Positions 1-59,751 of a DNA stretch of 59,751 bases are shown one piece after another. Location of the stretch: the NCBI GenBank assembly GCA_021162785.1, contig JAGGYA010000023.1:1-59751 (forward strand). Reading direction: 5' to 3'. Numbering within the stretch: position 1 is the stretch's first letter; each line of letters begins with the position of its first letter. The stretch is from Candidatus Calescibacteriota bacterium. Its GTDB lineage: Bacteria; CAIJMQ01; JAADFP01. The translations under genes and the position numbers were made by a program. A model generated the notes under the pieces. That model was not told the DNA's origin and searched no databases. It was given only the letters and a program-made list of their open reading frames with translations.

Positions 1-92
1 GAGATTTTTTGGATACGTGACACTACATTTTGAAAGAATTTTTATCCCCTTCCTCCTAAATCCCTTTTATTTCCTTGCTTTCCGAAATTCCC

Positions 93-169
93 TTTGAGGA
101 TTTTTTGCGGAAACTGTCAAAGTTGAGAATTACTCTTGAGAATTTTTAGAGGAAACTCTCAAAGTTGAG
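93..169. repeat. Two imperfect 35-bp direct repeats, 42-bp period (tttgaggattttttgcggaaactgtcaaagttgag / cttgagaatttttagaggaaactctcaaagttgag)
   Basis: Read directly; about 30 of 35 positions identical between 93-127 and 135-169. Confidence 0.7.
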
Positions 170-395
170 TAAAACATTTAGTAGAGCAAGAGAGCCTTTA
201 CGAGAGATTTTACTTAAAGCTCAATAATTCTTCCCATTTTATCAGGCCTCTTCTTCTTTATAGAAATTTTAAGACACTAACTGTCCAGAGTTTTGTCTTT
301 TCAGCCATGGGTGATAAAATATCGGATACCCGGAGATAAAATTGGTGAGACACTGTGAAGTGTAAAGTTATTCTTATAAAAAGAAAGGTGAAAAA

Positions 396-1493
396 ATGAA
401 CTTAAGGGAGAGATTTTTAAAAGTTATGAATTATGAGAAGGTGGATAAAGTTCCAAATTTTGATTTTGGATATTGGCCTGAAACAATAAAAAGGTGGCAT
501 AAAGAAGGCTTGCCAACAAACATTGATGATCAGATTAAATGTGAACTTTACTTTGGCTTAGAGGGAGTGGAACAGATTGTTTCCGTGCCGGTTTCAGTAA
601 GTTTATATCCGCATTTTGAAGAGAAGGTAATAGAAGATAAGGGAGAGCATGTGATAATACAGGATGAAGAAGGTGTATTATTTGAAAAATCAAAAACATC
701 TGCTTCAATTCCTAAGTATTTAAAATTTCCCATAGAGACCAAAAAGGATTGGGAAAGATTCAAAAAGGAAAGATTAAATCCAGATTCACCTGGTAGAGTT
801 CCTGAAGATGAATTAAAGGAGTTAAAAGAATGTTGGAGAAATAGAGGATATATTACGAGAATATACTGTGGTAGTCTATACGGGTGTTTAAGAAATTGGA
901 TGGGGCTTGAAAATATATCCATAAAAATAATGGAAGATCCTGTCTGGATTGAAGAGATGATGGAACATTTAACAAATCTTTCACTTAAAGTTTTAAAAAG
1001 AACTTTTGACATACTTGGCGATATAAAAATAGATTGTTCCTGGTGGTGGGAGGATATGTGTTTTAATAAAGGGCCTTTGATCTCCCCAAAATTATTTGAG
1101 AAATTTATGGTTCCAAGATATAAAAGGATAGTTTCTTTTCTTGAAGAAAAGGGCATAAAGATTCATGTAGTCGATTGCGATGGTAAGATAGATGAACTTG
1201 TGCCCTTATGGCTTGAAGCTGGAATAAATTGTATGTTTCCCATAGAGGTAGCCTGTAATGACCCAATCGAATTGAGAAAAAAATATGGAAAAAGATGTTT
1301 GATGATAGGTGGGGTGGATAAACGGGCTTTAATAAAGGGGAAAAAAGCAATAGATGAGGAGTTAAATAGATTAAAGGATTTAGTAAAAGATGGTGGTTTT
1401 ATCCCCTGCATTGACCACAGAGTTCCTCCAGATGTTTCCTTGGAGAATTATCTTTACTACCTGAGAAGAAAAGAAGAAATCTTGCTCAGTTAG
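396..1493 (+). CDS. Uroporphyrinogen decarboxylase (URO-D) family protein
   Basis: 365-aa ORF, RBS-like aaaggtg upstream, start MNLRERFLKVMNYEKVDKVP typical of URO-D-like proteins. Confidence 0.75.
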   Translation: MNLRERFLKVMNYEKVDKVPNFDFGYWPETIKRWHKEGLPTNIDDQIKCELYFGLEGVEQIVSVPVSVSLYPHFEEKVIEDKGEHVIIQDEEGVLFEKSKTSASIPKYLKFPIETKKDWERFKKERLNPDSPGRVPEDELKELKECWRNRGYITRIYCGSLYGCLRNWMGLENISIKIMEDPVWIEEMMEHLTNLSLKVLKRTFDILGDIKIDCSWWWEDMCFNKGPLISPKLFEKFMVPRYKRIVSFLEEKGIKIHVVDCDGKIDELVPLWLEAGINCMFPIEVACNDPIELRKKYGKRCLMIGGVDKRALIKGKKAIDEELNRLKDLVKDGGFIPCIDHRVPPDVSLENYLYYLRRKEEILLS

Positions 1494-1500
1494 ATAATTC

Positions 1501-1565
1501 CTGTTCCATCTTGCTCAGGAACGGAATTTAAGGGATGGTTCAGAAGCCCCTGAACGAACACCATC
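1501..1565. other. Two adjacent hairpin-forming inverted repeats between the URO-D-like gene and prs
   Basis: CTGTTCC(1501-1507)/GGAACGG(1518-1524, one G-T pair); GTTCAG(1538-1543)/CTGAAC(1550-1555) enclosed by GATGGT(1534-1539)/ACCATC(1560-1565). No T-tract. Confidence 0.5.
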
Positions 1566-1615
1566 ATAACAAATATGAAAGGTTTCGAATAAATTTTGGA
1601 AGCTGAACGCCCCGC

Positions 1616-1645
1616 TTGACTTAAGAAGGGAAGGTAAGGTAAAAT
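1616..1645 (+). promoter_or_regulatory. Putative sigma70-type promoter of prs (TTGACT-18-TAAAAT)
   Basis: Near-consensus hexamers, 18-nt spacer, about 24 nt before the prs ATG. Confidence 0.5.
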
Positions 1646-1669
1646 TTTTCTCAAGTTACAGTAGTAGAG

Positions 1670-2608
1670 ATGAGTGCAAGTGATTTAAAAATCTTTACGG
1701 GTAATGCTAATCGTGAATTAGCGGAGGAGATTTCCCAGTACACAGGTATCCCGCTTGGTAATGCATTGGTGGGAACATTTAGCGATGGAGAAGTGCAGGT
1801 TAAGATTGATGAAAGTGTAAGAGGGATGGATGTATTTATTATTCAACCAACCTGTCCTCCTGTAAATCACAATTTAATGGAATTATTAGTAATGTTAGAT
1901 GCCTTTAAAAGAGCTTCAGCCCGCAGAATCACTGCTGTAATCCCTTATTATGGTTATGCTCGACAGGACCGAAAAGTCAGACCCCGAGTTCCTATCACTG
2001 CAAAACTTGTTGCTAACCTCATTACGGTAGCTGGAGCAGATAGACTTTTAGTAATGGATCTGCATGCAGGACAAATCCAGGGATTTTTCGATATACCCGT
2101 GGACCACCTTTTTGCAGCTCCTGTGCTTATTGATTATATTAGGAAAAAGAATCTTCCAGACTTAGTCATAGTTTCCCCTGATCCTGGGGGTGTGGAGAGA
2201 GCAAGAGCCTTTGCCAAAAGACTTCAGGCTGGTCTAGCTATTGTGGACAAAAGAAGACCGGAGCCTAATGTATCTCAAGTAATGAATATTGTAGGTGATA
2301 TTGAAGGAAAAAATGTGATAATTGTTGATGACATGATTGATACTGGAGGCACAGTTATTCAGGCAGGTGAAGAAATCAAAAGACGAGGAGCAAAAACTGT
2401 CTCTGTGTGTGCGACTCATGCAGTCTTCAGTGGAAATGCAGTAGAAAAACTGGAAAATTCTGTATTTGATGAAATTATCGTGACTAACACTATACCTAAG
2501 AAGAAACCCCAGTATAAAAAAATTACTGTTCTCTCCATTGCCTCTCTCTTAGGAGAAGCAATCTTGAGGATACACGGTGAGTCATCGGTAAGTTCACTTT
2601 TTGTGTAA
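1670..2608 (+). CDS. prs: Ribose-phosphate pyrophosphokinase
   Basis: FSDGEVQVKIDESVRGMDVFIIQ, PYYGYARQDRK, VIIVDDMIDTGGT (PRPP-binding loop). Confidence 0.96.
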   Translation: MSASDLKIFTGNANRELAEEISQYTGIPLGNALVGTFSDGEVQVKIDESVRGMDVFIIQPTCPPVNHNLMELLVMLDAFKRASARRITAVIPYYGYARQDRKVRPRVPITAKLVANLITVAGADRLLVMDLHAGQIQGFFDIPVDHLFAAPVLIDYIRKKNLPDLVIVSPDPGGVERARAFAKRLQAGLAIVDKRRPEPNVSQVMNIVGDIEGKNVIIVDDMIDTGGTVIQAGEEIKRRGAKTVSVCATHAVFSGNAVEKLENSVFDEIIVTNTIPKKKPQYKKITVLSIASLLGEAILRIHGESSVSSLFV

Positions 2609-2627
2609 ATAAAAAGGAGTTGAAGGA

Positions 2628-3275
2628 ATGAAAAGGATTCCACTTAAAGTATCTGTCCGAAAGAAAGAGAAACCAAAAAGATTGAGAAGAGAAGGATTTG
2701 TCCCTGGAATTGTCTATGGAGGTCATGAAGATCCACTTCCTATCAAAATTAAATTTCACGATTTAATTCATCTTCTACACACATTACATGGAGAAAAGGC
2801 ACTTGTGGAGCTTCAAATATCTCAAAATGGTAAGGAAAAGAAGGAAGCAGTGATTCTTAAAGAAGTACAGCATGATCCCATATTCAGCAATATTTTACAT
2901 GTGGATTTCCAACGAGTAAGTATGAAAGAAACCTTAGAAGTGGAAGTCCCTGTTATTCCGGTTGGAGAAGCAAAAGGTGTGAAAGAAGGTGGTATTTTGG
3001 AGATGATTTTAAGGCAGGTTAGAGTGGAAGCACTCCCCATGAATCTGCCCGAACACATAGAAGTAGATATCTCTCACTTGGGTATTGGTGATACTTTACA
3101 TGTCAAAGATTTGAAAATTCCGGAAGGTGTTAAAGTTCTTACCCCTGGTGAGGAAACGATTCTCACTATAGTCCCACCTAAGGTAGTTGAAGAAAAAGAA
3201 GCTCGTGAGGAAGTAGTAGAAGAGAAAGAAGAAGTAGAGGAAGAGGAAAAAGAAGTGGAGGAAAAGGAAGAATAA
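2628..3275 (+). CDS. rplY: 50S ribosomal protein L25 (general stress protein Ctc type) with acidic C-terminal tail
   Basis: RREGFVPGIVYGG, L25/TL5 beta domain (VDISHLGIGDTLHVKDLKIPEGV), located between prs and pth. Confidence 0.92.
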   Translation: MKRIPLKVSVRKKEKPKRLRREGFVPGIVYGGHEDPLPIKIKFHDLIHLLHTLHGEKALVELQISQNGKEKKEAVILKEVQHDPIFSNILHVDFQRVSMKETLEVEVPVIPVGEAKGVKEGGILEMILRQVRVEALPMNLPEHIEVDISHLGIGDTLHVKDLKIPEGVKVLTPGEETILTIVPPKVVEEKEAREEVVEEKEEVEEEEKEVEEKEE

Positions 3276-3278
3276 ATC

Positions 3279-3872
3279 TTGTCCATCTCCACCTATACTT
3301 TTCTCATTGTAGGGTTAGGGAATCCGGGAAAGGAATTTAGGGGAACACGACATAATATTGGTAAAGATTTTATTAAATGGTTAGCAAAAAGGTGGGGTAT
3401 TAAATTTAAAAGGAAGGGGAAACTGTATCGATGGGGGAAAACTCGGAAAGGTGAAAAAGAAGTAATTCTTGTTTTCCCTTCTATCTTCATGAATGAATCA
3501 GGTAAAGCTGTTATAGAAGCAATACATGATTTTTCCATACCCTTAGAGCATCTCTTAGTCATCCATGACGATGTGGATCTTCCACCTGGAAAAATTAAAT
3601 GGATAAAGAAAGGTGGTAGTGGGGGACACAAAGGAGTTCAATCCATTCAGGAATTTCTTCAAACTCAGCTATTTCCGCGTTTAAGGATTGGGATTGGGAA
3701 AGTGCCAAAGGAAGAAACCCCAAGATATGTACTGGAGAAATTTGGAGATGAAGAAAGAAAAAAAATGTTAAAATTATTCCCTTTACTGGAAGAAGGAATT
3801 TTAATGTGGATAAAGGAAGGAATAGATAAAACAATGAGTATCTATAACTCAAGGAGGGTGAAAAATGATTGA
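3279..3872 (+). CDS. pth: Peptidyl-tRNA hydrolase (TTG start)
   Basis: LIVGLGNPGKEFRGTRHNIGKDF, FMNESGKAV, VIHDDVDLPPGKIKWIKKGGSGGHKGVQSI. Confidence 0.95.
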   Translation: MSISTYTFLIVGLGNPGKEFRGTRHNIGKDFIKWLAKRWGIKFKRKGKLYRWGKTRKGEKEVILVFPSIFMNESGKAVIEAIHDFSIPLEHLLVIHDDVDLPPGKIKWIKKGGSGGHKGVQSIQEFLQTQLFPRLRIGIGKVPKEETPRYVLEKFGDEERKKMLKLFPLLEEGILMWIKEGIDKTMSIYNSRRVKND

Positions 3873-5892
3873 TTTTGCTCTTTATTCCGCAATTACAGCC
3901 ATTCTGGTGGTGATTATTCTTGCTACTGAAATACTCAGGAAAAGCCCTGGTAATGAGTTGATGCAGAAGATCTCCAGAAAAATTCAGGATGGAGCAAGGG
4001 CATTCTTAAGAAGAGAGTACACAGCTGTAGCTATAGTTGTGGTCATTATCTCCCTCCTCCTTGTATCTGCACCAAAACTGGGAAGTAAAGTAGAAGTTAA
4101 CTGGAAAACTGCCCTTTCCTTCTTAACAGGAGCTATAGCTTCGGGTCTGGCAGGTTATGTAGCAATGAGTGTGGGGACCAGAGCAAATTCCCGGACCACT
4201 GAAGCTGCAAGAGAGGGGGTTACTCCTGCTCTCAGAGTATCTTTCTCTGCAGGAGTAATTACTGGTCTTTCCATTGTGGGTATTGCCTTACTGGGCTTAA
4301 TTTTAGTCTACCGGGTCTTCAAAGGAGACCCATTAGCGGTCAATGGATACGCTATGGGAGCCTCCCTCCTTGCACTTTTTGCCCGTGCAGGAGGAGGAAT
4401 CTATACCAAAGGTGCAGACATGGGTGCAGATCTTGTGGGTAAAGTTGAAGCAGGTATACCAGAAGATGATCCCAGGAATCCAGCGGTAATTGCTGATAAT
4501 GTAGGTGACAATGTGGGAGATACAGCGGGAATGGGAGCAGATCTTCTTGAATCTTATGTGGAATCCATAATCTCTGCTCTGGCCATCGGATATGCCATTT
4601 TCTTAGCCCGTAAAGCTGGCTCAAATATACTCTATTTACCCTTTGCTATTGCAGGATGGGGTATCCTTTCTTCCATAATTGGAGTTCTAATTACCCGATG
4701 GATGAAAACCTCTGATCCCGAAAAAGCTATGAATACCGGAGTCTATACAGCAGCGGTTCTCATGGTTGCAGGAACTTATTTCCTTATTAAGAGATCCCCT
4801 GTTGGTTTCTCTAACTATCCTGTCTTTGGCCCTTTCTGGGCAGTGGTTTCCGGTTTAATAGCTGGTTTAATCATTGGAGCAGTGAGTGAATTTTATACCT
4901 CCTACAAATACCCACCTGTGAGAAAACTCTCAGAATCCGCCATGCGTGGTCCTGCGGTAACCATTCTGGGTGGAATGTCTATAGGAATGTTATCTACACT
5001 TATACCGGTAGTGGTAATTGCTTTAGCCACGCTTATCTGTTACAAGCTTTCGGGAATGTATGGTGTAGCGCTTGGCTCTCTTGGTATGCTCTCTATCTTG
5101 GGGATAACCCTTGCAGTAGATTCTTACGGACCAGTAGCTGATAATGCTGCTGGAATAGCGGAAATGGCTGGACTGGGCAAGGAAGTGAGAGAGGTTTGTG
5201 ATAAACTCGATGCGGTTGGTAATACCACAGCAGCTATAGGCAAAGGATTTGCTATTGGTTCGGCTGCCTTTGCAGCGTTAGCTCTTATCACCGCATATAT
5301 AGCCACCCTTAACCGCTTTTCCCCCCAACCTTTGACTCTTTCCCTTACTGATCCTCGTCTCATTGCTGGACTCCTTATAGGAGGTATGGTTCCTTTCCTT
5401 TTTTCCTCCTTGCTTGCCGGTGGAGTGGGTAGAGTAGCTAATCAGATAATAGACGAGGTAAGAAGACAATTTCGGGAAATTAAAGGTCTTATGGAAGGGA
5501 AAGCAGAAGCTGATTCTACACGTTGTGTAGACATTGCAGCAAGAGGAGCACTTCGAAGCATGATGCTCCCGGGAATACTGGCAATAATTTTCCCTGTGGG
5601 AATAGGATTCACCCTTGGGCCTGTAGCGCTGGGAGGGTTTCTGATAGGAGCTTTAGTCACTGGCCTCCAGCTGGGCATTCAGATGGCTAATACCGGTGCA
5701 GCATTGGACAATGCTAAGAAATACATTGAAACAGGTGAGTTCGGGGGAAAGGGAAGTGAAGCCCACAAATCCGCTGTGATAGGAGATACATTTGGAGATC
5801 CTCTCAAAGATACAATGGGGCCATCACTCAACATACTTATAAAGCTAATGTCCGTTATATCCCTTGTGCTTGCCCCTCTCTTCTTGAGATGA
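3865..5892 (+). CDS. hppA: Membrane-bound ion-translocating pyrophosphatase, predicted K+-dependent type
   Basis: 675 aa, GGGIYTKGADMGADLVGKVEAGIPEDDPRNPAVIADNVGDNVGDTAGMGADL; GNTTAAIGKG (Ala instead of Lys) matches the K+-dependent class. Confidence 0.94.
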   Translation: MIDFALYSAITAILVVIILATEILRKSPGNELMQKISRKIQDGARAFLRREYTAVAIVVVIISLLLVSAPKLGSKVEVNWKTALSFLTGAIASGLAGYVAMSVGTRANSRTTEAAREGVTPALRVSFSAGVITGLSIVGIALLGLILVYRVFKGDPLAVNGYAMGASLLALFARAGGGIYTKGADMGADLVGKVEAGIPEDDPRNPAVIADNVGDNVGDTAGMGADLLESYVESIISALAIGYAIFLARKAGSNILYLPFAIAGWGILSSIIGVLITRWMKTSDPEKAMNTGVYTAAVLMVAGTYFLIKRSPVGFSNYPVFGPFWAVVSGLIAGLIIGAVSEFYTSYKYPPVRKLSESAMRGPAVTILGGMSIGMLSTLIPVVVIALATLICYKLSGMYGVALGSLGMLSILGITLAVDSYGPVADNAAGIAEMAGLGKEVREVCDKLDAVGNTTAAIGKGFAIGSAAFAALALITAYIATLNRFSPQPLTLSLTDPRLIAGLLIGGMVPFLFSSLLAGGVGRVANQIIDEVRRQFREIKGLMEGKAEADSTRCVDIAARGALRSMMLPGILAIIFPVGIGFTLGPVALGGFLIGALVTGLQLGIQMANTGAALDNAKKYIETGEFGGKGSEAHKSAVIGDTFGDPLKDTMGPSLNILIKLMSVISLVLAPLFLR

Positions 5893-6005
5893 ATTCCCAA
5901 AAATACAATGTAAAAGCTACCTTCTTCCTCATAGGAGTGCATGTGGATGAATATCCAGAAGTGGTAAATTGCCCTTCACGATGGTTATGGAGTAATCTGC
6001 AGTAA
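5889..6005 (+). pseudogene. Remnant of a NodB-type polysaccharide deacetylase
   Basis: Reads MNSQKYNVKATFFLIGVHVDEYPEVV, the typical NodB segment; homology-like reading continues only after a frame change (IALHDGYGVICSN), then the gene ends. Shares ATGA with the hppA stop. Confidence 0.6.
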
Positions 6006-6782
6006 TTTTAAAGCATTCTCCCCCATTATTTTTCGGAATATTTCTTGAGGAAGTTCTAATTTGAGCATCTCCTCAACTTCCTCCTTCTGATCCGACCAAG
6101 GGGAATCTGTACCAAAGAGAAGATAATCCGATGGATGCTTTAGAAGAAATTCCTTTACTTTTTCTTTCCCCAGATACTTGAGAGAAAAAGATGTTTCCAT
6201 GTAAATCTCTTTCCCTAAGAGATGAGAAGCCACTTCTTCCCAGTCCTCCCAACCTCCCAGATGAGTAGTAATGAGTTTTAAAGAGGGAAATTCCTTACAA
6301 ACTTTCAAGATTTTTTCCGGGTCGGCCCTTCTCTCCCTTGGAAAGGCAAAATCAAAACCGGTATGTAACACAAGGAGTAATCCTTCTTCCTCTATTTTTT
6401 CGTAAATGGGAAACATACGTTCTTCATCCACATAAAAGTCCTGGTAATAAGGGTGGAGTTTTATTCCTTTAAAACCTTCTTTTTTAATGATTTCTATTTT
6501 TTCCTTCACTCCTTTATCTTGGGGATGAAATGAGGGGAGTGGGATAATGCGGGGAGAACGGATATTTTTTGACCATTCCAGAATGGAAGTAAATTGTTCT
6601 GGACGTGTAGCAATGGAACACACCACGGATATCTCTATTCCAGCTTCATCCATGGACTTAAGAAGGGAGGAAATTTTTCCATCTAATTTAGCCTTTATTC
6701 CCCCTTTTTCTTCGAGTAATGGTATTGCTCGAGGTGCAAGAGAATCCGGGAAAGCGTGGGTATGGAAATCAACCCAACCCAT
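5985..6782 (-). CDS. Amidohydrolase-2 family metal-dependent hydrolase
   Basis: WVDFHTHAFPD, GIKLHPYYQDF, TTHLGGWEDW, LLFGTDSPWSDQ. Confidence 0.85.
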   Translation of the reverse strand: MGWVDFHTHAFPDSLAPRAIPLLEEKGGIKAKLDGKISSLLKSMDEAGIEISVVCSIATRPEQFTSILEWSKNIRSPRIIPLPSFHPQDKGVKEKIEIIKKEGFKGIKLHPYYQDFYVDEERMFPIYEKIEEEGLLLVLHTGFDFAFPRERRADPEKILKVCKEFPSLKLITTHLGGWEDWEEVASHLLGKEIYMETSFSLKYLGKEKVKEFLLKHPSDYLLFGTDSPWSDQKEEVEEMLKLELPQEIFRKIMGENALKLLQITP

Positions 6783-6784
6783 TT

Positions 6785-7430
6785 CTATTTGGGAACTTTT
6801 TCCCAGTCTTTAAGAAATCTTTCCAATCCAATCTGAGTAAGTGGATGGAAAAACAGTTTTTTCATTATCTCGAATCTCATAGTTGTAACATGAGCTCCAA
6901 TAAGTGCAGCCTGAACCACATGGCGTGGATGTCTCACTGCAGAAACAATTATCTGTGTGGGAAATCCGTAATTATCCAGCATAGTTTTAATATCCCTCAC
7001 CAGTGCCATACCATCGCCACCTATATCATCTATCCTTCCCACAAATGGACTCACATAAGTTGCACCTGCTTTTGCTGCAAGGAGTGCCTGAGGAAGAGAG
7101 AAATTAAGTGTAGCATTTGTTTTGATACCAATTTCTGAAAGTTCTTTGATAGCCCTTATCCCCTCTTTTATCAAAGGTATTTTTATAACCACATTCTCTC
7201 CCAGTTTTGCCAGTTCTTTTGCCTCTTTAACCATCCCTTTCCAGTCAGTACTTATCACCTCTAAGGAAACCGGTCCCTTTACCAGAGAAACTATCTCTTC
7301 AGCTACATCTATGAATTTTCTGCCAGTTTCTGCAATATGGGTAGGATTTGTAGTGACACCATCCAAAATACCCCAATCCAGCGCTTCTCTGATCTCTTCT
7401 ACACGAGCAGTATCTAAAAAAAAATTTCAT
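6785..7430 (-). CDS. fsa: Transaldolase-like / fructose-6-phosphate aldolase; the expected start (ATG at 7430) is one nucleotide out of frame with the body because of an A9 (T9 on the coding strand) tract
   Basis: Body ORF 6785-7366: [63 protein letters not shown]. With one T removed the N-terminus reads [29 protein letters not shown]. Confidence 0.88.
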
Positions 7431-7495
7431 CTTTCACCCCCTTTTTTCCTTGTGTAAAGACTCAAAAAACTCTTCTTAAGATTCACTCTCCTCAT
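7427..7495 (-). CDS. Possible 22-aa small ORF ([22 protein letters not shown]) with ATGA overlap onto fsa
   Basis: ATG at 7495 to TGA at 7427-7429; its stop overlaps the fsa ATG. Confidence 0.3.
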   Translation of the reverse strand: MRRVNLKKSFLSLYTRKKGGER

Positions 7496-7616
7496 AACTT
7501 CTTCCCTTCCTGCCATTACCTTTTTTTGTGGTATGGAGGAATTTTTCAAGCTGATATTCTACCAAATATTTTCCTGAACCCAAATCTTCAAATCTTCTTA
7601 CCTTTTCCCACCTCAT
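7476..7616 (-). CDS. Possible 46-aa small ORF (MRWEKVRRFEDLGSGKYLVEYQLEKFLHTTKKGNGRKGRSYEESES)
   Basis: ATG preceded by AGGA (AGGAAATAGAAGAATG); protein-like composition; fills the gap between receiver gene and fsa. Confidence 0.4.
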   Translation of the reverse strand: MRWEKVRRFEDLGSGKYLVEYQLEKFLHTTKKGNGRKGRSYEESES

Positions 7617-7645
7617 TCTTCTATTTCCTGGGTAAAAAGGGATTT

Positions 7646-8017
7646 CTATCTCAAAATCTTGGTCAAGATTTCCTTTAATTTAAACATACTCTGACCATTT
7701 TTATGAACGAAATAGGCTCCTTCTAAAATCCTTTTGTCCAATTGCTCTTCTTCTAACCCTGTATGATAAATAATGGGCACATCCTTATACTGAGGGTTTT
7801 TCTTTAAGAAATCTCTTACTGTCCCCCCATGGCTCCGCATCATAATATCCAGAATGGCAGCATGAATCTCTGGCTTCTTGTTTCTTAAAAGCATTAAGGC
7901 TTCCACACCATCCTTTGCTTCAATGACTTCAACTTCAAGAACCTGTTCCAAAAAGGTCTTAACCACTTGCCTTATTTCTGGATTGTCCTCCACTAAGAGT
8001 ATTCTTTTCCCTTTCAT
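7646..8017 (-). CDS. Stand-alone response regulator receiver domain
   Basis: RILLVEDNPEIRQVV, AAILDIMM (phospho-acceptor Asp); no output domain. Confidence 0.85.
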   Translation of the reverse strand: MKGKRILLVEDNPEIRQVVKTFLEQVLEVEVIEAKDGVEALMLLRNKKPEIHAAILDIMMRSHGGTVRDFLKKNPQYKDVPIIYHTGLEEEQLDKRILEGAYFVHKNGQSMFKLKEILTKILR

Positions 8018-8018
8018 T

Positions 8019-8726
8019 TTATCCCCCTTCCATTAATTTTTTGAATCTTAAAGCGGATTCCCACATAAAGGTATTGTTAAAAAGACAATAGGTGTCTTTT
8101 TCTTCACACCAATACTTTAAATGATAAAGATCTTCCTCAGAATACTTGTAATTGTAACCTCCTATACCGTGAAGTCGAAAATACTGAAATTCACCACAAA
8201 GAGATTTTTCTCGGAAAGGATCCACTACATGAAGAAGACCCAATTCTTCCATTATTTCCTTTTTTTCCTCTTCTTCCCATTTCCCCCTTAACTCCAGAGC
8301 AAATATGAAATTTTCACCTCCCGCAATCTGCTGAAAAAAGTTTTTAAGATTTTCTTTATTTTGTAAATTCGCATGGAAAGAAGGAGGGGTTTGGAAAACT
8401 ATAATGCGGGCTCCAAGAATCTCCGCAACTTCTTTCGTTCTTCTCCAGCCTTCCTTTACTTCCGGAGTAGGTTTAAAATATCCATAATTCTCAGGGTTAC
8501 CCCATTTCTCCTTCATACGGCGGTAAGTGGGAGAGTTTACTGGATGAGTGATTACCTGCCAAGCTTTTACAGTAAATTCAAAAGTTTCAGGTGATTCTTT
8601 CCTCCATTTTTCGTAAAGGGTAAATCGAGGGATATCATAGAAAGTATTTTGAACTTCCACCAATTGAAATTCCCGGTAATAATCCGCTTTTTTAACCGGA
8701 AAACCACAACACCCTATTTTGATCAC
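8019..8726 (-). CDS. DUF72 family protein
   Basis: IKIGCCGFPVKKADYYREFQLVEVQNTFYDIP, FEFTVKAWQVITHP, FFRLHG-like YFRLHGIGGYNYKYSEEDL. Confidence 0.85.
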   Translation of the reverse strand: MIKIGCCGFPVKKADYYREFQLVEVQNTFYDIPRFTLYEKWRKESPETFEFTVKAWQVITHPVNSPTYRRMKEKWGNPENYGYFKPTPEVKEGWRRTKEVAEILGARIIVFQTPPSFHANLQNKENLKNFFQQIAGGENFIFALELRGKWEEEEKKEIMEELGLLHVVDPFREKSLCGEFQYFRLHGIGGYNYKYSEEDLYHLKYWCEEKDTYCLFNNTFMWESALRFKKLMEGG

Positions 8727-9205
8727 GGCAATGAAGAGTCAAGGAAAAACTTTACTCTTTCCCGCACCCTTTCCGCATTTTTCAATGTAGAACCTTTAAT
8801 TCTGAGGCTTGAGACAACTTCACCTTGACGCTCTTGAATTTTTTTACGAAGAATAATCTCCGCCCTTTCTTTTCCTAAACCGCTTCCAAAGGTAAAAAAC
8901 AAGAGAACCTTCTTCCCTTCCCATCCCTCCGAATTACTAACAAAGGTGAGGATTGCAGGGACGGGAGAAAATGCCCATACAGGAGAGCCTATTAAAATCA
9001 GATCGTAAGGTCCCACATCTTTTCCTTCTAAACCCACCTTCTTCTGGAAAAGGGCCCTAAGACACTCCCCCATGAAACTCCCTTCTCCACCTTCTACTTT
9101 AATTTTCTCCACATCCAAACCTCGGTTTATTAATTCTTCCTCCAGTAATAGGGCAAGCTTTTCTGTATTCCCAGTTAAAGAAAAATAAACAATCAAAGCT
9201 TTCAT
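8723..9205 (-). CDS. Flavodoxin-like protein
   Basis: ALIVYFSLTGNTEKLA, LILIGSPVWAFSPVPAI. Confidence 0.85.
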   Translation of the reverse strand: MKALIVYFSLTGNTEKLALLLEEELINRGLDVEKIKVEGGEGSFMGECLRALFQKKVGLEGKDVGPYDLILIGSPVWAFSPVPAILTFVSNSEGWEGKKVLLFFTFGSGLGKERAEIILRKKIQERQGEVVSSLRIKGSTLKNAERVRERVKFFLDSSLP

Positions 9206-9207
9206 TT

Positions 9208-9552
9208 TTAACAGGTTAAATGAAAAGCTCCTACCACCTTCTTCCCTTCTTTAAAGAGGCGGTTAAAAGTTTCTACTGCCTGTTTGGTCTTCTCCACAAT
9301 TACCGATATACCTTTTCTTTTAAGTGCTTCTTTAACTTCTTCAGGCACCTTCATAACCCCAAAATAACCTGTCCCCACTACCAGAATCTCCGGAGAAAAC
9401 TCGATTACCTCCTCCAGATCCTCCAGAGAAAGACTATGCCCCTCCTTTCTCCACCATTCTTCTTTCACTTTTCCAGGGAAAACAATTATATCCTGAGTAT
9501 ATCTCTTTCCATCAACTACAATACTTCCAAAAGAATAAGAATCAATCATCAA
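9208..9552 (-). CDS. Mth938-like / DUF498 domain protein
   Basis: IDSYSFGSIVVDGKRYTQDIIVFPGKV, PEILVVGTGYFGVMKVPEEVKEALKRKGI, TKQAVETFNRL. Confidence 0.8.
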   Translation of the reverse strand: MMIDSYSFGSIVVDGKRYTQDIIVFPGKVKEEWWRKEGHSLSLEDLEEVIEFSPEILVVGTGYFGVMKVPEEVKEALKRKGISVIVEKTKQAVETFNRLFKEGKKVVGAFHLTC

Positions 9553-9579
9553 CTATTCTACCATATAGCCCATAGAAAA

Positions 9580-11049
9580 ATGGTAGTATCTTTAGTAAAC
9601 TTTTTCAGAATGATTAAAAAGCAACATCTTTTTTTCTTAGGGTTTATCCTCCTTTACTTTTTCTCACTTACCCCGCTTTTTTACACCGGAGGCGATAACG
9701 CTCATTATTTAATCCTTGCAAGAAGCCTTGCGGAAGGTAAAGGTTATAGGATTATCTCACATCCTGAATCTCCGCCCGAAACAACTTACCCTCCTCTTTT
9801 TCCTTTACTGCTTGCACCATTAGTAAAAATTTGGGGATTCAATCCCTGGCCAGGAAAAATCTTAGTAATTTGTTTTGGATTATCTTCATTCTGGGTGATG
9901 CGAAAAATTTTCCCCTCCTCTCCTCTTCCTTTCCTTCTACTTCTAAACCCTCTTTTTCTCCATTACTCAGGTGTAATTTTGACTGAGATACCCTTTACCT
10001 TTTTCACTCTCCTTACCATTTTCTTCTTTAAGGGGAAAAAGTGGGGGATGGGAATTTTCCTGCTTCTTCTCTCTCTTCTCACCCGTTGGATAGGGATTAC
10101 CCTGTGGTTAAGCATAACTTTGGTAACTTTATTACAAAAGGAAAAGAAAAACTTACCCCTTCTCTTCCTTCCTTTTTCATTCTTTATTTACTGGTTTATA
10201 AGGGGAAGAATTATAGAACCTTCTTCAGGTTACCTTTCCTCCTTTCTTCTGGTTAACCCTTACGATCCCTTTTCAGGGAATATTAATTTTCAAGGCTTTG
10301 TAAAACGGATAGTATGGAATGGAGGTGCTTATATCCTAAGAGATCTACCGGCCACTTTATTCCCTTCTTTTTTCTCTTCCATATCCATTGAATATTTCCA
10401 ACCCTTTTTCCTTTTCAAAATGCTTCTTGGGTTGGTGCTTTCACTGATAATTTTTAGGGGATGGTGGATTTCTTTCCGGGAGAAGAAAGATGTTCTCACT
10501 TTATACTTCCCCATCTACTTTCTACCTCTACTTATCTGGCCTTGGAAAGGTTCACGTTTCCTTTTACCATTGCTCCCCTTAATACTTCTTTTTACCCTTA
10601 AGGGAGCCAGAAAAATAGGCAAGGGATTTTATTTCCTTTTCCTCCTTTTCCTAATTCTGGCCAATATCACCCAAGATATAAAACAAATAGTGAAGAAAGA
10701 GAGGGATTATCCCCCCTATTGGAAGACATATTTCCTTGCCGGAGAATGGATTAAAAAACACACATGTGAAAATACAATAATATGTACCCGCAATCCTTAT
10801 CTTTTCTTCATCTTCAGCAATCGGAAGAGTATCTCGTTTCCTTTAGCTAAGCCTCAGGATTTTAAGCATCACATGGAAAAAATTGGAGTAGATTACTTAG
10901 TTCTCCCTTCCCCTTTGCCTGGTATGAAAAAGGAAGAAGATGTCCTATCCAGATTTGTGTATCCCTTCTTAAATGCTTTTCCTGAGAATCTCAAATTAGA
11001 AAGAACTATAGGGAAACCTCCCACCTTCATATACAAGGTGATAAAATAA
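9580..11049 (+). CDS. GT39/ArnT-like polytopic membrane glycosyltransferase
   Basis: Start set at ATG 9580, because the track ORF from 9220 runs antisense to the Mth938 gene. TGGDNAHYLILARSLAEGKGYR, YPPLFPLLLAPLVK, many TM segments. Confidence 0.75.
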   Translation: MVVSLVNFFRMIKKQHLFFLGFILLYFFSLTPLFYTGGDNAHYLILARSLAEGKGYRIISHPESPPETTYPPLFPLLLAPLVKIWGFNPWPGKILVICFGLSSFWVMRKIFPSSPLPFLLLLNPLFLHYSGVILTEIPFTFFTLLTIFFFKGKKWGMGIFLLLLSLLTRWIGITLWLSITLVTLLQKEKKNLPLLFLPFSFFIYWFIRGRIIEPSSGYLSSFLLVNPYDPFSGNINFQGFVKRIVWNGGAYILRDLPATLFPSFFSSISIEYFQPFFLFKMLLGLVLSLIIFRGWWISFREKKDVLTLYFPIYFLPLLIWPWKGSRFLLPLLPLILLFTLKGARKIGKGFYFLFLLFLILANITQDIKQIVKKERDYPPYWKTYFLAGEWIKKHTCENTIICTRNPYLFFIFSNRKSISFPLAKPQDFKHHMEKIGVDYLVLPSPLPGMKKEEDVLSRFVYPFLNAFPENLKLERTIGKPPTFIYKVIK

Positions 11050-11055
11050 ATCTCC

Positions 11056-12504
11056 ATGAGCTCCACCAATAAAACCAGGATCCCTCAAAATACCCTTTAT
11101 CTCCTCACCTCCCAGGTAGCAGAAAAATTTGTGAGTCTGCTTTTCGTCAGTCTTGTAGCGAGACATTTGAAGACCGCAGGCTACGGTGAGCTTGCCTTCA
11201 TTTTCTCTTCCACCTATCTTCTCACCATTTTCATGGACTTCGGAATAAATACTATATTGGTAAGGGAGATTGCACGCAGTAGAGAAAAAGCTAAGGAATT
11301 CCTCTTCAATGCCTTTATCCTCAAAATTTATCTTGCTTTCTTTGTTTTAATTCTACTTTTCTCCTTCACCAAACTCACTCCTTTCTCACCCCATATTATT
11401 ATTCCTTTCTACATCATAGGTATAGCGGTAATAATCACTTCTATGGCTGAAATTTTTCGTTCTTCCTATTTTATTGCGGTAGAGAACGCATTAATGAAAG
11501 GCCTTCTTACCATTTCCCATAGAGTAACAGAACTGATATTTACCTTTTTATCTATCCTTTTTGGAGGAGGATTGTTACGCATCTCCACTGCCATTTTCTT
11601 AGCAAGTTTATTAAATTTCTTCTTCTCTTTTTGTTTGGCAAGAAAGGATTTCCATTCCCAGAAATCCCATCTTTCCTTAATAACCCAAAGAAAGATCCTT
11701 CTTTCCTCTCTACCCGTGGGTATAGGGATTGTTTTCTTGGGTATTTACAACCGAATAGATACGGTAATGCTTTCTTTTATGAAAGGAAATGTTGCAGTAG
11801 GAATCTACAATGCAGCCTACCGGATAATGGAAGTGCTGGTTTTCATCCCTGCTTCTCTCTCCGGAGCATTATTACCAGTTCTTTCTCGTTTCTTCAAATC
11901 TTCTCCTAAGAAGTTCCGGAGTACTTTTATCTTCTATTTAAAATGGGGAATTATCATTGCTTTCCCCATAGCGGTAATCATTGGGTTTTTCCCTCAGATT
12001 TTTGTAAGAATTATATTTGGAAAGGCCTTTTTCTCCTCCACTAAGGCTCTTATAATTCTAATCTGGACCTTCCCCTTAATTACTCTTAACTACATCCTGC
12101 GAACATTTTTCATTGCCTCTGATAGAGAAAGGATGAATCTATACTTTTTTCTAACCGGTGCAATACTCAATACTGGATTAAATTTTTTATTAATTCCTCG
12201 CTGGAGTTATAAGGGAGCTTCAACTGCTACCTTACTAACCGAAGTTTGGGGAACCATCTTCCTTCTCTTTGTAATTTCTTTGAGTCGAGAAAAACACAAT
12301 CTAAGAGAAACATTAGAAAAACCACTTATTGCAGCCATGGGAATGGCTTGTGCTATCCATTATGGAATGAGAATAAATAATCTTTTTGCATTTTTGGCAG
12401 GATGTTTTTCATATTTTATGCTTTTGCTTGTTCAGGAAACCTTTACCAGGGAGGAACTAAAAGCAGTTAAAAATCTTGTGGTTTTAAGAGGAAAAAACTT
12501 ATGA
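11056..12504 (+). CDS. Wzx-like flippase (polysaccharide biosynthesis protein)
   Basis: 482 aa, about 12-14 TM segments, RHLKTAGYGELAFIFS, GIYNRIDTVMLSFMKGNVAVGIYNAAYRI. Confidence 0.85.
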   Translation: MSSTNKTRIPQNTLYLLTSQVAEKFVSLLFVSLVARHLKTAGYGELAFIFSSTYLLTIFMDFGINTILVREIARSREKAKEFLFNAFILKIYLAFFVLILLFSFTKLTPFSPHIIIPFYIIGIAVIITSMAEIFRSSYFIAVENALMKGLLTISHRVTELIFTFLSILFGGGLLRISTAIFLASLLNFFFSFCLARKDFHSQKSHLSLITQRKILLSSLPVGIGIVFLGIYNRIDTVMLSFMKGNVAVGIYNAAYRIMEVLVFIPASLSGALLPVLSRFFKSSPKKFRSTFIFYLKWGIIIAFPIAVIIGFFPQIFVRIIFGKAFFSSTKALIILIWTFPLITLNYILRTFFIASDRERMNLYFFLTGAILNTGLNFLLIPRWSYKGASTATLLTEVWGTIFLLFVISLSREKHNLRETLEKPLIAAMGMACAIHYGMRINNLFAFLAGCFSYFMLLLVQETFTREELKAVKNLVVLRGKNL

Positions 12505-13637
12505 AAATTGCCTATTCTCTCCACCCTATAATCCACCATTTTAATAGAGGTATACATTTTTATATAAAAAATCTTTTAGAGAATCTTTTAAGATTAAAAG
12601 AGGAGACGGAATTTCATATCTTCTTTCTGCAAGAGGAAATAAGAGAAATAAATCTTCCTGAAAAGGTGCATCTCCATAAATTTAAATATCATTGGAAAAA
12701 ATTACCCTATGGCTTTCAATGGCTTTGGGAATTTACTTTACTCCCCTGGGAAATAGAGCGTATAAAAGCGGAAATTGTTCATTCCCTTGATCTTTCCACC
12801 TACCCATTTCTTCCCTGTAAGAGGGTCACTACTGTGCACGATTTAATCCCTTTTCTTTTTCCCACTTTCCTCTCTTCCAAAAAGGAGTTTTGGAAATATC
12901 GCATAAGACTATTCTCTTTAAAATTGGCTGATGCAGTAATTGCAATAAGTAAAAATACTGCAAGTGATTTAACCAAACACTTAGGGATTCCACCTTCCAA
13001 AATCAAAGTAATCCCCTATGGAATAGGCTCTGTTTTTCGACCTCTGGAGAAGGATCTGGCTAAAGCTTATATTCTGGAAAGATTTCAATTAAAAGGGAAA
13101 TTCATCCTATTTGTGGGAGCTATTTCTCCCAACAAAAACTTAGGTAGGCTGATCGAAGCCTTCTCTCTATTGAGGCACTCAGATATCCGAGTTCAACTGG
13201 TAATCTGCGCTTCTTTGAAAGAGCCTTTTTATACTTACCTTTCCAAAAAGGCTAAAAATCTGGATATCTCTTCTTATATAAAATGGCTGGGTTCATTAAC
13301 TCAAGAAGACCTTCTCTATCTCTATAACTGTTGTGAGTTATTCATCTATCCAAGTCTATATGAAGGTTTTGGTCTACCACCCTTAGAAGCCATGGCTTGT
13401 GGAGCACCGGTTATAGTCTCCAATACTTCTTCCCTACCGGAGGTTGTAGGGGATGCAGGAATTTTGGTAAATCCCTATGATCCCAAGGAAATTTTCTTGG
13501 CTATGAAAAAGGTGCTTAAAAATAGAAGTCTGCGAGAAGAACTGAAAGAGAAAAGCCTAAAAAGGGCTAAACTTTTTTCCTGGGAAAAGACTGCCCGATT
13601 AACATTGGAAGTTTATAAAAATCTTATTAAAATTTAA
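12501..13637 (+). CDS. Glycosyltransferase, GT4 family
   Basis: [63 protein letters not shown]. Confidence 0.93.
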
Positions 13638-13639
13638 GC

Positions 13640-14794
13640 ATGATAACTTTTATTAAAATCCTACTTTTACGGCTCTTGTACTATCTTCTTTTCCTCCACA
13701 AGTTATTTTTTAGAAAAAAGGAAGAAATACCGAACTCTTTAAGAAATCTTCTGATTATTCAAATTTCAGGTATAGGAAATTTCGTTCTCCTTATCCCTCT
13801 TTTGAAAAAATTAAAAATGCTATTCCCAGGAGTGAAAATTACCTTGATTGAAGGGGAAAATCAACCTTCTATCCTTTTAAAAGGGACAGGACTGATTGAT
13901 TGTTCTTTAATCTATCCAAAAAGAAGAAGAGATAAATGGATTCTTCTTAGGAAGATTAGGAAATCTCCTTTTGACGCAGTATTTGTATCTTTTATAAATT
14001 CTAATTATGAAATGGCGGTTTTTTCATATCTTACAGGGATAGGTTTCCGCGTAGGATATCATTCTAATCGTTCCAATTATGGAAAAGGATGCGGCCTTCT
14101 TTATTCTTGGAAAATTTCTCTTCCCGATCTGGCTAAAGACCGAGATGAAATTGAATTACATCTCTCCCTATTAGAGCCCTGGGATAGAGAAGTTCGTAAG
14201 AGTATTACCACCCCCATTCTTGAAATTCCTTCTTCTCAAAAAGCGTGGGCAAGAGAATTTTTGAAAATTAAAGGTATTAAAAAGAACGAATTCCTCATCG
14301 GTTTTCATCCGGGTGCTGGGAAAAAAATGAGATTCAAGTGCTGGCCTTTAGATAGATTTATTGAATTAGCCCGTCTTCTCGTTAAAAGGAAGAGGGTGAG
14401 AATTATTTTCTTTGGGGGACCAGAAGAAAAGGAATGGAAAAATTTATTAATAGAGTCTCTACCTCAGAGAAGCCTTGTGGTAATTGGAGAACTTTCTCTC
14501 TCTCAAACTGCTTCTCTTATTTCCTGTTGCAGTCTTTTTATCTCTAATGATTCTGGATTGATGAATCTTGCTTATGCAGTAGGTGTTCCTGTAGCGGCAA
14601 TTTTTGGCCCAACTCAGGTCCCAATCCCGCCAAAAAAGGGATTACATGTAATAAGAAGTAATTTATCCTGCATACCCTGTTATCGTTATTCCACGGTTAA
14701 ATGTCGCCATCGTAAGTGTCTGATAGAAATTACACCGGAAAAGGTCTTGGAATTTTTGGATAAAAGAAAACTCATTCCAGATAGTCTTCAGTAA
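13640..14794 (+). CDS. Glycosyltransferase GT9 family (heptosyltransferase-like)
   Basis: NLLIIQISGIGNFVLLIPLLKKL, GFHPGAGKKMRFKCWP, SNDSGLMNLAYAVGVPVAAIFGPT. Confidence 0.9.
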   Translation: MITFIKILLLRLLYYLLFLHKLFFRKKEEIPNSLRNLLIIQISGIGNFVLLIPLLKKLKMLFPGVKITLIEGENQPSILLKGTGLIDCSLIYPKRRRDKWILLRKIRKSPFDAVFVSFINSNYEMAVFSYLTGIGFRVGYHSNRSNYGKGCGLLYSWKISLPDLAKDRDEIELHLSLLEPWDREVRKSITTPILEIPSSQKAWAREFLKIKGIKKNEFLIGFHPGAGKKMRFKCWPLDRFIELARLLVKRKRVRIIFFGGPEEKEWKNLLIESLPQRSLVVIGELSLSQTASLISCCSLFISNDSGLMNLAYAVGVPVAAIFGPTQVPIPPKKGLHVIRSNLSCIPCYRYSTVKCRHRKCLIEITPEKVLEFLDKRKLIPDSLQ

Positions 14795-14823
14795 TCCATC
14801 CTTTTTCTCTCTTCCCCTCTTTC

Positions 14824-16221
14824 TCACTCTTCTTCCCCTCCTTGGGAAATCAACAATTTTCCTACTTTCCAGACATCCCCAGCTCCCAGAGTTAAGATTA
14901 TTTCGCGGTTTTTGATGGAAGAATGCAAATATTCAATAGCCTGTTGAATAGTTTGGCAATAGCAACATTTAACTCCTAAGGATTTCAGCAAAGAAAGAAG
15001 TGAATAAGAATCTGCTCCTGGAATAGGCTTCTCTCCTGCAGAGAATACAGGGAGTAAAACTACCTCTCTCACTCCTTTAAGAGCATTAGCAAATTCTTTT
15101 TTAAGATAAGAGAATCTGCTATATCTATGGGGTTGAAAAACCACTCTTACTCGATGGGATGGAAAAACTCCCAATATTCTCTTAATTTCTGTAGGATGAT
15201 GGGCATAATCATCATAAATGGTTGCACCTTTAATATCTCCCACCTTTTCTATTCTTCTTTTTACTCCTGGGAATTTGGAAAGGATTTTCCTTACTTGAGA
15301 TACCTCCCCTCCCAAATATAGGGCGAGATAAATCCCCGGTAAAGAATTTTCTACATTATGCTCCCCTGGAAGGGGTAGAAACCATCTTCCCATATTCTTA
15401 TTGTTTATCTTTAAAACAAAAGATACCCCTCCTTGCACATTCTTCAAAGAGGTGGCCATTACTTCACCATCTCCTATTCCATATGTCACCACTTTAGTAG
15501 AGGAAGGTATAGAAATTTTTGAGGTTGTCCGAGTCTCAATTATTACCATTCCTTCTGAACAGGTATTTCTAAGAAATTTCTCAAAGGCAAATTTTAGCTT
15601 ATCCATTCCTCCATAGAAAGGGAGGTGGTCATCATCTAAACTCGTCACAATGGAGATCCATGGGTGGAAATAAAGAAAAGATGCGTCACTCTCATCGGAT
15701 TCGAAGACCATGATTTTATTAATATCCCAGCAGGCATTCCTTTCCCACCCCTTTATTGTGCCTCCGATATAATAAGAGGAAGATACTCCCAAATGGTGCA
15801 ACAAATAGGAAAGTATGGCAGTAGTGGTGGTTTTACCATGGGAACCTGCTACAACTATTGATTTTTTCTTCTTGGCCAAATGAGCAAGAATCCATCCACG
15901 GTGAAAAATGGGGAGAGAAAGTTCCTTGGCCCTTTTAATTTCTGGATTATCCTCTTTAATTGCTTGAGAGTAAACAACACTCTTTGCCTCTTCCACATGC
16001 TTCTTGTGGTGACCAATAAAAATCTTGAAACCTACCTTTTTTAACTTGTGAGTATAAATGGAGTCCTCCTTATCAGAACCTTGCACAGTATACCCTAAAT
16101 CCTTAAGTAGCCAAGCCAGTCCACTCATCCCCACTCCGCCAATCCCCACCAGATGCACAGGAGAAATCAGTTCAGGAGACTTAGGATGGTCTTCCAAAAT
16201 TTTTCCTCCACTCCTTTCCAT
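14824..16221 (-). CDS. murC: UDP-N-acetylmuramate--L-alanine ligase
   Basis: HLVGIGGVGMSGLAWLL, GSHGKTTTTAILSYLL, YDDYAHHPTEI. Confidence 0.96.
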   Translation of the reverse strand: MERSGGKILEDHPKSPELISPVHLVGIGGVGMSGLAWLLKDLGYTVQGSDKEDSIYTHKLKKVGFKIFIGHHKKHVEEAKSVVYSQAIKEDNPEIKRAKELSLPIFHRGWILAHLAKKKKSIVVAGSHGKTTTTAILSYLLHHLGVSSSYYIGGTIKGWERNACWDINKIMVFESDESDASFLYFHPWISIVTSLDDDHLPFYGGMDKLKFAFEKFLRNTCSEGMVIIETRTTSKISIPSSTKVVTYGIGDGEVMATSLKNVQGGVSFVLKINNKNMGRWFLPLPGEHNVENSLPGIYLALYLGGEVSQVRKILSKFPGVKRRIEKVGDIKGATIYDDYAHHPTEIKRILGVFPSHRVRVVFQPHRYSRFSYLKKEFANALKGVREVVLLPVFSAGEKPIPGADSYSLLSLLKSLGVKCCYCQTIQQAIEYLHSSIKNREIILTLGAGDVWKVGKLLISQGGEEE

Positions 16222-17177
16222 TTTTCCAATTTTACCTCCAAGGGTGAGTTTAGAAATGTTTGAATTTTTTCTTTCACTTCCTTTTCTTCTGCTACTAAAA
16301 AGTTAAATCTTTTCTGAAAATAGTAAGCATTGTCCCTCTGATGAGATGTGTAATTGGTAAGAAGAGGGACTACCAAGGTGGGAATCCCTCTGGCAGCAAG
16401 TTCGGAAAGAGTGATTGCTCCTCCACGGGAGATACACAACTTAACCCTTGAATAGAGCTTATCCATAGGGAAAAACTGAGTAAGTACTTCTCCTTTTTCT
16501 CCATAAATTTCCCTTATCCCATTTATTTCCTGTTTTCCACATAGATGAATTATCCTACCCGGAAAATTTTTAACCAACCAGGGCATTTTCTGGTTAAAGA
16601 AAAGAGAGCCTTGACTTCCTCCTATTACAAGAAGAGCTTCACCTTCTCGGGAATAGATTTCTCCTACAGGGACTCCTATGGAAACAACTTGCTGGGTGGA
16701 GAAGAAAAAAGTAGTTTCTGGGAACCCGGTTAACACAATTTTTGCAAATCTTCCCAGATAAAGATTTGCCTTTCCAGGAACAATATTTGGTTCATAGATG
16801 GCTATCGGGAAACCTAAGATTCGGCCTATGGTACAGGCGCCGAGAGAAGGATAGCCACCTGAGGAAACCAAAAGAGCTGGCTTTTCTTTTAAGAGATAGA
16901 AAGAAAACTTAAGGAAATTTTTTAGAAAGGAAAGGAAAAAAAGAAGATAACCTTTGGAAGGAGGATAAAAGTAAAGAGGGAAAAAGGAAAAATCCTCCTT
17001 ATCCAGAATCTTTACTAAAGAGGAAGGAATTTCTCCACAGAAAAGAGGCTGGAAAGGAAGATTTTTTCTTCTTGCATATAAAGCAAATCTAAAGGCAGGA
17101 AAGAAATGTCCTCCTGAAGGTCCTACTACAAAAAGTATTTTTTTAACTTTCTTTCCCAATTCTTGCCAGTATACCAA
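16167..17177 (-). CDS. murG: UDP-GlcNAc:undecaprenyl-PP-MurNAc-pentapeptide GlcNAc transferase (start uncertain)
   Basis: VGPSGGHFFPAFRFA, VIGGSQGSLFFNQ, ISRGGAITLSELAARGIPTLVVPL; between ftsW and murC. Confidence 0.9.
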   Translation of the reverse strand: MVYWQELGKKVKKILFVVGPSGGHFFPAFRFALYARRKNLPFQPLFCGEIPSSLVKILDKEDFSFFPLYFYPPSKGYLLFFLSFLKNFLKFSFYLLKEKPALLVSSGGYPSLGACTIGRILGFPIAIYEPNIVPGKANLYLGRFAKIVLTGFPETTFFFSTQQVVSIGVPVGEIYSREGEALLVIGGSQGSLFFNQKMPWLVKNFPGRIIHLCGKQEINGIREIYGEKGEVLTQFFPMDKLYSRVKLCISRGGAITLSELAARGIPTLVVPLLTNYTSHQRDNAYYFQKRFNFLVAEEKEVKEKIQTFLNSPLEVKLEKWKGVEEKFWKTILSLLN

Positions 17178-18216
17178 TCATTCCCAGAGTTATTACCAAG
17201 GAACTTCCCCCAGCACTCACCAGTGGGAGCGGGATACCCTTAGTAGGGAGAAGTCCCACACTTACACCTAAATTTATGAACCCCTGTAAAGAAATGAGAA
17301 GGGTTATCCCAAGAGCAAGATATGAAGAAAACTCACTTCTTGCATTTAAAGCAATTCTTAAACCAGCTACCAAAAAGATAAGGAAAAGTAATACTACTGT
17401 AGATGCTCCCACAAGACCCAGCTCTTCACCAATAATGGAGAAGATAAAATCATTATAAGCACTTGGGAGATAGAAAAGTTTCTGAGTGCTTTTTCCTAAT
17501 CCTTTCCCCAATAATCCTCCAGAACCTAAGGCTATTAAAGACTGCACAAGCTGATAACCTGCATCCTTAGCATTAGCCCAGGGATTGAGAAAAGCAATGA
17601 GTCTCCTCTTCCGGTATCCTTTCATCATTATAAGAGTGTAAAGCACGGGTAGGGACAATAAGAAAAGACTGGTAAGATGTTTTATGGACGCACCTCCAAT
17701 AAAGAAAAGGGAAAAACAAACCATTAAAATAAGCAGGGCACTGCCCAAGTCTGGTTGTTTTAGAAGAATAACCACAAAAATGCCAATAATTAAGAGGGGT
17801 GGAACAAGCCCAGTGGAGAAATCCTTTATTTCTTTCCTTCTTCTCTCAAGGAGATCAGCCATCCAGAGGAGGAGAGAAAACTTAACCAGTTCTACGGGCT
17901 GGAAGGTTAAGGGGCCAAACTTCAGCCATCTGTTAGCACCTCCAATTCTCACTCCTAAAGGAGTAAGAGTGAGGAAGAGCAAAAGAAAGGATAAAGAAAG
18001 GAATAATTTTGCCCATCTCCTCCAGTTCTCTGGCTCAATTTTATAGGTGAGGAAGAAGAAAACTGCTCCCAGACTTATCCACATTATCTGCCGGATAAGA
18101 AAACGGTATGGATTATGATATTTTTCTCTGGCCAGACCGGAAGAAGAACTATAAACCATAATTGCCCCTAAGGATAGGAGAAGTATAGTTATTACCAAAA
18201 TAATACGGTGAGCCAT
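17143..18216 (-). CDS. ftsW: SEDS-family cell-division glycosyltransferase
   Basis: MVYSSSSGLAREKYHNPYRFLIRQ, GGANRWLKFGPLTFQPVELVK, KQPDLGSALLI, PLVSAGGSSL. Confidence 0.95.
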   Translation of the reverse strand: MAHRIILVITILLLSLGAIMVYSSSSGLAREKYHNPYRFLIRQIMWISLGAVFFFLTYKIEPENWRRWAKLFLSLSFLLLFLTLTPLGVRIGGANRWLKFGPLTFQPVELVKFSLLLWMADLLERRRKEIKDFSTGLVPPLLIIGIFVVILLKQPDLGSALLILMVCFSLFFIGGASIKHLTSLFLLSLPVLYTLIMMKGYRKRRLIAFLNPWANAKDAGYQLVQSLIALGSGGLLGKGLGKSTQKLFYLPSAYNDFIFSIIGEELGLVGASTVVLLFLIFLVAGLRIALNARSEFSSYLALGITLLISLQGFINLGVSVGLLPTKGIPLPLVSAGGSSLVITLGMIGILARIGKES

Positions 18217-19601
18217 TACTTTAAACTCTTCACTAATTTTTTAAAGAATTCTCCTCTTTCTTTATAATTTGTGAATTGATCAAAACTACTACAGGCTGGC
18301 GAAAGAAGGACTGTATCTCCCGGTAGAGCTCTTGCCACTGCTTCCTTAAATGCCTCCTCAAATTTCTCCCTTTTAATTACAGGGGCAAATCTTTTAAAAA
18401 CTTCCTCTATTTTGTTCCTTGATTCTCCTATAGCAACAATATAGCGAACTTTACTTTTAACCAAAGGAAAAAGAGGGGTATATAGGTTACCTTTATCTCT
18501 CCCCCCTAAGATAAGAATTATTCCAGGTGGGAGACTTAGCAAAGCAAAATAGGTAGCATGGACATTGGTAGCTTTTGAATCATTAATGAATTTAACCCCT
18601 CTCCACTCTCCTGCAAACTCAAGTCTATGGGGGATAGCCCTGAATTTTTTAATTCTTTTCCTAATCTCCTCACCTTTTACTCCCCACAATATCGCCCCTC
18701 CTACTGCAGCGGTTAAATTATAGAGATTGTGCAATCCTGGAAGTTTCCATTCTTTAAGTGGGAAAACTCCTATTTCTTTCTCCTCCCGCCAGATAACCCA
18801 CTCTTCGCGAATAAAACATCCTTTTAAAGAATGGGGCTGAGGAGAAAAGAAATATACTTGGGGAGATGGTGTTATCCCTTTCCACCAATCCTCATCCGCA
18901 TTCCACAAGGTAAAATCTTCTCTTTTCTGAAATGCAAAAACCTTCATTTTGGAAGAAATATAGTCTTCTCTACAGGGATGCCAATCCAGATGGTCTTCAT
19001 GAATGTTAAGGATTATAGATATCCTGGGGAAAAAATCCTTCATAAACTTTAATTGAAAACTGCTCGCTTCAATAACCAACCCTGAGAATTTTCTCCCTTC
19101 CAGCAATAGTCGGGTAATTGGAATACCTATATTCCCACAGCATTCTACCTCTTCTCCACAGAGTATTTTGAGTAATTGAGCAGTGGTAGTTTTCCCGTTG
19201 GTTCCGGTAACCATTATATAGGGAGTATTTACAAACTTTAACCCCAATTCAAGCTCTCCTATAATCTTTACACCACTTTCCTCCAGAAGACGAATCCAAT
19301 TCTGGGAAGGATTAATTCCCGGGCTCAAAACCACTATCTCACATTTCCTCAGTTCTTCCAGTGAATGCTTGCCCAGTTCCCCTCTTATTCCTTTCTTCTC
19401 CAGTTGTGCAAGTCTTTCTCTCAGTTTTGGATTATCATCTTTATCCGTCACCCAGACTTCCGCTCCCTTATCTTTTAAAAAGAGACTTGCCCAGTACCCA
19501 CTTTCTCCCAATCCCACTACCCCCACCCTTTCTCCTTCCAGTCTCATCTTATTTTGAGGGTGGAAAAGGCCAGAAGGGTAAGAATTATGGAGATTATCCA
19601 A
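18216..19601 (-). CDS. murD: UDP-N-acetylmuramoylalanine--D-glutamate ligase
   Basis: MVTGTNGKTTTAQLL, FINDSKATNVHATYFAL, ILILGGRDKG, LLSPACSSFDQFTNYKERGEFF. Confidence 0.96.
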   Translation of the reverse strand: MDNLHNSYPSGLFHPQNKMRLEGERVGVVGLGESGYWASLFLKDKGAEVWVTDKDDNPKLRERLAQLEKKGIRGELGKHSLEELRKCEIVVLSPGINPSQNWIRLLEESGVKIIGELELGLKFVNTPYIMVTGTNGKTTTAQLLKILCGEEVECCGNIGIPITRLLLEGRKFSGLVIEASSFQLKFMKDFFPRISIILNIHEDHLDWHPCREDYISSKMKVFAFQKREDFTLWNADEDWWKGITPSPQVYFFSPQPHSLKGCFIREEWVIWREEKEIGVFPLKEWKLPGLHNLYNLTAAVGGAILWGVKGEEIRKRIKKFRAIPHRLEFAGEWRGVKFINDSKATNVHATYFALLSLPPGIILILGGRDKGNLYTPLFPLVKSKVRYIVAIGESRNKIEEVFKRFAPVIKREKFEEAFKEAVARALPGDTVLLSPACSSFDQFTNYKERGEFFKKLVKSLK

Positions 19602-20641
19602 AGTCGGATGGTTATCTTTGTTTCTGGGAATCCGTTATACTGAAAATGATGATGAAGAGGTGCTATAAGGAAAACTCTTCTTCTGAATAGCCGATAAGAT
19701 ATTACCTGAATTACCACACTTAAGATTTCCATTATAAAAACTCCACCCACCAGGATTATAAGAAATTCCTGTTTACTCACCAGTGCTATAGTAGCAAGGG
19801 CTCCTCCTAAGGCCATAGATCCAACATCACCCATAAATACTTCAGCGGGAAAACTATTAAACCATAAGAAGCCCAATCCAGCTCCCAGAAGTGCTCCTCC
19901 TAAGACCATCAACTCACCTGCACCGGGAACATAAGGGATCAACAAATAATTTGCAAACTTAACATTTCCAGCTAAGTAACTTACAAGGGAATAAAAGGAA
20001 AGAGCACTGAGATAACATCCAATAGCAAGACCATCTAAGCCATCAGTAATATTTACTGCATTGGTTACTCCTACGAAATAGAAAGTGACAAAAAGGATGT
20101 AAAAAACTCCCCAGTTAATCCAGAAATTTTTGAAGAAGGGGAAAATTAAAGCATGTGAATACTTACCAGCATCAAGGAAATAATATAGATAAATCCCGAT
20201 AGCCACTCCTCCCAGAGTCTGCCAGAGTAGCTTAAATCTTTTGGTAAGCCCCTTAGAGGACTTTCTTTTTATTTTTGCAGAATCATCAAGATATCCAAGA
20301 ATGGCTAACCAAAAAATTACTCCTATCACCAGTAGAACATAGGGATTTCGGAAATTCCCCCAGAGAAGTAAAGAAAGCAAAAAGGAAAGTATTACAAGGA
20401 TCCCTCCCATTGTAGGAGTTCCTATTTTGTCTTTATTAATTTGATTTAGTTTTTCGCAACCTTCCTTACAGAAAAAATCAGTAATTCCCTTCTTCTTCAA
20501 TTTTGAGAGAATCCAAGGTCCAAGAAGAAGTGCAAATATGAAAGAGGTAAATATTGCCATTAAACTTCGAAAAGTGAGGTATCGGAAAATATTAAACGGC
20601 GAAAATATCTCTTTAAGCGGGTAAAGGAAATGATAAAACAT
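19544..20641 (-). CDS. mraY: Phospho-N-acetylmuramoyl-pentapeptide transferase
   Basis: MFYHFLYPLKE, GTPTMGGILVI, NAVNITDGLDGLAIG, EVFMGDVGSMALGG, APLHHHFQYNGFPETKI. Confidence 0.97.
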   Translation of the reverse strand: MFYHFLYPLKEIFSPFNIFRYLTFRSLMAIFTSFIFALLLGPWILSKLKKKGITDFFCKEGCEKLNQINKDKIGTPTMGGILVILSFLLSLLLWGNFRNPYVLLVIGVIFWLAILGYLDDSAKIKRKSSKGLTKRFKLLWQTLGGVAIGIYLYYFLDAGKYSHALIFPFFKNFWINWGVFYILFVTFYFVGVTNAVNITDGLDGLAIGCYLSALSFYSLVSYLAGNVKFANYLLIPYVPGAGELMVLGGALLGAGLGFLWFNSFPAEVFMGDVGSMALGGALATIALVSKQEFLIILVGGVFIMEILSVVIQVISYRLFRRRVFLIAPLHHHFQYNGFPETKITIRLWIISIILTLLAFSTLKIR

Positions 20642-21956
20642 CTTCTACAATTTCCTCCATTTCCATTGCTCGGGATCCCTTTATTCCCACAAGATCTCCC
20701 TCTTCTAAAAGGGATAAAATCTTCTCCATGAGCCTTCTCTTATCCTCAAAGTGCCAGGATCTTTTACTTTTTCTTACTTCTTCCCATAAGAATCTGGATT
20801 CTTCTCCAAATGTGATTACAACCTCTATACTGGAAGATGCCAGTTTTTTCCCTGCTTCCCGATGATAATATTCACTTTTGTAACCCAGTTCTTTCATATC
20901 TCCCACGACAGCTATCTTTTTCCCATCTACTTTCATCCTATCCATCACTTCAATAAATTCTTTAAGGGATAAAGGATTAGAGTTATAGGTATCATCCAGA
21001 ACTACTATTCCTCCTACTTTTTTGATATTCAGCCTATGGGGAGGTAATTCAAATTCTTTTACCCACTTGAGAAGGGTCTCTACTGGCAACCCCCAGCAAC
21101 GGGCAAGCGCAAGAGTTGCAAGAAACGCATATACCACTGATTTCCCCGGAGATCTGAAGGAAACCTCCCCCTCCTCCACTCTAACCTGTGCCCGGTAGAG
21201 AAAATCAAATCTCATACAAAGAGGTCTCACTTCCCCTTCCCTTAAGCCAAACCCTTTCTTCCAGCCCGAGAAATCTCGGATTAATTGGGGTGGAATCAAA
21301 TCCTGATTGTAAATACATCCCTCCGAAGTAAAGCCTAATAATTTTTTCTTTTCTTCCCAGATCTTCTCTATACTTCCCAATCCTTCCAAGTGTGCGGGGC
21401 CTAAACTGGAAAAAATACTTACCTCAGGGAGAGCCATCCATCCCAATCTTTCCATTTCTCCCGGTAAGCTTATCCCCAGTTCTAAAACAGCATTTTCACA
21501 GTTATCCGGGAGATTGAGAAGAGAAAGTGGAAGTCCCACAAGATTATTGAAATTCCCGGGAGAAGCACCGCTGGGAGCATGAAGGGAAAGATATTGATAA
21601 AGCATATCCTTCAAAGTTGTCTTTCCCGAAGTTCCAGTTATGGCAATCACTTTAAATCCTCTTTTCTTCCTCATATGATGAGCAAGGCTACCCAATGCTT
21701 CCTTAGTATCTTTTACCTTAATGAGCGTCCCCTTCAGTAGATCAGGAGTTCGATTAACCAGAGAACCCAGAGCTCCAGCTTGAAAGGCAGATTTTACAAA
21801 ATCATGACCATCAAAATTCTTGCCTTTAATTGCTATGAAAAGTTCTCCCCCTTTAAGAGTCCGTGAATCTATAGAGACTCCCAAGAAAATTTCTTTTTCT
21901 TTTCGGAGCAATTCCCCTCCCGTTGCCTCCAAAACCTCCCCAATCTTTAACTTCAT
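20613..21956 (-). CDS. murF: UDP-MurNAc-tripeptide--D-Ala-D-Ala ligase
   Basis: ITGTSGKTTLKDML, LDDTYNSNPLSLKEFI, VVGDMKELGYKS. Confidence 0.95.
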   Translation of the reverse strand: MKLKIGEVLEATGGELLRKEKEIFLGVSIDSRTLKGGELFIAIKGKNFDGHDFVKSAFQAGALGSLVNRTPDLLKGTLIKVKDTKEALGSLAHHMRKKRGFKVIAITGTSGKTTLKDMLYQYLSLHAPSGASPGNFNNLVGLPLSLLNLPDNCENAVLELGISLPGEMERLGWMALPEVSIFSSLGPAHLEGLGSIEKIWEEKKKLLGFTSEGCIYNQDLIPPQLIRDFSGWKKGFGLREGEVRPLCMRFDFLYRAQVRVEEGEVSFRSPGKSVVYAFLATLALARCWGLPVETLLKWVKEFELPPHRLNIKKVGGIVVLDDTYNSNPLSLKEFIEVMDRMKVDGKKIAVVGDMKELGYKSEYYHREAGKKLASSSIEVVITFGEESRFLWEEVRKSKRSWHFEDKRRLMEKILSLLEEGDLVGIKGSRAMEMEEIVEDVLSFPLPA

Positions 21957-23413
21957 ACTTTCAATTTCCTCCTCTCTTTAAGAAAATTTTCTGCCACTAA
22001 TTTATCTTCAAAAGGGATAATAGTTTCACCCCAGATTTGATAGTTCTCATGTCCTTTCCCTGCAATCACCACAGTATCTCCCTCTTCTGCCATACCAATA
22101 GCTTTCCTGATGGCTTCCTCCCTGTCAATTAAAACTTCATGATTCTTACCCTCCATCCCGTTAAGAATATCTCTTATGATAAGCTCTGGATCCTCCCTTC
22201 GAGGATTATCCGAAGTCACAATAACCCAGTCACTCCAGACTTCAGCCACTTTACCCATGAGTGGTCTTTTCTCCCTGTCCCTTTCTCCCCCGCAACCAAA
22301 AACCGTTATTACCCTTCCAGGTGTGAGTTCTCTTACATTCTCAAGAAGCCGGTTAAGTGCGTCTGGAGTATGAGCATAATCCACTACTACTCTTATCTCC
22401 CCATTTTTTAACACCTCAAACCTCCCTGGAACCGGCTCCATATTTGCCAATGTCTCAGTTATAACTTTCCAGGAAATCTCTTCTTCCCTTGCCCAGGCTA
22501 CAGCAGCTACTGCATTGTAGAGATTGAATTTCCCAGGAAAGGGCAAAAAAATCCTTTTTTTCTCTCCCTTAGCAGATATCAACATTTCTACACCTTCCCA
22601 GTTGCTTTCCCATTCCATAATTCGATAATGGGCTTCGGTTTTCTCCCCAAAAGTGATCACTTCTTTTCTGGTAAGCAAAGGAATACGGGAAAACTTAGGG
22701 TCATCCATATTTACAAAAACTTTCCCTTTTTCCTTCAAAAGGTCTAAAAGCTTCAATTTTGCTCGGAAATATTCTTCCATATCACCGTGAAAATCCAGAT
22801 GATCAGGAGTAAGGTTTGTGAAGATAGCCCAGGAGAACCTGAGAGCATCCACACGATGGAGAGAAAGTGAATGGGATGAAACTTCCATAACCACTTCTTT
22901 CACACCATCCTGAAGCATTTCAGAAAGAAGAGAAAAAAGATTGAGAGACTGTGGAGTGGTGAGGGAAGCAGGCAACCTTCTCCCTTTCCATTCATACCAG
23001 ATACTCCCAATCCTTCCAACTCCATATCCTGCTCTTTCCATTATTCTGTATATCAAATAAGAAGTGGTTGTCTTCCCATTAGTTCCAGTAATTCCCATAA
23101 TCTTCATAGATTTTCCAGGTTCTCCAAAAAACCTATGTGCTACAAAACTCAAGAATCTACGGGTATTCTCCACCCTAATCCAAGTGATACCAGGTAATTG
23201 GGGCATTTCTTCTTCCCCAGCAATAGCACGTGCACCTTTTTCCAATGCCTGGAAAATGAATTTGTGTCCATTAAATTCTCTACCCTTTATGCATACGAAG
23301 AGAAATCCTGGTTTCACCAGCCGTGAATCCTCCACAACACCTTTAATATCTACATCCAGTTCTCCCCGAATACTCTTTATCTTTAGCCCCTTAATCAATC
23401 CTCGTAAATTCAT
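21953..23413 (-). CDS. murE: UDP-MurNAc-L-Ala-D-Glu--2,6-diaminopimelate ligase
   Basis: GITGTNGKTTTSYLI, VDYAHTPDALNRLLENV, VTSDNPRREDPELIIRDI (DNPR: meso-DAP-type signature), IAGKGHENYQI. Confidence 0.96.
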   Translation of the reverse strand: MNLRGLIKGLKIKSIRGELDVDIKGVVEDSRLVKPGFLFVCIKGREFNGHKFIFQALEKGARAIAGEEEMPQLPGITWIRVENTRRFLSFVAHRFFGEPGKSMKIMGITGTNGKTTTSYLIYRIMERAGYGVGRIGSIWYEWKGRRLPASLTTPQSLNLFSLLSEMLQDGVKEVVMEVSSHSLSLHRVDALRFSWAIFTNLTPDHLDFHGDMEEYFRAKLKLLDLLKEKGKVFVNMDDPKFSRIPLLTRKEVITFGEKTEAHYRIMEWESNWEGVEMLISAKGEKKRIFLPFPGKFNLYNAVAAVAWAREEEISWKVITETLANMEPVPGRFEVLKNGEIRVVVDYAHTPDALNRLLENVRELTPGRVITVFGCGGERDREKRPLMGKVAEVWSDWVIVTSDNPRREDPELIIRDILNGMEGKNHEVLIDREEAIRKAIGMAEEGDTVVIAGKGHENYQIWGETIIPFEDKLVAENFLKERRKLKV

Positions 23414-25101
23414 TTCTTTGCCAGCTCAATATTTTCAGGAACAGGCTCCCAGTAACAGAGCACTCTTTCCATTACTCGGCGGAAACAGGGAGCAGCAATT
23501 TCGCCACCGTAATGCCCTCCTTGAGGTTCATCCACCACAATAAGAAGCAAAAATTCCGGCTTTTGGGCAGGCAAGAATCCGATAAAAGAAGCCACATATT
23601 TCCCTGAATTGTATCCTTTACCAGGAACATATTTTTGAGCTGTTCCGGTTTTTCCACCTACCCGGTATCCTTTTATCTTTGCCCTCATACCCGTCCCCCT
23701 CTCCACCACTTGAACCATCATTTCCCTTATAAGACTGGAAGTCCTTGGAGAAATCACTCTCCTCAAAACTTGGGGTTTTCTTTCCGAAATTACCCTCCCT
23801 CTTTCATCCTCTACTCTTTTCACTACAAAGGGTTTTAGTAACTTCCCTCCATTTATGGCTGCACTCACTGCCACGGCAAGTTGGAGAGGAGTAACTCCAA
23901 TTTCCTGGCCATAAGGAATGGCTCCTATACTTATTTTTGACCATTGAGCAACAGGTCTTAATATCCCTTTTTCTTCGCCAGGTAAATCTACACCTGTGGG
24001 TATTCCAAATCCAAATTTACGAATATAAGAATAAAGCCTTTTCTCACCCAGTCTCATTCCAATTTTGGTTAATCCTATGTTAGAGGAATAAACAAGTGTA
24101 TCTTCCACTTTTAACCATCCAAATTTCTCATGGTCATGAACAATGTGTCCATACAATGAAAAGGCTCCCCATTCACAGAAGATCTTTTCTTCAGGCCTTA
24201 CTACTTTTTCTTCAAGTGCAGCTGCCATAGTTATCACTTTAAATGTGGAACCTGGTTCATAAACAAATTCTATAGCCAGGTTCTTATATAAGGATGGTTT
24301 ATATTCCCAGAACCTTAAAGGATCAAAGGTGGGAAGAGAAACCATAGCAAGAATTTCTCCGGTTTGGGGATTCAACATCAATCCTATACTCCTTTTCGCA
24401 CGATAAAACTGGTGGGTTTTGGTTAACTCTTCCATGAGAATATACTGAATCCTTTGATCCAGAGTAAGCACAAGTTTATAACCGGGTCTGGGAGGTTTAA
24501 GGAAGGACTTGGAAGATGGGAGCAACCTCCCCTTACCATCCCTCATGGCATGAGCAATTCCTTTTTCTCCTTTAAGATACTGGTCATAATAATACTCTAA
24601 ACCTCTCAACCCTTTCCTTTCTCTCCCCACAAATCCCAGGACAGATGCAAAGAGCTCTCTTTGAGGATAATACCGGATATACATTTCTTCCCAGCCAAGC
24701 CCTTTAATCCGGGATTTCTTTACAAGTTCCACCGCATTCTCATCTACTCCCCTTATAAGATATACAAATTTCCTTTTTTGTAATGCTTGGAAAAATCTCT
24801 CCACATCGATGTTAAGGAGAGATGCTATCTTCATCAATTCTTTATGGGGTACTTTATTCCCTTTTTTAAAGTAGAATATGGAATACCGTGGTATGTCAAA
24901 AGCAAGAGGGAACCCATTTCTGTCCACAATCTCTCCCCTCTTAGGGAATAAGGGATACCTCCGTTCATGGAGTTCCTTCGCCTTTTGTTGATAGAGAGTG
25001 CGATCAAAAAATTGGATCTGTATTAGCTTTAAAAGAATAAGTAAATAGAGAAGGGGAAGGAGAACAACAAAAATAAGAAATCTCTTCCTACTGTAAATCA
25101 T
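23410..25101 (-). CDS. ftsI: Class B penicillin-binding protein
   Basis: EPGSTFKVITM (SxxK), YSSNIGLTKI (SxN), VGGKTGTAQK (KTG). Confidence 0.94.
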   Translation of the reverse strand: MIYSRKRFLIFVVLLPLLYLLILLKLIQIQFFDRTLYQQKAKELHERRYPLFPKRGEIVDRNGFPLAFDIPRYSIFYFKKGNKVPHKELMKIASLLNIDVERFFQALQKRKFVYLIRGVDENAVELVKKSRIKGLGWEEMYIRYYPQRELFASVLGFVGRERKGLRGLEYYYDQYLKGEKGIAHAMRDGKGRLLPSSKSFLKPPRPGYKLVLTLDQRIQYILMEELTKTHQFYRAKRSIGLMLNPQTGEILAMVSLPTFDPLRFWEYKPSLYKNLAIEFVYEPGSTFKVITMAAALEEKVVRPEEKIFCEWGAFSLYGHIVHDHEKFGWLKVEDTLVYSSNIGLTKIGMRLGEKRLYSYIRKFGFGIPTGVDLPGEEKGILRPVAQWSKISIGAIPYGQEIGVTPLQLAVAVSAAINGGKLLKPFVVKRVEDERGRVISERKPQVLRRVISPRTSSLIREMMVQVVERGTGMRAKIKGYRVGGKTGTAQKYVPGKGYNSGKYVASFIGFLPAQKPEFLLLIVVDEPQGGHYGGEIAAPCFRRVMERVLCYWEPVPENIELAKK

Positions 25102-25391
25102 TCCAGAACCCGTATTTCAGTTACTTCCAATTCCACCATCCCCAATTTCCTTCCTTCCCTTCCTAAGTAATAGGGGGAATGAAAATACGACACCTTTCTT
25201 CTCCACTCATCCTTTTCCTTTTCCAATTTTTTCTTCTTCTTTATCTCTTCATGAATCAAATAATCCTTGGTTCTAATGGCTGTCTCTATATGAACACGCC
25301 AGAAGCCAAAGGTAAATATCAGGAAGAAAACCCACACACTTCCCAGAAGATGGAATTTCCTTTCCCTTCTGGATCTAACTTTCTTTTTCAA
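25098..25391 (-). CDS. ftsL: FtsL-like bitopic division protein
   Basis: 97 aa, one TM plus charged coiled coil, located between rsmH and ftsI. Confidence 0.7.
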   Translation of the reverse strand: MKKKVRSRRERKFHLLGSVWVFFLIFTFGFWRVHIETAIRTKDYLIHEEIKKKKKLEKEKDEWRRKVSYFHSPYYLGREGRKLGMVELEVTEIRVLE

Positions 25392-26278
25392 ATTTTCTCC
25401 ACCCCTCTCAACTTTGCACTCCGGGAAGCCGGATTAACAGCAACTTCGAGGGAGGAGGGAAGGAGAGGTTTGGGAGTAAGAATATGGACAAATTTCTTCT
25501 TTGAATACTCAAGAAATTTCCTTTTAACCAGTCTATCTTCTAAGGAATGGTAAGAAATAATTACTGCTCGTCCTCCTGATTCTAAAATTTCCAGGAAATC
25601 ATCCAGGAATCCTTTTAAATTCTCTAACTCCCTATTAACTGCTATTCTTAAAGCCTGGAAAACTAAGGTTGCTGGATCCTTCTTCCCTCTCTTCCCCCCA
25701 TAAACTTTCCAGATTATCTCCCTTAATTCAGCAGTAGAACGTATTTCTCCCTTTTTTCTCTCCTTTCCAATAGCTTCTGCAATGGCCTGTGCTTTTCTTT
25801 CCTCACCAAATTCTTCAAATATTCTTACTAATTCTTCTAAGGATGAATGATTCACAATATCATAGGCAGTAAGAGAAGTTTCTTTAGAAAATCTCATATC
25901 CAGAAACTCGTCTCTCTGAAAAGAAAATCCTCGACCACTTCTCTCTAAGTGAAACGAAGAGAGGCCCAAATCCAGAAAAACTCCTGAAACTTTTTCTCTC
26001 CCAACAGTCTTCATAACTTTTTTAACTTCCCTGTAGTTAGCCTGTTTCAAAGTGACTCTGTCATGAAACTCTCTTAAATTATCCTCAGCAACTTTCAAAA
26101 TCTCTTCATCCCAATCCAAACCGATAATTTTAAGGTGGGGAAATCTTTCCAGAAGCGCTCGGGCATGTCCTCCTTCCCCAACTGTACCATCAATGTAAAC
26201 CCCATCTTCTTTCCAAACCAAAACTTTTATTACCTCTTCCACCATAACTGGAAAATGAACTACTGTCTCAGACACCAT
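25388..26278 (-). CDS. rsmH: 16S rRNA (cytosine1402-N4)-methyltransferase
   Basis: HFPVMVEEVIKVL, GTVGEGGHARALLE, FLDLGLSSFHLE, RGFSFQRDEFLDMRF, YHSLEDRLVKRKF. Confidence 0.96.
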   Translation of the reverse strand: MVSETVVHFPVMVEEVIKVLVWKEDGVYIDGTVGEGGHARALLERFPHLKIIGLDWDEEILKVAEDNLREFHDRVTLKQANYREVKKVMKTVGREKVSGVFLDLGLSSFHLERSGRGFSFQRDEFLDMRFSKETSLTAYDIVNHSSLEELVRIFEEFGEERKAQAIAEAIGKERKKGEIRSTAELREIIWKVYGGKRGKKDPATLVFQALRIAVNRELENLKGFLDDFLEILESGGRAVIISYHSLEDRLVKRKFLEYSKKKFVHILTPKPLLPSSLEVAVNPASRSAKLRGVEKI

Positions 26279-26756
26279 ACTCCTTCAGCCTCCCCGCAAT
26301 TTCTTCAATTTCTTTTTCCACTTCTTTTGTGTATTTATCCCACTCCTCTTTACCCCAAATCTCAATCCTTTCCCCCACTCCAATAATCACAATATCTTTT
26401 TTGATTTCTGCATACTTCTTAAGTGGAGCGGGAAGAGAAATCCTCCCTTGAGAATCTATCTCACATTCATATGCACCGGAGAAAAGATAACGGGAGAACT
26501 TTCGAGCCTCTGAGGAGGTAAAAGGTAATTTTCCTATCTTTTCCGTAAGGTTAATCCACTCTTCTCTTGGATAAAGAAGGAGACACTTTTCCAAACCGCG
26601 AGTGAGAACGAGGATTCTCCCGAACAGGGAAAGTTTTTCGCGAAATTTTGCCGGGATGAAGAATCTATTTTTATCATCTAAGGTGAAGCGATATTCACCA
26701 AAGAAGTATTCCTTTGAATTCCCCACTTTACCCCACTTTACTCCACAAAACTCCAT
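26268..26756 (-). CDS. mraZ: Transcriptional regulator MraZ (true start uncertain; body begins near FFGEYRFTLDDKNRF)
   Basis: FFGEYRFTLDDKNRFFIPAKFR and second half-site YECEIDSQGRISLPAPLKKYA; heads the dcw cluster. Confidence 0.93.
   Translation of the reverse strand: MEFCGVKWGKVGNSKEYFFGEYRFTLDDKNRFFIPAKFREKLSLFGRILVLTRGLEKCLLLYPREEWINLTEKIGKLPFTSSEARKFSRYLFSGAYECEIDSQGRISLPAPLKKYAEIKKDIVIIGVGERIEIWGKEEWDKYTKEVEKEIEEIAGRLKEYGV
26721..26756 (-). promoter_or_regulatory. MraZ-box-like tandem 10-bp repeats (ATGGAGTTTT GTGGAGTAAA GTGGGGTAAA GTGGGG)
   Basis: Four units in exact 10-bp register at the mraZ 5' end; known MraZ operators are GTGGG-type repeats with 10-bp period. Confidence 0.75.
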
Positions 26757-26870
26757 TTGTAAAGGGAAGAATAATCCCCTTTGCCACTAAATACAGAAAT
26801 TTGATGAGGAGAGGATACTAAATATTGAGTTTTTCCGGGTGGGGGAGAGGCTTTCTTTCATTTTTAAAAC

Positions 26871-26899
26871 TTGCAGGAGGGGAAAAAGCTAACTATAAT
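26871..26899 (+). promoter_or_regulatory. Putative promoter of rpoN (TTGCAG-17-TATAAT)
   Basis: Perfect -10, good -35, 17-nt spacer; ATG of rpoN starts 7 nt after the -10. Confidence 0.6.
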
Positions 26900-26905
26900 G
26901 GAAGT

Positions 26906-28276
26906 ATGGAACTCCGAACAGAACTTCTTCCCCAACAGGTTCAGAAATTAATTCTCATTCCTCAGCTTCAACAGGCAATGCACATTTTACAACTCCCTAT
27001 CATGGAACTCCGAGAACTTTTGGAGCAAGAACTTCAGGAAAATCCTTTCTTAGAAATTGTTCAAGAAGAAAGAGAAGAGAGAGAAGAAGAGGCAAAGGAT
27101 CCTTTACTTGAAGAAGCTCTTTCCTTGGATGAGAACTGGAAAGAATACTTCCAAGCAGTGCAGAATCTCAAAGAAGAGAAAGAAGAAAAAGGGGATATAA
27201 TTGAACAATATCCCTCCCGTCCACCTTCTCTACAGGACATCCTTTTGAGACAACTCAGGATGTCAGAACTCTCTAAGGAAGAAAAGGAAATTGGAGAAGT
27301 GCTTATTGCCAATATTGATGAAAATGGCTACCTACAAGTAGATTTAAGTGAAATAGCGAGAATTTTAAATGTTCCTTTAAAGAAAGTGGAAAAAGTATTA
27401 AGCGTCATCCACCTATTTGAACCTCCGGGTGTAGGAGCAAGAAATTTAAAAGAATGTCTCCTTCTGCAATTAGGAAGAAGAAAGGATGTGCCTCCATTGG
27501 TAACTCATTTAGTAAAGAATCATCTGGAAGACCTTGCTAATAAAAAGTTTTCCTCTTTAGCTCAGAAGTTGGGAGTTTCAGAAGAGGAAATTAGAGAAGC
27601 ATTTAAATGGATTGCTTCTTTAGAGCCTAAGCCGGGACGGGAGTACTGGTCGGTTAAAACAAATTTTATAGTTCCCGACATCATCGTAAAGAAAGTGAAA
27701 GATGGTTATCAAGTTATCCTCAACCAAGAGGAACTTCCACCTTTAAGGATTAACCCCTTATACAGAAAGATCCTTATGGAGGGAAAGAAAAAGAAAGAAT
27801 ATAAGTTTTTAGTGGAAAAATTAAGGAACGCAGTGTGGCTACTTAAAAATCTTCAGGGAAGGCAGGCTTTAGTGAGAAAAGTAGCAGAATACATTGTGAA
27901 GAAACAGGAAGAATTCTTAGAGAAAGGTCCCGAACACCTTAAACCTTTAACCCTTAAAGAGGTTGCGGATGCCTTGGGTGTTCATGTCTCTACGGTAAGT
28001 AGAATAACCTCCCGAAAGTACATGCAAACTCCCAGAGGAATTTTTCCTCTCAAGTATTTTTTCAGTGGAGCGGTCCCGGGGAAGGATAGTCTTTCCAGCA
28101 CTTCTGTTAAAGAAGAGATTAAAAAACTTATTGAAGAAGAAGATCCCACCCATCCTTTAAGTGATCAAAAAATCGCAGATCTCCTGAAGGAAAGGGGTAT
28201 CCCTATTGCTCGGCGAACAGTTACCAAATACCGGGAAGAAATGGGAATCCTTCCTGCTCGAATGCGACGAACCTGA
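26906..28276 (+). CDS. rpoN: RNA polymerase sigma-54 factor (track ORF begins at 26825; ATG 26906 preferred)
   Basis: MELRTELLPQQVQKLILIPQLQQAMHILQLP N-terminal region; RpoN box ARRTVTKYREEMGI at the C-terminus. Confidence 0.96.
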   Translation: MELRTELLPQQVQKLILIPQLQQAMHILQLPIMELRELLEQELQENPFLEIVQEEREEREEEAKDPLLEEALSLDENWKEYFQAVQNLKEEKEEKGDIIEQYPSRPPSLQDILLRQLRMSELSKEEKEIGEVLIANIDENGYLQVDLSEIARILNVPLKKVEKVLSVIHLFEPPGVGARNLKECLLLQLGRRKDVPPLVTHLVKNHLEDLANKKFSSLAQKLGVSEEEIREAFKWIASLEPKPGREYWSVKTNFIVPDIIVKKVKDGYQVILNQEELPPLRINPLYRKILMEGKKKKEYKFLVEKLRNAVWLLKNLQGRQALVRKVAEYIVKKQEEFLEKGPEHLKPLTLKEVADALGVHVSTVSRITSRKYMQTPRGIFPLKYFFSGAVPGKDSLSSTSVKEEIKKLIEEEDPTHPLSDQKIADLLKERGIPIARRTVTKYREEMGILPARMRRT

Positions 28277-28278
28277 TA

Positions 28279-29313
28279 TTATTCCAGGACTTCTTTTATT
28301 TCACTCCATAGGTCAGAAGAAACTGTCTTCAGTCTTCCTACAGCTTCTTCTAAAGGCACTTCTATAATTTCTGTCCCCCTTAAAGCAGCCATGTAACCAA
28401 ATTTTTCATTCAATACCATATCTACAGCTTTAAGGCCCAGCCTGATGCCTAAAACTCTATCAAAAGCAGTGGGTGCTCCTCCTCTCTGGAGATGTCCTAA
28501 TATCACATGCCTTGTCTCCAGGCCGGTCCTCTCTTTGATTTCTTTCTCTAATGCTCGAGCAATTCCACCCAGTCTTATATGTCCAAATGCATCAGTTCCT
28601 TCTTCCTGAGTAACAAATTTCTGTCCTTCCTTGGGTATGGCTCCTTCTGAAACTGCAATAATTGTATAATCTTTTCCTGCTTCTTTCCTTCTCTTTATCT
28701 CCTCGCATAATTCATTTAAATCAAAAGGCTCTTCTGGAATAATTATGATATGAGCACCTCCAGAAAGTCCTCCAAAGAGAGTGATCCAACCAGCGTGTCT
28801 ACCCATAATTTCCACCACCATAACTCGATGATGGGATTTGGTAGTAGTATGTAAACGATCCAGTGCTTCAGTTACTATATTTATGGCTGTATCAAATCCA
28901 AAAGTATAATCTGTTGCAGAGAGGTCGTTATCGATGGTTTTGGGCACTCCTACAATGGGAAGGCCATACTCCTTAATTAGACGGTTTGCCACACCCAATG
29001 TATCTTCTCCTCCCACTGCTATCAAAGCATCAAGTGAAAGATTCTTGAAGTTCTCCTTAACTTTTTCCGGACCGTTCTCTTCTTTATAAGGATTGGTTCT
29101 CGAAGTTCCAAGAATGGTTCCACCAGTCCTCTGAATATCTTCTACATCCTGAGGGGTGAGCACTTCTCCTTCTCCTTTAAGGATCCCCTTCCAACCATCT
29201 TTCAAACCAAAGATTTCTAAACCTCTCTTTGTCCCTTTTCTCACCACCGCCCAGATCACTGCATTTAAACCTGGAGCATCACCACCTCCCGTAAGGATAC
29301 CCACTCTTTTCAT
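28279..29313 (-). CDS. 6-phosphofructokinase, predicted PPi-dependent
   Basis: GGGDAPGLNAVI, GGEDTLGVANRL and VPKTIDNDL (Asp and Lys at the positions that are Gly/Gly in ATP-dependent E. coli PfkA), MGRHAGWI. Confidence 0.9.
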   Translation of the reverse strand: MKRVGILTGGGDAPGLNAVIWAVVRKGTKRGLEIFGLKDGWKGILKGEGEVLTPQDVEDIQRTGGTILGTSRTNPYKEENGPEKVKENFKNLSLDALIAVGGEDTLGVANRLIKEYGLPIVGVPKTIDNDLSATDYTFGFDTAINIVTEALDRLHTTTKSHHRVMVVEIMGRHAGWITLFGGLSGGAHIIIIPEEPFDLNELCEEIKRRKEAGKDYTIIAVSEGAIPKEGQKFVTQEEGTDAFGHIRLGGIARALEKEIKERTGLETRHVILGHLQRGGAPTAFDRVLGIRLGLKAVDMVLNEKFGYMAALRGTEIIEVPLEEAVGRLKTVSSDLWSEIKEVLE

Positions 29314-30518
29314 TTTTCAAACCTCCTTTCTGCTATTCTTTCCATAATTAACTCTGCTAATTCTCGTTTTGTTAAGGAAAATCTCTCTTTTTGATGAGGA
29401 GAATAAACAATTACCCCTTCCATATTTTCTACTTTAAATCCAGAATAGCCCTCTTTTTGAAGGCAACCCACCATAATATCTACTTTCTTTCTCTTAAATT
29501 TTTCTAAGGCTCTTTTTTCAACTTCTTCTGTTTCCAAGGAGAACCCTACTATTAACTTCCCTTTCTTCTCCTTACTCAATTCCGCTAAGATGTCTGGAAC
29601 AGGAATAAGTTCCAGACTCAGCTTTCCCTCTCTTTTTATCTTCCCCTTCATCTTCTTACACGGCCTGAAATCCGTTACCGCAGCATTCATAATAAGCACA
29701 TCACAAGAGGAGAAGAATTTTTTAACCTCTTTTTCCAGTTCCTCACCTTTCTCAATTACTATTTTCTCCACTCCGGGAGGGACAGGCTGAGTAGATTCTC
29801 CGCTTATTAAAATCACCTCCGCCCCTCTTAAAATTGCCTCTTCTGCAAGAAAATAACCCAGTTTTCCTGAAGAAGGATTGGAAATGAATCTAATATCATC
29901 AATGTATTCACGGGTTGGTCCTGCAGTGATAAGTATTTTGAGACCTTTAAGATTCTCCGGATAAAAACATTTCCTTAACCAAAAAAGGAGGGTCTGGGAA
30001 GATGGTAGTCTCCCCTCCCCAACTTTCCCTGTAGCAAGTTCTCCTTTCTCAGGAGGAATAACCTCAAACCCTCTTTCTCTAAGTATACGAATGTTTTCTT
30101 CAACTGCAGAATTTTTCCACATATTTTCATTCATAGCTGGAGCGAAAATTATTGGGTTAGGGAAGGATAGAATAAGTGTGGATAACAAATCATCTGCAAT
30201 ACCATTAGCTGCTTTTCCTAAAATATTTGCTGTAGCTGGAGCAACTAACATAACCTCACCCCATTCAGAAAGGTTTATATGAAGAGGGCTCCAAGAAAAA
30301 TCAGGTGGGAATAAATCAACATATACGGGATTACCTGTGAGGGTTGAAAAGGCATGAGGAGTTACAAACTTCGTAGCATTTCTGGTCATAACCACTTTAA
30401 CCTGTCCTTTTGATCTCACTATCTCTCTCACTAACTCCAAAATTTTGTAAGAGGCAATGCTTCCCGTAACTCCAATAATAATTCTCCGGTTTTCAAGTTC
30501 CGGGTATCTTAGGGACAA
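29310..30518 (-). CDS. coaBC: Bifunctional phosphopantothenoylcysteine decarboxylase/phosphopantothenate--cysteine ligase
   Basis: GVTGSIASYKILELVRE, APAMNENMWKN, ITAGPTREYIDDIRFISNPSSGKLGYFLAEEA. Confidence 0.96.
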   Translation of the reverse strand: MSLRYPELENRRIIIGVTGSIASYKILELVREIVRSKGQVKVVMTRNATKFVTPHAFSTLTGNPVYVDLFPPDFSWSPLHINLSEWGEVMLVAPATANILGKAANGIADDLLSTLILSFPNPIIFAPAMNENMWKNSAVEENIRILRERGFEVIPPEKGELATGKVGEGRLPSSQTLLFWLRKCFYPENLKGLKILITAGPTREYIDDIRFISNPSSGKLGYFLAEEAILRGAEVILISGESTQPVPPGVEKIVIEKGEELEKEVKKFFSSCDVLIMNAAVTDFRPCKKMKGKIKREGKLSLELIPVPDILAELSKEKKGKLIVGFSLETEEVEKRALEKFKRKKVDIMVGCLQKEGYSGFKVENMEGVIVYSPHQKERFSLTKRELAELIMERIAERRFEK

Positions 30519-30699
30519 TCTTCCCCTCCTCCAACTCCTTCATCACCTCTTTTAATATCTCACTTTCCTTTTTACCACCCAAGGTGGTCAGGGAAATTTC
30601 CCTGGCTCTTTTTCTTAAGAAATTAATAAGGATAAAAACATTGGGAACCTTTTTTTTCAGTTCCTCCCTACTTGGTCTCAATTCCTCCATAGCTCTCAC
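30493..30699 (-). CDS. rpoZ: Probable RNA polymerase omega subunit
   Basis: 68 aa, NVFILINFLRKRAREI resembling the omega core; small gene next to coaBC. Confidence 0.65.
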   Translation of the reverse strand: MRAMEELRPSREELKKKVPNVFILINFLRKRAREISLTTLGGKKESEILKEVMKELEEGKIVPKIPGT

Positions 30700-33343
30700 C
30701 CTTCAGAATTTTTAGGTTTTCCAATAATCTTTCCCTTTTAGAAAGACAAGCGTCTCGTTCTTTCTCAATTTTTCCCACTACCTCCGGGGAAGCTTTTTCT
30801 AAGAAGTCTCGATTATTAAGCTTACGTTCCAAAGATTTAAGTCTCTCTTCTATCTTCTCCAGTTCTTTCTTTAATTTCCCCTCCTCCCTCTCTATATCCA
30901 TATCTCCCAGAGCCATAAATACAATGGCCCCAGAAGGGGTAATAGTGCGGGAAAAACCACGAGAAGGTGAAAAATCTTCGTCAATAAAAAGTTCTTGAGC
31001 TTTAATCATTTTTCTTATGCTATCCTTCTCTTCTTTTAACACAAGGCTTTGGCGGGAATTAATGGATTTTACATAAAATTCTCTTTTTTCCTTCAACGGT
31101 ATTTCCCATTCTTTCTTTAAGGACCGAGCAGCTGTAATTACTTCAAATTTCCATTTCTCTTCCTCTTCCAGTTGAGGAGAGTGCCACCCCTTGGGTTCTG
31201 GCCAGGAAGCAAGAGAAATAGAAGGAAGAGATATACCAAGATACTTCTTCATTTTACTCCATGCTTCTTCAGTAATATATGGCATGTAGGGATGAAGGAG
31301 TCGGAGAAAATTGTCCAGAACATATAAGTGAACATTGAGGACCACTTTCTTTTCTTCTCCATGCATTCTTTCTTTAGTAAATTCAAGATACCAGTCACAA
31401 TAATCGTGCCAGAAGAAAGAGTAAAGAAGAGACGCTGATTCTGAAAATTTACGAGATTCCAGATTTTCTGTAACTTGCTGAATAAGATTATCCAAACGGG
31501 AAAGAATATATCTGTCATCTCGATTCAATGGTAGGCTGGAAGTGTCATCTACAGTCCTGAAATCTTCATTCAAATTGAGGAATACAAACCGACAAGCATT
31601 CCAAACTTTGTTGGAAAAATTCCTCATCCCCACAAATCTCTCTTCGTTATAAAAAATATCCTGTCCTGCTCCTGTTGAGAGAGAAGCAAGTGCCATTCTT
31701 AAAGCATCACATCCATATTTATCGATTAGTTCGAGTGGATCCACTACATTACCTAAGGATTTAGACATCTTTCTTCCTTTACTGTCTCTTACTATTGGAT
31801 GAATGTAAACTTCTCTAAATGGGACCTTCCCTGTAAATTTAAGTCCAAACATTATCATTCTTGCCACCCAGAAGAAAATAATCTCATAACCAGTGACCAA
31901 TGTGGAAGTTGGATAGAAAAATCTCAAATCCTCAGTCTCCTCAGGCCAACCTAAGGTGGATAAGGGCCATAATCCTGAAGAGAACCAGGTATCCAGGACA
32001 TCTTCTTCCTGTTGGAGTTCTTTGCTTCCACAGAACTGACAAACTTGAGGGGTCTCTACTTCCACATTGTCCTTACCGCACTTTTTACATTTCCATACAG
32101 GAATTCTATGTCCCCACCATATTTGCCTGGAAATGCACCAGTCTTTAATATTTTCCATCCACTCCAAATAAATCCTTTCCCATCGGGGAGGAATGAACTT
32201 TATTCTCCCTTTCTTCACCGCTTTTATTGCAGGTTGGGCCAGATCCTTCACCCTCACAAACCACTGGGGTGTCACATAAGGCTCAATTATCGTATCACAG
32301 CGGTAACAGTGTCCCACTGAATGAGTATACTCTTCAAATTTCAAGAGATATCCTTCCTTCCTAAGCTCTTCTATTATTGCCTTCCTTGCAGTAAATCTAT
32401 CCAGTCCTTTAAATTTTCCTGCATTTTCGTTCATTATTCCCTTCTTATCCATTATCACCACTCTTTCAAGGCCTTTTTCTTTACCAATCAGAAAATCTAC
32501 AGGATCATGGGCTGGTGTTACCTTTACTGCTCCAGTGCCAAATTCTGGGTCTACTCTCTCATCAGCTACAATGGGTATTTCACGACCCACCAGTGGCAAG
32601 ATCACTGTCTTACCAATAAGTCTTTGATACCTTTTATCTTCCGGATGAACAGCCACCCCTGTATCCCCTAACATAGTCTCAGGCCGAGTAGTAGCAACGG
32701 TTATTTCGCCTCCACCTTTAATAGGATAATGGATGTAGTAAAGATAACCTTTTTCTTCTTTATACTCTACCTCAATGTCGGAAAGAGCGGTTTCACACCT
32801 TGGACACCAATTTACAATATAATTTTCTCGGTAAATTAACCCTTCTTTGTAAAGTCTTACAAATGCCTCTCGGACTGCCCTTGCTCTCTTTTCATCCATA
32901 GTGAAAGCCCAACGTTCCCAGTCGCAGGAAGCACCCAACTTCTTCAATTGCTCTTTAATTCTTTCTTCATTTTTTTCTTTCCATTCCCAGACCATCTTCA
33001 CAAATTCTTCTCTACCAAGGTCTTCCTTCCTCAATCCTTTCTTAGCCAACTCTCTTTCCACAACATTTTGAGTAGCAATTCCAGCATGGTCACACCCCGG
33101 TATCCATAGAGCTACATATCCCCGCATTCGATGGTAGCGAATTAAAATATCTTGGAGAGTTTCATCCAGAGCATGGCCCATATGAAGGGAACCTGTGATG
33201 TTAGGAGGAGGGATAACGATACAATAGGGTTCTTTATCTGGTGTGGGTTCTACATGATAAAGATTTTTTTTCTCCCAAAATTCATTCCACTTATCTTCTA
33301 TTTCTTTCCTTTGATAGATGGAAGGGAAATCAATCATTTTCAA
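30668..33343 (-). CDS. valS: Valyl-tRNA synthetase
   Basis: PPPNITGSLHMGHALDETLQD (HIGH), GRKMSKSLGNVVDPLELI (KMSKS), C-terminal coiled coil. Confidence 0.97.
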   Translation of the reverse strand: MKMIDFPSIYQRKEIEDKWNEFWEKKNLYHVEPTPDKEPYCIVIPPPNITGSLHMGHALDETLQDILIRYHRMRGYVALWIPGCDHAGIATQNVVERELAKKGLRKEDLGREEFVKMVWEWKEKNEERIKEQLKKLGASCDWERWAFTMDEKRARAVREAFVRLYKEGLIYRENYIVNWCPRCETALSDIEVEYKEEKGYLYYIHYPIKGGGEITVATTRPETMLGDTGVAVHPEDKRYQRLIGKTVILPLVGREIPIVADERVDPEFGTGAVKVTPAHDPVDFLIGKEKGLERVVIMDKKGIMNENAGKFKGLDRFTARKAIIEELRKEGYLLKFEEYTHSVGHCYRCDTIIEPYVTPQWFVRVKDLAQPAIKAVKKGRIKFIPPRWERIYLEWMENIKDWCISRQIWWGHRIPVWKCKKCGKDNVEVETPQVCQFCGSKELQQEEDVLDTWFSSGLWPLSTLGWPEETEDLRFFYPTSTLVTGYEIIFFWVARMIMFGLKFTGKVPFREVYIHPIVRDSKGRKMSKSLGNVVDPLELIDKYGCDALRMALASLSTGAGQDIFYNEERFVGMRNFSNKVWNACRFVFLNLNEDFRTVDDTSSLPLNRDDRYILSRLDNLIQQVTENLESRKFSESASLLYSFFWHDYCDWYLEFTKERMHGEEKKVVLNVHLYVLDNFLRLLHPYMPYITEEAWSKMKKYLGISLPSISLASWPEPKGWHSPQLEEEEKWKFEVITAARSLKKEWEIPLKEKREFYVKSINSRQSLVLKEEKDSIRKMIKAQELFIDEDFSPSRGFSRTITPSGAIVFMALGDMDIEREEGKLKKELEKIEERLKSLERKLNNRDFLEKASPEVVGKIEKERDACLSKRERLLENLKILKGESYGGIETK

Positions 33344-33442
33344 TAAATAGCGGTGCTATTTATACCTTAATAAAGAAGAAAAGTCAATATTTTTTCTTAA
33401 AGAGTGGTTTTAAAAGGGAAAAGGTGGTAAGATTAAAGATCC

Positions 33443-34135
33443 GTGATGAAGGGAGCAAGTAAAATCGAAATTAAGAAGGATTATGAAATTCAAGATCTCT
33501 GGAGGATATTCCGGATAATCTCTGAATTTGTAGATGGTTTCGAAGCATTGAAAGATATAGGACCAGCAGTCACCTTCTTTGGTTCCTCTCGGGAAAAGGA
33601 AGGGGGAAAATACTATGAAGAAGCAAGGAAACTCGCCTATAAATTGGCTAAAAAGGGATTCGCTATCATTACGGGTGCAGGCCCAGGGATTATGGAAGCT
33701 GCCAATCGAGGAGCAAAAGAGGGGGGTGGAAAATCAATTGGATTGAACATAGAACTCCCACGTCCCCAGAAACCTAATCCCTATGTATCAACACTTTTAA
33801 ATTTTCGCTACTTCTTTGCCAGAAAAGTTATGTTTATAAAGTATGCTCAAGCATATGTGATTTTCCCTGGGGGAATGGGAACTTTAAGCGAATTTTTTGA
33901 AGCCATCAATTTAATTCAAACAGGTCGAAGTGCCCCTTTTCCGGTTATTTTAATTGGAAGAGACTATTGGGAAGGTTTAAATGATTGGATGTGGGAAGAA
34001 TGTGTAAGAAGGAGATATATCTATAAAAAGGAAATGGCTATATTTCATTTAGTAGACAATGCTGAAGAAGCTTACTCCTTTATCCTTTCTTACTTAGAAA
34101 AGAAGCCTGGAAAAAAACGATTAGAAGGATTTTAA
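33443..34135 (+). CDS. LOG-family protein (TIGR00730-like nucleotide-binding)
   Basis: GAGPGIMEAANRGAKEGGGKSIGLNIELP, PGGMGTLSEFFEAINLIQ. Confidence 0.9.
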   Translation: MMKGASKIEIKKDYEIQDLWRIFRIISEFVDGFEALKDIGPAVTFFGSSREKEGGKYYEEARKLAYKLAKKGFAIITGAGPGIMEAANRGAKEGGGKSIGLNIELPRPQKPNPYVSTLLNFRYFFARKVMFIKYAQAYVIFPGGMGTLSEFFEAINLIQTGRSAPFPVILIGRDYWEGLNDWMWEECVRRRYIYKKEMAIFHLVDNAEEAYSFILSYLEKKPGKKRLEGF

Positions 34136-37100
34136 TCGGGGAAAATCATTAATTTTCTGACCTTCTTTAAGAAATAAAGATAACCCTCTACAGCTAAGGT
34201 GAGTAATAGCAGGAGTAAAAGGCGAGGTAAATGAAAAATTCTTTTTAGAGTCAAAATTAAAGCCCTTTTCCATCTTACAACTTTTTTAAGCACCTTCCAT
34301 CCGCGACTCTCCAGGATCTTTCTGAGTTCTTCCCTTAAATTTACTACTTCTTGCTGTAGTTTCCCGATCTCTTCCTCTTTTCCTCCATTGGCCACCTGAA
34401 GGTGAACGGGAGAAGGCGAGGGTGGGGAAAGTGGATGGAGTTTATTTATTACTTCCACAAGTTCTTTTTCGTCTCTCACCTCTCTTTCTTTCCCCTCAGC
34501 AAAATTAACTTCCTGGACAGCAATTCCTTTCTCCCAAGCTAATTTAAGAAGAAGCTCTCCCCTCCTTTTTCTCACTTCATAATCATTTCCATCCTCAGTC
34601 CACCATAAATAGTGCCAGTTATCTTGGGGAAGATGTATTCCGTAACGGGAATGATTTTCGTAAACCTCAGTATCTTCTATGAGATGGAGAGTATTAATGG
34701 ATTTGATTTTATCAATGTAGGGAGCGTTCCTTTCAATAAATTCATAAGTCTGATAAAATTCCTTTTCTCCCTCACCCGGGAATCCCACCATTATAAATAT
34801 CTCCACTCCCATCCCTGCTTCCTTTGCTCTCCTTATCACATTCTCTGCATCTTCGGGAGTGTAAAATTTTCTCATCTTTTTGAGAACCTTCCTTGACCCA
34901 CTTTCCACTCCTATTTGAAGTTTATAACACCCTGCCTCTTTCATTTTTTTGAGAAGTTCAAAACTCATATCTCTTCTGGGAGCCACCTGCCCATACCACT
35001 CTATATCCAGCTTTTTAGCAAGAATTAAATCGCAGATACCTTCCAGTTGTGGAAGATATCCATTCATAAGTGGATCAATCACCGTGAATTTTTTAACCCC
35101 AAGCTTTTCCACATGGTGTTCAATCTCCTCCACCACCCAGGGTGGTTCATGATAACGGTAGGATTTTACAATTCGAGGGTTTTTGCAAAAGGCACATCTT
35201 CCTATACATCCCCGGCTCCATTCCAGCAAAAGCTCATCTCCCGGGTATCTTCCCACATCAAATCCTGCATAGTCAGGGATGGGAAGAGAATCAAGGGGCT
35301 TAATCCAGGGTCTTGGTTGATAATACCATTCATCTCCTTTTTTCACAGCCACTCCTTTAACCCCATCCAGGTCTCTTCCCTCCTTAATTCTCTCTGCTAT
35401 CTCCACCAGAGTTTCTTCACCTTCCCCCACTACATACCCAGCTATCTCATCTCCTACTTCCCTTACAAAAATTTCTCTTGCTTTAGGAGTGGAAGCAGAA
35501 GGCCCACCAAGAATAATAGGGAATTTTGCTCCCATGGCTCTCAGTCTTTTAATCAGAGAAATGGTAAGTCTTTCTTTACCATCCACCACGGAAAATCCCA
35601 GAAGAGATGGATTTAAACGGAGAATTTCCTCACAGGCTTCTTCAAGCCAGGGTTCCAAGAGTTTCTCTACAAAAGGGTAGACATTATCTCGCGCCCAAAA
35701 ATTTTTATTTTCAACATGCCAGAGAAGTTTATATTCAGGAGGAACTCTCTCAAAAAGTTCCAGGTTGAGATCATATACTTCCACCCGGAAACCTTTTTCC
35801 CTGGCATAACTTGAAAGGAACACAAGAGAAAGGGGAGGATTCTCCACCCCCCAGGGAGCAGGATTCACAAGAAGAATATCCGTGCCCTTCTTTACCCTGT
35901 TAACCGTCTCCAGCGGTAATCCCAAATTTTTAATATCTTTTTCCAGAGTGTTAACCCTTTCTTCCCTTACCTCGGAAGTATTATTTCCTTCTCTCCAGCG
36001 GAACCAGTGTTCGTAAGGGGGGAGATAAATAGAAAATTTCTCCGGTTTTTTCTCAAGAAGAGAGCCTGGCGGGATTAAACAGGAAGATAAATTCAAAACC
36101 CCGGCTATATAACGGGAATTCCTTTTGATAAATTCTCTGGTCTCTAAAAACTCACTCTCCCCTTCCCCTGGATGTCCTGCAATAAGGTTTACCCAGCATT
36201 CAATACCCTGAGAGTCTGCCTCTTTTAAAAATTCTTCTGCTATTTTGGGAGAAAAGGCCTTCTGCATTTTCCGAAGAACTTTCTCTGAGCCACTTTCCAG
36301 TCCTATAAAGATTCTTTTTACCCCTGCTTCCTTCATTAGGGAAAAAAGCTCTATGTCCTCCCTCTTTATCATGAAATTGGCTTCCCACCTAAACTTCAAT
36401 CCTGCTTCCTTCACCAAAGTGAGAAACTTACGAAAAACCTGTGAATCAGAATTCACTGCCTGATCCATGAATTGAAAATCTTTAAATCCTTTTTCCATCC
36501 AGTATTTTATTTCCTCAACAACCTTCTCAGGGTCCCGATATCGAAAGGGCCCGAGTAATTCCCTCTCATTACAGTAGGAACATCTTCCCTTACATCCCCG
36601 GGTGAGAAATAGGGGCAGTGTTGAAGAAGAATAAAGAGAAAGTGGCATGGCAGAAAAGTCAAGTCTGGGATAATCTTTCAGGTTAAGTGGAATGGGCTCC
36701 CGGGTTAACTGGAAACCCTCCTCTTTCAAAGCAATACCCCCAAAGGTCCTATTCCCGTTTAAAAGCTGATAAAGCGCTTCCTCCCCCTCACCCACCACAA
36801 CAAAATCTACTTCCTCAGAAACTGCTCTTTTTCTATCCTCCTCCCAGTAGACACCAGGGCCTCCCCATATAATTTTGAGGTCTGGATCCATCTCTTTAAT
36901 GAGAGAGGAAAAGAACTTTACCAGAGGGAGGTTAGCATAATTAGTGGAAAAACCGAAAACACTGTAACCTTCCTCAACCAGTTTCTCTGCTGTTTCTCTT
37001 AAGTAATCCCTTATCTCTTTCTGGCAAAGGGTGTAAAACCTGGATTGTTCAAAAAGCTCGCTTTTCCCCCTTTGCCAAAAAACGGGGTAATCCTTCCCTA

Positions 37101-38625
37101 ACCTCTGGTAGAGAAGAATATTAAGATCCCTTACCTCACACTGGTACCCTTTATTCTGCAAATAGGAGTAAAGGCATACCAGACCAAGAGGAGGCATCTC
37201 CACTCCCCAGGGAGGGAGGAATACAAGACAGAAATCTTTTTCCTTTTCATATTCACCAATATTTGTCGTCCATATGGGGATACCTTTACTTTCCAGAAAT
37301 CTTTTTACTCTTTTTACCCTTCTTATTCTTGTGGGAAGTGTATTTTCCCCTTCTTCCCAGTAGCGATCAAAATGGCGAAAGTCTTCAGGCAATTTTATTC
37401 CCCTTTCTATTCTTTCCTCCCACAGAGGGGAGTTGATCAGCAAATGACAGGCATTTAAATTGGTAATCCCTGAAATATAAGGAGCGTTTTCTTCAATAAA
37501 TTTCAAAGTCTCCTCCACATCTTCCTCTCTTTCTCCCGGGAAACCAAGAATAAAGTTAAGCTGAGTGTTTATTCCTGCTTCATGAGCCATTCGTATACTT
37601 TTAGCAATTTCTCTTGAGGAGAAAGGCTTGTTCATTAATTTAAGCACTCTGTCCGAACCACTCTCCACACCAAAGTTGAGGGTATGACAACCTGCCTTCT
37701 TCATCTTCCAGTAAAGATCTCCCATGTCTGGTCGGGGGATGGCAAGAGCCATCCAGGAGATGGAGAGCCTTTCATTAATTATGAGATCGCACAGTCTCTC
37801 CAGTTCTTTCAGGCTCCCATTAATAGCTGGGTCATTGAAAACAAATTCTCTAATTCCCCATTTCTCCACATGGAACTTTATCTCCTGAAAAACATCCTCT
37901 GCTTTTCTTACCCTGTACCTGCCCATTGCCCGGTGATCATCACAGTATGCACAGTGGAGAATACATCCTCTGCTCATGAGAAGGGGAAGTTTTCTCCCTT
38001 CATATAACTGGAGATCAAACTCCTCAAAAGTGGGATGGGGTATGGAAGTAATGGGAATAATTTGAGGAGAAGACAGAATTATTTCATCCCCATTTTTCAC
38101 CCAAACCACTCCAGGAATGTTTTCTCCACCCTCTCCCTTGAAAAACTGCACCAACCTGAAAAGTGCCTCTTCCCCTTCCCCCATTACAAAAGCATCTACA
38201 GAACCGGGAGGAAAATGACTCCGACCCAAAGAATCATAAACTCCTCTTCCACCCAGAATGATTCTTCGAGAAGGGTCTCTCTTTTTAATTTCGCGAACAA
38301 CCAGAGAAGTTAGAGAACGATTGGAAGCATGAACAGAAAATCCTATAATTGGAGCAGGAATGGAAACTATAGCATCGATTTCCTTTTCAATAACTCCTTT
38401 TACTTCTTCATTATCCAGCCAGCCTTTTTCAACCCAGTCTGGATTTCTGGAGAAATCCCATTTTTTCACATCTTTCAATTCCCGGTATATGAGTATATTT
38501 GAATCTCTTACCTCCACCTTTACATTTTTACATCGAAGATAGCCAGCCAGATAGGCAATATTTAAAGGAGGCATATCAAATCCATAGGGAGGAAGAATTA
38601 CTAAGAGAATATCTGGCCTATCCAT
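34132..38625 (-). CDS. 1497-aa protein with three tandem B12-binding-like/radical SAM modules plus C-terminal coiled coil and hydrophobic tail
   Basis: CxxxCxxC three times: CILHCAYC (about 37940-37975), CKGRCSYC (36565-36605), CIGRCAFC (35181-35220). Each module has a P-x-G-x-x-x-PPL N-terminal Rossmann-like part and GFPGE/GHPGE motif. Confidence 0.88.
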   Translation of the reverse strand: MDRPDILLVILPPYGFDMPPLNIAYLAGYLRCKNVKVEVRDSNILIYRELKDVKKWDFSRNPDWVEKGWLDNEEVKGVIEKEIDAIVSIPAPIIGFSVHASNRSLTSLVVREIKKRDPSRRIILGGRGVYDSLGRSHFPPGSVDAFVMGEGEEALFRLVQFFKGEGGENIPGVVWVKNGDEIILSSPQIIPITSIPHPTFEEFDLQLYEGRKLPLLMSRGCILHCAYCDDHRAMGRYRVRKAEDVFQEIKFHVEKWGIREFVFNDPAINGSLKELERLCDLIINERLSISWMALAIPRPDMGDLYWKMKKAGCHTLNFGVESGSDRVLKLMNKPFSSREIAKSIRMAHEAGINTQLNFILGFPGEREEDVEETLKFIEENAPYISGITNLNACHLLINSPLWEERIERGIKLPEDFRHFDRYWEEGENTLPTRIRRVKRVKRFLESKGIPIWTTNIGEYEKEKDFCLVFLPPWGVEMPPLGLVCLYSYLQNKGYQCEVRDLNILLYQRLGKDYPVFWQRGKSELFEQSRFYTLCQKEIRDYLRETAEKLVEEGYSVFGFSTNYANLPLVKFFSSLIKEMDPDLKIIWGGPGVYWEEDRKRAVSEEVDFVVVGEGEEALYQLLNGNRTFGGIALKEEGFQLTREPIPLNLKDYPRLDFSAMPLSLYSSSTLPLFLTRGCKGRCSYCNERELLGPFRYRDPEKVVEEIKYWMEKGFKDFQFMDQAVNSDSQVFRKFLTLVKEAGLKFRWEANFMIKREDIELFSLMKEAGVKRIFIGLESGSEKVLRKMQKAFSPKIAEEFLKEADSQGIECWVNLIAGHPGEGESEFLETREFIKRNSRYIAGVLNLSSCLIPPGSLLEKKPEKFSIYLPPYEHWFRWREGNNTSEVREERVNTLEKDIKNLGLPLETVNRVKKGTDILLVNPAPWGVENPPLSLVFLSSYAREKGFRVEVYDLNLELFERVPPEYKLLWHVENKNFWARDNVYPFVEKLLEPWLEEACEEILRLNPSLLGFSVVDGKERLTISLIKRLRAMGAKFPIILGGPSASTPKAREIFVREVGDEIAGYVVGEGEETLVEIAERIKEGRDLDGVKGVAVKKGDEWYYQPRPWIKPLDSLPIPDYAGFDVGRYPGDELLLEWSRGCIGRCAFCKNPRIVKSYRYHEPPWVVEEIEHHVEKLGVKKFTVIDPLMNGYLPQLEGICDLILAKKLDIEWYGQVAPRRDMSFELLKKMKEAGCYKLQIGVESGSRKVLKKMRKFYTPEDAENVIRRAKEAGMGVEIFIMVGFPGEGEKEFYQTYEFIERNAPYIDKIKSINTLHLIEDTEVYENHSRYGIHLPQDNWHYLWWTEDGNDYEVRKRRGELLLKLAWEKGIAVQEVNFAEGKEREVRDEKELVEVINKLHPLSPPSPSPVHLQVANGGKEEEIGKLQQEVVNLREELRKILESRGWKVLKKVVRWKRALILTLKRIFHLPRLLLLLLLTLAVEGYLYFLKKVRKLMIFPD

Positions 38626-41600
38626 GGGAGAAGTATCTTCTATGGATTTCTTCGTTATGCATTAAGTTATCACATGTGAAATAACATCCTATATCATCAA
38701 AATATGGATGATACTTGGGGAGGAACTTAGCCCTTCCACGGAATTCATTGTACTGAGGGGAAAACCAGATTTCCCGGAAACTCTTCTCCTTCACATTTCC
38801 CATAACTTTTTTCACTGCCCGGCAACAGGGCACTACACTTCCATCCGCCATTATCCGGGCAAATATCCATCCCACATAACAGGGGATTCTATCCACTCTT
38901 CCTTTATCATAAAGGCCTTTCAACGCAGTTGGATTGCAGACTCTTTCCTTGAATCCTTTCCAGTTCTCCAGTTCAATTTCTTCCCCCGCTTCTTTCTCCA
39001 CCTCACCCAGGAGTTCCTTTAATTCCTCCAGTTCTTTTTCATCCAAAAGTAAGCTTTCGGTACCTGGCAGAGGATCCATCATAGTGAAGTAAATAGCATC
39101 TGCTCCTACTTCTTTCCCAAGTTTAACCATATCCACCATTTCACGGAAATTCTTTTTTAAAATCACATTGGCTATGGTTACCCTTCCCTTCCCCTTACAA
39201 ATAAATTTAAGATTTTCCAGAATCTCTAAGAAATCTTCCTCTTTGGTTCCAGGGTGTAACTCCACATAGGTTTCTGGATGAGCAGACCAGAGACTAACTG
39301 CAAGTTCATCTACTTTATCTCTTATAATTTCTCTTACCCTCTCCTCAATCCGATAAAGATTTGTGGTGAGACAGAGTATCATACTGTTTTCCTTTACCTT
39401 CAGCATAATTTCATCTATCCCTTTATAGACGAGTGGTTCACCTCCACCTGTAAATCTCACTCTTTTAACATTTAACTCCTTCATTTCATCAAGCATCTTT
39501 TTCACAGGATCAACTGGTAATTTCTCTCTAAAATAGGAAGGAGGGGGTGGATTCTTGAGAAGTGGAGAATGGGTCCAGCAAGCAATACATCGGAGATTGC
39601 AGGTATTGGTGAGATCAACAACCACCTGCTCAGGACCAGTAAAAGCCTTTCTACCATGCAGTATTCCCGCAAGTAGTGGATCTTCAAACTCTTCCCTTTT
39701 TTCTTTTTTAATTCTTCGATATCTGGGGAGATAAATCCTCATGAGCTTCCTTTCCAAGGGAGAAAGGGAAAGTAGCTCCTCATGAACCTTTAAATTCCTC
39801 TGAAGGTCATCACAGGATTTATAGCAACCAACCTTACAATTGGGATCGTTTCCTATCATGGAAAAGAAGGGGTCATTTTTGTCAAATGTGAGGGCTTTGT
39901 ATCTGAATTCCTGATAGGAAGGAGAATTCCAGATTTCAGAAAATTTATTCTGGAAAATGTTTCCCAAAGGTATTCTATGTGCTTTTAGACAACCATTCAC
40001 ATTTCCATCAGGAAGTATACGGGTAAATACCCAACCAATGTAACAGGGTATCTTCCCTATGATCCAGCGGTCATAAAGTCCACTGGTAACATTCTCTTTG
40101 TTAGCAATCCGGTTATAGAATTGATCAAAGTTAAAAAGAACTATTTCTCTTGCCCAGCCCTCTTCCCTCCTCCTTTTAATTTTTTCACATAAACGCAAGA
40201 GTTCTTCCTGTTGTGAAGCATTTAGAAGGAGTTTATCCGTGGCTCCAGGTATTGTATCTATTACTGTAAATTCTACCGATTCAGAATGAGTAGTTCTTGC
40301 AAACTCTATCATTTCCTCCAGTTCTCGATAATTGAGATTGAAAATCACATTGTAGAGTTTCACCAAAGGTTTTCCTCTCTTGTGAGTATTAAGATAAATA
40401 AGATTCTCTTTAATTCTTTCAAAATCCAGCTCTGTTTTATTGGGATGGGTAATGGCATAGGTCCTGGCTGTTCCTGCCCAAATACTAACAGTTAAATGGT
40501 CCACACCCATATCGATCAATTCATCGATTTTTTTCTTGTCCAGGAGAGTAAAGTTTGTATTCACATAGCAAACCATACCCTGTTGTTTGGTAAACCGCAG
40601 TATTTCCATTATTTCTGGATGCGTAAAGGGTTCTCCCCCTCCTGAGTAATAAATTTCTTTGCATCCCATGTCTCTGAGTTCTTTTATTAATTCCTTTAAA
40701 ACCGAAAAGGGTAAAAACTCTCGTTTAACCCGGGGTGGCATCTTTTTATCTCCCAGTAAAGGTGAATTACACCAGCAACCAATACAATTGTTATTGCAGG
40801 AGTTGGTTACATCTATCTGCACAAAGTAAGGGCCTGTGTAAGCTCTCTTACCATCCATTACTCCCACAAGATGCGGAAACTTCTCAAGATAAAAGGAAGG
40901 TGTTAAATGCCTAAGACTTCTCTTAAAAACACCTTTCAATCCTTCCAGTTTCCATGCATTTTTTACAAATTTAAGAAGGGAACGTTTCTTTTCCTCTGAA
41001 GGTCTTACCAGTTTCTCTTCTTCGCCTGTCCTGAGGAGTATCTCCCAAACCTTCTTTTCCTTTGGTGAAATAACCACTTCCCCAAGCTTTACTCTGAGAA
41101 CCCTTGCACCCATGTGTGGTGGAGTATCTTCCAGCCCAACTTCTCCCTCACATAATTTTTGAAGACTCACAGCTGGAAGAAGATCCGCCCCTTCACCACA
41201 TTCCCTTACCCCAACCCATTCCACCCATGGATGAGAAAGGGGTAGAGGATGAAATCCGGAAGGATGAGGGAATTTCCCTCTTTCCATATCCGTGAACCAG
41301 TACTGGTAGCGAGGGGAAAGATAAATAAGAAACTTCAATTCTTGAATTCTTACCCTTCGGAAAGTTCTCAAGGTGACTACAAACCTGAAACCTTCTGGAT
41401 AAGGGAAAACACTTAAAGAAAATGTTACGGGAAGATTATTCCATTTAGAAATTATTCTCAGTTTTCGCCACCCTTTCTTAACTTTGAAATTACTTAAAGA
41501 AATATCTCTCCAGCTCTCTTTAACTCTGAAAGCAAGGTTCACTCCTGGCGTAAAGGTAAATTCTTTTCCTCTCCAGTAAATTCTCCCCGAACCTCTATCC

Positions 41601-43135
41601 CAGGCAAAATGTAAAGGAGGATTGTGAAGGGAATAAAACTTATCCTTGATGCACTTAAGGTTATGCTGGAGAATAAATTTTAAAAATTTCGCTGTTTTCC
41701 TGAAGGCTCCTTTCCATCCATAATGTTTCAGATAAAAAATGAATGTTCGGAAATATCTTTTTTCTAAGGGAATCCTAAATCTCTCTCTCTTTTTCAAATT
41801 CTCTCCCCAAAGTTCATAAGCAATTCTTCGTGCCTCTTCTAAATCATGGGGTGTAAGATGTTCAGTTCTTATTACACTGGCATAATTCCCATCATACTTG
41901 GAGAAATCCTGGCAGACAATATAACCCTCTTTCTCCATCATTTCATAGAATTCTGTACCCGGGAAAGGTGTGGCAATGGAAAATTGGACAGAAGTGGGAT
42001 TAAGGGCAAGAGCCAATTCTATGGTTCTCTTTATAGTTTCTTTAGTCTCTCCTGGAAGCCCGAAAGTAAAGGTTAAATGGGTCTTTATCCCAAGCTCCTG
42101 CGTGAATTTAATCATTCGTATTGCTTTTTCAAGATTCATTCTCTTTTTTGCCCTGTCCAGAATCTCCTGCGATGCAGATTCTACTCCATACTTTACAGAA
42201 TGCAGACCTGCTTCCCTTAACTTCTCAAGCACTTCTTCATCCATAAGATCCGGTCTTGCCATAATAGCCCACGGGAACTTTAGACCTCTTCTCAATATCT
42301 CCTCAGCTAACTTTTTCATCCTGGACTTACCTACATTTGTAGTATCATCATCAATGTAAATAGATTTAAAGCCCAGTTTGGTCAATACATACTCCATTTC
42401 ATCCACCACTTTCACAGGATCCCTGGCGCGAAATCTATTTCCACCATACATCAGTTGTGGCCAGGCACAGAAAATACACTGGAAAGGACAACCCCTACTT
42501 GTCCACATCTGACAGCAGGGTAAGGGTAAACCTCCTGGAGCATCTACATATTTCTCCATGGGCAATTCTTCGCGTAAAGGCCAGGGTAACCAGTCCAGAT
42601 CCTCAAGAAGGGGACGAGGAGGATTGATAATCACCTCGCCCTTATCCCTGTAGATAACACCCTTCACCCCCTCTCCTCCCCTCCCCTTTTCCAGCCTGGA
42701 AACAAGTTCCAAAAGGGTGACCTCATATTCTCCCACCAGGACAAAATCGATGAAGGGATATTTTTTGAGAAATTCTGGTTTCCTTATATTTAAATCTGCT
42801 CCACCAACAGCAACAGGTATATCTCTAAATTGGGAAAGGATTTCCAAATCATTATCTAAGGAAACTGTGGCCACTTCTGCAAAAATGAAATCAGGAGAAA
42901 ATTCTTGAACTCTTAAGTAAAATTCTTCTTTATCTATTTTCTCTGCTAAACAATCCCATAAGTAAGCAGAAAATCCTTCTCTTCTCAGCAAAGCTGTTGC
43001 ATATCCAAGATAAAATGGATAAGGTTGATAATCTCCTTCAGTATTGGGGTCTTTCAGGTGGGGCCAGCGAGAACCTGCTCTTACTCCCCATCTATCACCC
43101 ACTTTCCACGGGAGATTAACAAGTAAAATCTTCAT
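38618..43135 (-). CDS. 1505-aa protein: B12-type radical SAM module, ~200-aa beta-rich domain, two tandem SPASM-like radical SAM modules
   Basis: CPFQCIFC (about 42465-42495), CNNNCIGC (about 40774-40800), CNLRCIAC (about 39578-39602); extra Cys clusters after modules 2 and 3 (CYIGW...GCLKA...CKVGCYKSC; CYVGW...PCCRA...CYFTC). Confidence 0.88.
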   Translation of the reverse strand: MKILLVNLPWKVGDRWGVRAGSRWPHLKDPNTEGDYQPYPFYLGYATALLRREGFSAYLWDCLAEKIDKEEFYLRVQEFSPDFIFAEVATVSLDNDLEILSQFRDIPVAVGGADLNIRKPEFLKKYPFIDFVLVGEYEVTLLELVSRLEKGRGGEGVKGVIYRDKGEVIINPPRPLLEDLDWLPWPLREELPMEKYVDAPGGLPLPCCQMWTSRGCPFQCIFCAWPQLMYGGNRFRARDPVKVVDEMEYVLTKLGFKSIYIDDDTTNVGKSRMKKLAEEILRRGLKFPWAIMARPDLMDEEVLEKLREAGLHSVKYGVESASQEILDRAKKRMNLEKAIRMIKFTQELGIKTHLTFTFGLPGETKETIKRTIELALALNPTSVQFSIATPFPGTEFYEMMEKEGYIVCQDFSKYDGNYASVIRTEHLTPHDLEEARRIAYELWGENLKKRERFRIPLEKRYFRTFIFYLKHYGWKGAFRKTAKFLKFILQHNLKCIKDKFYSLHNPPLHFAWDRGSGRIYWRGKEFTFTPGVNLAFRVKESWRDISLSNFKVKKGWRKLRIISKWNNLPVTFSLSVFPYPEGFRFVVTLRTFRRVRIQELKFLIYLSPRYQYWFTDMERGKFPHPSGFHPLPLSHPWVEWVGVRECGEGADLLPAVSLQKLCEGEVGLEDTPPHMGARVLRVKLGEVVISPKEKKVWEILLRTGEEEKLVRPSEEKKRSLLKFVKNAWKLEGLKGVFKRSLRHLTPSFYLEKFPHLVGVMDGKRAYTGPYFVQIDVTNSCNNNCIGCWCNSPLLGDKKMPPRVKREFLPFSVLKELIKELRDMGCKEIYYSGGGEPFTHPEIMEILRFTKQQGMVCYVNTNFTLLDKKKIDELIDMGVDHLTVSIWAGTARTYAITHPNKTELDFERIKENLIYLNTHKRGKPLVKLYNVIFNLNYRELEEMIEFARTTHSESVEFTVIDTIPGATDKLLLNASQQEELLRLCEKIKRRREEGWAREIVLFNFDQFYNRIANKENVTSGLYDRWIIGKIPCYIGWVFTRILPDGNVNGCLKAHRIPLGNIFQNKFSEIWNSPSYQEFRYKALTFDKNDPFFSMIGNDPNCKVGCYKSCDDLQRNLKVHEELLSLSPLERKLMRIYLPRYRRIKKEKREEFEDPLLAGILHGRKAFTGPEQVVVDLTNTCNLRCIACWTHSPLLKNPPPPSYFREKLPVDPVKKMLDEMKELNVKRVRFTGGGEPLVYKGIDEIMLKVKENSMILCLTTNLYRIEERVREIIRDKVDELAVSLWSAHPETYVELHPGTKEEDFLEILENLKFICKGKGRVTIANVILKKNFREMVDMVKLGKEVGADAIYFTMMDPLPGTESLLLDEKELEELKELLGEVEKEAGEEIELENWKGFKERVCNPTALKGLYDKGRVDRIPCYVGWIFARIMADGSVVPCCRAVKKVMGNVKEKSFREIWFSPQYNEFRGRAKFLPKYHPYFDDIGCYFTCDNLMHNEEIHRRYFSHG

Positions 43136-45696
43136 TGCAGGATAATTTCTCCCGAGAAATCCACTTTTTCTCTTCTACTTTTATCATTTTCCATTACAAA
43201 CTCAAGTACTCTGCCACTCCAAAACAAAGGAGAATTTTTTATTATAACCCAGGAAACTGAACCTCGAAAAGTAAGGGAGGGTAAACCTTTACCTACCACT
43301 TTCACCTTTTCTCTTCCTTCCTTTACAAGCATCCATTCCTGGGTAAATTCAGGGAAGTTACCCCTTTCATCCGGAAGAATATACTGGGAATACTCTTTCC
43401 TAAGCATTAAAGAAAAATGTATTTCTTCCCAGTCCTCCTCTGGGGTCTCTATTTCTGCCTTGAATTTTACTCTATCACCTTTTACTTCAAGAAATACTTT
43501 ACTTTTACGGTAAGGAAACTCCAGTCCTTTCCCTTCTATTACCATCATCTCTTCATTAATTTCCTTTACTTCCCAAAGGGACTTAAAAGATTCTTCCCAC
43601 TCACCTTTCCGTTTAATACTCCAGTAAAGACCCCAGGAACCTGTAATTTCTCCTTCTTTAAAGAAAATCCTTCCTCGCCCATCCTTCCAAACAAAAGAAA
43701 GCCTTCCCTTTCTAATGGAAAATTCCTTTTTCTCCCTTTCTCTTTTTCTTTTTCTCTCTAACTCTCTTATCTCCATAATCTTTTCTTCCTCTCCTATATA
43801 GAGTATCCCCTCAAAAAGTCGGTGATACCCAGGAAGGAACTTGATACTTGAAGGTAGGAAAAACTGCAGGATACCAGAATCTTTCTCTTTCTGCACCACT
43901 CCAAATAAATTCTCTGGATAAATAACCCTTAAGAGAAGTGAAGGAACCTTCTTCCCCTCCACTCCCATAATTGGTGTAATCAAAGAAGGAAGAGAAAGCC
44001 AGAAAGAATCTGGTGCATTGGAAAATTCCCCTTCCCCTTCCAGAGTGAACCAATTTGAATAAACAGGGGAAAGATTCAAAATAATCCTGGGTTTGGAAAT
44101 CTCTATTGGACGAAAATTATTTAAAAAAAGCCACCACCAGATCTCTTCTTCTCTTTTCTTCCAGGAAAATTCCATCCAGAAGGGGAATCTTTTTAAGGAA
44201 AACCTCACCTTCCCATCCTCCTCCCAGACATATTCCTCCCTTTTAAAAAGGTCAACCAGATATTCCTTACCATTAATGGAAAAACCTGCAGAGAAACCTC
44301 CTTTACCTGTAAGCTCTTTCCCTTCCCATTGAAGGGAAATATATTCTTTAGGAACTACAATTTTAGCCTCTGATTTTTCAATTTCAGGGATTCTGAACTT
44401 TAAATTTAAATCTCCTGCTTCCCTTTTCTCCCAAAAAATTGCCTTTCCCTCACCATCTTCCCCCTCGCTAAATAAACGAATTCTATCCACTGGTTGATAA
44501 ACCGTTATTTCCCATGAAGGTAGATCTTGGAGGAAGGATTTTAGAAAAATAGGGGGAAAAGAATCTTTTATTTGTTCTATTTCCTTCCATTCTTCGCTTC
44601 GGATGGAGGGAAAATAAATCTCTATAGGCCTTTCAATTTTGGAGTAATTTTCCTGCCAGACCATACCTACCTGAAAACTCTCCACCTCCACCTTTTTCTG
44701 AACAAAATTCTTTATTCTCCACAACCATTCGTAACCATTGAGAAAGGAAATCCTCCATTCCTGAATTACCGGGAAAGCAAAAAACTTACCCCGTGCTACG
44801 ATCTCATTATCGCTTTTTCTTTCAACTTCCCATTCCTGATGATATGAGACATGAATTTCTTTCTCTTTCATGAAAGTGGTGTAACCGCCGGTAAGAGTGG
44901 TTAGCAATTTATCCTTCCAAAAAAGGAAGACTCGTCCCTGATTGAACACAAGTTTCAAATCCCCCCTTTCTATGACTTCTCTTTCTTTTTCCTTACCGGA
45001 AAGAGTTACATAGGTTTTGATTATTTCTCTTGCTTCTCCATCGGAAATTATTCTCCCTTTATCCAACCAGATGGCTCGTGAACAAAGCCTCTCCGCCAAA
45101 GCAGGAGAGTGAGTAACCAGAATTAAAGTAATTCCTTTTTCTTTCATTTCCATTAACTTATCCACACATTTTTTCTGAAAATGGATATCCCCTACACTTA
45201 AAATATCATCCACTAAAAAAATATCTGGATCTGTATGGACAGCTATGGAAAAAGCCAGCCGAATAAACATCCCCTCTGAATATGTCTTCAAGGGTGCATA
45301 TAAATAATCTCCTAAGGAGGCAAACCTTTCTATCTCCGAGATTTTTCCCCGAATCTCTTCCCGAGAAAATCCAAAAAGACTTCCCTGAAGAAAAATATTC
45401 TCAAGTCCAGTAGACTCAGGTTGAAATCCAGCCCCTGCCTCAAATAGTGTCCTCACCTTACCTTCTACTTTCACTTTACCTCGGTCAGGTTGAATAATCC
45501 CAGCAATAACTTTAAGTAAGGTGCTTTTCCCTGCGCCATTGTCCCCCAGGATGCACACACTTTCTCCCTTTTCCACTTCCAAAGAATCTATCTCCAGAGC
45601 TTTAACAGTTTTCCATATCCTTTTCTTTCCTGGATATAAAAAGGGGGTTAGATAAGTAACCACTATATCCTTCAAACTTACTATTTTCTTCTTCAT
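43132..45696 (-). CDS. Wzt-like polysaccharide ABC exporter ATPase with ~600-aa C-terminal extension
   Basis: GDNGAGKST (Walker A), YSEGMFIRLAFS (signature), IFLVDDILSVGD (Walker B), then about 610 aa beta-rich region. Confidence 0.9.
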   Translation of the reverse strand: MKKKIVSLKDIVVTYLTPFLYPGKKRIWKTVKALEIDSLEVEKGESVCILGDNGAGKSTLLKVIAGIIQPDRGKVKVEGKVRTLFEAGAGFQPESTGLENIFLQGSLFGFSREEIRGKISEIERFASLGDYLYAPLKTYSEGMFIRLAFSIAVHTDPDIFLVDDILSVGDIHFQKKCVDKLMEMKEKGITLILVTHSPALAERLCSRAIWLDKGRIISDGEAREIIKTYVTLSGKEKEREVIERGDLKLVFNQGRVFLFWKDKLLTTLTGGYTTFMKEKEIHVSYHQEWEVERKSDNEIVARGKFFAFPVIQEWRISFLNGYEWLWRIKNFVQKKVEVESFQVGMVWQENYSKIERPIEIYFPSIRSEEWKEIEQIKDSFPPIFLKSFLQDLPSWEITVYQPVDRIRLFSEGEDGEGKAIFWEKREAGDLNLKFRIPEIEKSEAKIVVPKEYISLQWEGKELTGKGGFSAGFSINGKEYLVDLFKREEYVWEEDGKVRFSLKRFPFWMEFSWKKREEEIWWWLFLNNFRPIEISKPRIILNLSPVYSNWFTLEGEGEFSNAPDSFWLSLPSLITPIMGVEGKKVPSLLLRVIYPENLFGVVQKEKDSGILQFFLPSSIKFLPGYHRLFEGILYIGEEEKIMEIRELERKRKREREKKEFSIRKGRLSFVWKDGRGRIFFKEGEITGSWGLYWSIKRKGEWEESFKSLWEVKEINEEMMVIEGKGLEFPYRKSKVFLEVKGDRVKFKAEIETPEEDWEEIHFSLMLRKEYSQYILPDERGNFPEFTQEWMLVKEGREKVKVVGKGLPSLTFRGSVSWVIIKNSPLFWSGRVLEFVMENDKSRREKVDFSGEIILQ

Positions 45697-46463
45697 AAAC
45701 GTTTTATAGCTTCATTTATCTTTCTTTCAAAGGTTACAACACCCAAACCAAAGAAAATCATCATATTGAGAATTGCAAGACCCAACCAACCAGGGGAAGG
45801 GAATTTCCCTTCATAAAGGAGTTTTTGAAAAGTTATTACAAAAGGAGTCATTGGATTGAATAAAAGCCAGTTGCGATAAGGAAGGGGAACAAATGAAAGA
45901 GTGTAGAATATGGGAGTCAACCAAAACCAGAAGAGAAGAACTAAAGAGACAAGATGTCCAGTATCTCGGAAGAAAACATGGAGCCAGCATAAAAACAAAC
46001 ACCATCCAGTGGTAAAAAGGAAGAAAAGGAAGAGGAATAAAGGAAGGGAAAATAAACAAATAAACGAAGGTTTGAAGAAAAGAAAAGCAGGGAGAATAAC
46101 TGTAAATCCAAAAAGGAAATTAAGGAAATTGGCTCCACTTCTTGAAAATGGGATGAGGACAGGGGAGAAAGTAAATTGTTTCAGAAGTGTAGCGGAACTC
46201 AAAAGAATGTAGCAGGATTCCTGAATTGTTTGTGAAAAATACATCCAGGGTAAAAGACCGGAAAGCACAAAAAGGGGATAGCGGGACAGATTTATTTTGG
46301 CTATCTTTCCAAATATTAAAGAAATCACACCTGCAAGAATAAGAGGGGTTATGAAAGCCCAGGCAATTCCAAGGACAGAACCAATGTATTTTTCTTTAAG
46401 AAATCTCCAGGAAAGGGCAAATAAATACTTTCTCTCTTTCCACAGAGTTTTTAAAGTCTGCAT
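45693..46463 (-). CDS. Wzm-like ABC-2 polysaccharide export permease
   Basis: 256 aa, six TM segments, WRFLKEKYIGSVLGIAWAFITPL, YRNWLLFNPMTPFVITFQKLLYEG. Confidence 0.9.
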   Translation of the reverse strand: MQTLKTLWKERKYLFALSWRFLKEKYIGSVLGIAWAFITPLILAGVISLIFGKIAKINLSRYPLFVLSGLLPWMYFSQTIQESCYILLSSATLLKQFTFSPVLIPFSRSGANFLNFLFGFTVILPAFLFFKPSFICLFSLPLFLFLFFLFTTGWCLFLCWLHVFFRDTGHLVSLVLLFWFWLTPIFYTLSFVPLPYRNWLLFNPMTPFVITFQKLLYEGKFPSPGWLGLAILNMMIFFGLGVVTFERKINEAIKRL

Positions 46464-47722
46464 TTCTCCCTAATCCTTTTTGCTATTTCCTCACCTTCCT
46501 TTATGCAATCTTCTATGGAAAAGTAATTCCAGCTTCCAAATCTCCCCCCTAAGTAAACATCGTGAGCCTCCATAAAAGAGAAAAGTTCTTCCAATTCATT
46601 TCTATTTCCTAAGAATAACGGGTATGCATACTTTATTTCCACAGGGTGTATAGCTTTAAGTTGGGAGTGTTTCTTAATTATACCCACCTTTTCCAGGTCT
46701 TCTATTACCCGCTCTAAAAGATCATTAGAATATGATGTATTTGCCAGTTCTACATAAAGGGAAAAGTGCCCCTTGGGAGCCAAAGTGGGAGAAATTTGAG
46801 TATAAAAACCCACTCGGAAAAATGAAAAACTTCCCTCGGGAAAGTAAATCCAGTGATATCCAGTCTCAGCTTTTCCTTCCACTCCCAAATTTATACATAG
46901 TATGGAGTTGGTATAAAGCTTCTCTTTTAATCTATATGGGAGCTTAGGAAAAGCCATTTCCAAGAATTCTTTAAGTGGAACAGTGGAAACCAGAAAATCA
47001 TAAATCAATTCTTCTCCATTATTTAGAACCACAGTTTTTTCCTCCCATTTTATGCGAACAACCCTTTTCCCCACCAAAATATTGAGATTATTTTCCTTCC
47101 AGCATTTAAAAAAAGTTTCAATTCCTCCTTCCTTAGGATAGTAGAAAACCCTGTTATAACCTACCGCAAAAACTCTCGGATTCTGGAAACCCTTTAGAAT
47201 ATCCATAACTTTATCTTCAGGGAAAAACCGGGAAATCTCTTTATAAGGTATGAGAGATATATCCAATCCAAAGAGTTTCTCAAAATAAGGCTGGAAGAAA
47301 ATATGGAAAAGCGTCTTTCCATATGAAGAAACTAAAAACTCTTTTAAAGACTCAGATTTTCCCTTCTTACCCCATCTTTCGATTAGTATTTCCGAAAGAA
47401 TACGAGTAGAAATTCGGGGAGGGAGTCTGCACAAATTTCTCTGTAAAGGAAAGGGAATTAACCTTTCTCTAAAGTAAATACCTGCCCTTTTTTCATAACG
47501 CCGTAAAATATCCCCACATTTCGAAAGGACCTTCCTTTCCATCTCAGGAGAATGGAAGTGAAGAAAATGAGCATCACTATCAAAAGTAAACCCATTTATT
47601 TGGAAAGACTTCAAAAGTCCACCTGGCCTTCCCTCTTTTTCTATTATTACTACAGGGAAAGGTAGATTGCCTGCTACTGTAACACCTGTTATTCCTCCCC
47701 CCACTATAATTCCCTTCCTCAT
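46451..47722 (-). CDS. FAD-dependent oxidoreductase, UDP-galactopyranose-mutase/protoporphyrinogen-oxidase-like
   Basis: Start revised to ATG 47722 (MRKGIIVGGGITGVTVAG), giving an ATGA overlap with the upstream gene; GGLLKSFQINGFTFDSDAHFLHF. Confidence 0.75.
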   Translation of the reverse strand: MRKGIIVGGGITGVTVAGNLPFPVVIIEKEGRPGGLLKSFQINGFTFDSDAHFLHFHSPEMERKVLSKCGDILRRYEKRAGIYFRERLIPFPLQRNLCRLPPRISTRILSEILIERWGKKGKSESLKEFLVSSYGKTLFHIFFQPYFEKLFGLDISLIPYKEISRFFPEDKVMDILKGFQNPRVFAVGYNRVFYYPKEGGIETFFKCWKENNLNILVGKRVVRIKWEEKTVVLNNGEELIYDFLVSTVPLKEFLEMAFPKLPYRLKEKLYTNSILCINLGVEGKAETGYHWIYFPEGSFSFFRVGFYTQISPTLAPKGHFSLYVELANTSYSNDLLERVIEDLEKVGIIKKHSQLKAIHPVEIKYAYPLFLGNRNELEELFSFMEAHDVYLGGRFGSWNYFSIEDCIKEGEEIAKRIREKCRL

Positions 47723-48675
47723 CTCAATACTTTTTTTAATAATACCCCCAAAAATGCACCGAGAAAAGTAAGATAGAATAAAGAAAAAATATTTTCCATG
47801 CGTGTAATCAGCACACCTGAAAAGGTTAGTATCCCACTTAATATCCCCATGAAACTCACCACCTTCCTCACTCCCCACCCTTTCTTTAAAAGCACAAGTG
47901 CCATATGGTCTTCACTTTTACGGTATATGGGCCTTTTTTGGGAAATCCTTCTTATGACCAAATAAAAAGTATCTATAAGGGGTAATCCCAAGAGTAGCAA
48001 TGGAGTAACCAATGCGATTTCCCTTCCTGGAGGAGCAAAACTCAATGGGAAAACAAGAAATGAAAGGAGAAACCCCATTAGATAACTACCAGCATTACCC
48101 AAGAAAAGAGATGCAGGTGGGAAATTGTAGAAAAGAAAAGAGAAAAGGTAAGAAAGTAGGACACCTGAAACAAGGAATACGGAGGAATTCCCATTCCATT
48201 TTGAGACTATCATAATACCCAAAAAAGGGAAAATACCTACCACTGGAGCAAGACCATCAAGTATATCTAAGAAATTAAAAGCATTGGTAATACCAATAAT
48301 CCATAAAAAGGTTATAAGGTAATTAAGAAAACTGGGAATTCGTCCAATAGTTGTATGAAGTGACCCTGCCATAACCAAAAAAGCAGAAACTGACTGTAAA
48401 AATAATTTGGGTAGAGGAGAAAGTTCAAGAAAATCATCCAGAATTCCCATAAAGAATACTATCATTGCACCTGCTATCACCCACAAACTAAATTGTGAGT
48501 ACCATAGGGAAAAAATTGTGAGTGGGAAAAGAAGCCATCCTCCAGTCAAAGGAATTCCTTCTCTGCTACCTACTATAAGGGAAGGTTTACTCACCCAGGA
48601 AAGGTAAATCCCTAATTTTTTCAGAAAGAAAAGAGAAAGGAGGGATATAAAAAATACCGCAAAAAATAAAAGCAT
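47719..48675 (-). CDS. WecA/TagO/MraY-family undecaprenyl-phosphate sugar-1-phosphate transferase
   Basis: TGGWLLFPL, MGILDDFLELSPLPKLFLQ, NAFNFLDILDGLAP, LFLGNAGSYLMGF. Confidence 0.88.
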   Translation of the reverse strand: MLLFFAVFFISLLSLFFLKKLGIYLSWVSKPSLIVGSREGIPLTGGWLLFPLTIFSLWYSQFSLWVIAGAMIVFFMGILDDFLELSPLPKLFLQSVSAFLVMAGSLHTTIGRIPSFLNYLITFLWIIGITNAFNFLDILDGLAPVVGIFPFLGIMIVSKWNGNSSVFLVSGVLLSYLFSFLFYNFPPASLFLGNAGSYLMGFLLSFLVFPLSFAPPGREIALVTPLLLLGLPLIDTFYLVIRRISQKRPIYRKSEDHMALVLLKKGWGVRKVVSFMGILSGILTFSGVLITRMENIFSLFYLTFLGAFLGVLLKKVLR

Positions 48676-49805
48676 TATCCTTTCCCAGCCATGTAGAGGA
48701 GCTCTATCTTTTCTATCATATTTTTTATATCAAATTCTTCCCTATTTGTTATCCTTTTTGCTTTCTCCCCCATTTTCCTTCTCAAATTCTCCTCTACTAA
48801 AAGCTTCCTCACCCTTTCCGCAAGGAGATGCACATCCTTGGGGGGAATGAGAAAACCATTTTCTCCGTTTTTTATCATCTCCTTAATTCCATCCACTCCA
48901 TAGGCTACAGCAGGAATTCCTAAGGCAAAGGCTTCCAGCAAAGATTTGGGCAATCCTTCCCACAAAGAGGTTAATACAAAAACATCAAAAATGCGCATAA
49001 CTTCTTCAATATCTTCCCTCCAGCCCAGTAGGTAAAACCTCTCCTCTAATCCACCCCTCTTTATTTCCAATTCCAAAGCTTTCCTCAATTCCCCATCCCC
49101 TACCATTACAAAGGCGGTATTGGGGATTTTTAATAAAGTAGCCATTTTCACAAAATCCTTGAGATTTTTCTGCGGTTTGAAACAAGCCACAGTTCCTACC
49201 ACTTTTCCTTCTTTAATACCTAACTCCTTCTTTTTCCCCTCCCTCTCTATTTTTACCTTTTCAAATCGTCCAAACTCAATTCCATCACGTATCAAAATGT
49301 ATTTTTGACTCTCTCCAATTCCTGCATTTAATCCTTTTTTAATATCTTCCTGAGTTATGGCTATTAAACGGGTGGTTATTTTAGCAGTTATTCTCTCTAA
49401 AAAGGAGTAAAAAGACCGCAGAAAAAGGGATTGAAAACTGTGGAAAGGGAAACCATGAACAGTATGATAAATTAAAGGAACACCGCTTAGGTAAGCAGCC
49501 CATCTCCCCAGTATTCCAGCCTTGGAAGAGTGGGTGTGAACAATATCAGGCTTTATCTTTTTCAGTTCCTTAAAAAGAAGAAAAAAAGTAATAATATCCC
49601 AGAAGGGGTTGATTTCTCTACAAAAAGGGAAGTACTTGAGAGAAACTTGGTGTAGCTTTTCTGCTCTTTTACTCAAATAGCCGGGAGAAGTAAATAGAAA
49701 AACTCTATAATCTTTCTCAGCTAACTTTTCCACAGTGTAAAGAGTAGAAGTTTGAGCACCTCCGAACTCTAATTTAGTTATTATGTGCACTACCTTTCTC
49801 ATCAT
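48675..49805 (-). CDS. Glycosyltransferase, GT4 family
   Basis: KLEFGGAQTSTL, VHTHSSKAGILGRWAAYLSGVP, LTSLWEGLPKSLLEAFALGIPAVAYGVDGIKEMI. Confidence 0.92.
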   Translation of the reverse strand: MMRKVVHIITKLEFGGAQTSTLYTVEKLAEKDYRVFLFTSPGYLSKRAEKLHQVSLKYFPFCREINPFWDIITFFLLFKELKKIKPDIVHTHSSKAGILGRWAAYLSGVPLIYHTVHGFPFHSFQSLFLRSFYSFLERITAKITTRLIAITQEDIKKGLNAGIGESQKYILIRDGIEFGRFEKVKIEREGKKKELGIKEGKVVGTVACFKPQKNLKDFVKMATLLKIPNTAFVMVGDGELRKALELEIKRGGLEERFYLLGWREDIEEVMRIFDVFVLTSLWEGLPKSLLEAFALGIPAVAYGVDGIKEMIKNGENGFLIPPKDVHLLAERVRKLLVEENLRRKMGEKAKRITNREEFDIKNMIEKIELLYMAGKG

Positions 49806-49817
49806 TTATAAGATAAC

Positions 49818-51080
49818 TTAATGGAGGGGAAGTTCTTGATAAGAAAGAACCTTTGCTTTTGTGAGAGGAGGTATGGTTACCCCAGGAGGTGGAAAAGGAG
49901 GGATCCATTGCTTATCGTGGACAATGTGCACTGAATCGTAAATTTTTTCCAGTTGAAATTCGTCAGAGAAGACACAGCCTTGGATTTGCACAGAATTATA
50001 TATTGCGCATGAACCATTCTCACCTAAGTATACTACTCCCCTAAGCACGGAAGAATTTATAATCTCAATTCTTTCTACTGCAATGAGTTGCCCTTCAACT
50101 ATTGAAGAATTGGCAACTCCAATACCTCGGGAGGAAAAGACAACCGTGAACTCTCCGGAAGGTATATAAGAGGGGTCACATTTTATTTGGGAGGAATTGG
50201 ATACATGAATCTCCCACCCCGAGATAATCTCATTAACATTTTGAATTTGGGAAAAGTTAATTACACTTATTCCTTCGGTAGAGATGATTCTGCCCGGTCC
50301 AATAATCTTCCCTCCATTCCTTACAATCACCTTCCCTTTAACTTTCTTAGTAGCACCGGCAAGATTGTAAGTTGTCCCATCCACTATTAAATCTGGGTCT
50401 CCATTTACCTCTGCATCATGAATTTTGTCATCGTAATAGGAAGTGTCCAAAGTGGGGTATGGAGGTGGAGGATCCGGACATATTCCCGGAGTATAGTTTC
50501 CCTCCCCACTTATTGTTCCCGTAGAGTACACCAATCCCGGGACTACTTCACAGCTGGGGCCAATGTAAATATCTCCATAAGCAAAAACATTCCCGGGTGC
50601 ATCACCTAAGCGGTGAACTGCCACACTGTTTAAGAGGGAGAAACTCCCCGAACGATCAGAATTTCCCCAAAATAGAGCGTAAGTTCTAAAGAGCTCACTT
50701 GGAGTTACACTGTGAAGCCATACTCTATACTTAAGCTTTCTCTTCCCCTTTGATACTCCTTGAGAAACAAAGGTAACTATTGTGTCCCCATCTACATTTT
50801 CTAATTCAGTGATATAAACGGAGTAGGTCCCCTTATCTAAGGATTCGTTCTCGAAAAGAACACCTGCTTTTTGTGAAGAAGGGTCCCTACATAATTTCCA
50901 AATAGCTCTCTCCGCACCAGCTTCTGCCAGATAAAGAGCATTAATTTCCCTCCCTTTTATAGTCACAGTTTGATAATATCCCTTTACTCCTATGGAGACT
51001 GCAAGACCAAATAGAACCAGAGCAAACATTAAAAAAAGAGCAAGGATACCAATAATCCCTTTCTCACTTTTTAAATTCAC
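49818..51080 (-). CDS. PilX-like pilus assembly protein with predicted beta-helical C-terminal region
   Basis: GTG start (51080) overlapping the upstream stop (GTGA). N-terminus GIIGILALFLMFALVLFGLAVSIGV...LYLAEAGAERAIWKL; C-terminus of repeated short strands with NSS/NSV turns. Confidence 0.7.
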   Translation of the reverse strand: MNLKSEKGIIGILALFLMFALVLFGLAVSIGVKGYYQTVTIKGREINALYLAEAGAERAIWKLCRDPSSQKAGVLFENESLDKGTYSVYITELENVDGDTIVTFVSQGVSKGKRKLKYRVWLHSVTPSELFRTYALFWGNSDRSGSFSLLNSVAVHRLGDAPGNVFAYGDIYIGPSCEVVPGLVYSTGTISGEGNYTPGICPDPPPPYPTLDTSYYDDKIHDAEVNGDPDLIVDGTTYNLAGATKKVKGKVIVRNGGKIIGPGRIISTEGISVINFSQIQNVNEIISGWEIHVSNSSQIKCDPSYIPSGEFTVVFSSRGIGVANSSIVEGQLIAVERIEIINSSVLRGVVYLGENGSCAIYNSVQIQGCVFSDEFQLEKIYDSVHIVHDKQWIPPFPPPGVTIPPLTKAKVLSYQELPLH

Positions 51081-51610
51081 GGCCAATTCCTTAAATGAGC
51101 AGATGAACACAAGGAAAATTCTCGACCCGCTTCTCTTAATACCAAATTAATTTCTACAAGTGCTACTTCATTATATAAAAAAGGAGGAGTTAAAAGTTCA
51201 TTTTTATTATTTCGATATAAAAGGGAAAAACTCTCCACATTTCTGGCCATAACCCCTATCTTATCCCCCGCTCCACCTTCCCCCCAAACCTTCCTTAAAA
51301 GAATGGTTGAATTTTGGGGATCTAAGTAATAACTAACCCTTTCCGGTTCAATATGGGAGTCTTGAGGATTAACATCTACATCAATAGTTATTTTATTACT
51401 ATCCGCTTCATATATGCTCACTGCCTGCCTAATTTCTCTTACCATCTTCTCAATAGCAAAGAGTCCCGTTCTGGAAAGTCTTACATTCACATCTGCTTCC
51501 TCCCATTTTTTCAAGCCAATGGCAAAAGATAGGTACATACAGCCCAATACAATGATGCTAATAATTATGGAAATCATTATCTCTAAAAGAGTTACACCCT
51601 TTTTAGTCAT
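51077..51610 (-). CDS. PilW-like minor pilin
   Basis: KKGVTLLEIMISIIISIIVLG prepilin signal. Confidence 0.75.
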   Translation of the reverse strand: MTKKGVTLLEIMISIIISIIVLGCMYLSFAIGLKKWEEADVNVRLSRTGLFAIEKMVREIRQAVSIYEADSNKITIDVDVNPQDSHIEPERVSYYLDPQNSTILLRKVWGEGGAGDKIGVMARNVESFSLLYRNNKNELLTPPFLYNEVALVEINLVLREAGREFSLCSSAHLRNWP

Positions 51611-51986
51611 GATTACTGAGATAAGTTACCGCAGTTAATCTCCTCAGTGCATTCTCTTCCCACCACTCTACACTAACTTCCACTTTTTTGTAATCTTTTA
51701 TAGAATCCCCATTTTCATCCACCCATTCCCACTTCACTCTCTTGATAGTCTTAGGGGGTATCCCCTTTACCTCTATAAAAGTATCCTGCCAGGAAGCATC
51801 CAGACCTCCGTAGCCAAGGTTTATTACTTCTTCCATCCCCTGCTGCAAAATCTCCTCTGCAACAATCCAAGACTTTGCTCTTTTGGAAAGTAAAGAAGAT
51901 ACATTTATTAACTCCAGCATAGCTATAAAGGCTAAGGAAATGATTAAAACAGCAATTAAAACCTCTATAATTGTAAATCCACGCAT
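51603..51986 (-). CDS. PilV-like minor pilin
   Basis: MRGFTIIEVLIAVLIISLAFIAMLELI. Confidence 0.75.
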   Translation of the reverse strand: MRGFTIIEVLIAVLIISLAFIAMLELINVSSLLSKRAKSWIVAEEILQQGMEEVINLGYGGLDASWQDTFIEVKGIPPKTIKRVKWEWVDENGDSIKDYKKVEVSVEWWEENALRRLTAVTYLSNHD

Positions 51987-52007
51987 TACTCAGCCTCTTT
52001 TTGAAGA

Positions 52008-52442
52008 CTATTGATTAATATTTCTTGCGTTTGTAACCACTATATCGTCATCCACATTATCCACTACATCGTTCCCTACCGTTGCATCTCTTGAACCGTC
52101 AGGTCCCACACTAAGGATAAGGTAGGTTCCCGGAGTAGTTGTTGTATCTAAATCATATTGATAATGAGCACCGGAAGGGGAATATGGGTCCTTAGGTATC
52201 CGATTAATTAACCTGGGAGAATCATTCAAAAGATAATCTTCCCAGTTTTCTACAGGTGGGAAACAGTAGTGTCGAGCTTCATAAGTTAGCAATGCTGATT
52301 CAATATTTCTAAGTTCTGCCATTACTTTGGCTTTCATTGCTTCAGGTCGGATACCGGAATAATTCAATACAGTTATTGTGGCAAGAATTCCAACAATCCC
52401 AACTACTAATAAAAGTTCCAGAAGGGTAAATCCTTTTCTCAT
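52008..52442 (-). CDS. Type IV pilin/GspG-like pseudopilin (copy 1)
   Basis: RKGFTLLELLLVVGIVGILATI; IPKDPYSPSGAHYQYDLD...ILSVGPDGSRD. Confidence 0.88.
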   Translation of the reverse strand: MRKGFTLLELLLVVGIVGILATITVLNYSGIRPEAMKAKVMAELRNIESALLTYEARHYCFPPVENWEDYLLNDSPRLINRIPKDPYSPSGAHYQYDLDTTTTPGTYLILSVGPDGSRDATVGNDVVDNVDDDIVVTNARNINQ

Positions 52443-52879
52443 TCCTCTATTTTCCTCGCATTTGTCACAAAATAATCGTCTCCCGAACTCACTACACGAT
52501 CGTAATACACTTCTGTATCTACCTCTCCATTCTTTCCTACACTCAAAACAACATAAGTCCGACCAGTAGGGGAGTCTGTATTAAGTTTGTAAGTATACTT
52601 TTTTCCTTGGGGATGAAAAGGGTCCTGAGGTACACGGTCAATGATTCTGGGTCTATCTCTTTTGAGACATTCCTCCCAAGAATCTACAGGAGGTAAAGAA
52701 TTAAAGTGGTTCTCATATATTATTAATGCACTTTTTATTGCCCTTAAATCTGATTTTACTACCGACTCCTTAGCTTCTTGAGTAATACCTTGAAAATTAA
52801 AGATCAATATCCCCACCACAATCCCCAATATCACCACCACAATCATTAACTCCAGAAGTGTGAAAGCTCCCTCTTCCAA
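52439..52879 (-). CDS. Type IV pilin/GspG-like pseudopilin (copy 2)
   Basis: GAFTLLELMIVVVILGIVVGILI; VPQDPFHPQGKKYTYKLN...LSVGKNGEVD. Confidence 0.88.
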   Translation of the reverse strand: MEEGAFTLLELMIVVVILGIVVGILIFNFQGITQEAKESVVKSDLRAIKSALIIYENHFNSLPPVDSWEECLKRDRPRIIDRVPQDPFHPQGKKYTYKLNTDSPTGRTYVVLSVGKNGEVDTEVYYDRVVSSGDDYFVTNARKIEE

Positions 52880-52892
52880 TTATTTTTTCCTT

Positions 52893-53360
52893 TTAAATCA
52901 ATCCACCAGAGGTAGAACCTGTTACATCTTTTGCATTGGTAGCTACAATATCATCAGCATTTGCATTGAAAGTGATAGAATCTGCACCTAAGGTAAAATC
53001 TTTGGTTCCATTTTTACCCACACTCCATATAGCATAAGTTTCATCATCCGCAGCTACTTCATAATGGTACTTAGAACCATCGGGAGACCAGGGATCAGTA
53101 GGTATTCGATCCACTACGCGAGGGGAGTAATTCTGCAAACATTTTTCAAAATTGTCAATACTGGAATCATCGGGAAGTACACTGTATCTTGAATCATAGA
53201 GAATCACCGCCATCTTAAGATTTCTTAGATCTGCTTTTGCTGCAGCATTTTTTGCTTCCTCCGTGACTCCTCGAAAGTTGGGTATAAGAATAGCTGCTAA
53301 AATCCCCAGCACAGCCACCACAATCATCAACTCCATTAAAGTGAAACCACTTCTTCTCAC
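52893..53360 (-). CDS. Type IV pilin/GspG-like pseudopilin (copy 3)
   Basis: RSGFTLMELMIVVAVLGILAAILIPNFRG; IPTDPWSPDGSKYHYEV...WSVGKNGTKD. Confidence 0.92.
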   Translation of the reverse strand: MRRSGFTLMELMIVVAVLGILAAILIPNFRGVTEEAKNAAAKADLRNLKMAVILYDSRYSVLPDDSSIDNFEKCLQNYSPRVVDRIPTDPWSPDGSKYHYEVAADDETYAIWSVGKNGTKDFTLGADSITFNANADDIVATNAKDVTGSTSGGLI

Positions 53361-53401
53361 TTTCTCACCTCCCGATAATTACTCTAAATTATGAAACTAC
53401 T

Positions 53402-53950
53402 TTAAATAACCCCACCACTCGTTGAGCCACTAATAGTAGCAGCATTGGTAGCTACAATATCATCAGCATTTGCACCAAAGGTGCAAGTATCATTCCCAAT
53501 AGTAGTTTCAGATGTTCCATTCTGACCTACGCTCCAAATTCCGAATGTAGTGCCATCAGCAGAAACATCATAGTGATACTTTGAACCATCAGGAGACCAA
53601 GGATCAGTAGGAACCCTATCCACAACTCTCGGTGAGTAATTCTGCAGGCACTCTTCAAACTTCTCGATACTTGAATCATCGGGTAGCACATTGAATTGGT
53701 TCTGGTAAAGAATCACCGCCATCTTGAGGTTTCTTAGATCCGCTTTAGCAGTGGAATTTTTTGCCTCTGCAGTGATACCCCGGAAATTAGGGATCAAAAT
53801 GGCAGCAATTATAGCTAACACCGCTACTACGATCATTAACTCCATTAAAGTGAAACCGCCTCGCCACTTCCGAATCATCTCCTTTACACCTATCATAACA
53901 CCCTCCTTTCTTCTACCTACTTTCTTTAAAACCTCCCTATTATACCACAA
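53402..53950 (-). CDS. Type IV pilin/GspG-like pseudopilin (copy 4; start may be internal at MIGVKEMIRKWRGGFTLMEL)
   Basis: GGFTLMELMIVVAVLAIIAAILIPNFRG; near-identical layout to copy 3. Confidence 0.92.
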   Translation of the reverse strand: MWYNREVLKKVGRRKEGVMIGVKEMIRKWRGGFTLMELMIVVAVLAIIAAILIPNFRGITAEAKNSTAKADLRNLKMAVILYQNQFNVLPDDSSIEKFEECLQNYSPRVVDRVPTDPWSPDGSKYHYDVSADGTTFGIWSVGQNGTSETTIGNDTCTFGANADDIVATNAATISGSTSGGVI

Positions 53951-53962
53951 CCTCCCTTCCTT

Positions 53963-55183
53963 TTAATAGTATTGAATAATTTTGGCCATTTTGAAAAGAG
54001 GAAGATAAAGAGAAAGGGCAATGAAAAGCACAATTCCACCCATTACAATTAAGAGAAGAGGCTCTAAAGTGGAGGTCATTATTTTTATAGCAAAATCTAC
54101 TTCTTTATCATAATTATTGGAAATTACCCTCAACATATCTTCCATATCCCCTGTTTCTTCCCCCACAGCTATCATATGAGCTACCATGGGAGGGAACTCT
54201 TTGCTTCTTCTTAAAGGCTCACTAATACTCCCTCCTCGCATCACATTTTCCCTTATCACATCCATTACTTTAGCCAGCACCGCGTTCCCAATACTTCCCT
54301 TGATTACCTGGAAACTTCTCCCCAAATCAACACCACTTCTCACCATAGTCTCCAGTGAACGAGCAAACCGAGAAATACCTACTTTTTTAAGGAGGGGTCC
54401 AAAAAGGGGCATTCTTAACTTCCACTCATCCATTACTTCCTTACCCCTTTCTGTTCTGGAGATAATTACATAAGCCACTATAAGTATAATTAAACCTGCT
54501 AAGCCATAATACCAGTAGCGCTGAAAGAACTCACTTAATTTAAACATCATCATTGTAGGAAGGGGAAGGGGAACTTTCGCAGCATAAAAGACTTTCCTAA
54601 ACTTAGGGAGAACATAAGTTACCAGAAAGGTTATCAATCCAGAAGCTACAATAACCAAAATAAAAGGGTAAAGAAGAGCGCTTCTAACCTTTATCTTTAT
54701 ATCCATCTCTCTCTCTAAAAAATCCGCTACCCTATCCAGAACCTCTTCCAAATTACCAGCTTCTTCCCCAACTCTCACTGTAGAAACATAAAGGTCAGAG
54801 AAAATGTGAGATTGTCTCTCCAAAGCACTTCCAAAACTTGCCCCTCTTTCAATATCTTCCCGGATCTGCAAAATAGCAGTGCGTAATGTCCTATTTTCGG
54901 TTTGTTCACTTAAAGTTAAAAGAGCTTGAGTTATGGGTACACCCGCCCTTAAAAGAGCAGAGAGTTGTCGAGTGAAGAGTATCAACTGTGTGGGCTTAAC
55001 CCCTCTTCCAAATCTGAAACTAACCTCCCAAGAAAGAAAACCCTTTTTTGCCTCTTGGGCATCTATGAGTAAAAATTTTCTTTGAGCAAGGAGATTTTCC
55101 AAATCCTTAAAACTGGGGGCTTCCATAATCCCACTCACTAATTCACCCGTAGTAGTTCGGGCTCTGTATTTAAATTGTGGCAT
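53963..55183 (-). CDS. pilC: PilC/GspF inner-membrane platform protein
   Basis: FKYRARTTTGELVSGIMEA, LILFTRQLSALLRAGVPITQAL, MIAVGEETGDMEDML. Confidence 0.95.
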   Translation of the reverse strand: MPQFKYRARTTTGELVSGIMEAPSFKDLENLLAQRKFLLIDAQEAKKGFLSWEVSFRFGRGVKPTQLILFTRQLSALLRAGVPITQALLTLSEQTENRTLRTAILQIREDIERGASFGSALERQSHIFSDLYVSTVRVGEEAGNLEEVLDRVADFLEREMDIKIKVRSALLYPFILVIVASGLITFLVTYVLPKFRKVFYAAKVPLPLPTMMMFKLSEFFQRYWYYGLAGLIILIVAYVIISRTERGKEVMDEWKLRMPLFGPLLKKVGISRFARSLETMVRSGVDLGRSFQVIKGSIGNAVLAKVMDVIRENVMRGGSISEPLRRSKEFPPMVAHMIAVGEETGDMEDMLRVISNNYDKEVDFAIKIMTSTLEPLLLIVMGGIVLFIALSLYLPLFKMAKIIQYY

Positions 55184-55186
55184 TTT

Positions 55187-56866
55187 TTAATCCTCTACAT
55201 CCTCTGTAACCCTTAAAACTTCTTCTATAGTAGTAATCCCTTCTTTTACTTTTTGAAGACCCGCCTCTCTTAAGGTTACCATCCCCTCCTTTATACACTC
55301 TCTTCTTAATTCACTTACCGGGACTCTACGTAAAGAAATCTCCCGTAAACGATCTGTCATAATCATTAGTTCAAAAATCCCGGTTCTCCCTAAGTATCCA
55401 GTATTTCGACAGAATTTGCATCCTTTCCCCCTAAAGTATTTACCTTCTTCTGGAAGATTTAATATCTCCAACACATCCTTTGGTGGCTTATACTCTTCTT
55501 TACAATAAGGACAAATCACTCTCACTAACCTCTGTGCTACTGCTCCAAGAAGACAAGATGCTACAAGATAGGGCTCCACTCCCATATCCACTAAACGAGC
55601 AATTGTGCTGGGAGCATCGTTGGTATGGAGTGTAGAGAAAACCAGATGCCCAGTTAAAGCAGCTTCTACTGCAATCTTTGCTGTATTTAGATCTCTAATT
55701 TCTCCCACCATTATAATGTCAGGATCCTGACGTAGTATGTTCCTTAAAGCATTAGCAAAGGTAAGGCCTACTTTTGGATTAACCTGTGTCTGTCTAATTC
55801 CTTTAATTTCGTATTCCACAGGGTCTTCAATTGTAATAATATTCTTCTCAATTGAATTTATGAAGGATAAAGCAGAGTAAAGAGTGGTAGTTTTTCCACT
55901 ACCTGTAGGGCCAGTAACTAATATCATCCCGTAGGGCCTCCTAATCAATTTCTTAAACTCTTCTAACATCTCAGGGGAAAATCCCAATTCTTCTACCCCT
56001 TTAAAAAGGCTCTCTTTCTCCAAAATTCTAATTACCACATTCTCACCATAAATAGTGGGAAAAGTGGATATTCTCAAATCCACTTCCTTCTCCCCCATCT
56101 TCATAAGTACTCTTCCATCTTGGGGTAGTCTTTTTTCTGCGATATTGAGATGTGCCAGGACCTTTATTCGAGAAATTATCCCAAGTTGTAGTTTCTTAGG
56201 TAAAGATTGAACTTTATATAAGACACCATCGATTCGATATCTAACCCTAACTTCATTTTCCATAGGCTCAATATGAATATCACTGGCTCTCTGTTTTATA
56301 GCTTGGGAAATTAAAAGATTAACAGCTTTAATAACAGGTGCCTCCTGAGCTTTCTCTTGAAGAAGGTCTACAGTCTCCTCTTCAGCTGCTTCATATCCAA
56401 GCTCTTCTTCACTGACACTCAAAACCTCTTCCATGCTTTGATTTAACCCATAAAAATGTTCAATAGCCCTGAGAATGGAACTCTTAGGGCTAATATAAGT
56501 TTTAACCATACACCCCGTTAAAGACTTGAGTTCTTCTAAAGCGTATAGGTTAAAGGGGTCAGCCATAGCCACATGTAATATATTCCCTTCTACCTTTAAA
56601 GGAATTAAATTGTATTTCCTGGCAACCTGCTCTGGCACCATCTTGAGAGCTTCTGTCTCAATGTCATAAAGAAAAGGATCTATAAGTTCTAAACCCAACT
56701 GTTCACTTAAAAATTTTGCAAGGTCTTCATCCTTTATATAACCTAAGGAAATCAAAATATCCCCCAGCAATCCTCCTCGCTCCCTTTGAACTCGAAGAGC
56801 TTCTTTTAACTGTTCATCATTTATTACTCCCTTTTCTAACAACATTTCCCCCAGTTTCTTCTTCAT
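55187..56866 (-). CDS. pilB: PilB/GspE assembly ATPase with N-terminal MshEN-like domain
   Basis: GPTGSGKTTTLYSAL, TIEDPVEYEIKGIRQTQVN, RDPDI-type RQDPDIIMVGEIRD, zinc motif CPYC...CKFC. Confidence 0.96.
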   Translation of the reverse strand: MKKKLGEMLLEKGVINDEQLKEALRVQRERGGLLGDILISLGYIKDEDLAKFLSEQLGLELIDPFLYDIETEALKMVPEQVARKYNLIPLKVEGNILHVAMADPFNLYALEELKSLTGCMVKTYISPKSSILRAIEHFYGLNQSMEEVLSVSEEELGYEAAEEETVDLLQEKAQEAPVIKAVNLLISQAIKQRASDIHIEPMENEVRVRYRIDGVLYKVQSLPKKLQLGIISRIKVLAHLNIAEKRLPQDGRVLMKMGEKEVDLRISTFPTIYGENVVIRILEKESLFKGVEELGFSPEMLEEFKKLIRRPYGMILVTGPTGSGKTTTLYSALSFINSIEKNIITIEDPVEYEIKGIRQTQVNPKVGLTFANALRNILRQDPDIIMVGEIRDLNTAKIAVEAALTGHLVFSTLHTNDAPSTIARLVDMGVEPYLVASCLLGAVAQRLVRVICPYCKEEYKPPKDVLEILNLPEEGKYFRGKGCKFCRNTGYLGRTGIFELMIMTDRLREISLRRVPVSELRRECIKEGMVTLREAGLQKVKEGITTIEEVLRVTEDVED

Positions 56867-56908
56867 TTCTACCTCCCTACTTAAAGGATAGCAAATTCTA
56901 TGCCTGTG

Positions 56909-57385
56909 TCAAGGTAAATCAAGGATAAGGAATAATCCCTTATACTCCACATCTTCCGAAGAGAATTTGATTCTCCTCTCATTAATTCCATCCCCGAATT
57001 GGAAATTCACCTCTAAATAGTTTCTCCAATATTTCTTAAAACGCTCTCCCCATTCCATAACTACAACCCCTTCCTCTCTCACATACTCCTCCCACCCTAT
57101 ATCCTCCAGCTCATAGAAATCTTCTACCCGGAAAAGGTCAAAATGGTACAGGGGAAGTCTTCCTTTATAAATCTTGAGGATTACAAAAGAAGCACTGCTA
57201 ACATATTGGTAATCCTTTACTCCTAATCCTTTAGCAAGCCCTTTTACAAAGACTGTTTTCCCAGATCCTAAAGGGCCAGAAAGAACAAAAAACTCTCCAC
57301 CTTTTAGATTCCTCCCTATCTTTTCTCCCAGTATTAAAGTCTTCTCTGGGGAAGAAGTAAATATTTCTTTACTTAAAATGCTCAT
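56909..57385 (-). CDS. tsaE: tRNA threonylcarbamoyladenosine biosynthesis ATPase
   Basis: LSGPLGSGKTVFVKGLAKGLGV, YHFDLFRVEDFYELEDIGWEEY, VVMEWGERF. Confidence 0.94.
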   Translation of the reverse strand: MSILSKEIFTSSPEKTLILGEKIGRNLKGGEFFVLSGPLGSGKTVFVKGLAKGLGVKDYQYVSSASFVILKIYKGRLPLYHFDLFRVEDFYELEDIGWEEYVREEGVVVMEWGERFKKYWRNYLEVNFQFGDGINERRIKFSSEDVEYKGLFLILDLP

Positions 57386-58286
57386 AACCTGCAGGTTCCA
57401 GGATTTGCTCTCCAGATTTTATCACACCCACATCTCCTGTTATTTCTCCAATTATGGTAAGTGGCAATTCTTTCCAACATGAGGGTAAGTTCACACCTTT
57501 CTCCACGGTAAAAATCAACTCATAATCCTCCCCACCACTCCAGAAATAATGAAAAGCCTTCTCACCAGCGAAATCCTTTAAGCTTCTTGAAATAGGTAAA
57601 TAATCAGGGAAGATTTCTGCACCTTTCTCACTCTCTTTTAGAATCCGGTAAAGGTCTCTACCCACACCATCACTAATATCTATGAGAGAAGTAAGGGAAA
57701 ATTCTTCTTTGATTTCCAGAATCTCCTTTCGAGGATAAGGCTTAAGGAACCTTTCCTTAAGTTCTGAGTATCCGTTCCTTCCTTCTTCCAAAACCTTCCT
57801 GCCTGCGGAGGCTTCTCCTGGATATCCCGTTATTACAATTAAATCCCCAATTTTTGCTCCACTTCTTAAAATGGGATTCTCAACTCTTCCCAAAGAGAAA
57901 ACTTCTATCCACCACCGATCCGATCGAACCAAGTTTCCTCCCACCACCTCCACCTTAAATTGAGAAGAAAATTCCTTCACACCCCGAAAAATCTCTTCCA
58001 CTCCAGATTCCTCCACTACACCCAGAGAAACAAGAGAATAAAGAGGTTCCCCACCCATTGCATAAATATCACTTATACTTACAGCCATCCCTTTCCAGCC
58101 AAGGAAATATAAAGGGAAATAATCCCTCAGAAAATGCACTCCTTCCTCCAGCGTGTCACAGGTCAAAACAATTCTTTCCCCACCCAACTTCACTACTGCT
58201 GCATCATCTCCAATACCCACCAATACACCTTCATTTCTTCCTGCTAAAAAGTTCCTCAAAAATTCTATTATCTCTTCCTCTCTCAC
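57369..58286 (-). CDS. thiL: Thiamine-monophosphate kinase
   Basis: GVLVGIGDDAAVVKL, DTLEEGVHFLRDYFPLYFLGWKGMAVSISDIYAMGGEP, LIDISDGVGRDL. Confidence 0.93.
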   Translation of the reverse strand: MREEEIIEFLRNFLAGRNEGVLVGIGDDAAVVKLGGERIVLTCDTLEEGVHFLRDYFPLYFLGWKGMAVSISDIYAMGGEPLYSLVSLGVVEESGVEEIFRGVKEFSSQFKVEVVGGNLVRSDRWWIEVFSLGRVENPILRSGAKIGDLIVITGYPGEASAGRKVLEEGRNGYSELKERFLKPYPRKEILEIKEEFSLTSLIDISDGVGRDLYRILKESEKGAEIFPDYLPISRSLKDFAGEKAFHYFWSGGEDYELIFTVEKGVNLPSCWKELPLTIIGEITGDVGVIKSGEQILEPAGYEHFK

Positions 58287-59068
58287 ACTTTACCTCCAAG
58301 AGCTTCCTTAATTTCTTTTAAAAGAAAAGGATGTAATAATCCATTTGTGGCTAAGATTTCTCTCCTTGAATTAAAATTCTTGCCCCCTTTAAAATCGGTA
58401 ACCCGTCCACCTGCTTCTTCTATCAAAACTATTCCCGCGGAAATATCCCAGGGATTAAGTCCAATTTCCCAGAATCCATCCAACCTGCCACAAGCCACAT
58501 AAGCCAAATCCAACGCTGCAGAACCCAATCTCCTTAAAGATTCTGTCCGATTAAGAAGATAGGCAAAAATTTTAAGATTCCTTTCCCGAAACTCGGGCAC
58601 TCTGGAAAAACCTGTGGAAAGAAGAGCATCTTCAAGTTTCTGGGTATTTGATACCTTTATAGGAGAACCATTTAGAAAGGCACCTTCTCCTCGAATAGCA
58701 TAAAAAACTTCCTTTTTGCTCACATCATAAATAAATCCACAAAAAGGAACCCCATTCTTTTCTAAACTTACAGAAATAGCAAAATGAGGAATATGATGGA
58801 TATAATTCACAGTTCCATCTAAAGGGTCAACCACCCACATCCACTCCTCTCCCTCTTCCCCACCTTCTTCCTCTCCCAAAAATCCTGCTTGAGGGAAAAT
58901 TTCTTTTAATCTATTTTTAAGAAACTTCTCCACTTTTAAGTCCCCTTTAGTCACTGGTCCTTGGTAAGGTTTCTCCTTTATTTTTGCACGGATCTCTTCA
59001 TAAAGTATTCTCCCTGCATCCTCCAAAATTTTAAAAATCTCTTCTCTTCGTTCTTTAACTCTCCTCAT
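58283..59068 (-). CDS. suhB: Inositol monophosphatase family protein
   Basis: FLGEEEGGEEGEEWMWVVDPLDGTVNYIHHIPHFAISVSL, NPWDISAGIVLIEEAGG. Confidence 0.93.
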   Translation of the reverse strand: MRRVKERREEIFKILEDAGRILYEEIRAKIKEKPYQGPVTKGDLKVEKFLKNRLKEIFPQAGFLGEEEGGEEGEEWMWVVDPLDGTVNYIHHIPHFAISVSLEKNGVPFCGFIYDVSKKEVFYAIRGEGAFLNGSPIKVSNTQKLEDALLSTGFSRVPEFRERNLKIFAYLLNRTESLRRLGSAALDLAYVACGRLDGFWEIGLNPWDISAGIVLIEEAGGRVTDFKGGKNFNSRREILATNGLLHPFLLKEIKEALGGKV

Positions 59069-59154
59069 AACTTACCAGATTACCAGATTATTAAATTCTC
59101 TTCTATATCCTTTTTGGTAGTGTTTTAAAATTCCTGTAAATGGGGCTGGACATC

Positions 59155-59184
59155 TTTACAAACTCTTAATTTTTCAGATACAAT
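59155..59184 (+). promoter_or_regulatory. Putative promoter (TTTACA-18-TACAAT)
   Basis: Near-consensus hexamers 25 nt upstream of the ATG at 59209, plus GGAGG RBS. Confidence 0.45.
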
Positions 59185-59208
59185 AAAAAGAAAAAGGAAG
59201 GAGGAAAA

Positions 59209-59751
59209 ATGAAGAGTTTTAAAAGTGTTATTGATAAATTTCCTCCAGAAGTTAAAGATGGAGTAATAGAACTTTACGATTTTCTCAAAGAAGAATTTGG
59301 GATAAAAAGAGAAGAATTTGAAAGGTTGAAGGAGGCAATTGAAAGGCTGGTTTTAACACAACAAAAGACAGAAGAAAGAATAAATCAACTTGCAATAGCT
59401 CAACAGAAAACTGAAGAAAGAGTAAATCAATTAGCAATAGCCCAGCAAAAAACTGAAGAAAGACTAAACCAACTCGCTCAAAGGGTAGATCAGCTCGCTC
59501 AAAGAGTAGACCAGCTCGCTATTGCCCAGCAAAAAACCGAAGAAAGACTAAACCAACTCGCTCAAAGGGTAGATCAGCTCGCTCAAAGAGTGGACCAGCT
59601 CGCTATTGCCCAGCAAAAAACTGAAGAAAGACTAAACCAACTCGCTCAAAGAGTAGATCAGCTCGCTATAGCCCAGCAAAAAACTGAAGAAAGACTAAAC
59701 CAACTCGCTCAAAGAGTAGACCAGCTCGCTATAGCTCAGCAAAAAACCGAA
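59209..59751 (+). CDS. 5' part of a coiled-coil repeat protein (DUF3782-like architecture); continues beyond the window
   Basis: Open for 181 codons from an ATG after gaaggaggaaaa; MKSFKSVIDKFPPEVKDGVIELYDFLKEEFGIKREEFERLKEAIERL then (AIAQQKTEERLNQLAQRVDQL)n. Confidence 0.8.
   Translation, partial: MKSFKSVIDKFPPEVKDGVIELYDFLKEEFGIKREEFERLKEAIERLVLTQQKTEERINQLAIAQQKTEERVNQLAIAQQKTEERLNQLAQRVDQLAQRVDQLAIAQQKTEERLNQLAQRVDQLAQRVDQLAIAQQKTEERLNQLAQRVDQLAIAQQKTEERLNQLAQRVDQLAIAQQKTE
59353..59751 (+). repeat. In-frame minisatellite of 21-nt heptad units combined into 42-, 63- and 84-nt periods
   Basis: Repeated caactcgctcaaagrgtagaycagctcgctatwgcycagcaaaaaacygaagaaagacta; every period is a multiple of 7 codons. 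Confidence 0.9.

Follow-up and report, generated by a model that had tools for sequence, protein, structure and literature searches.

A probable ABC-dependent glycan assembly and export operon that ends in six radical SAM modules

What do two proteins of about 1,500 residues, carrying six radical SAM modules between them, do at the end of a run of genes for making and exporting a polysaccharide? The question is raised by contig JAGGYA010000023.1 of a Candidatus Calescibacteriota bacterium, whose 59,751 nucleotides, taken whole, are the window analysed here. The first-pass annotation proposed an ABC-exported glycan operon with radical tailoring. That proposal gains support from linkage across genomes and from two lines of evidence that go beyond it: radical SAM modules fused to domains of the Wzt, GT2 or GDSL kind, and a sugar-binding-type domain that Wzt shares with radical SAM proteins. 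The locus is best read as a new form of ABC-dependent glycan assembly and export, one that includes radical tailoring. We put at roughly three in four the probability that, as the sequence suggests, the gene set forms an operon for assembling and exporting a glycan, with six radical SAM modules that act on its sugars.

Seven minus-strand genes fill positions 34132-49805, each overlapping its neighbour by 1-13 nt in ORF coordinates (Table 1). The junctions are those first described: the GT4 and WecA-like genes have base 48675 in common (TAATG), the WecA-like and UGM-like genes meet in an ATGA at 47719-47722, and the remaining overlaps are of 13 nt between the UGM-like gene and Wzm (46451-46463), 4 nt between Wzm and Wzt (45693-45696), 4 nt between Wzt and radical SAM protein B (43132-43135, ATGA), and 8 nt between proteins B and A (38618-38625). 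The UGM-like gene truly starts at the ATG at 47722, which is residue 53 of a longer GTG-initiated ORF. The genome is compact, and overlapping genes are general in it. Of the extent proposed for the operon, the overlaps bear out the continuous run, but 49805 is not proven as its start, because tight packing goes on upstream into a run of type II secretion and pseudopilin genes (49818-56866). GT4 begins 12 nt after that run, and five pilin-like genes lie directly upstream of the glycan genes. A scan for promoters and terminators was uninformative, with counts at or below shuffled expectation, and the window showed no dedicated sugar-nucleotide pathway, ligase or polymerase.

Table 1. Features of the gene run, in order of reading on the minus strand
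Feature	Positions	Strand	Basis
Glycosyltransferase, GT4-type (Glycos_transf_1, PF00534)	48675..49805	-	Pfam 133 bits
WecA-like polyprenyl-phosphate sugar-1-phosphate transferase (initiation)	47719..48675	-	PF00953 107 bits
UDP-galactopyranose-mutase-like (UGM-like) flavoenzyme	46451..47722	-	PDB 4dsg UGM, E 6.5e-36, residues 4-400
Wzm-like ABC-2 permease	45693..46463	-	PF01061 41.8 bits
Wzt nucleotide-binding domain (residues 1-237)	44986..45696	-	PF00005
Wzt C-terminal part: three galactose-mutarotase-like (supersandwich) repeats	43132..44985	-	self-similarity
Protein B module 1: B12-binding-like + radical SAM (C216)	41726..43135	-	PF04055
Protein B middle beta-sandwich, homologous to Wzt repeats	40931..41725	-	phmmer
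Protein B Twitch/SPASM module 1 (C780; CNNNCIGCWCNSPLL)	39776..40930	-	PF04055/PF13186, conserved Cys
Protein B Twitch/SPASM module 2 (C1179)	38621..39775	-	Pfam; separate orthologous lineage
Protein A B12-radical SAM module 1 (C221)	37246..38625	-	PF02310 + PF04055
Protein A B12-radical SAM module 2 (C678)	35746..37245	-	PF02310 + PF04055
Protein A B12-radical SAM module 3 (C1140)	34426..35745	-	PF02310 + PF04055
Protein A tail: coiled-coil-like, SRGWK motif, hydrophobic segment	34132..34425	-	translation reading

Do the first genes of the run look like a glycan pathway? The WecA-like protein clearly belongs to the PF00953 family; its best NCBIfam profile, TIGR02380 (WecA), gives 99 bits against a cut-off of 326. 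The UGM-like protein matches only Amino_oxidase in Pfam, and its similarity over its full length to the T. cruzi UDP-galactopyranose mutase (4dsg) argues for the mutase-like identity first suggested for it. Both parts of a Wzm/Wzt polysaccharide ABC exporter, the ABC-2 permease and the Wzt ATPase, are present. The permease has a single NCBIfam match, galactan Wzm (NF050109), under its cut-off. The best PDB relatives of the nucleotide-binding domain are A. aeolicus Wzt structures (8dku/7k2t, E 8e-61), and its top three NCBIfam profiles are teichoic or galactan export ATPases, all scoring below their cut-offs.

The C-terminal part of Wzt was considered as a jelly-roll carbohydrate-binding domain, which was rejected: Pfam gave no match, and the modelled fold is a supersandwich of the mutarotase type. 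The last repeat (AF2 model, pLDDT 89.8) matches 3nre in Foldseek with a TM score of 0.71, and a sequence search of the PDB with the sandwich profile gave nothing significant. Foldseek matches place this galactose-mutarotase-type fold mostly in carbohydrate-active proteins. The middle domain of protein B finds the Wzt repeats by phmmer (Wzt_d3 7.7e-9, Wzt_d2 3e-6). A galactose-mutarotase-like domain common to Wzt and the radical SAM proteins takes the place of the usual Wzt carbohydrate-binding domain.

Proteins A (1,497 aa) and B (1,505 aa) carry three intact CxxxCxxC motifs each, the six that were first counted; shuffled versions of the proteins contain on average 0.0045 and 0.015. Pfam likewise finds three Radical_SAM stretches per protein, and all six are individually above the cut-off. 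The two proteins are not equivalent in domain make-up. Protein A is a threefold repeat of a B12-binding domain and a radical SAM domain, PF02310 standing before PF04055 in three stretches (105.7 bits over the whole protein). Its third module has L035 B3, L025 B3 and L071 as orthologues, and the hydrophobic segment of its tail appears membrane-like. Membership of protein A in TIGR03975 (RiPP C-methyltransferases, cut-off 281.85) was entertained and dismissed: its 345.9 is an artefact, because three modules are summed, and single-module homologues score 137 and 127. Protein B consists of a B12-like radical SAM module, the beta-sandwich and two Twitch/SPASM radical SAM modules. The closest solved relative of its first module is AprD4 (6fd2, E 1e-26); PF02310 scores 31.1 bits there, just below the Pfam cut-off of 32.1, and the best NCBIfam profile, HpnJ, gives 233.5 bits against a cut-off of 577.6. 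The first Twitch/SPASM module was modelled by AF2 with a pLDDT of 85.8. Among 12 sequences the SAM-cluster cysteines C45, C49 and C52 and the auxiliary-cluster cysteines C296, C314, C369 and C373 are invariant (PF04055, PF13186); the four auxiliary cysteines recall Twitch enzymes of the BtrN type, with their single auxiliary cluster, and are fewer than the seven of a full SPASM domain with two auxiliary clusters.

On what, then, would such modules act? Besides AprD4, their nearest relatives of solved structure, by sequence profile and fold, include BtrN, DesII and BlsE, all four being sugar or cyclitol enzymes, though the likeness is weak; SuiB, SkfB and PqqE rank high among the structural matches. 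Twitch/SPASM enzymes more often have peptide substrates. One might imagine that the modules serve in the maturation of a polypeptide, either RiPP-like or one of the neighbouring pseudopilins, with the exporter handling a glycopeptide or having nothing to do with them; most members of the SPASM and TIGR03975 families are peptide enzymes, the pilin-like genes adjoin the glycan genes, and type II secretion genes also adjoin the arrays in two other loci (L025, L102). Those genes are nevertheless absent from most homologous clusters, where glycosyltransferases and Wzm/Wzt recur, no NCBIfam cut-off is reached by single modules, GT2 domains are fused to radical SAM modules, and the genes of the operon overlap, so that no separate precursor-peptide gene could fit between them. 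We consider a peptide substrate unlikely. A lipid substrate, the carrier or a membrane lipid as for HpnJ, HpnR and Tes, seems less probable still. The HpnJ profile match of protein B points that way, since HpnJ acts on a sugar-bearing hopanoid (PMC12583986), but the precursor from which HpnJ itself makes its cyclitol ether carries glucosamine, the sugar-binding-type fold and the glycosyltransferase fusions indicate a sugar, and the clusters showed no genes for lipid biosynthesis.

Is the association kept elsewhere? All the sequences are metagenome bins. Of 386 genomes of the Omnitrophota phylum, 54 have homologues of the Twitch module, and 35 of 51 Omnitrophota-type loci have both Wzm and Wzt within the cluster. 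The first-pass annotation would have been contradicted by homologues lying mostly away from glycan export genes, and the reverse was found. One of the other 16 loci has Wzt alone, at the edge of the examined stretch, and 15 meet a contig end, the edge falling within the array, about 1.1 kb or less from its most 5' gene. In control regions of the same genomes Wzm was found in 0 of 16. The order GT4-WecA-UGM-Wzm-Wzt-radical SAM array-GT4/GT2 is kept across Omnitrophota. Twitch module and supersandwich domain are found together in 53 of the 386 genomes, the Twitch module alone in 1, the sandwich alone in 20 and neither in 312 (Fisher p 3e-47). The genomes with the sandwich alone were considered as counter-examples, and all 12 loci sampled proved to have a Wzt-sandwich with radical SAM genes or modules; the latter are more distant in sequence. 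Arrays range from 3 to 13 modules, with up to 13 of the Twitch/SPASM type, and the triple B12-radical SAM protein in the form seen in the window is absent from most loci. The modules fall into separate orthologous lines across genomes, as would be expected of distinct steps.

Physical coupling of exporter and radical SAM genes is not required, because in a sister genus (G005, G006) WecA-UGM-Wzm-Wzt form a separate locus and protein B directly follows GT4. Archaeal genomes also carry the modules, one of them (G472) with the same modules, glycosyltransferases and Wzm-Wzt within a single region of about 60 kb; its first 40 kb lack the exporter and might have passed for a counter-example, but Wzm-Wzt lie in the next 20 kb. 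Might the window simply hold two neighbouring transcription units, brought together by accident? The broken linkage in the sister genus and a compact genome where overlaps are general would allow it, yet the arrangement recurs in tens of genomes across the phylum and in archaea. On the strength of synteny and fusions we reject chance adjacency, giving accidental neighbours hardly any weight. The comparison suggests that genes for building and exporting a glycan are repeatedly tied to radical SAM arrays, mostly in uncultured Omnitrophota and in some archaea.

The fusions bear on where the modules work. One genome has a Wzt-sandwich-B12 radical SAM-sandwich-Twitch protein of 1,902 aa (L102). Fusions of radical SAM modules with GT2 occur in 11 proteins, ten of them GT2-radical SAM and one B12 radical SAM-GT2-radical SAM (L192), and a B12 radical SAM-GDSL fusion is found in L098. 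Could the enzymes work at an earlier stage, with soluble nucleotide sugars as substrates, yielding an unusual donor from which the glycan is then built in the ordinary way? We think this less likely than not. DesII and BlsE, matched by profile and fold, use nucleotide-linked sugars, and the mutarotase-like fold suits single sugars. But the fusions with the exporter ATPase and GT2, and the domain shared with Wzt, put the modules at the chain and the exporter, and 3 to 13 different modules would hardly be needed for a single donor.

If tailoring of the chain is the right reading, the WecA-like enzyme would place a sugar-phosphate on undecaprenyl phosphate, glycosyltransferases would lengthen the lipid-linked glycan, with a furanose sugar probably coming from the UGM-like enzyme, and Wzm/Wzt would carry the finished lipid-linked glycan over the inner membrane. 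The six modules would work in line on its sugars, most probably before export, while the lipid-linked glycan is still on the cytoplasmic side. The B12-type modules may add methyl groups or carry out chemistry of the diol-dehydration type, and the Twitch/SPASM modules may dehydrogenate, deoxygenate or epimerise. The mutarotase-like domains of exporter and radical SAM protein might hold the same glycan, and could pass only correctly modified chains. We offer more tentatively the picture of an assembly line, in which ordered and often fused modules edit the lipid-linked glycan, whether still growing or complete, residue by residue and shared readers check it before export. No comparable system is known to us among glycans, and in its logic the scheme comes nearest to a modular megasynthase.

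Surface-glycan assembly is seldom discussed in terms of radical SAM chemistry. The titles, abstracts and passages returned by a literature search for radical SAM with Omnitrophota/Omnitrophica or Wzm/Wzt contained nothing on this system, and no polysaccharide exporter with linked arrays of as many as 13 Twitch/SPASM modules. The linkage of arrays to the exporter suggests an undescribed route to chemically unusual cell-surface glycans. Confirmation would establish, in uncultured Omnitrophota and archaea, a class of surface glycans that contain C-methylated, deoxy or carbocyclic residues. It would also assign roles to many radical SAM families that now lack one, and provide modular enzymes for editing sugars poorly reached by ordinary chemistry.

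How does the locus compare with known systems? The hopanoid cyclitol ether pathway also uses a radical SAM enzyme, HpnJ, on a lipid-linked amino sugar (PMC12583986), but the module here scores far below the HpnJ cut-off and no hopanoid genes were seen. AprD4, BtrN, DesII and BlsE, which in sequence or fold rank with the closest solved relatives, are soluble stand-alone enzymes of antibiotic pathways, with neither arrays nor a tie to export. The B12-radical SAM C- and P-methyltransferases (TIGR03975, PhpK, Sden_1168) share the architecture of the protein A modules, whereas single modules here fall well below every family cut-off and stand three to a chain. The mycobacterial galactan pathway (WecA, Glf/UGM, GlfT1/2, Wzm-Wzt) likewise combines WecA, UGM and Wzm/Wzt (PMC10951656); radical SAM enzymes are not mentioned there, and scores here are far below the cut-offs of the galactan models. 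O-antigen export by Wzm/Wzt in A. aeolicus and E. coli O9a has the permease, a Wzt with a sugar-binding-type C-terminus, WecA-like initiation and glycosyltransferases in common with this locus. In known systems of that kind a chemical cap licenses export (PMC9445017). Here, the Wzt C-terminus consists of 1 to about 10 mutarotase-like repeats rather than a jelly-roll dimer, and in place of O-methyltransferase or kinase cap enzymes stand radical SAM arrays.

The system encoded at 34132-49805 is real and conserved. We read it as one of glycan assembly and ABC-dependent export in which radical enzymes do the tailoring and the exporter carries a new type of reader domain, and put the probability of this reading at 0.75. 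A narrower proposal, that these enzymes act on the lipid-linked glycan and not on a sugar nucleotide, is about half as probable and is offered tentatively. The seven minus-strand genes and six overlaps described in the first-pass annotation are all present, as judged from the ORF coordinates in the window and, for one junction, by direct viewing. Upstream of GT4 the tight gene packing carries on into pseudopilin and T2SS E/F genes, so that transcription may begin at some point before 49805 on this strand. Homologous clusters at two other loci, L025 and L102, are likewise adjoined by T2SS genes. As for the six radical SAM (rSAM) modules ascribed to the two giant proteins, six domains score above the Pfam cut-off, and all six CxxxCxxC motifs are intact, where shuffled sequence would give about 0.02 in total.

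Features of the window operon and of three other loci
Feature	Coordinates	Size	Remarks
Pseudopilin and T2SS E/F genes	49818-56866		same strand, directly upstream of operon
Protein between pseudopilins and GT4	49818-51110	430 aa	no Pfam match
GT4			glycosyltransferase
WecA-like gene			identified in operon
UGM-like flavoenzyme			matches T. cruzi UGM along the full length (E 6.5e-36)
Wzm			identified in operon
Wzt			nearest relative with a solved structure is A. aeolicus Wzt
Protein B	38618-43135	1,505 aa	B12-like rSAM module, beta-sandwich, two Twitch/SPASM rSAM modules
Protein A	34132-38625	1,497 aa	three tandem B12-binding+rSAM modules, then tail
Protein A tail			coiled-coil-like stretch, SRGWK motif, hydrophobic segment (by inspection)
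Second glycan-type cluster, window's own genome (L036)	C5:10000-29000		WecA-like gene, 474-aa Twitch-type rSAM, GDSL protein, GT4 genes
Wzt of L031	L031:374-8605	2,743 aa	about ten sandwich repeats, then long run of separate rSAM genes
Archaeal Twitch rSAM match (L143)	G014:C122:1740-2873		one in-frame TGA, whether error, pseudogene or recoding

That these enzymes would serve the glycan is supported most strongly by fusions in which an rSAM module shares one chain with a glycosyltransferase or the exporter ATPase. One 1,902-aa ORF (L102) joins the Wzt ATPase, two sandwiches, a B12-rSAM, a further sandwich and a Twitch rSAM, and GT2 is joined to an rSAM module in ten ORFs; the Wzt fusion was seen in one metagenome bin only, the GT2 fusions in several genomes. 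Single ORFs also combine B12-rSAM, GT2 and SPASM rSAM (L192), and B12-rSAM with a GDSL domain (L098). Pfam confirmed the six fusion representatives checked.

How widely is this arrangement shared? The named homologous loci are nearly all from Candidatus Omnitrophota MAGs, and among 386 genomes of the phylum, 54 have full-length relatives of the first Twitch module (profile A1). With profiles made from the window genes we annotated 44 neighbourhoods (up to 20 kb, extended later) and, as controls, 16 stretches of those genomes. The recurrent order is GT4-WecA-UGM-Wzm-Wzt(sandwiches)-rSAM array-GT4/GT2; within the fetched stretches an array has between 1 and 13 Twitch/SPASM modules and between 1 and 6 B12 modules. 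Co-occurrence with the exporter, which the first-pass annotation had proposed as a check, held: Wzm and Wzt are both at the loci of 35 of 51 genomes (named loci included), one more (G016, L031) has Wzt with the Wzm side beyond the fetched stretch, and in the other 15 the contig ends 0-1,084 bases from the most 5' array gene. Neither Wzm nor the sandwich domain was found in the 16 controls (0/16 each), two of which have an ABC ATPase with a Wzt-like score. Three Omnitrophota control regions (L113, L115, L121) contain giant ORFs, which measure 6,633, 5,581 and 4,633 aa within the fetched stretches. By genome, sandwich domain and Twitch module occur together in 53, singly in 1 and 20, and neither in 312 (Fisher p 3e-47, which overstates the association because related genomes are not independent); 12 of 12 loci inspected in 'sandwich only' genomes have a Wzt-sandwich plus rSAM genes or modules.

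In two genomes of a sister genus (G005, G006) the WecA-UGM-Wzm-Wzt block, with a Wzt 41% identical, stands at its own locus; GT4 is followed by rSAM protein B, and a triple B12-rSAM protein lies on another contig. The strict operon is therefore not universal, even in close relatives. The Twitch module is also found in five genomes of another phylum, which have archaeal RpoN; the window genome and G007 are without it. In the archaeal genome G472, Twitch and B12 arrays, GTs and Wzm-Wzt extend across three adjoining stretches, and asparagine-synthase-like, sulfatase and arylsulfotransferase genes beside the arrays (L151-L152) hint at amide or sulfate decorations.

Clues to the chemistry come from the modules themselves. 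Twitch module 1 keeps C45/C49/C52 plus four auxiliary cysteines (C296-x17-C314, C369-x3-C373), like BtrN with its single auxiliary cluster and unlike full SPASM. Sugar and peptide enzymes both lie near this module, since its profile matches in the PDB (BtrN, DesII, PqqE, BlsE) and best fold matches (SuiB, SkfB, PqqE, BlsE, DesII, MoaA, BtrN) include both. For protein B module 1 the nearest match is AprD4 (E 1e-26) and the nearest NCBIfam family HpnJ (233 of 577 bits); no single module tested reached an NCBIfam cut-off. We placed 75 B12 modules and 122 Twitch modules in a tree. There the window's protein B modules, and protein A module 3 as well, cluster with their equivalents in other genomes and not with one another; they are thus separate lineages, as different reactions would predict. 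Protein A modules 1 and 2 are on long branches, and their placement is less clear.

The C-terminal 620 residues of Wzt contain three repeats of a domain that recurs midway along protein B, as single-sequence search showed (E 7.7e-9 to 1e-5). W51, S54, W59, P79, F132, N172 and R180 are invariant in a 25-copy alignment from Wzt and rSAM proteins. The AlphaFold2 model (pLDDT 89.8) matches galactose-mutarotase-like supersandwich folds, namely aldose 1-epimerase 3nre (TM 0.71), GH94 and GH38; the periplasmic domain of YidC is among the matches as well. From fold and position, we infer that the domain would bind glycan.

WecA, UGM and Wzm-Wzt, the core of mycobacterial galactan export, are common to that system and the window operon (PMC10951656). 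In known Wzt proteins a jelly-roll carbohydrate-binding domain recognises the chain cap before export (PMC9445017), whereas the C-terminal part of the window Wzt is of the supersandwich type.
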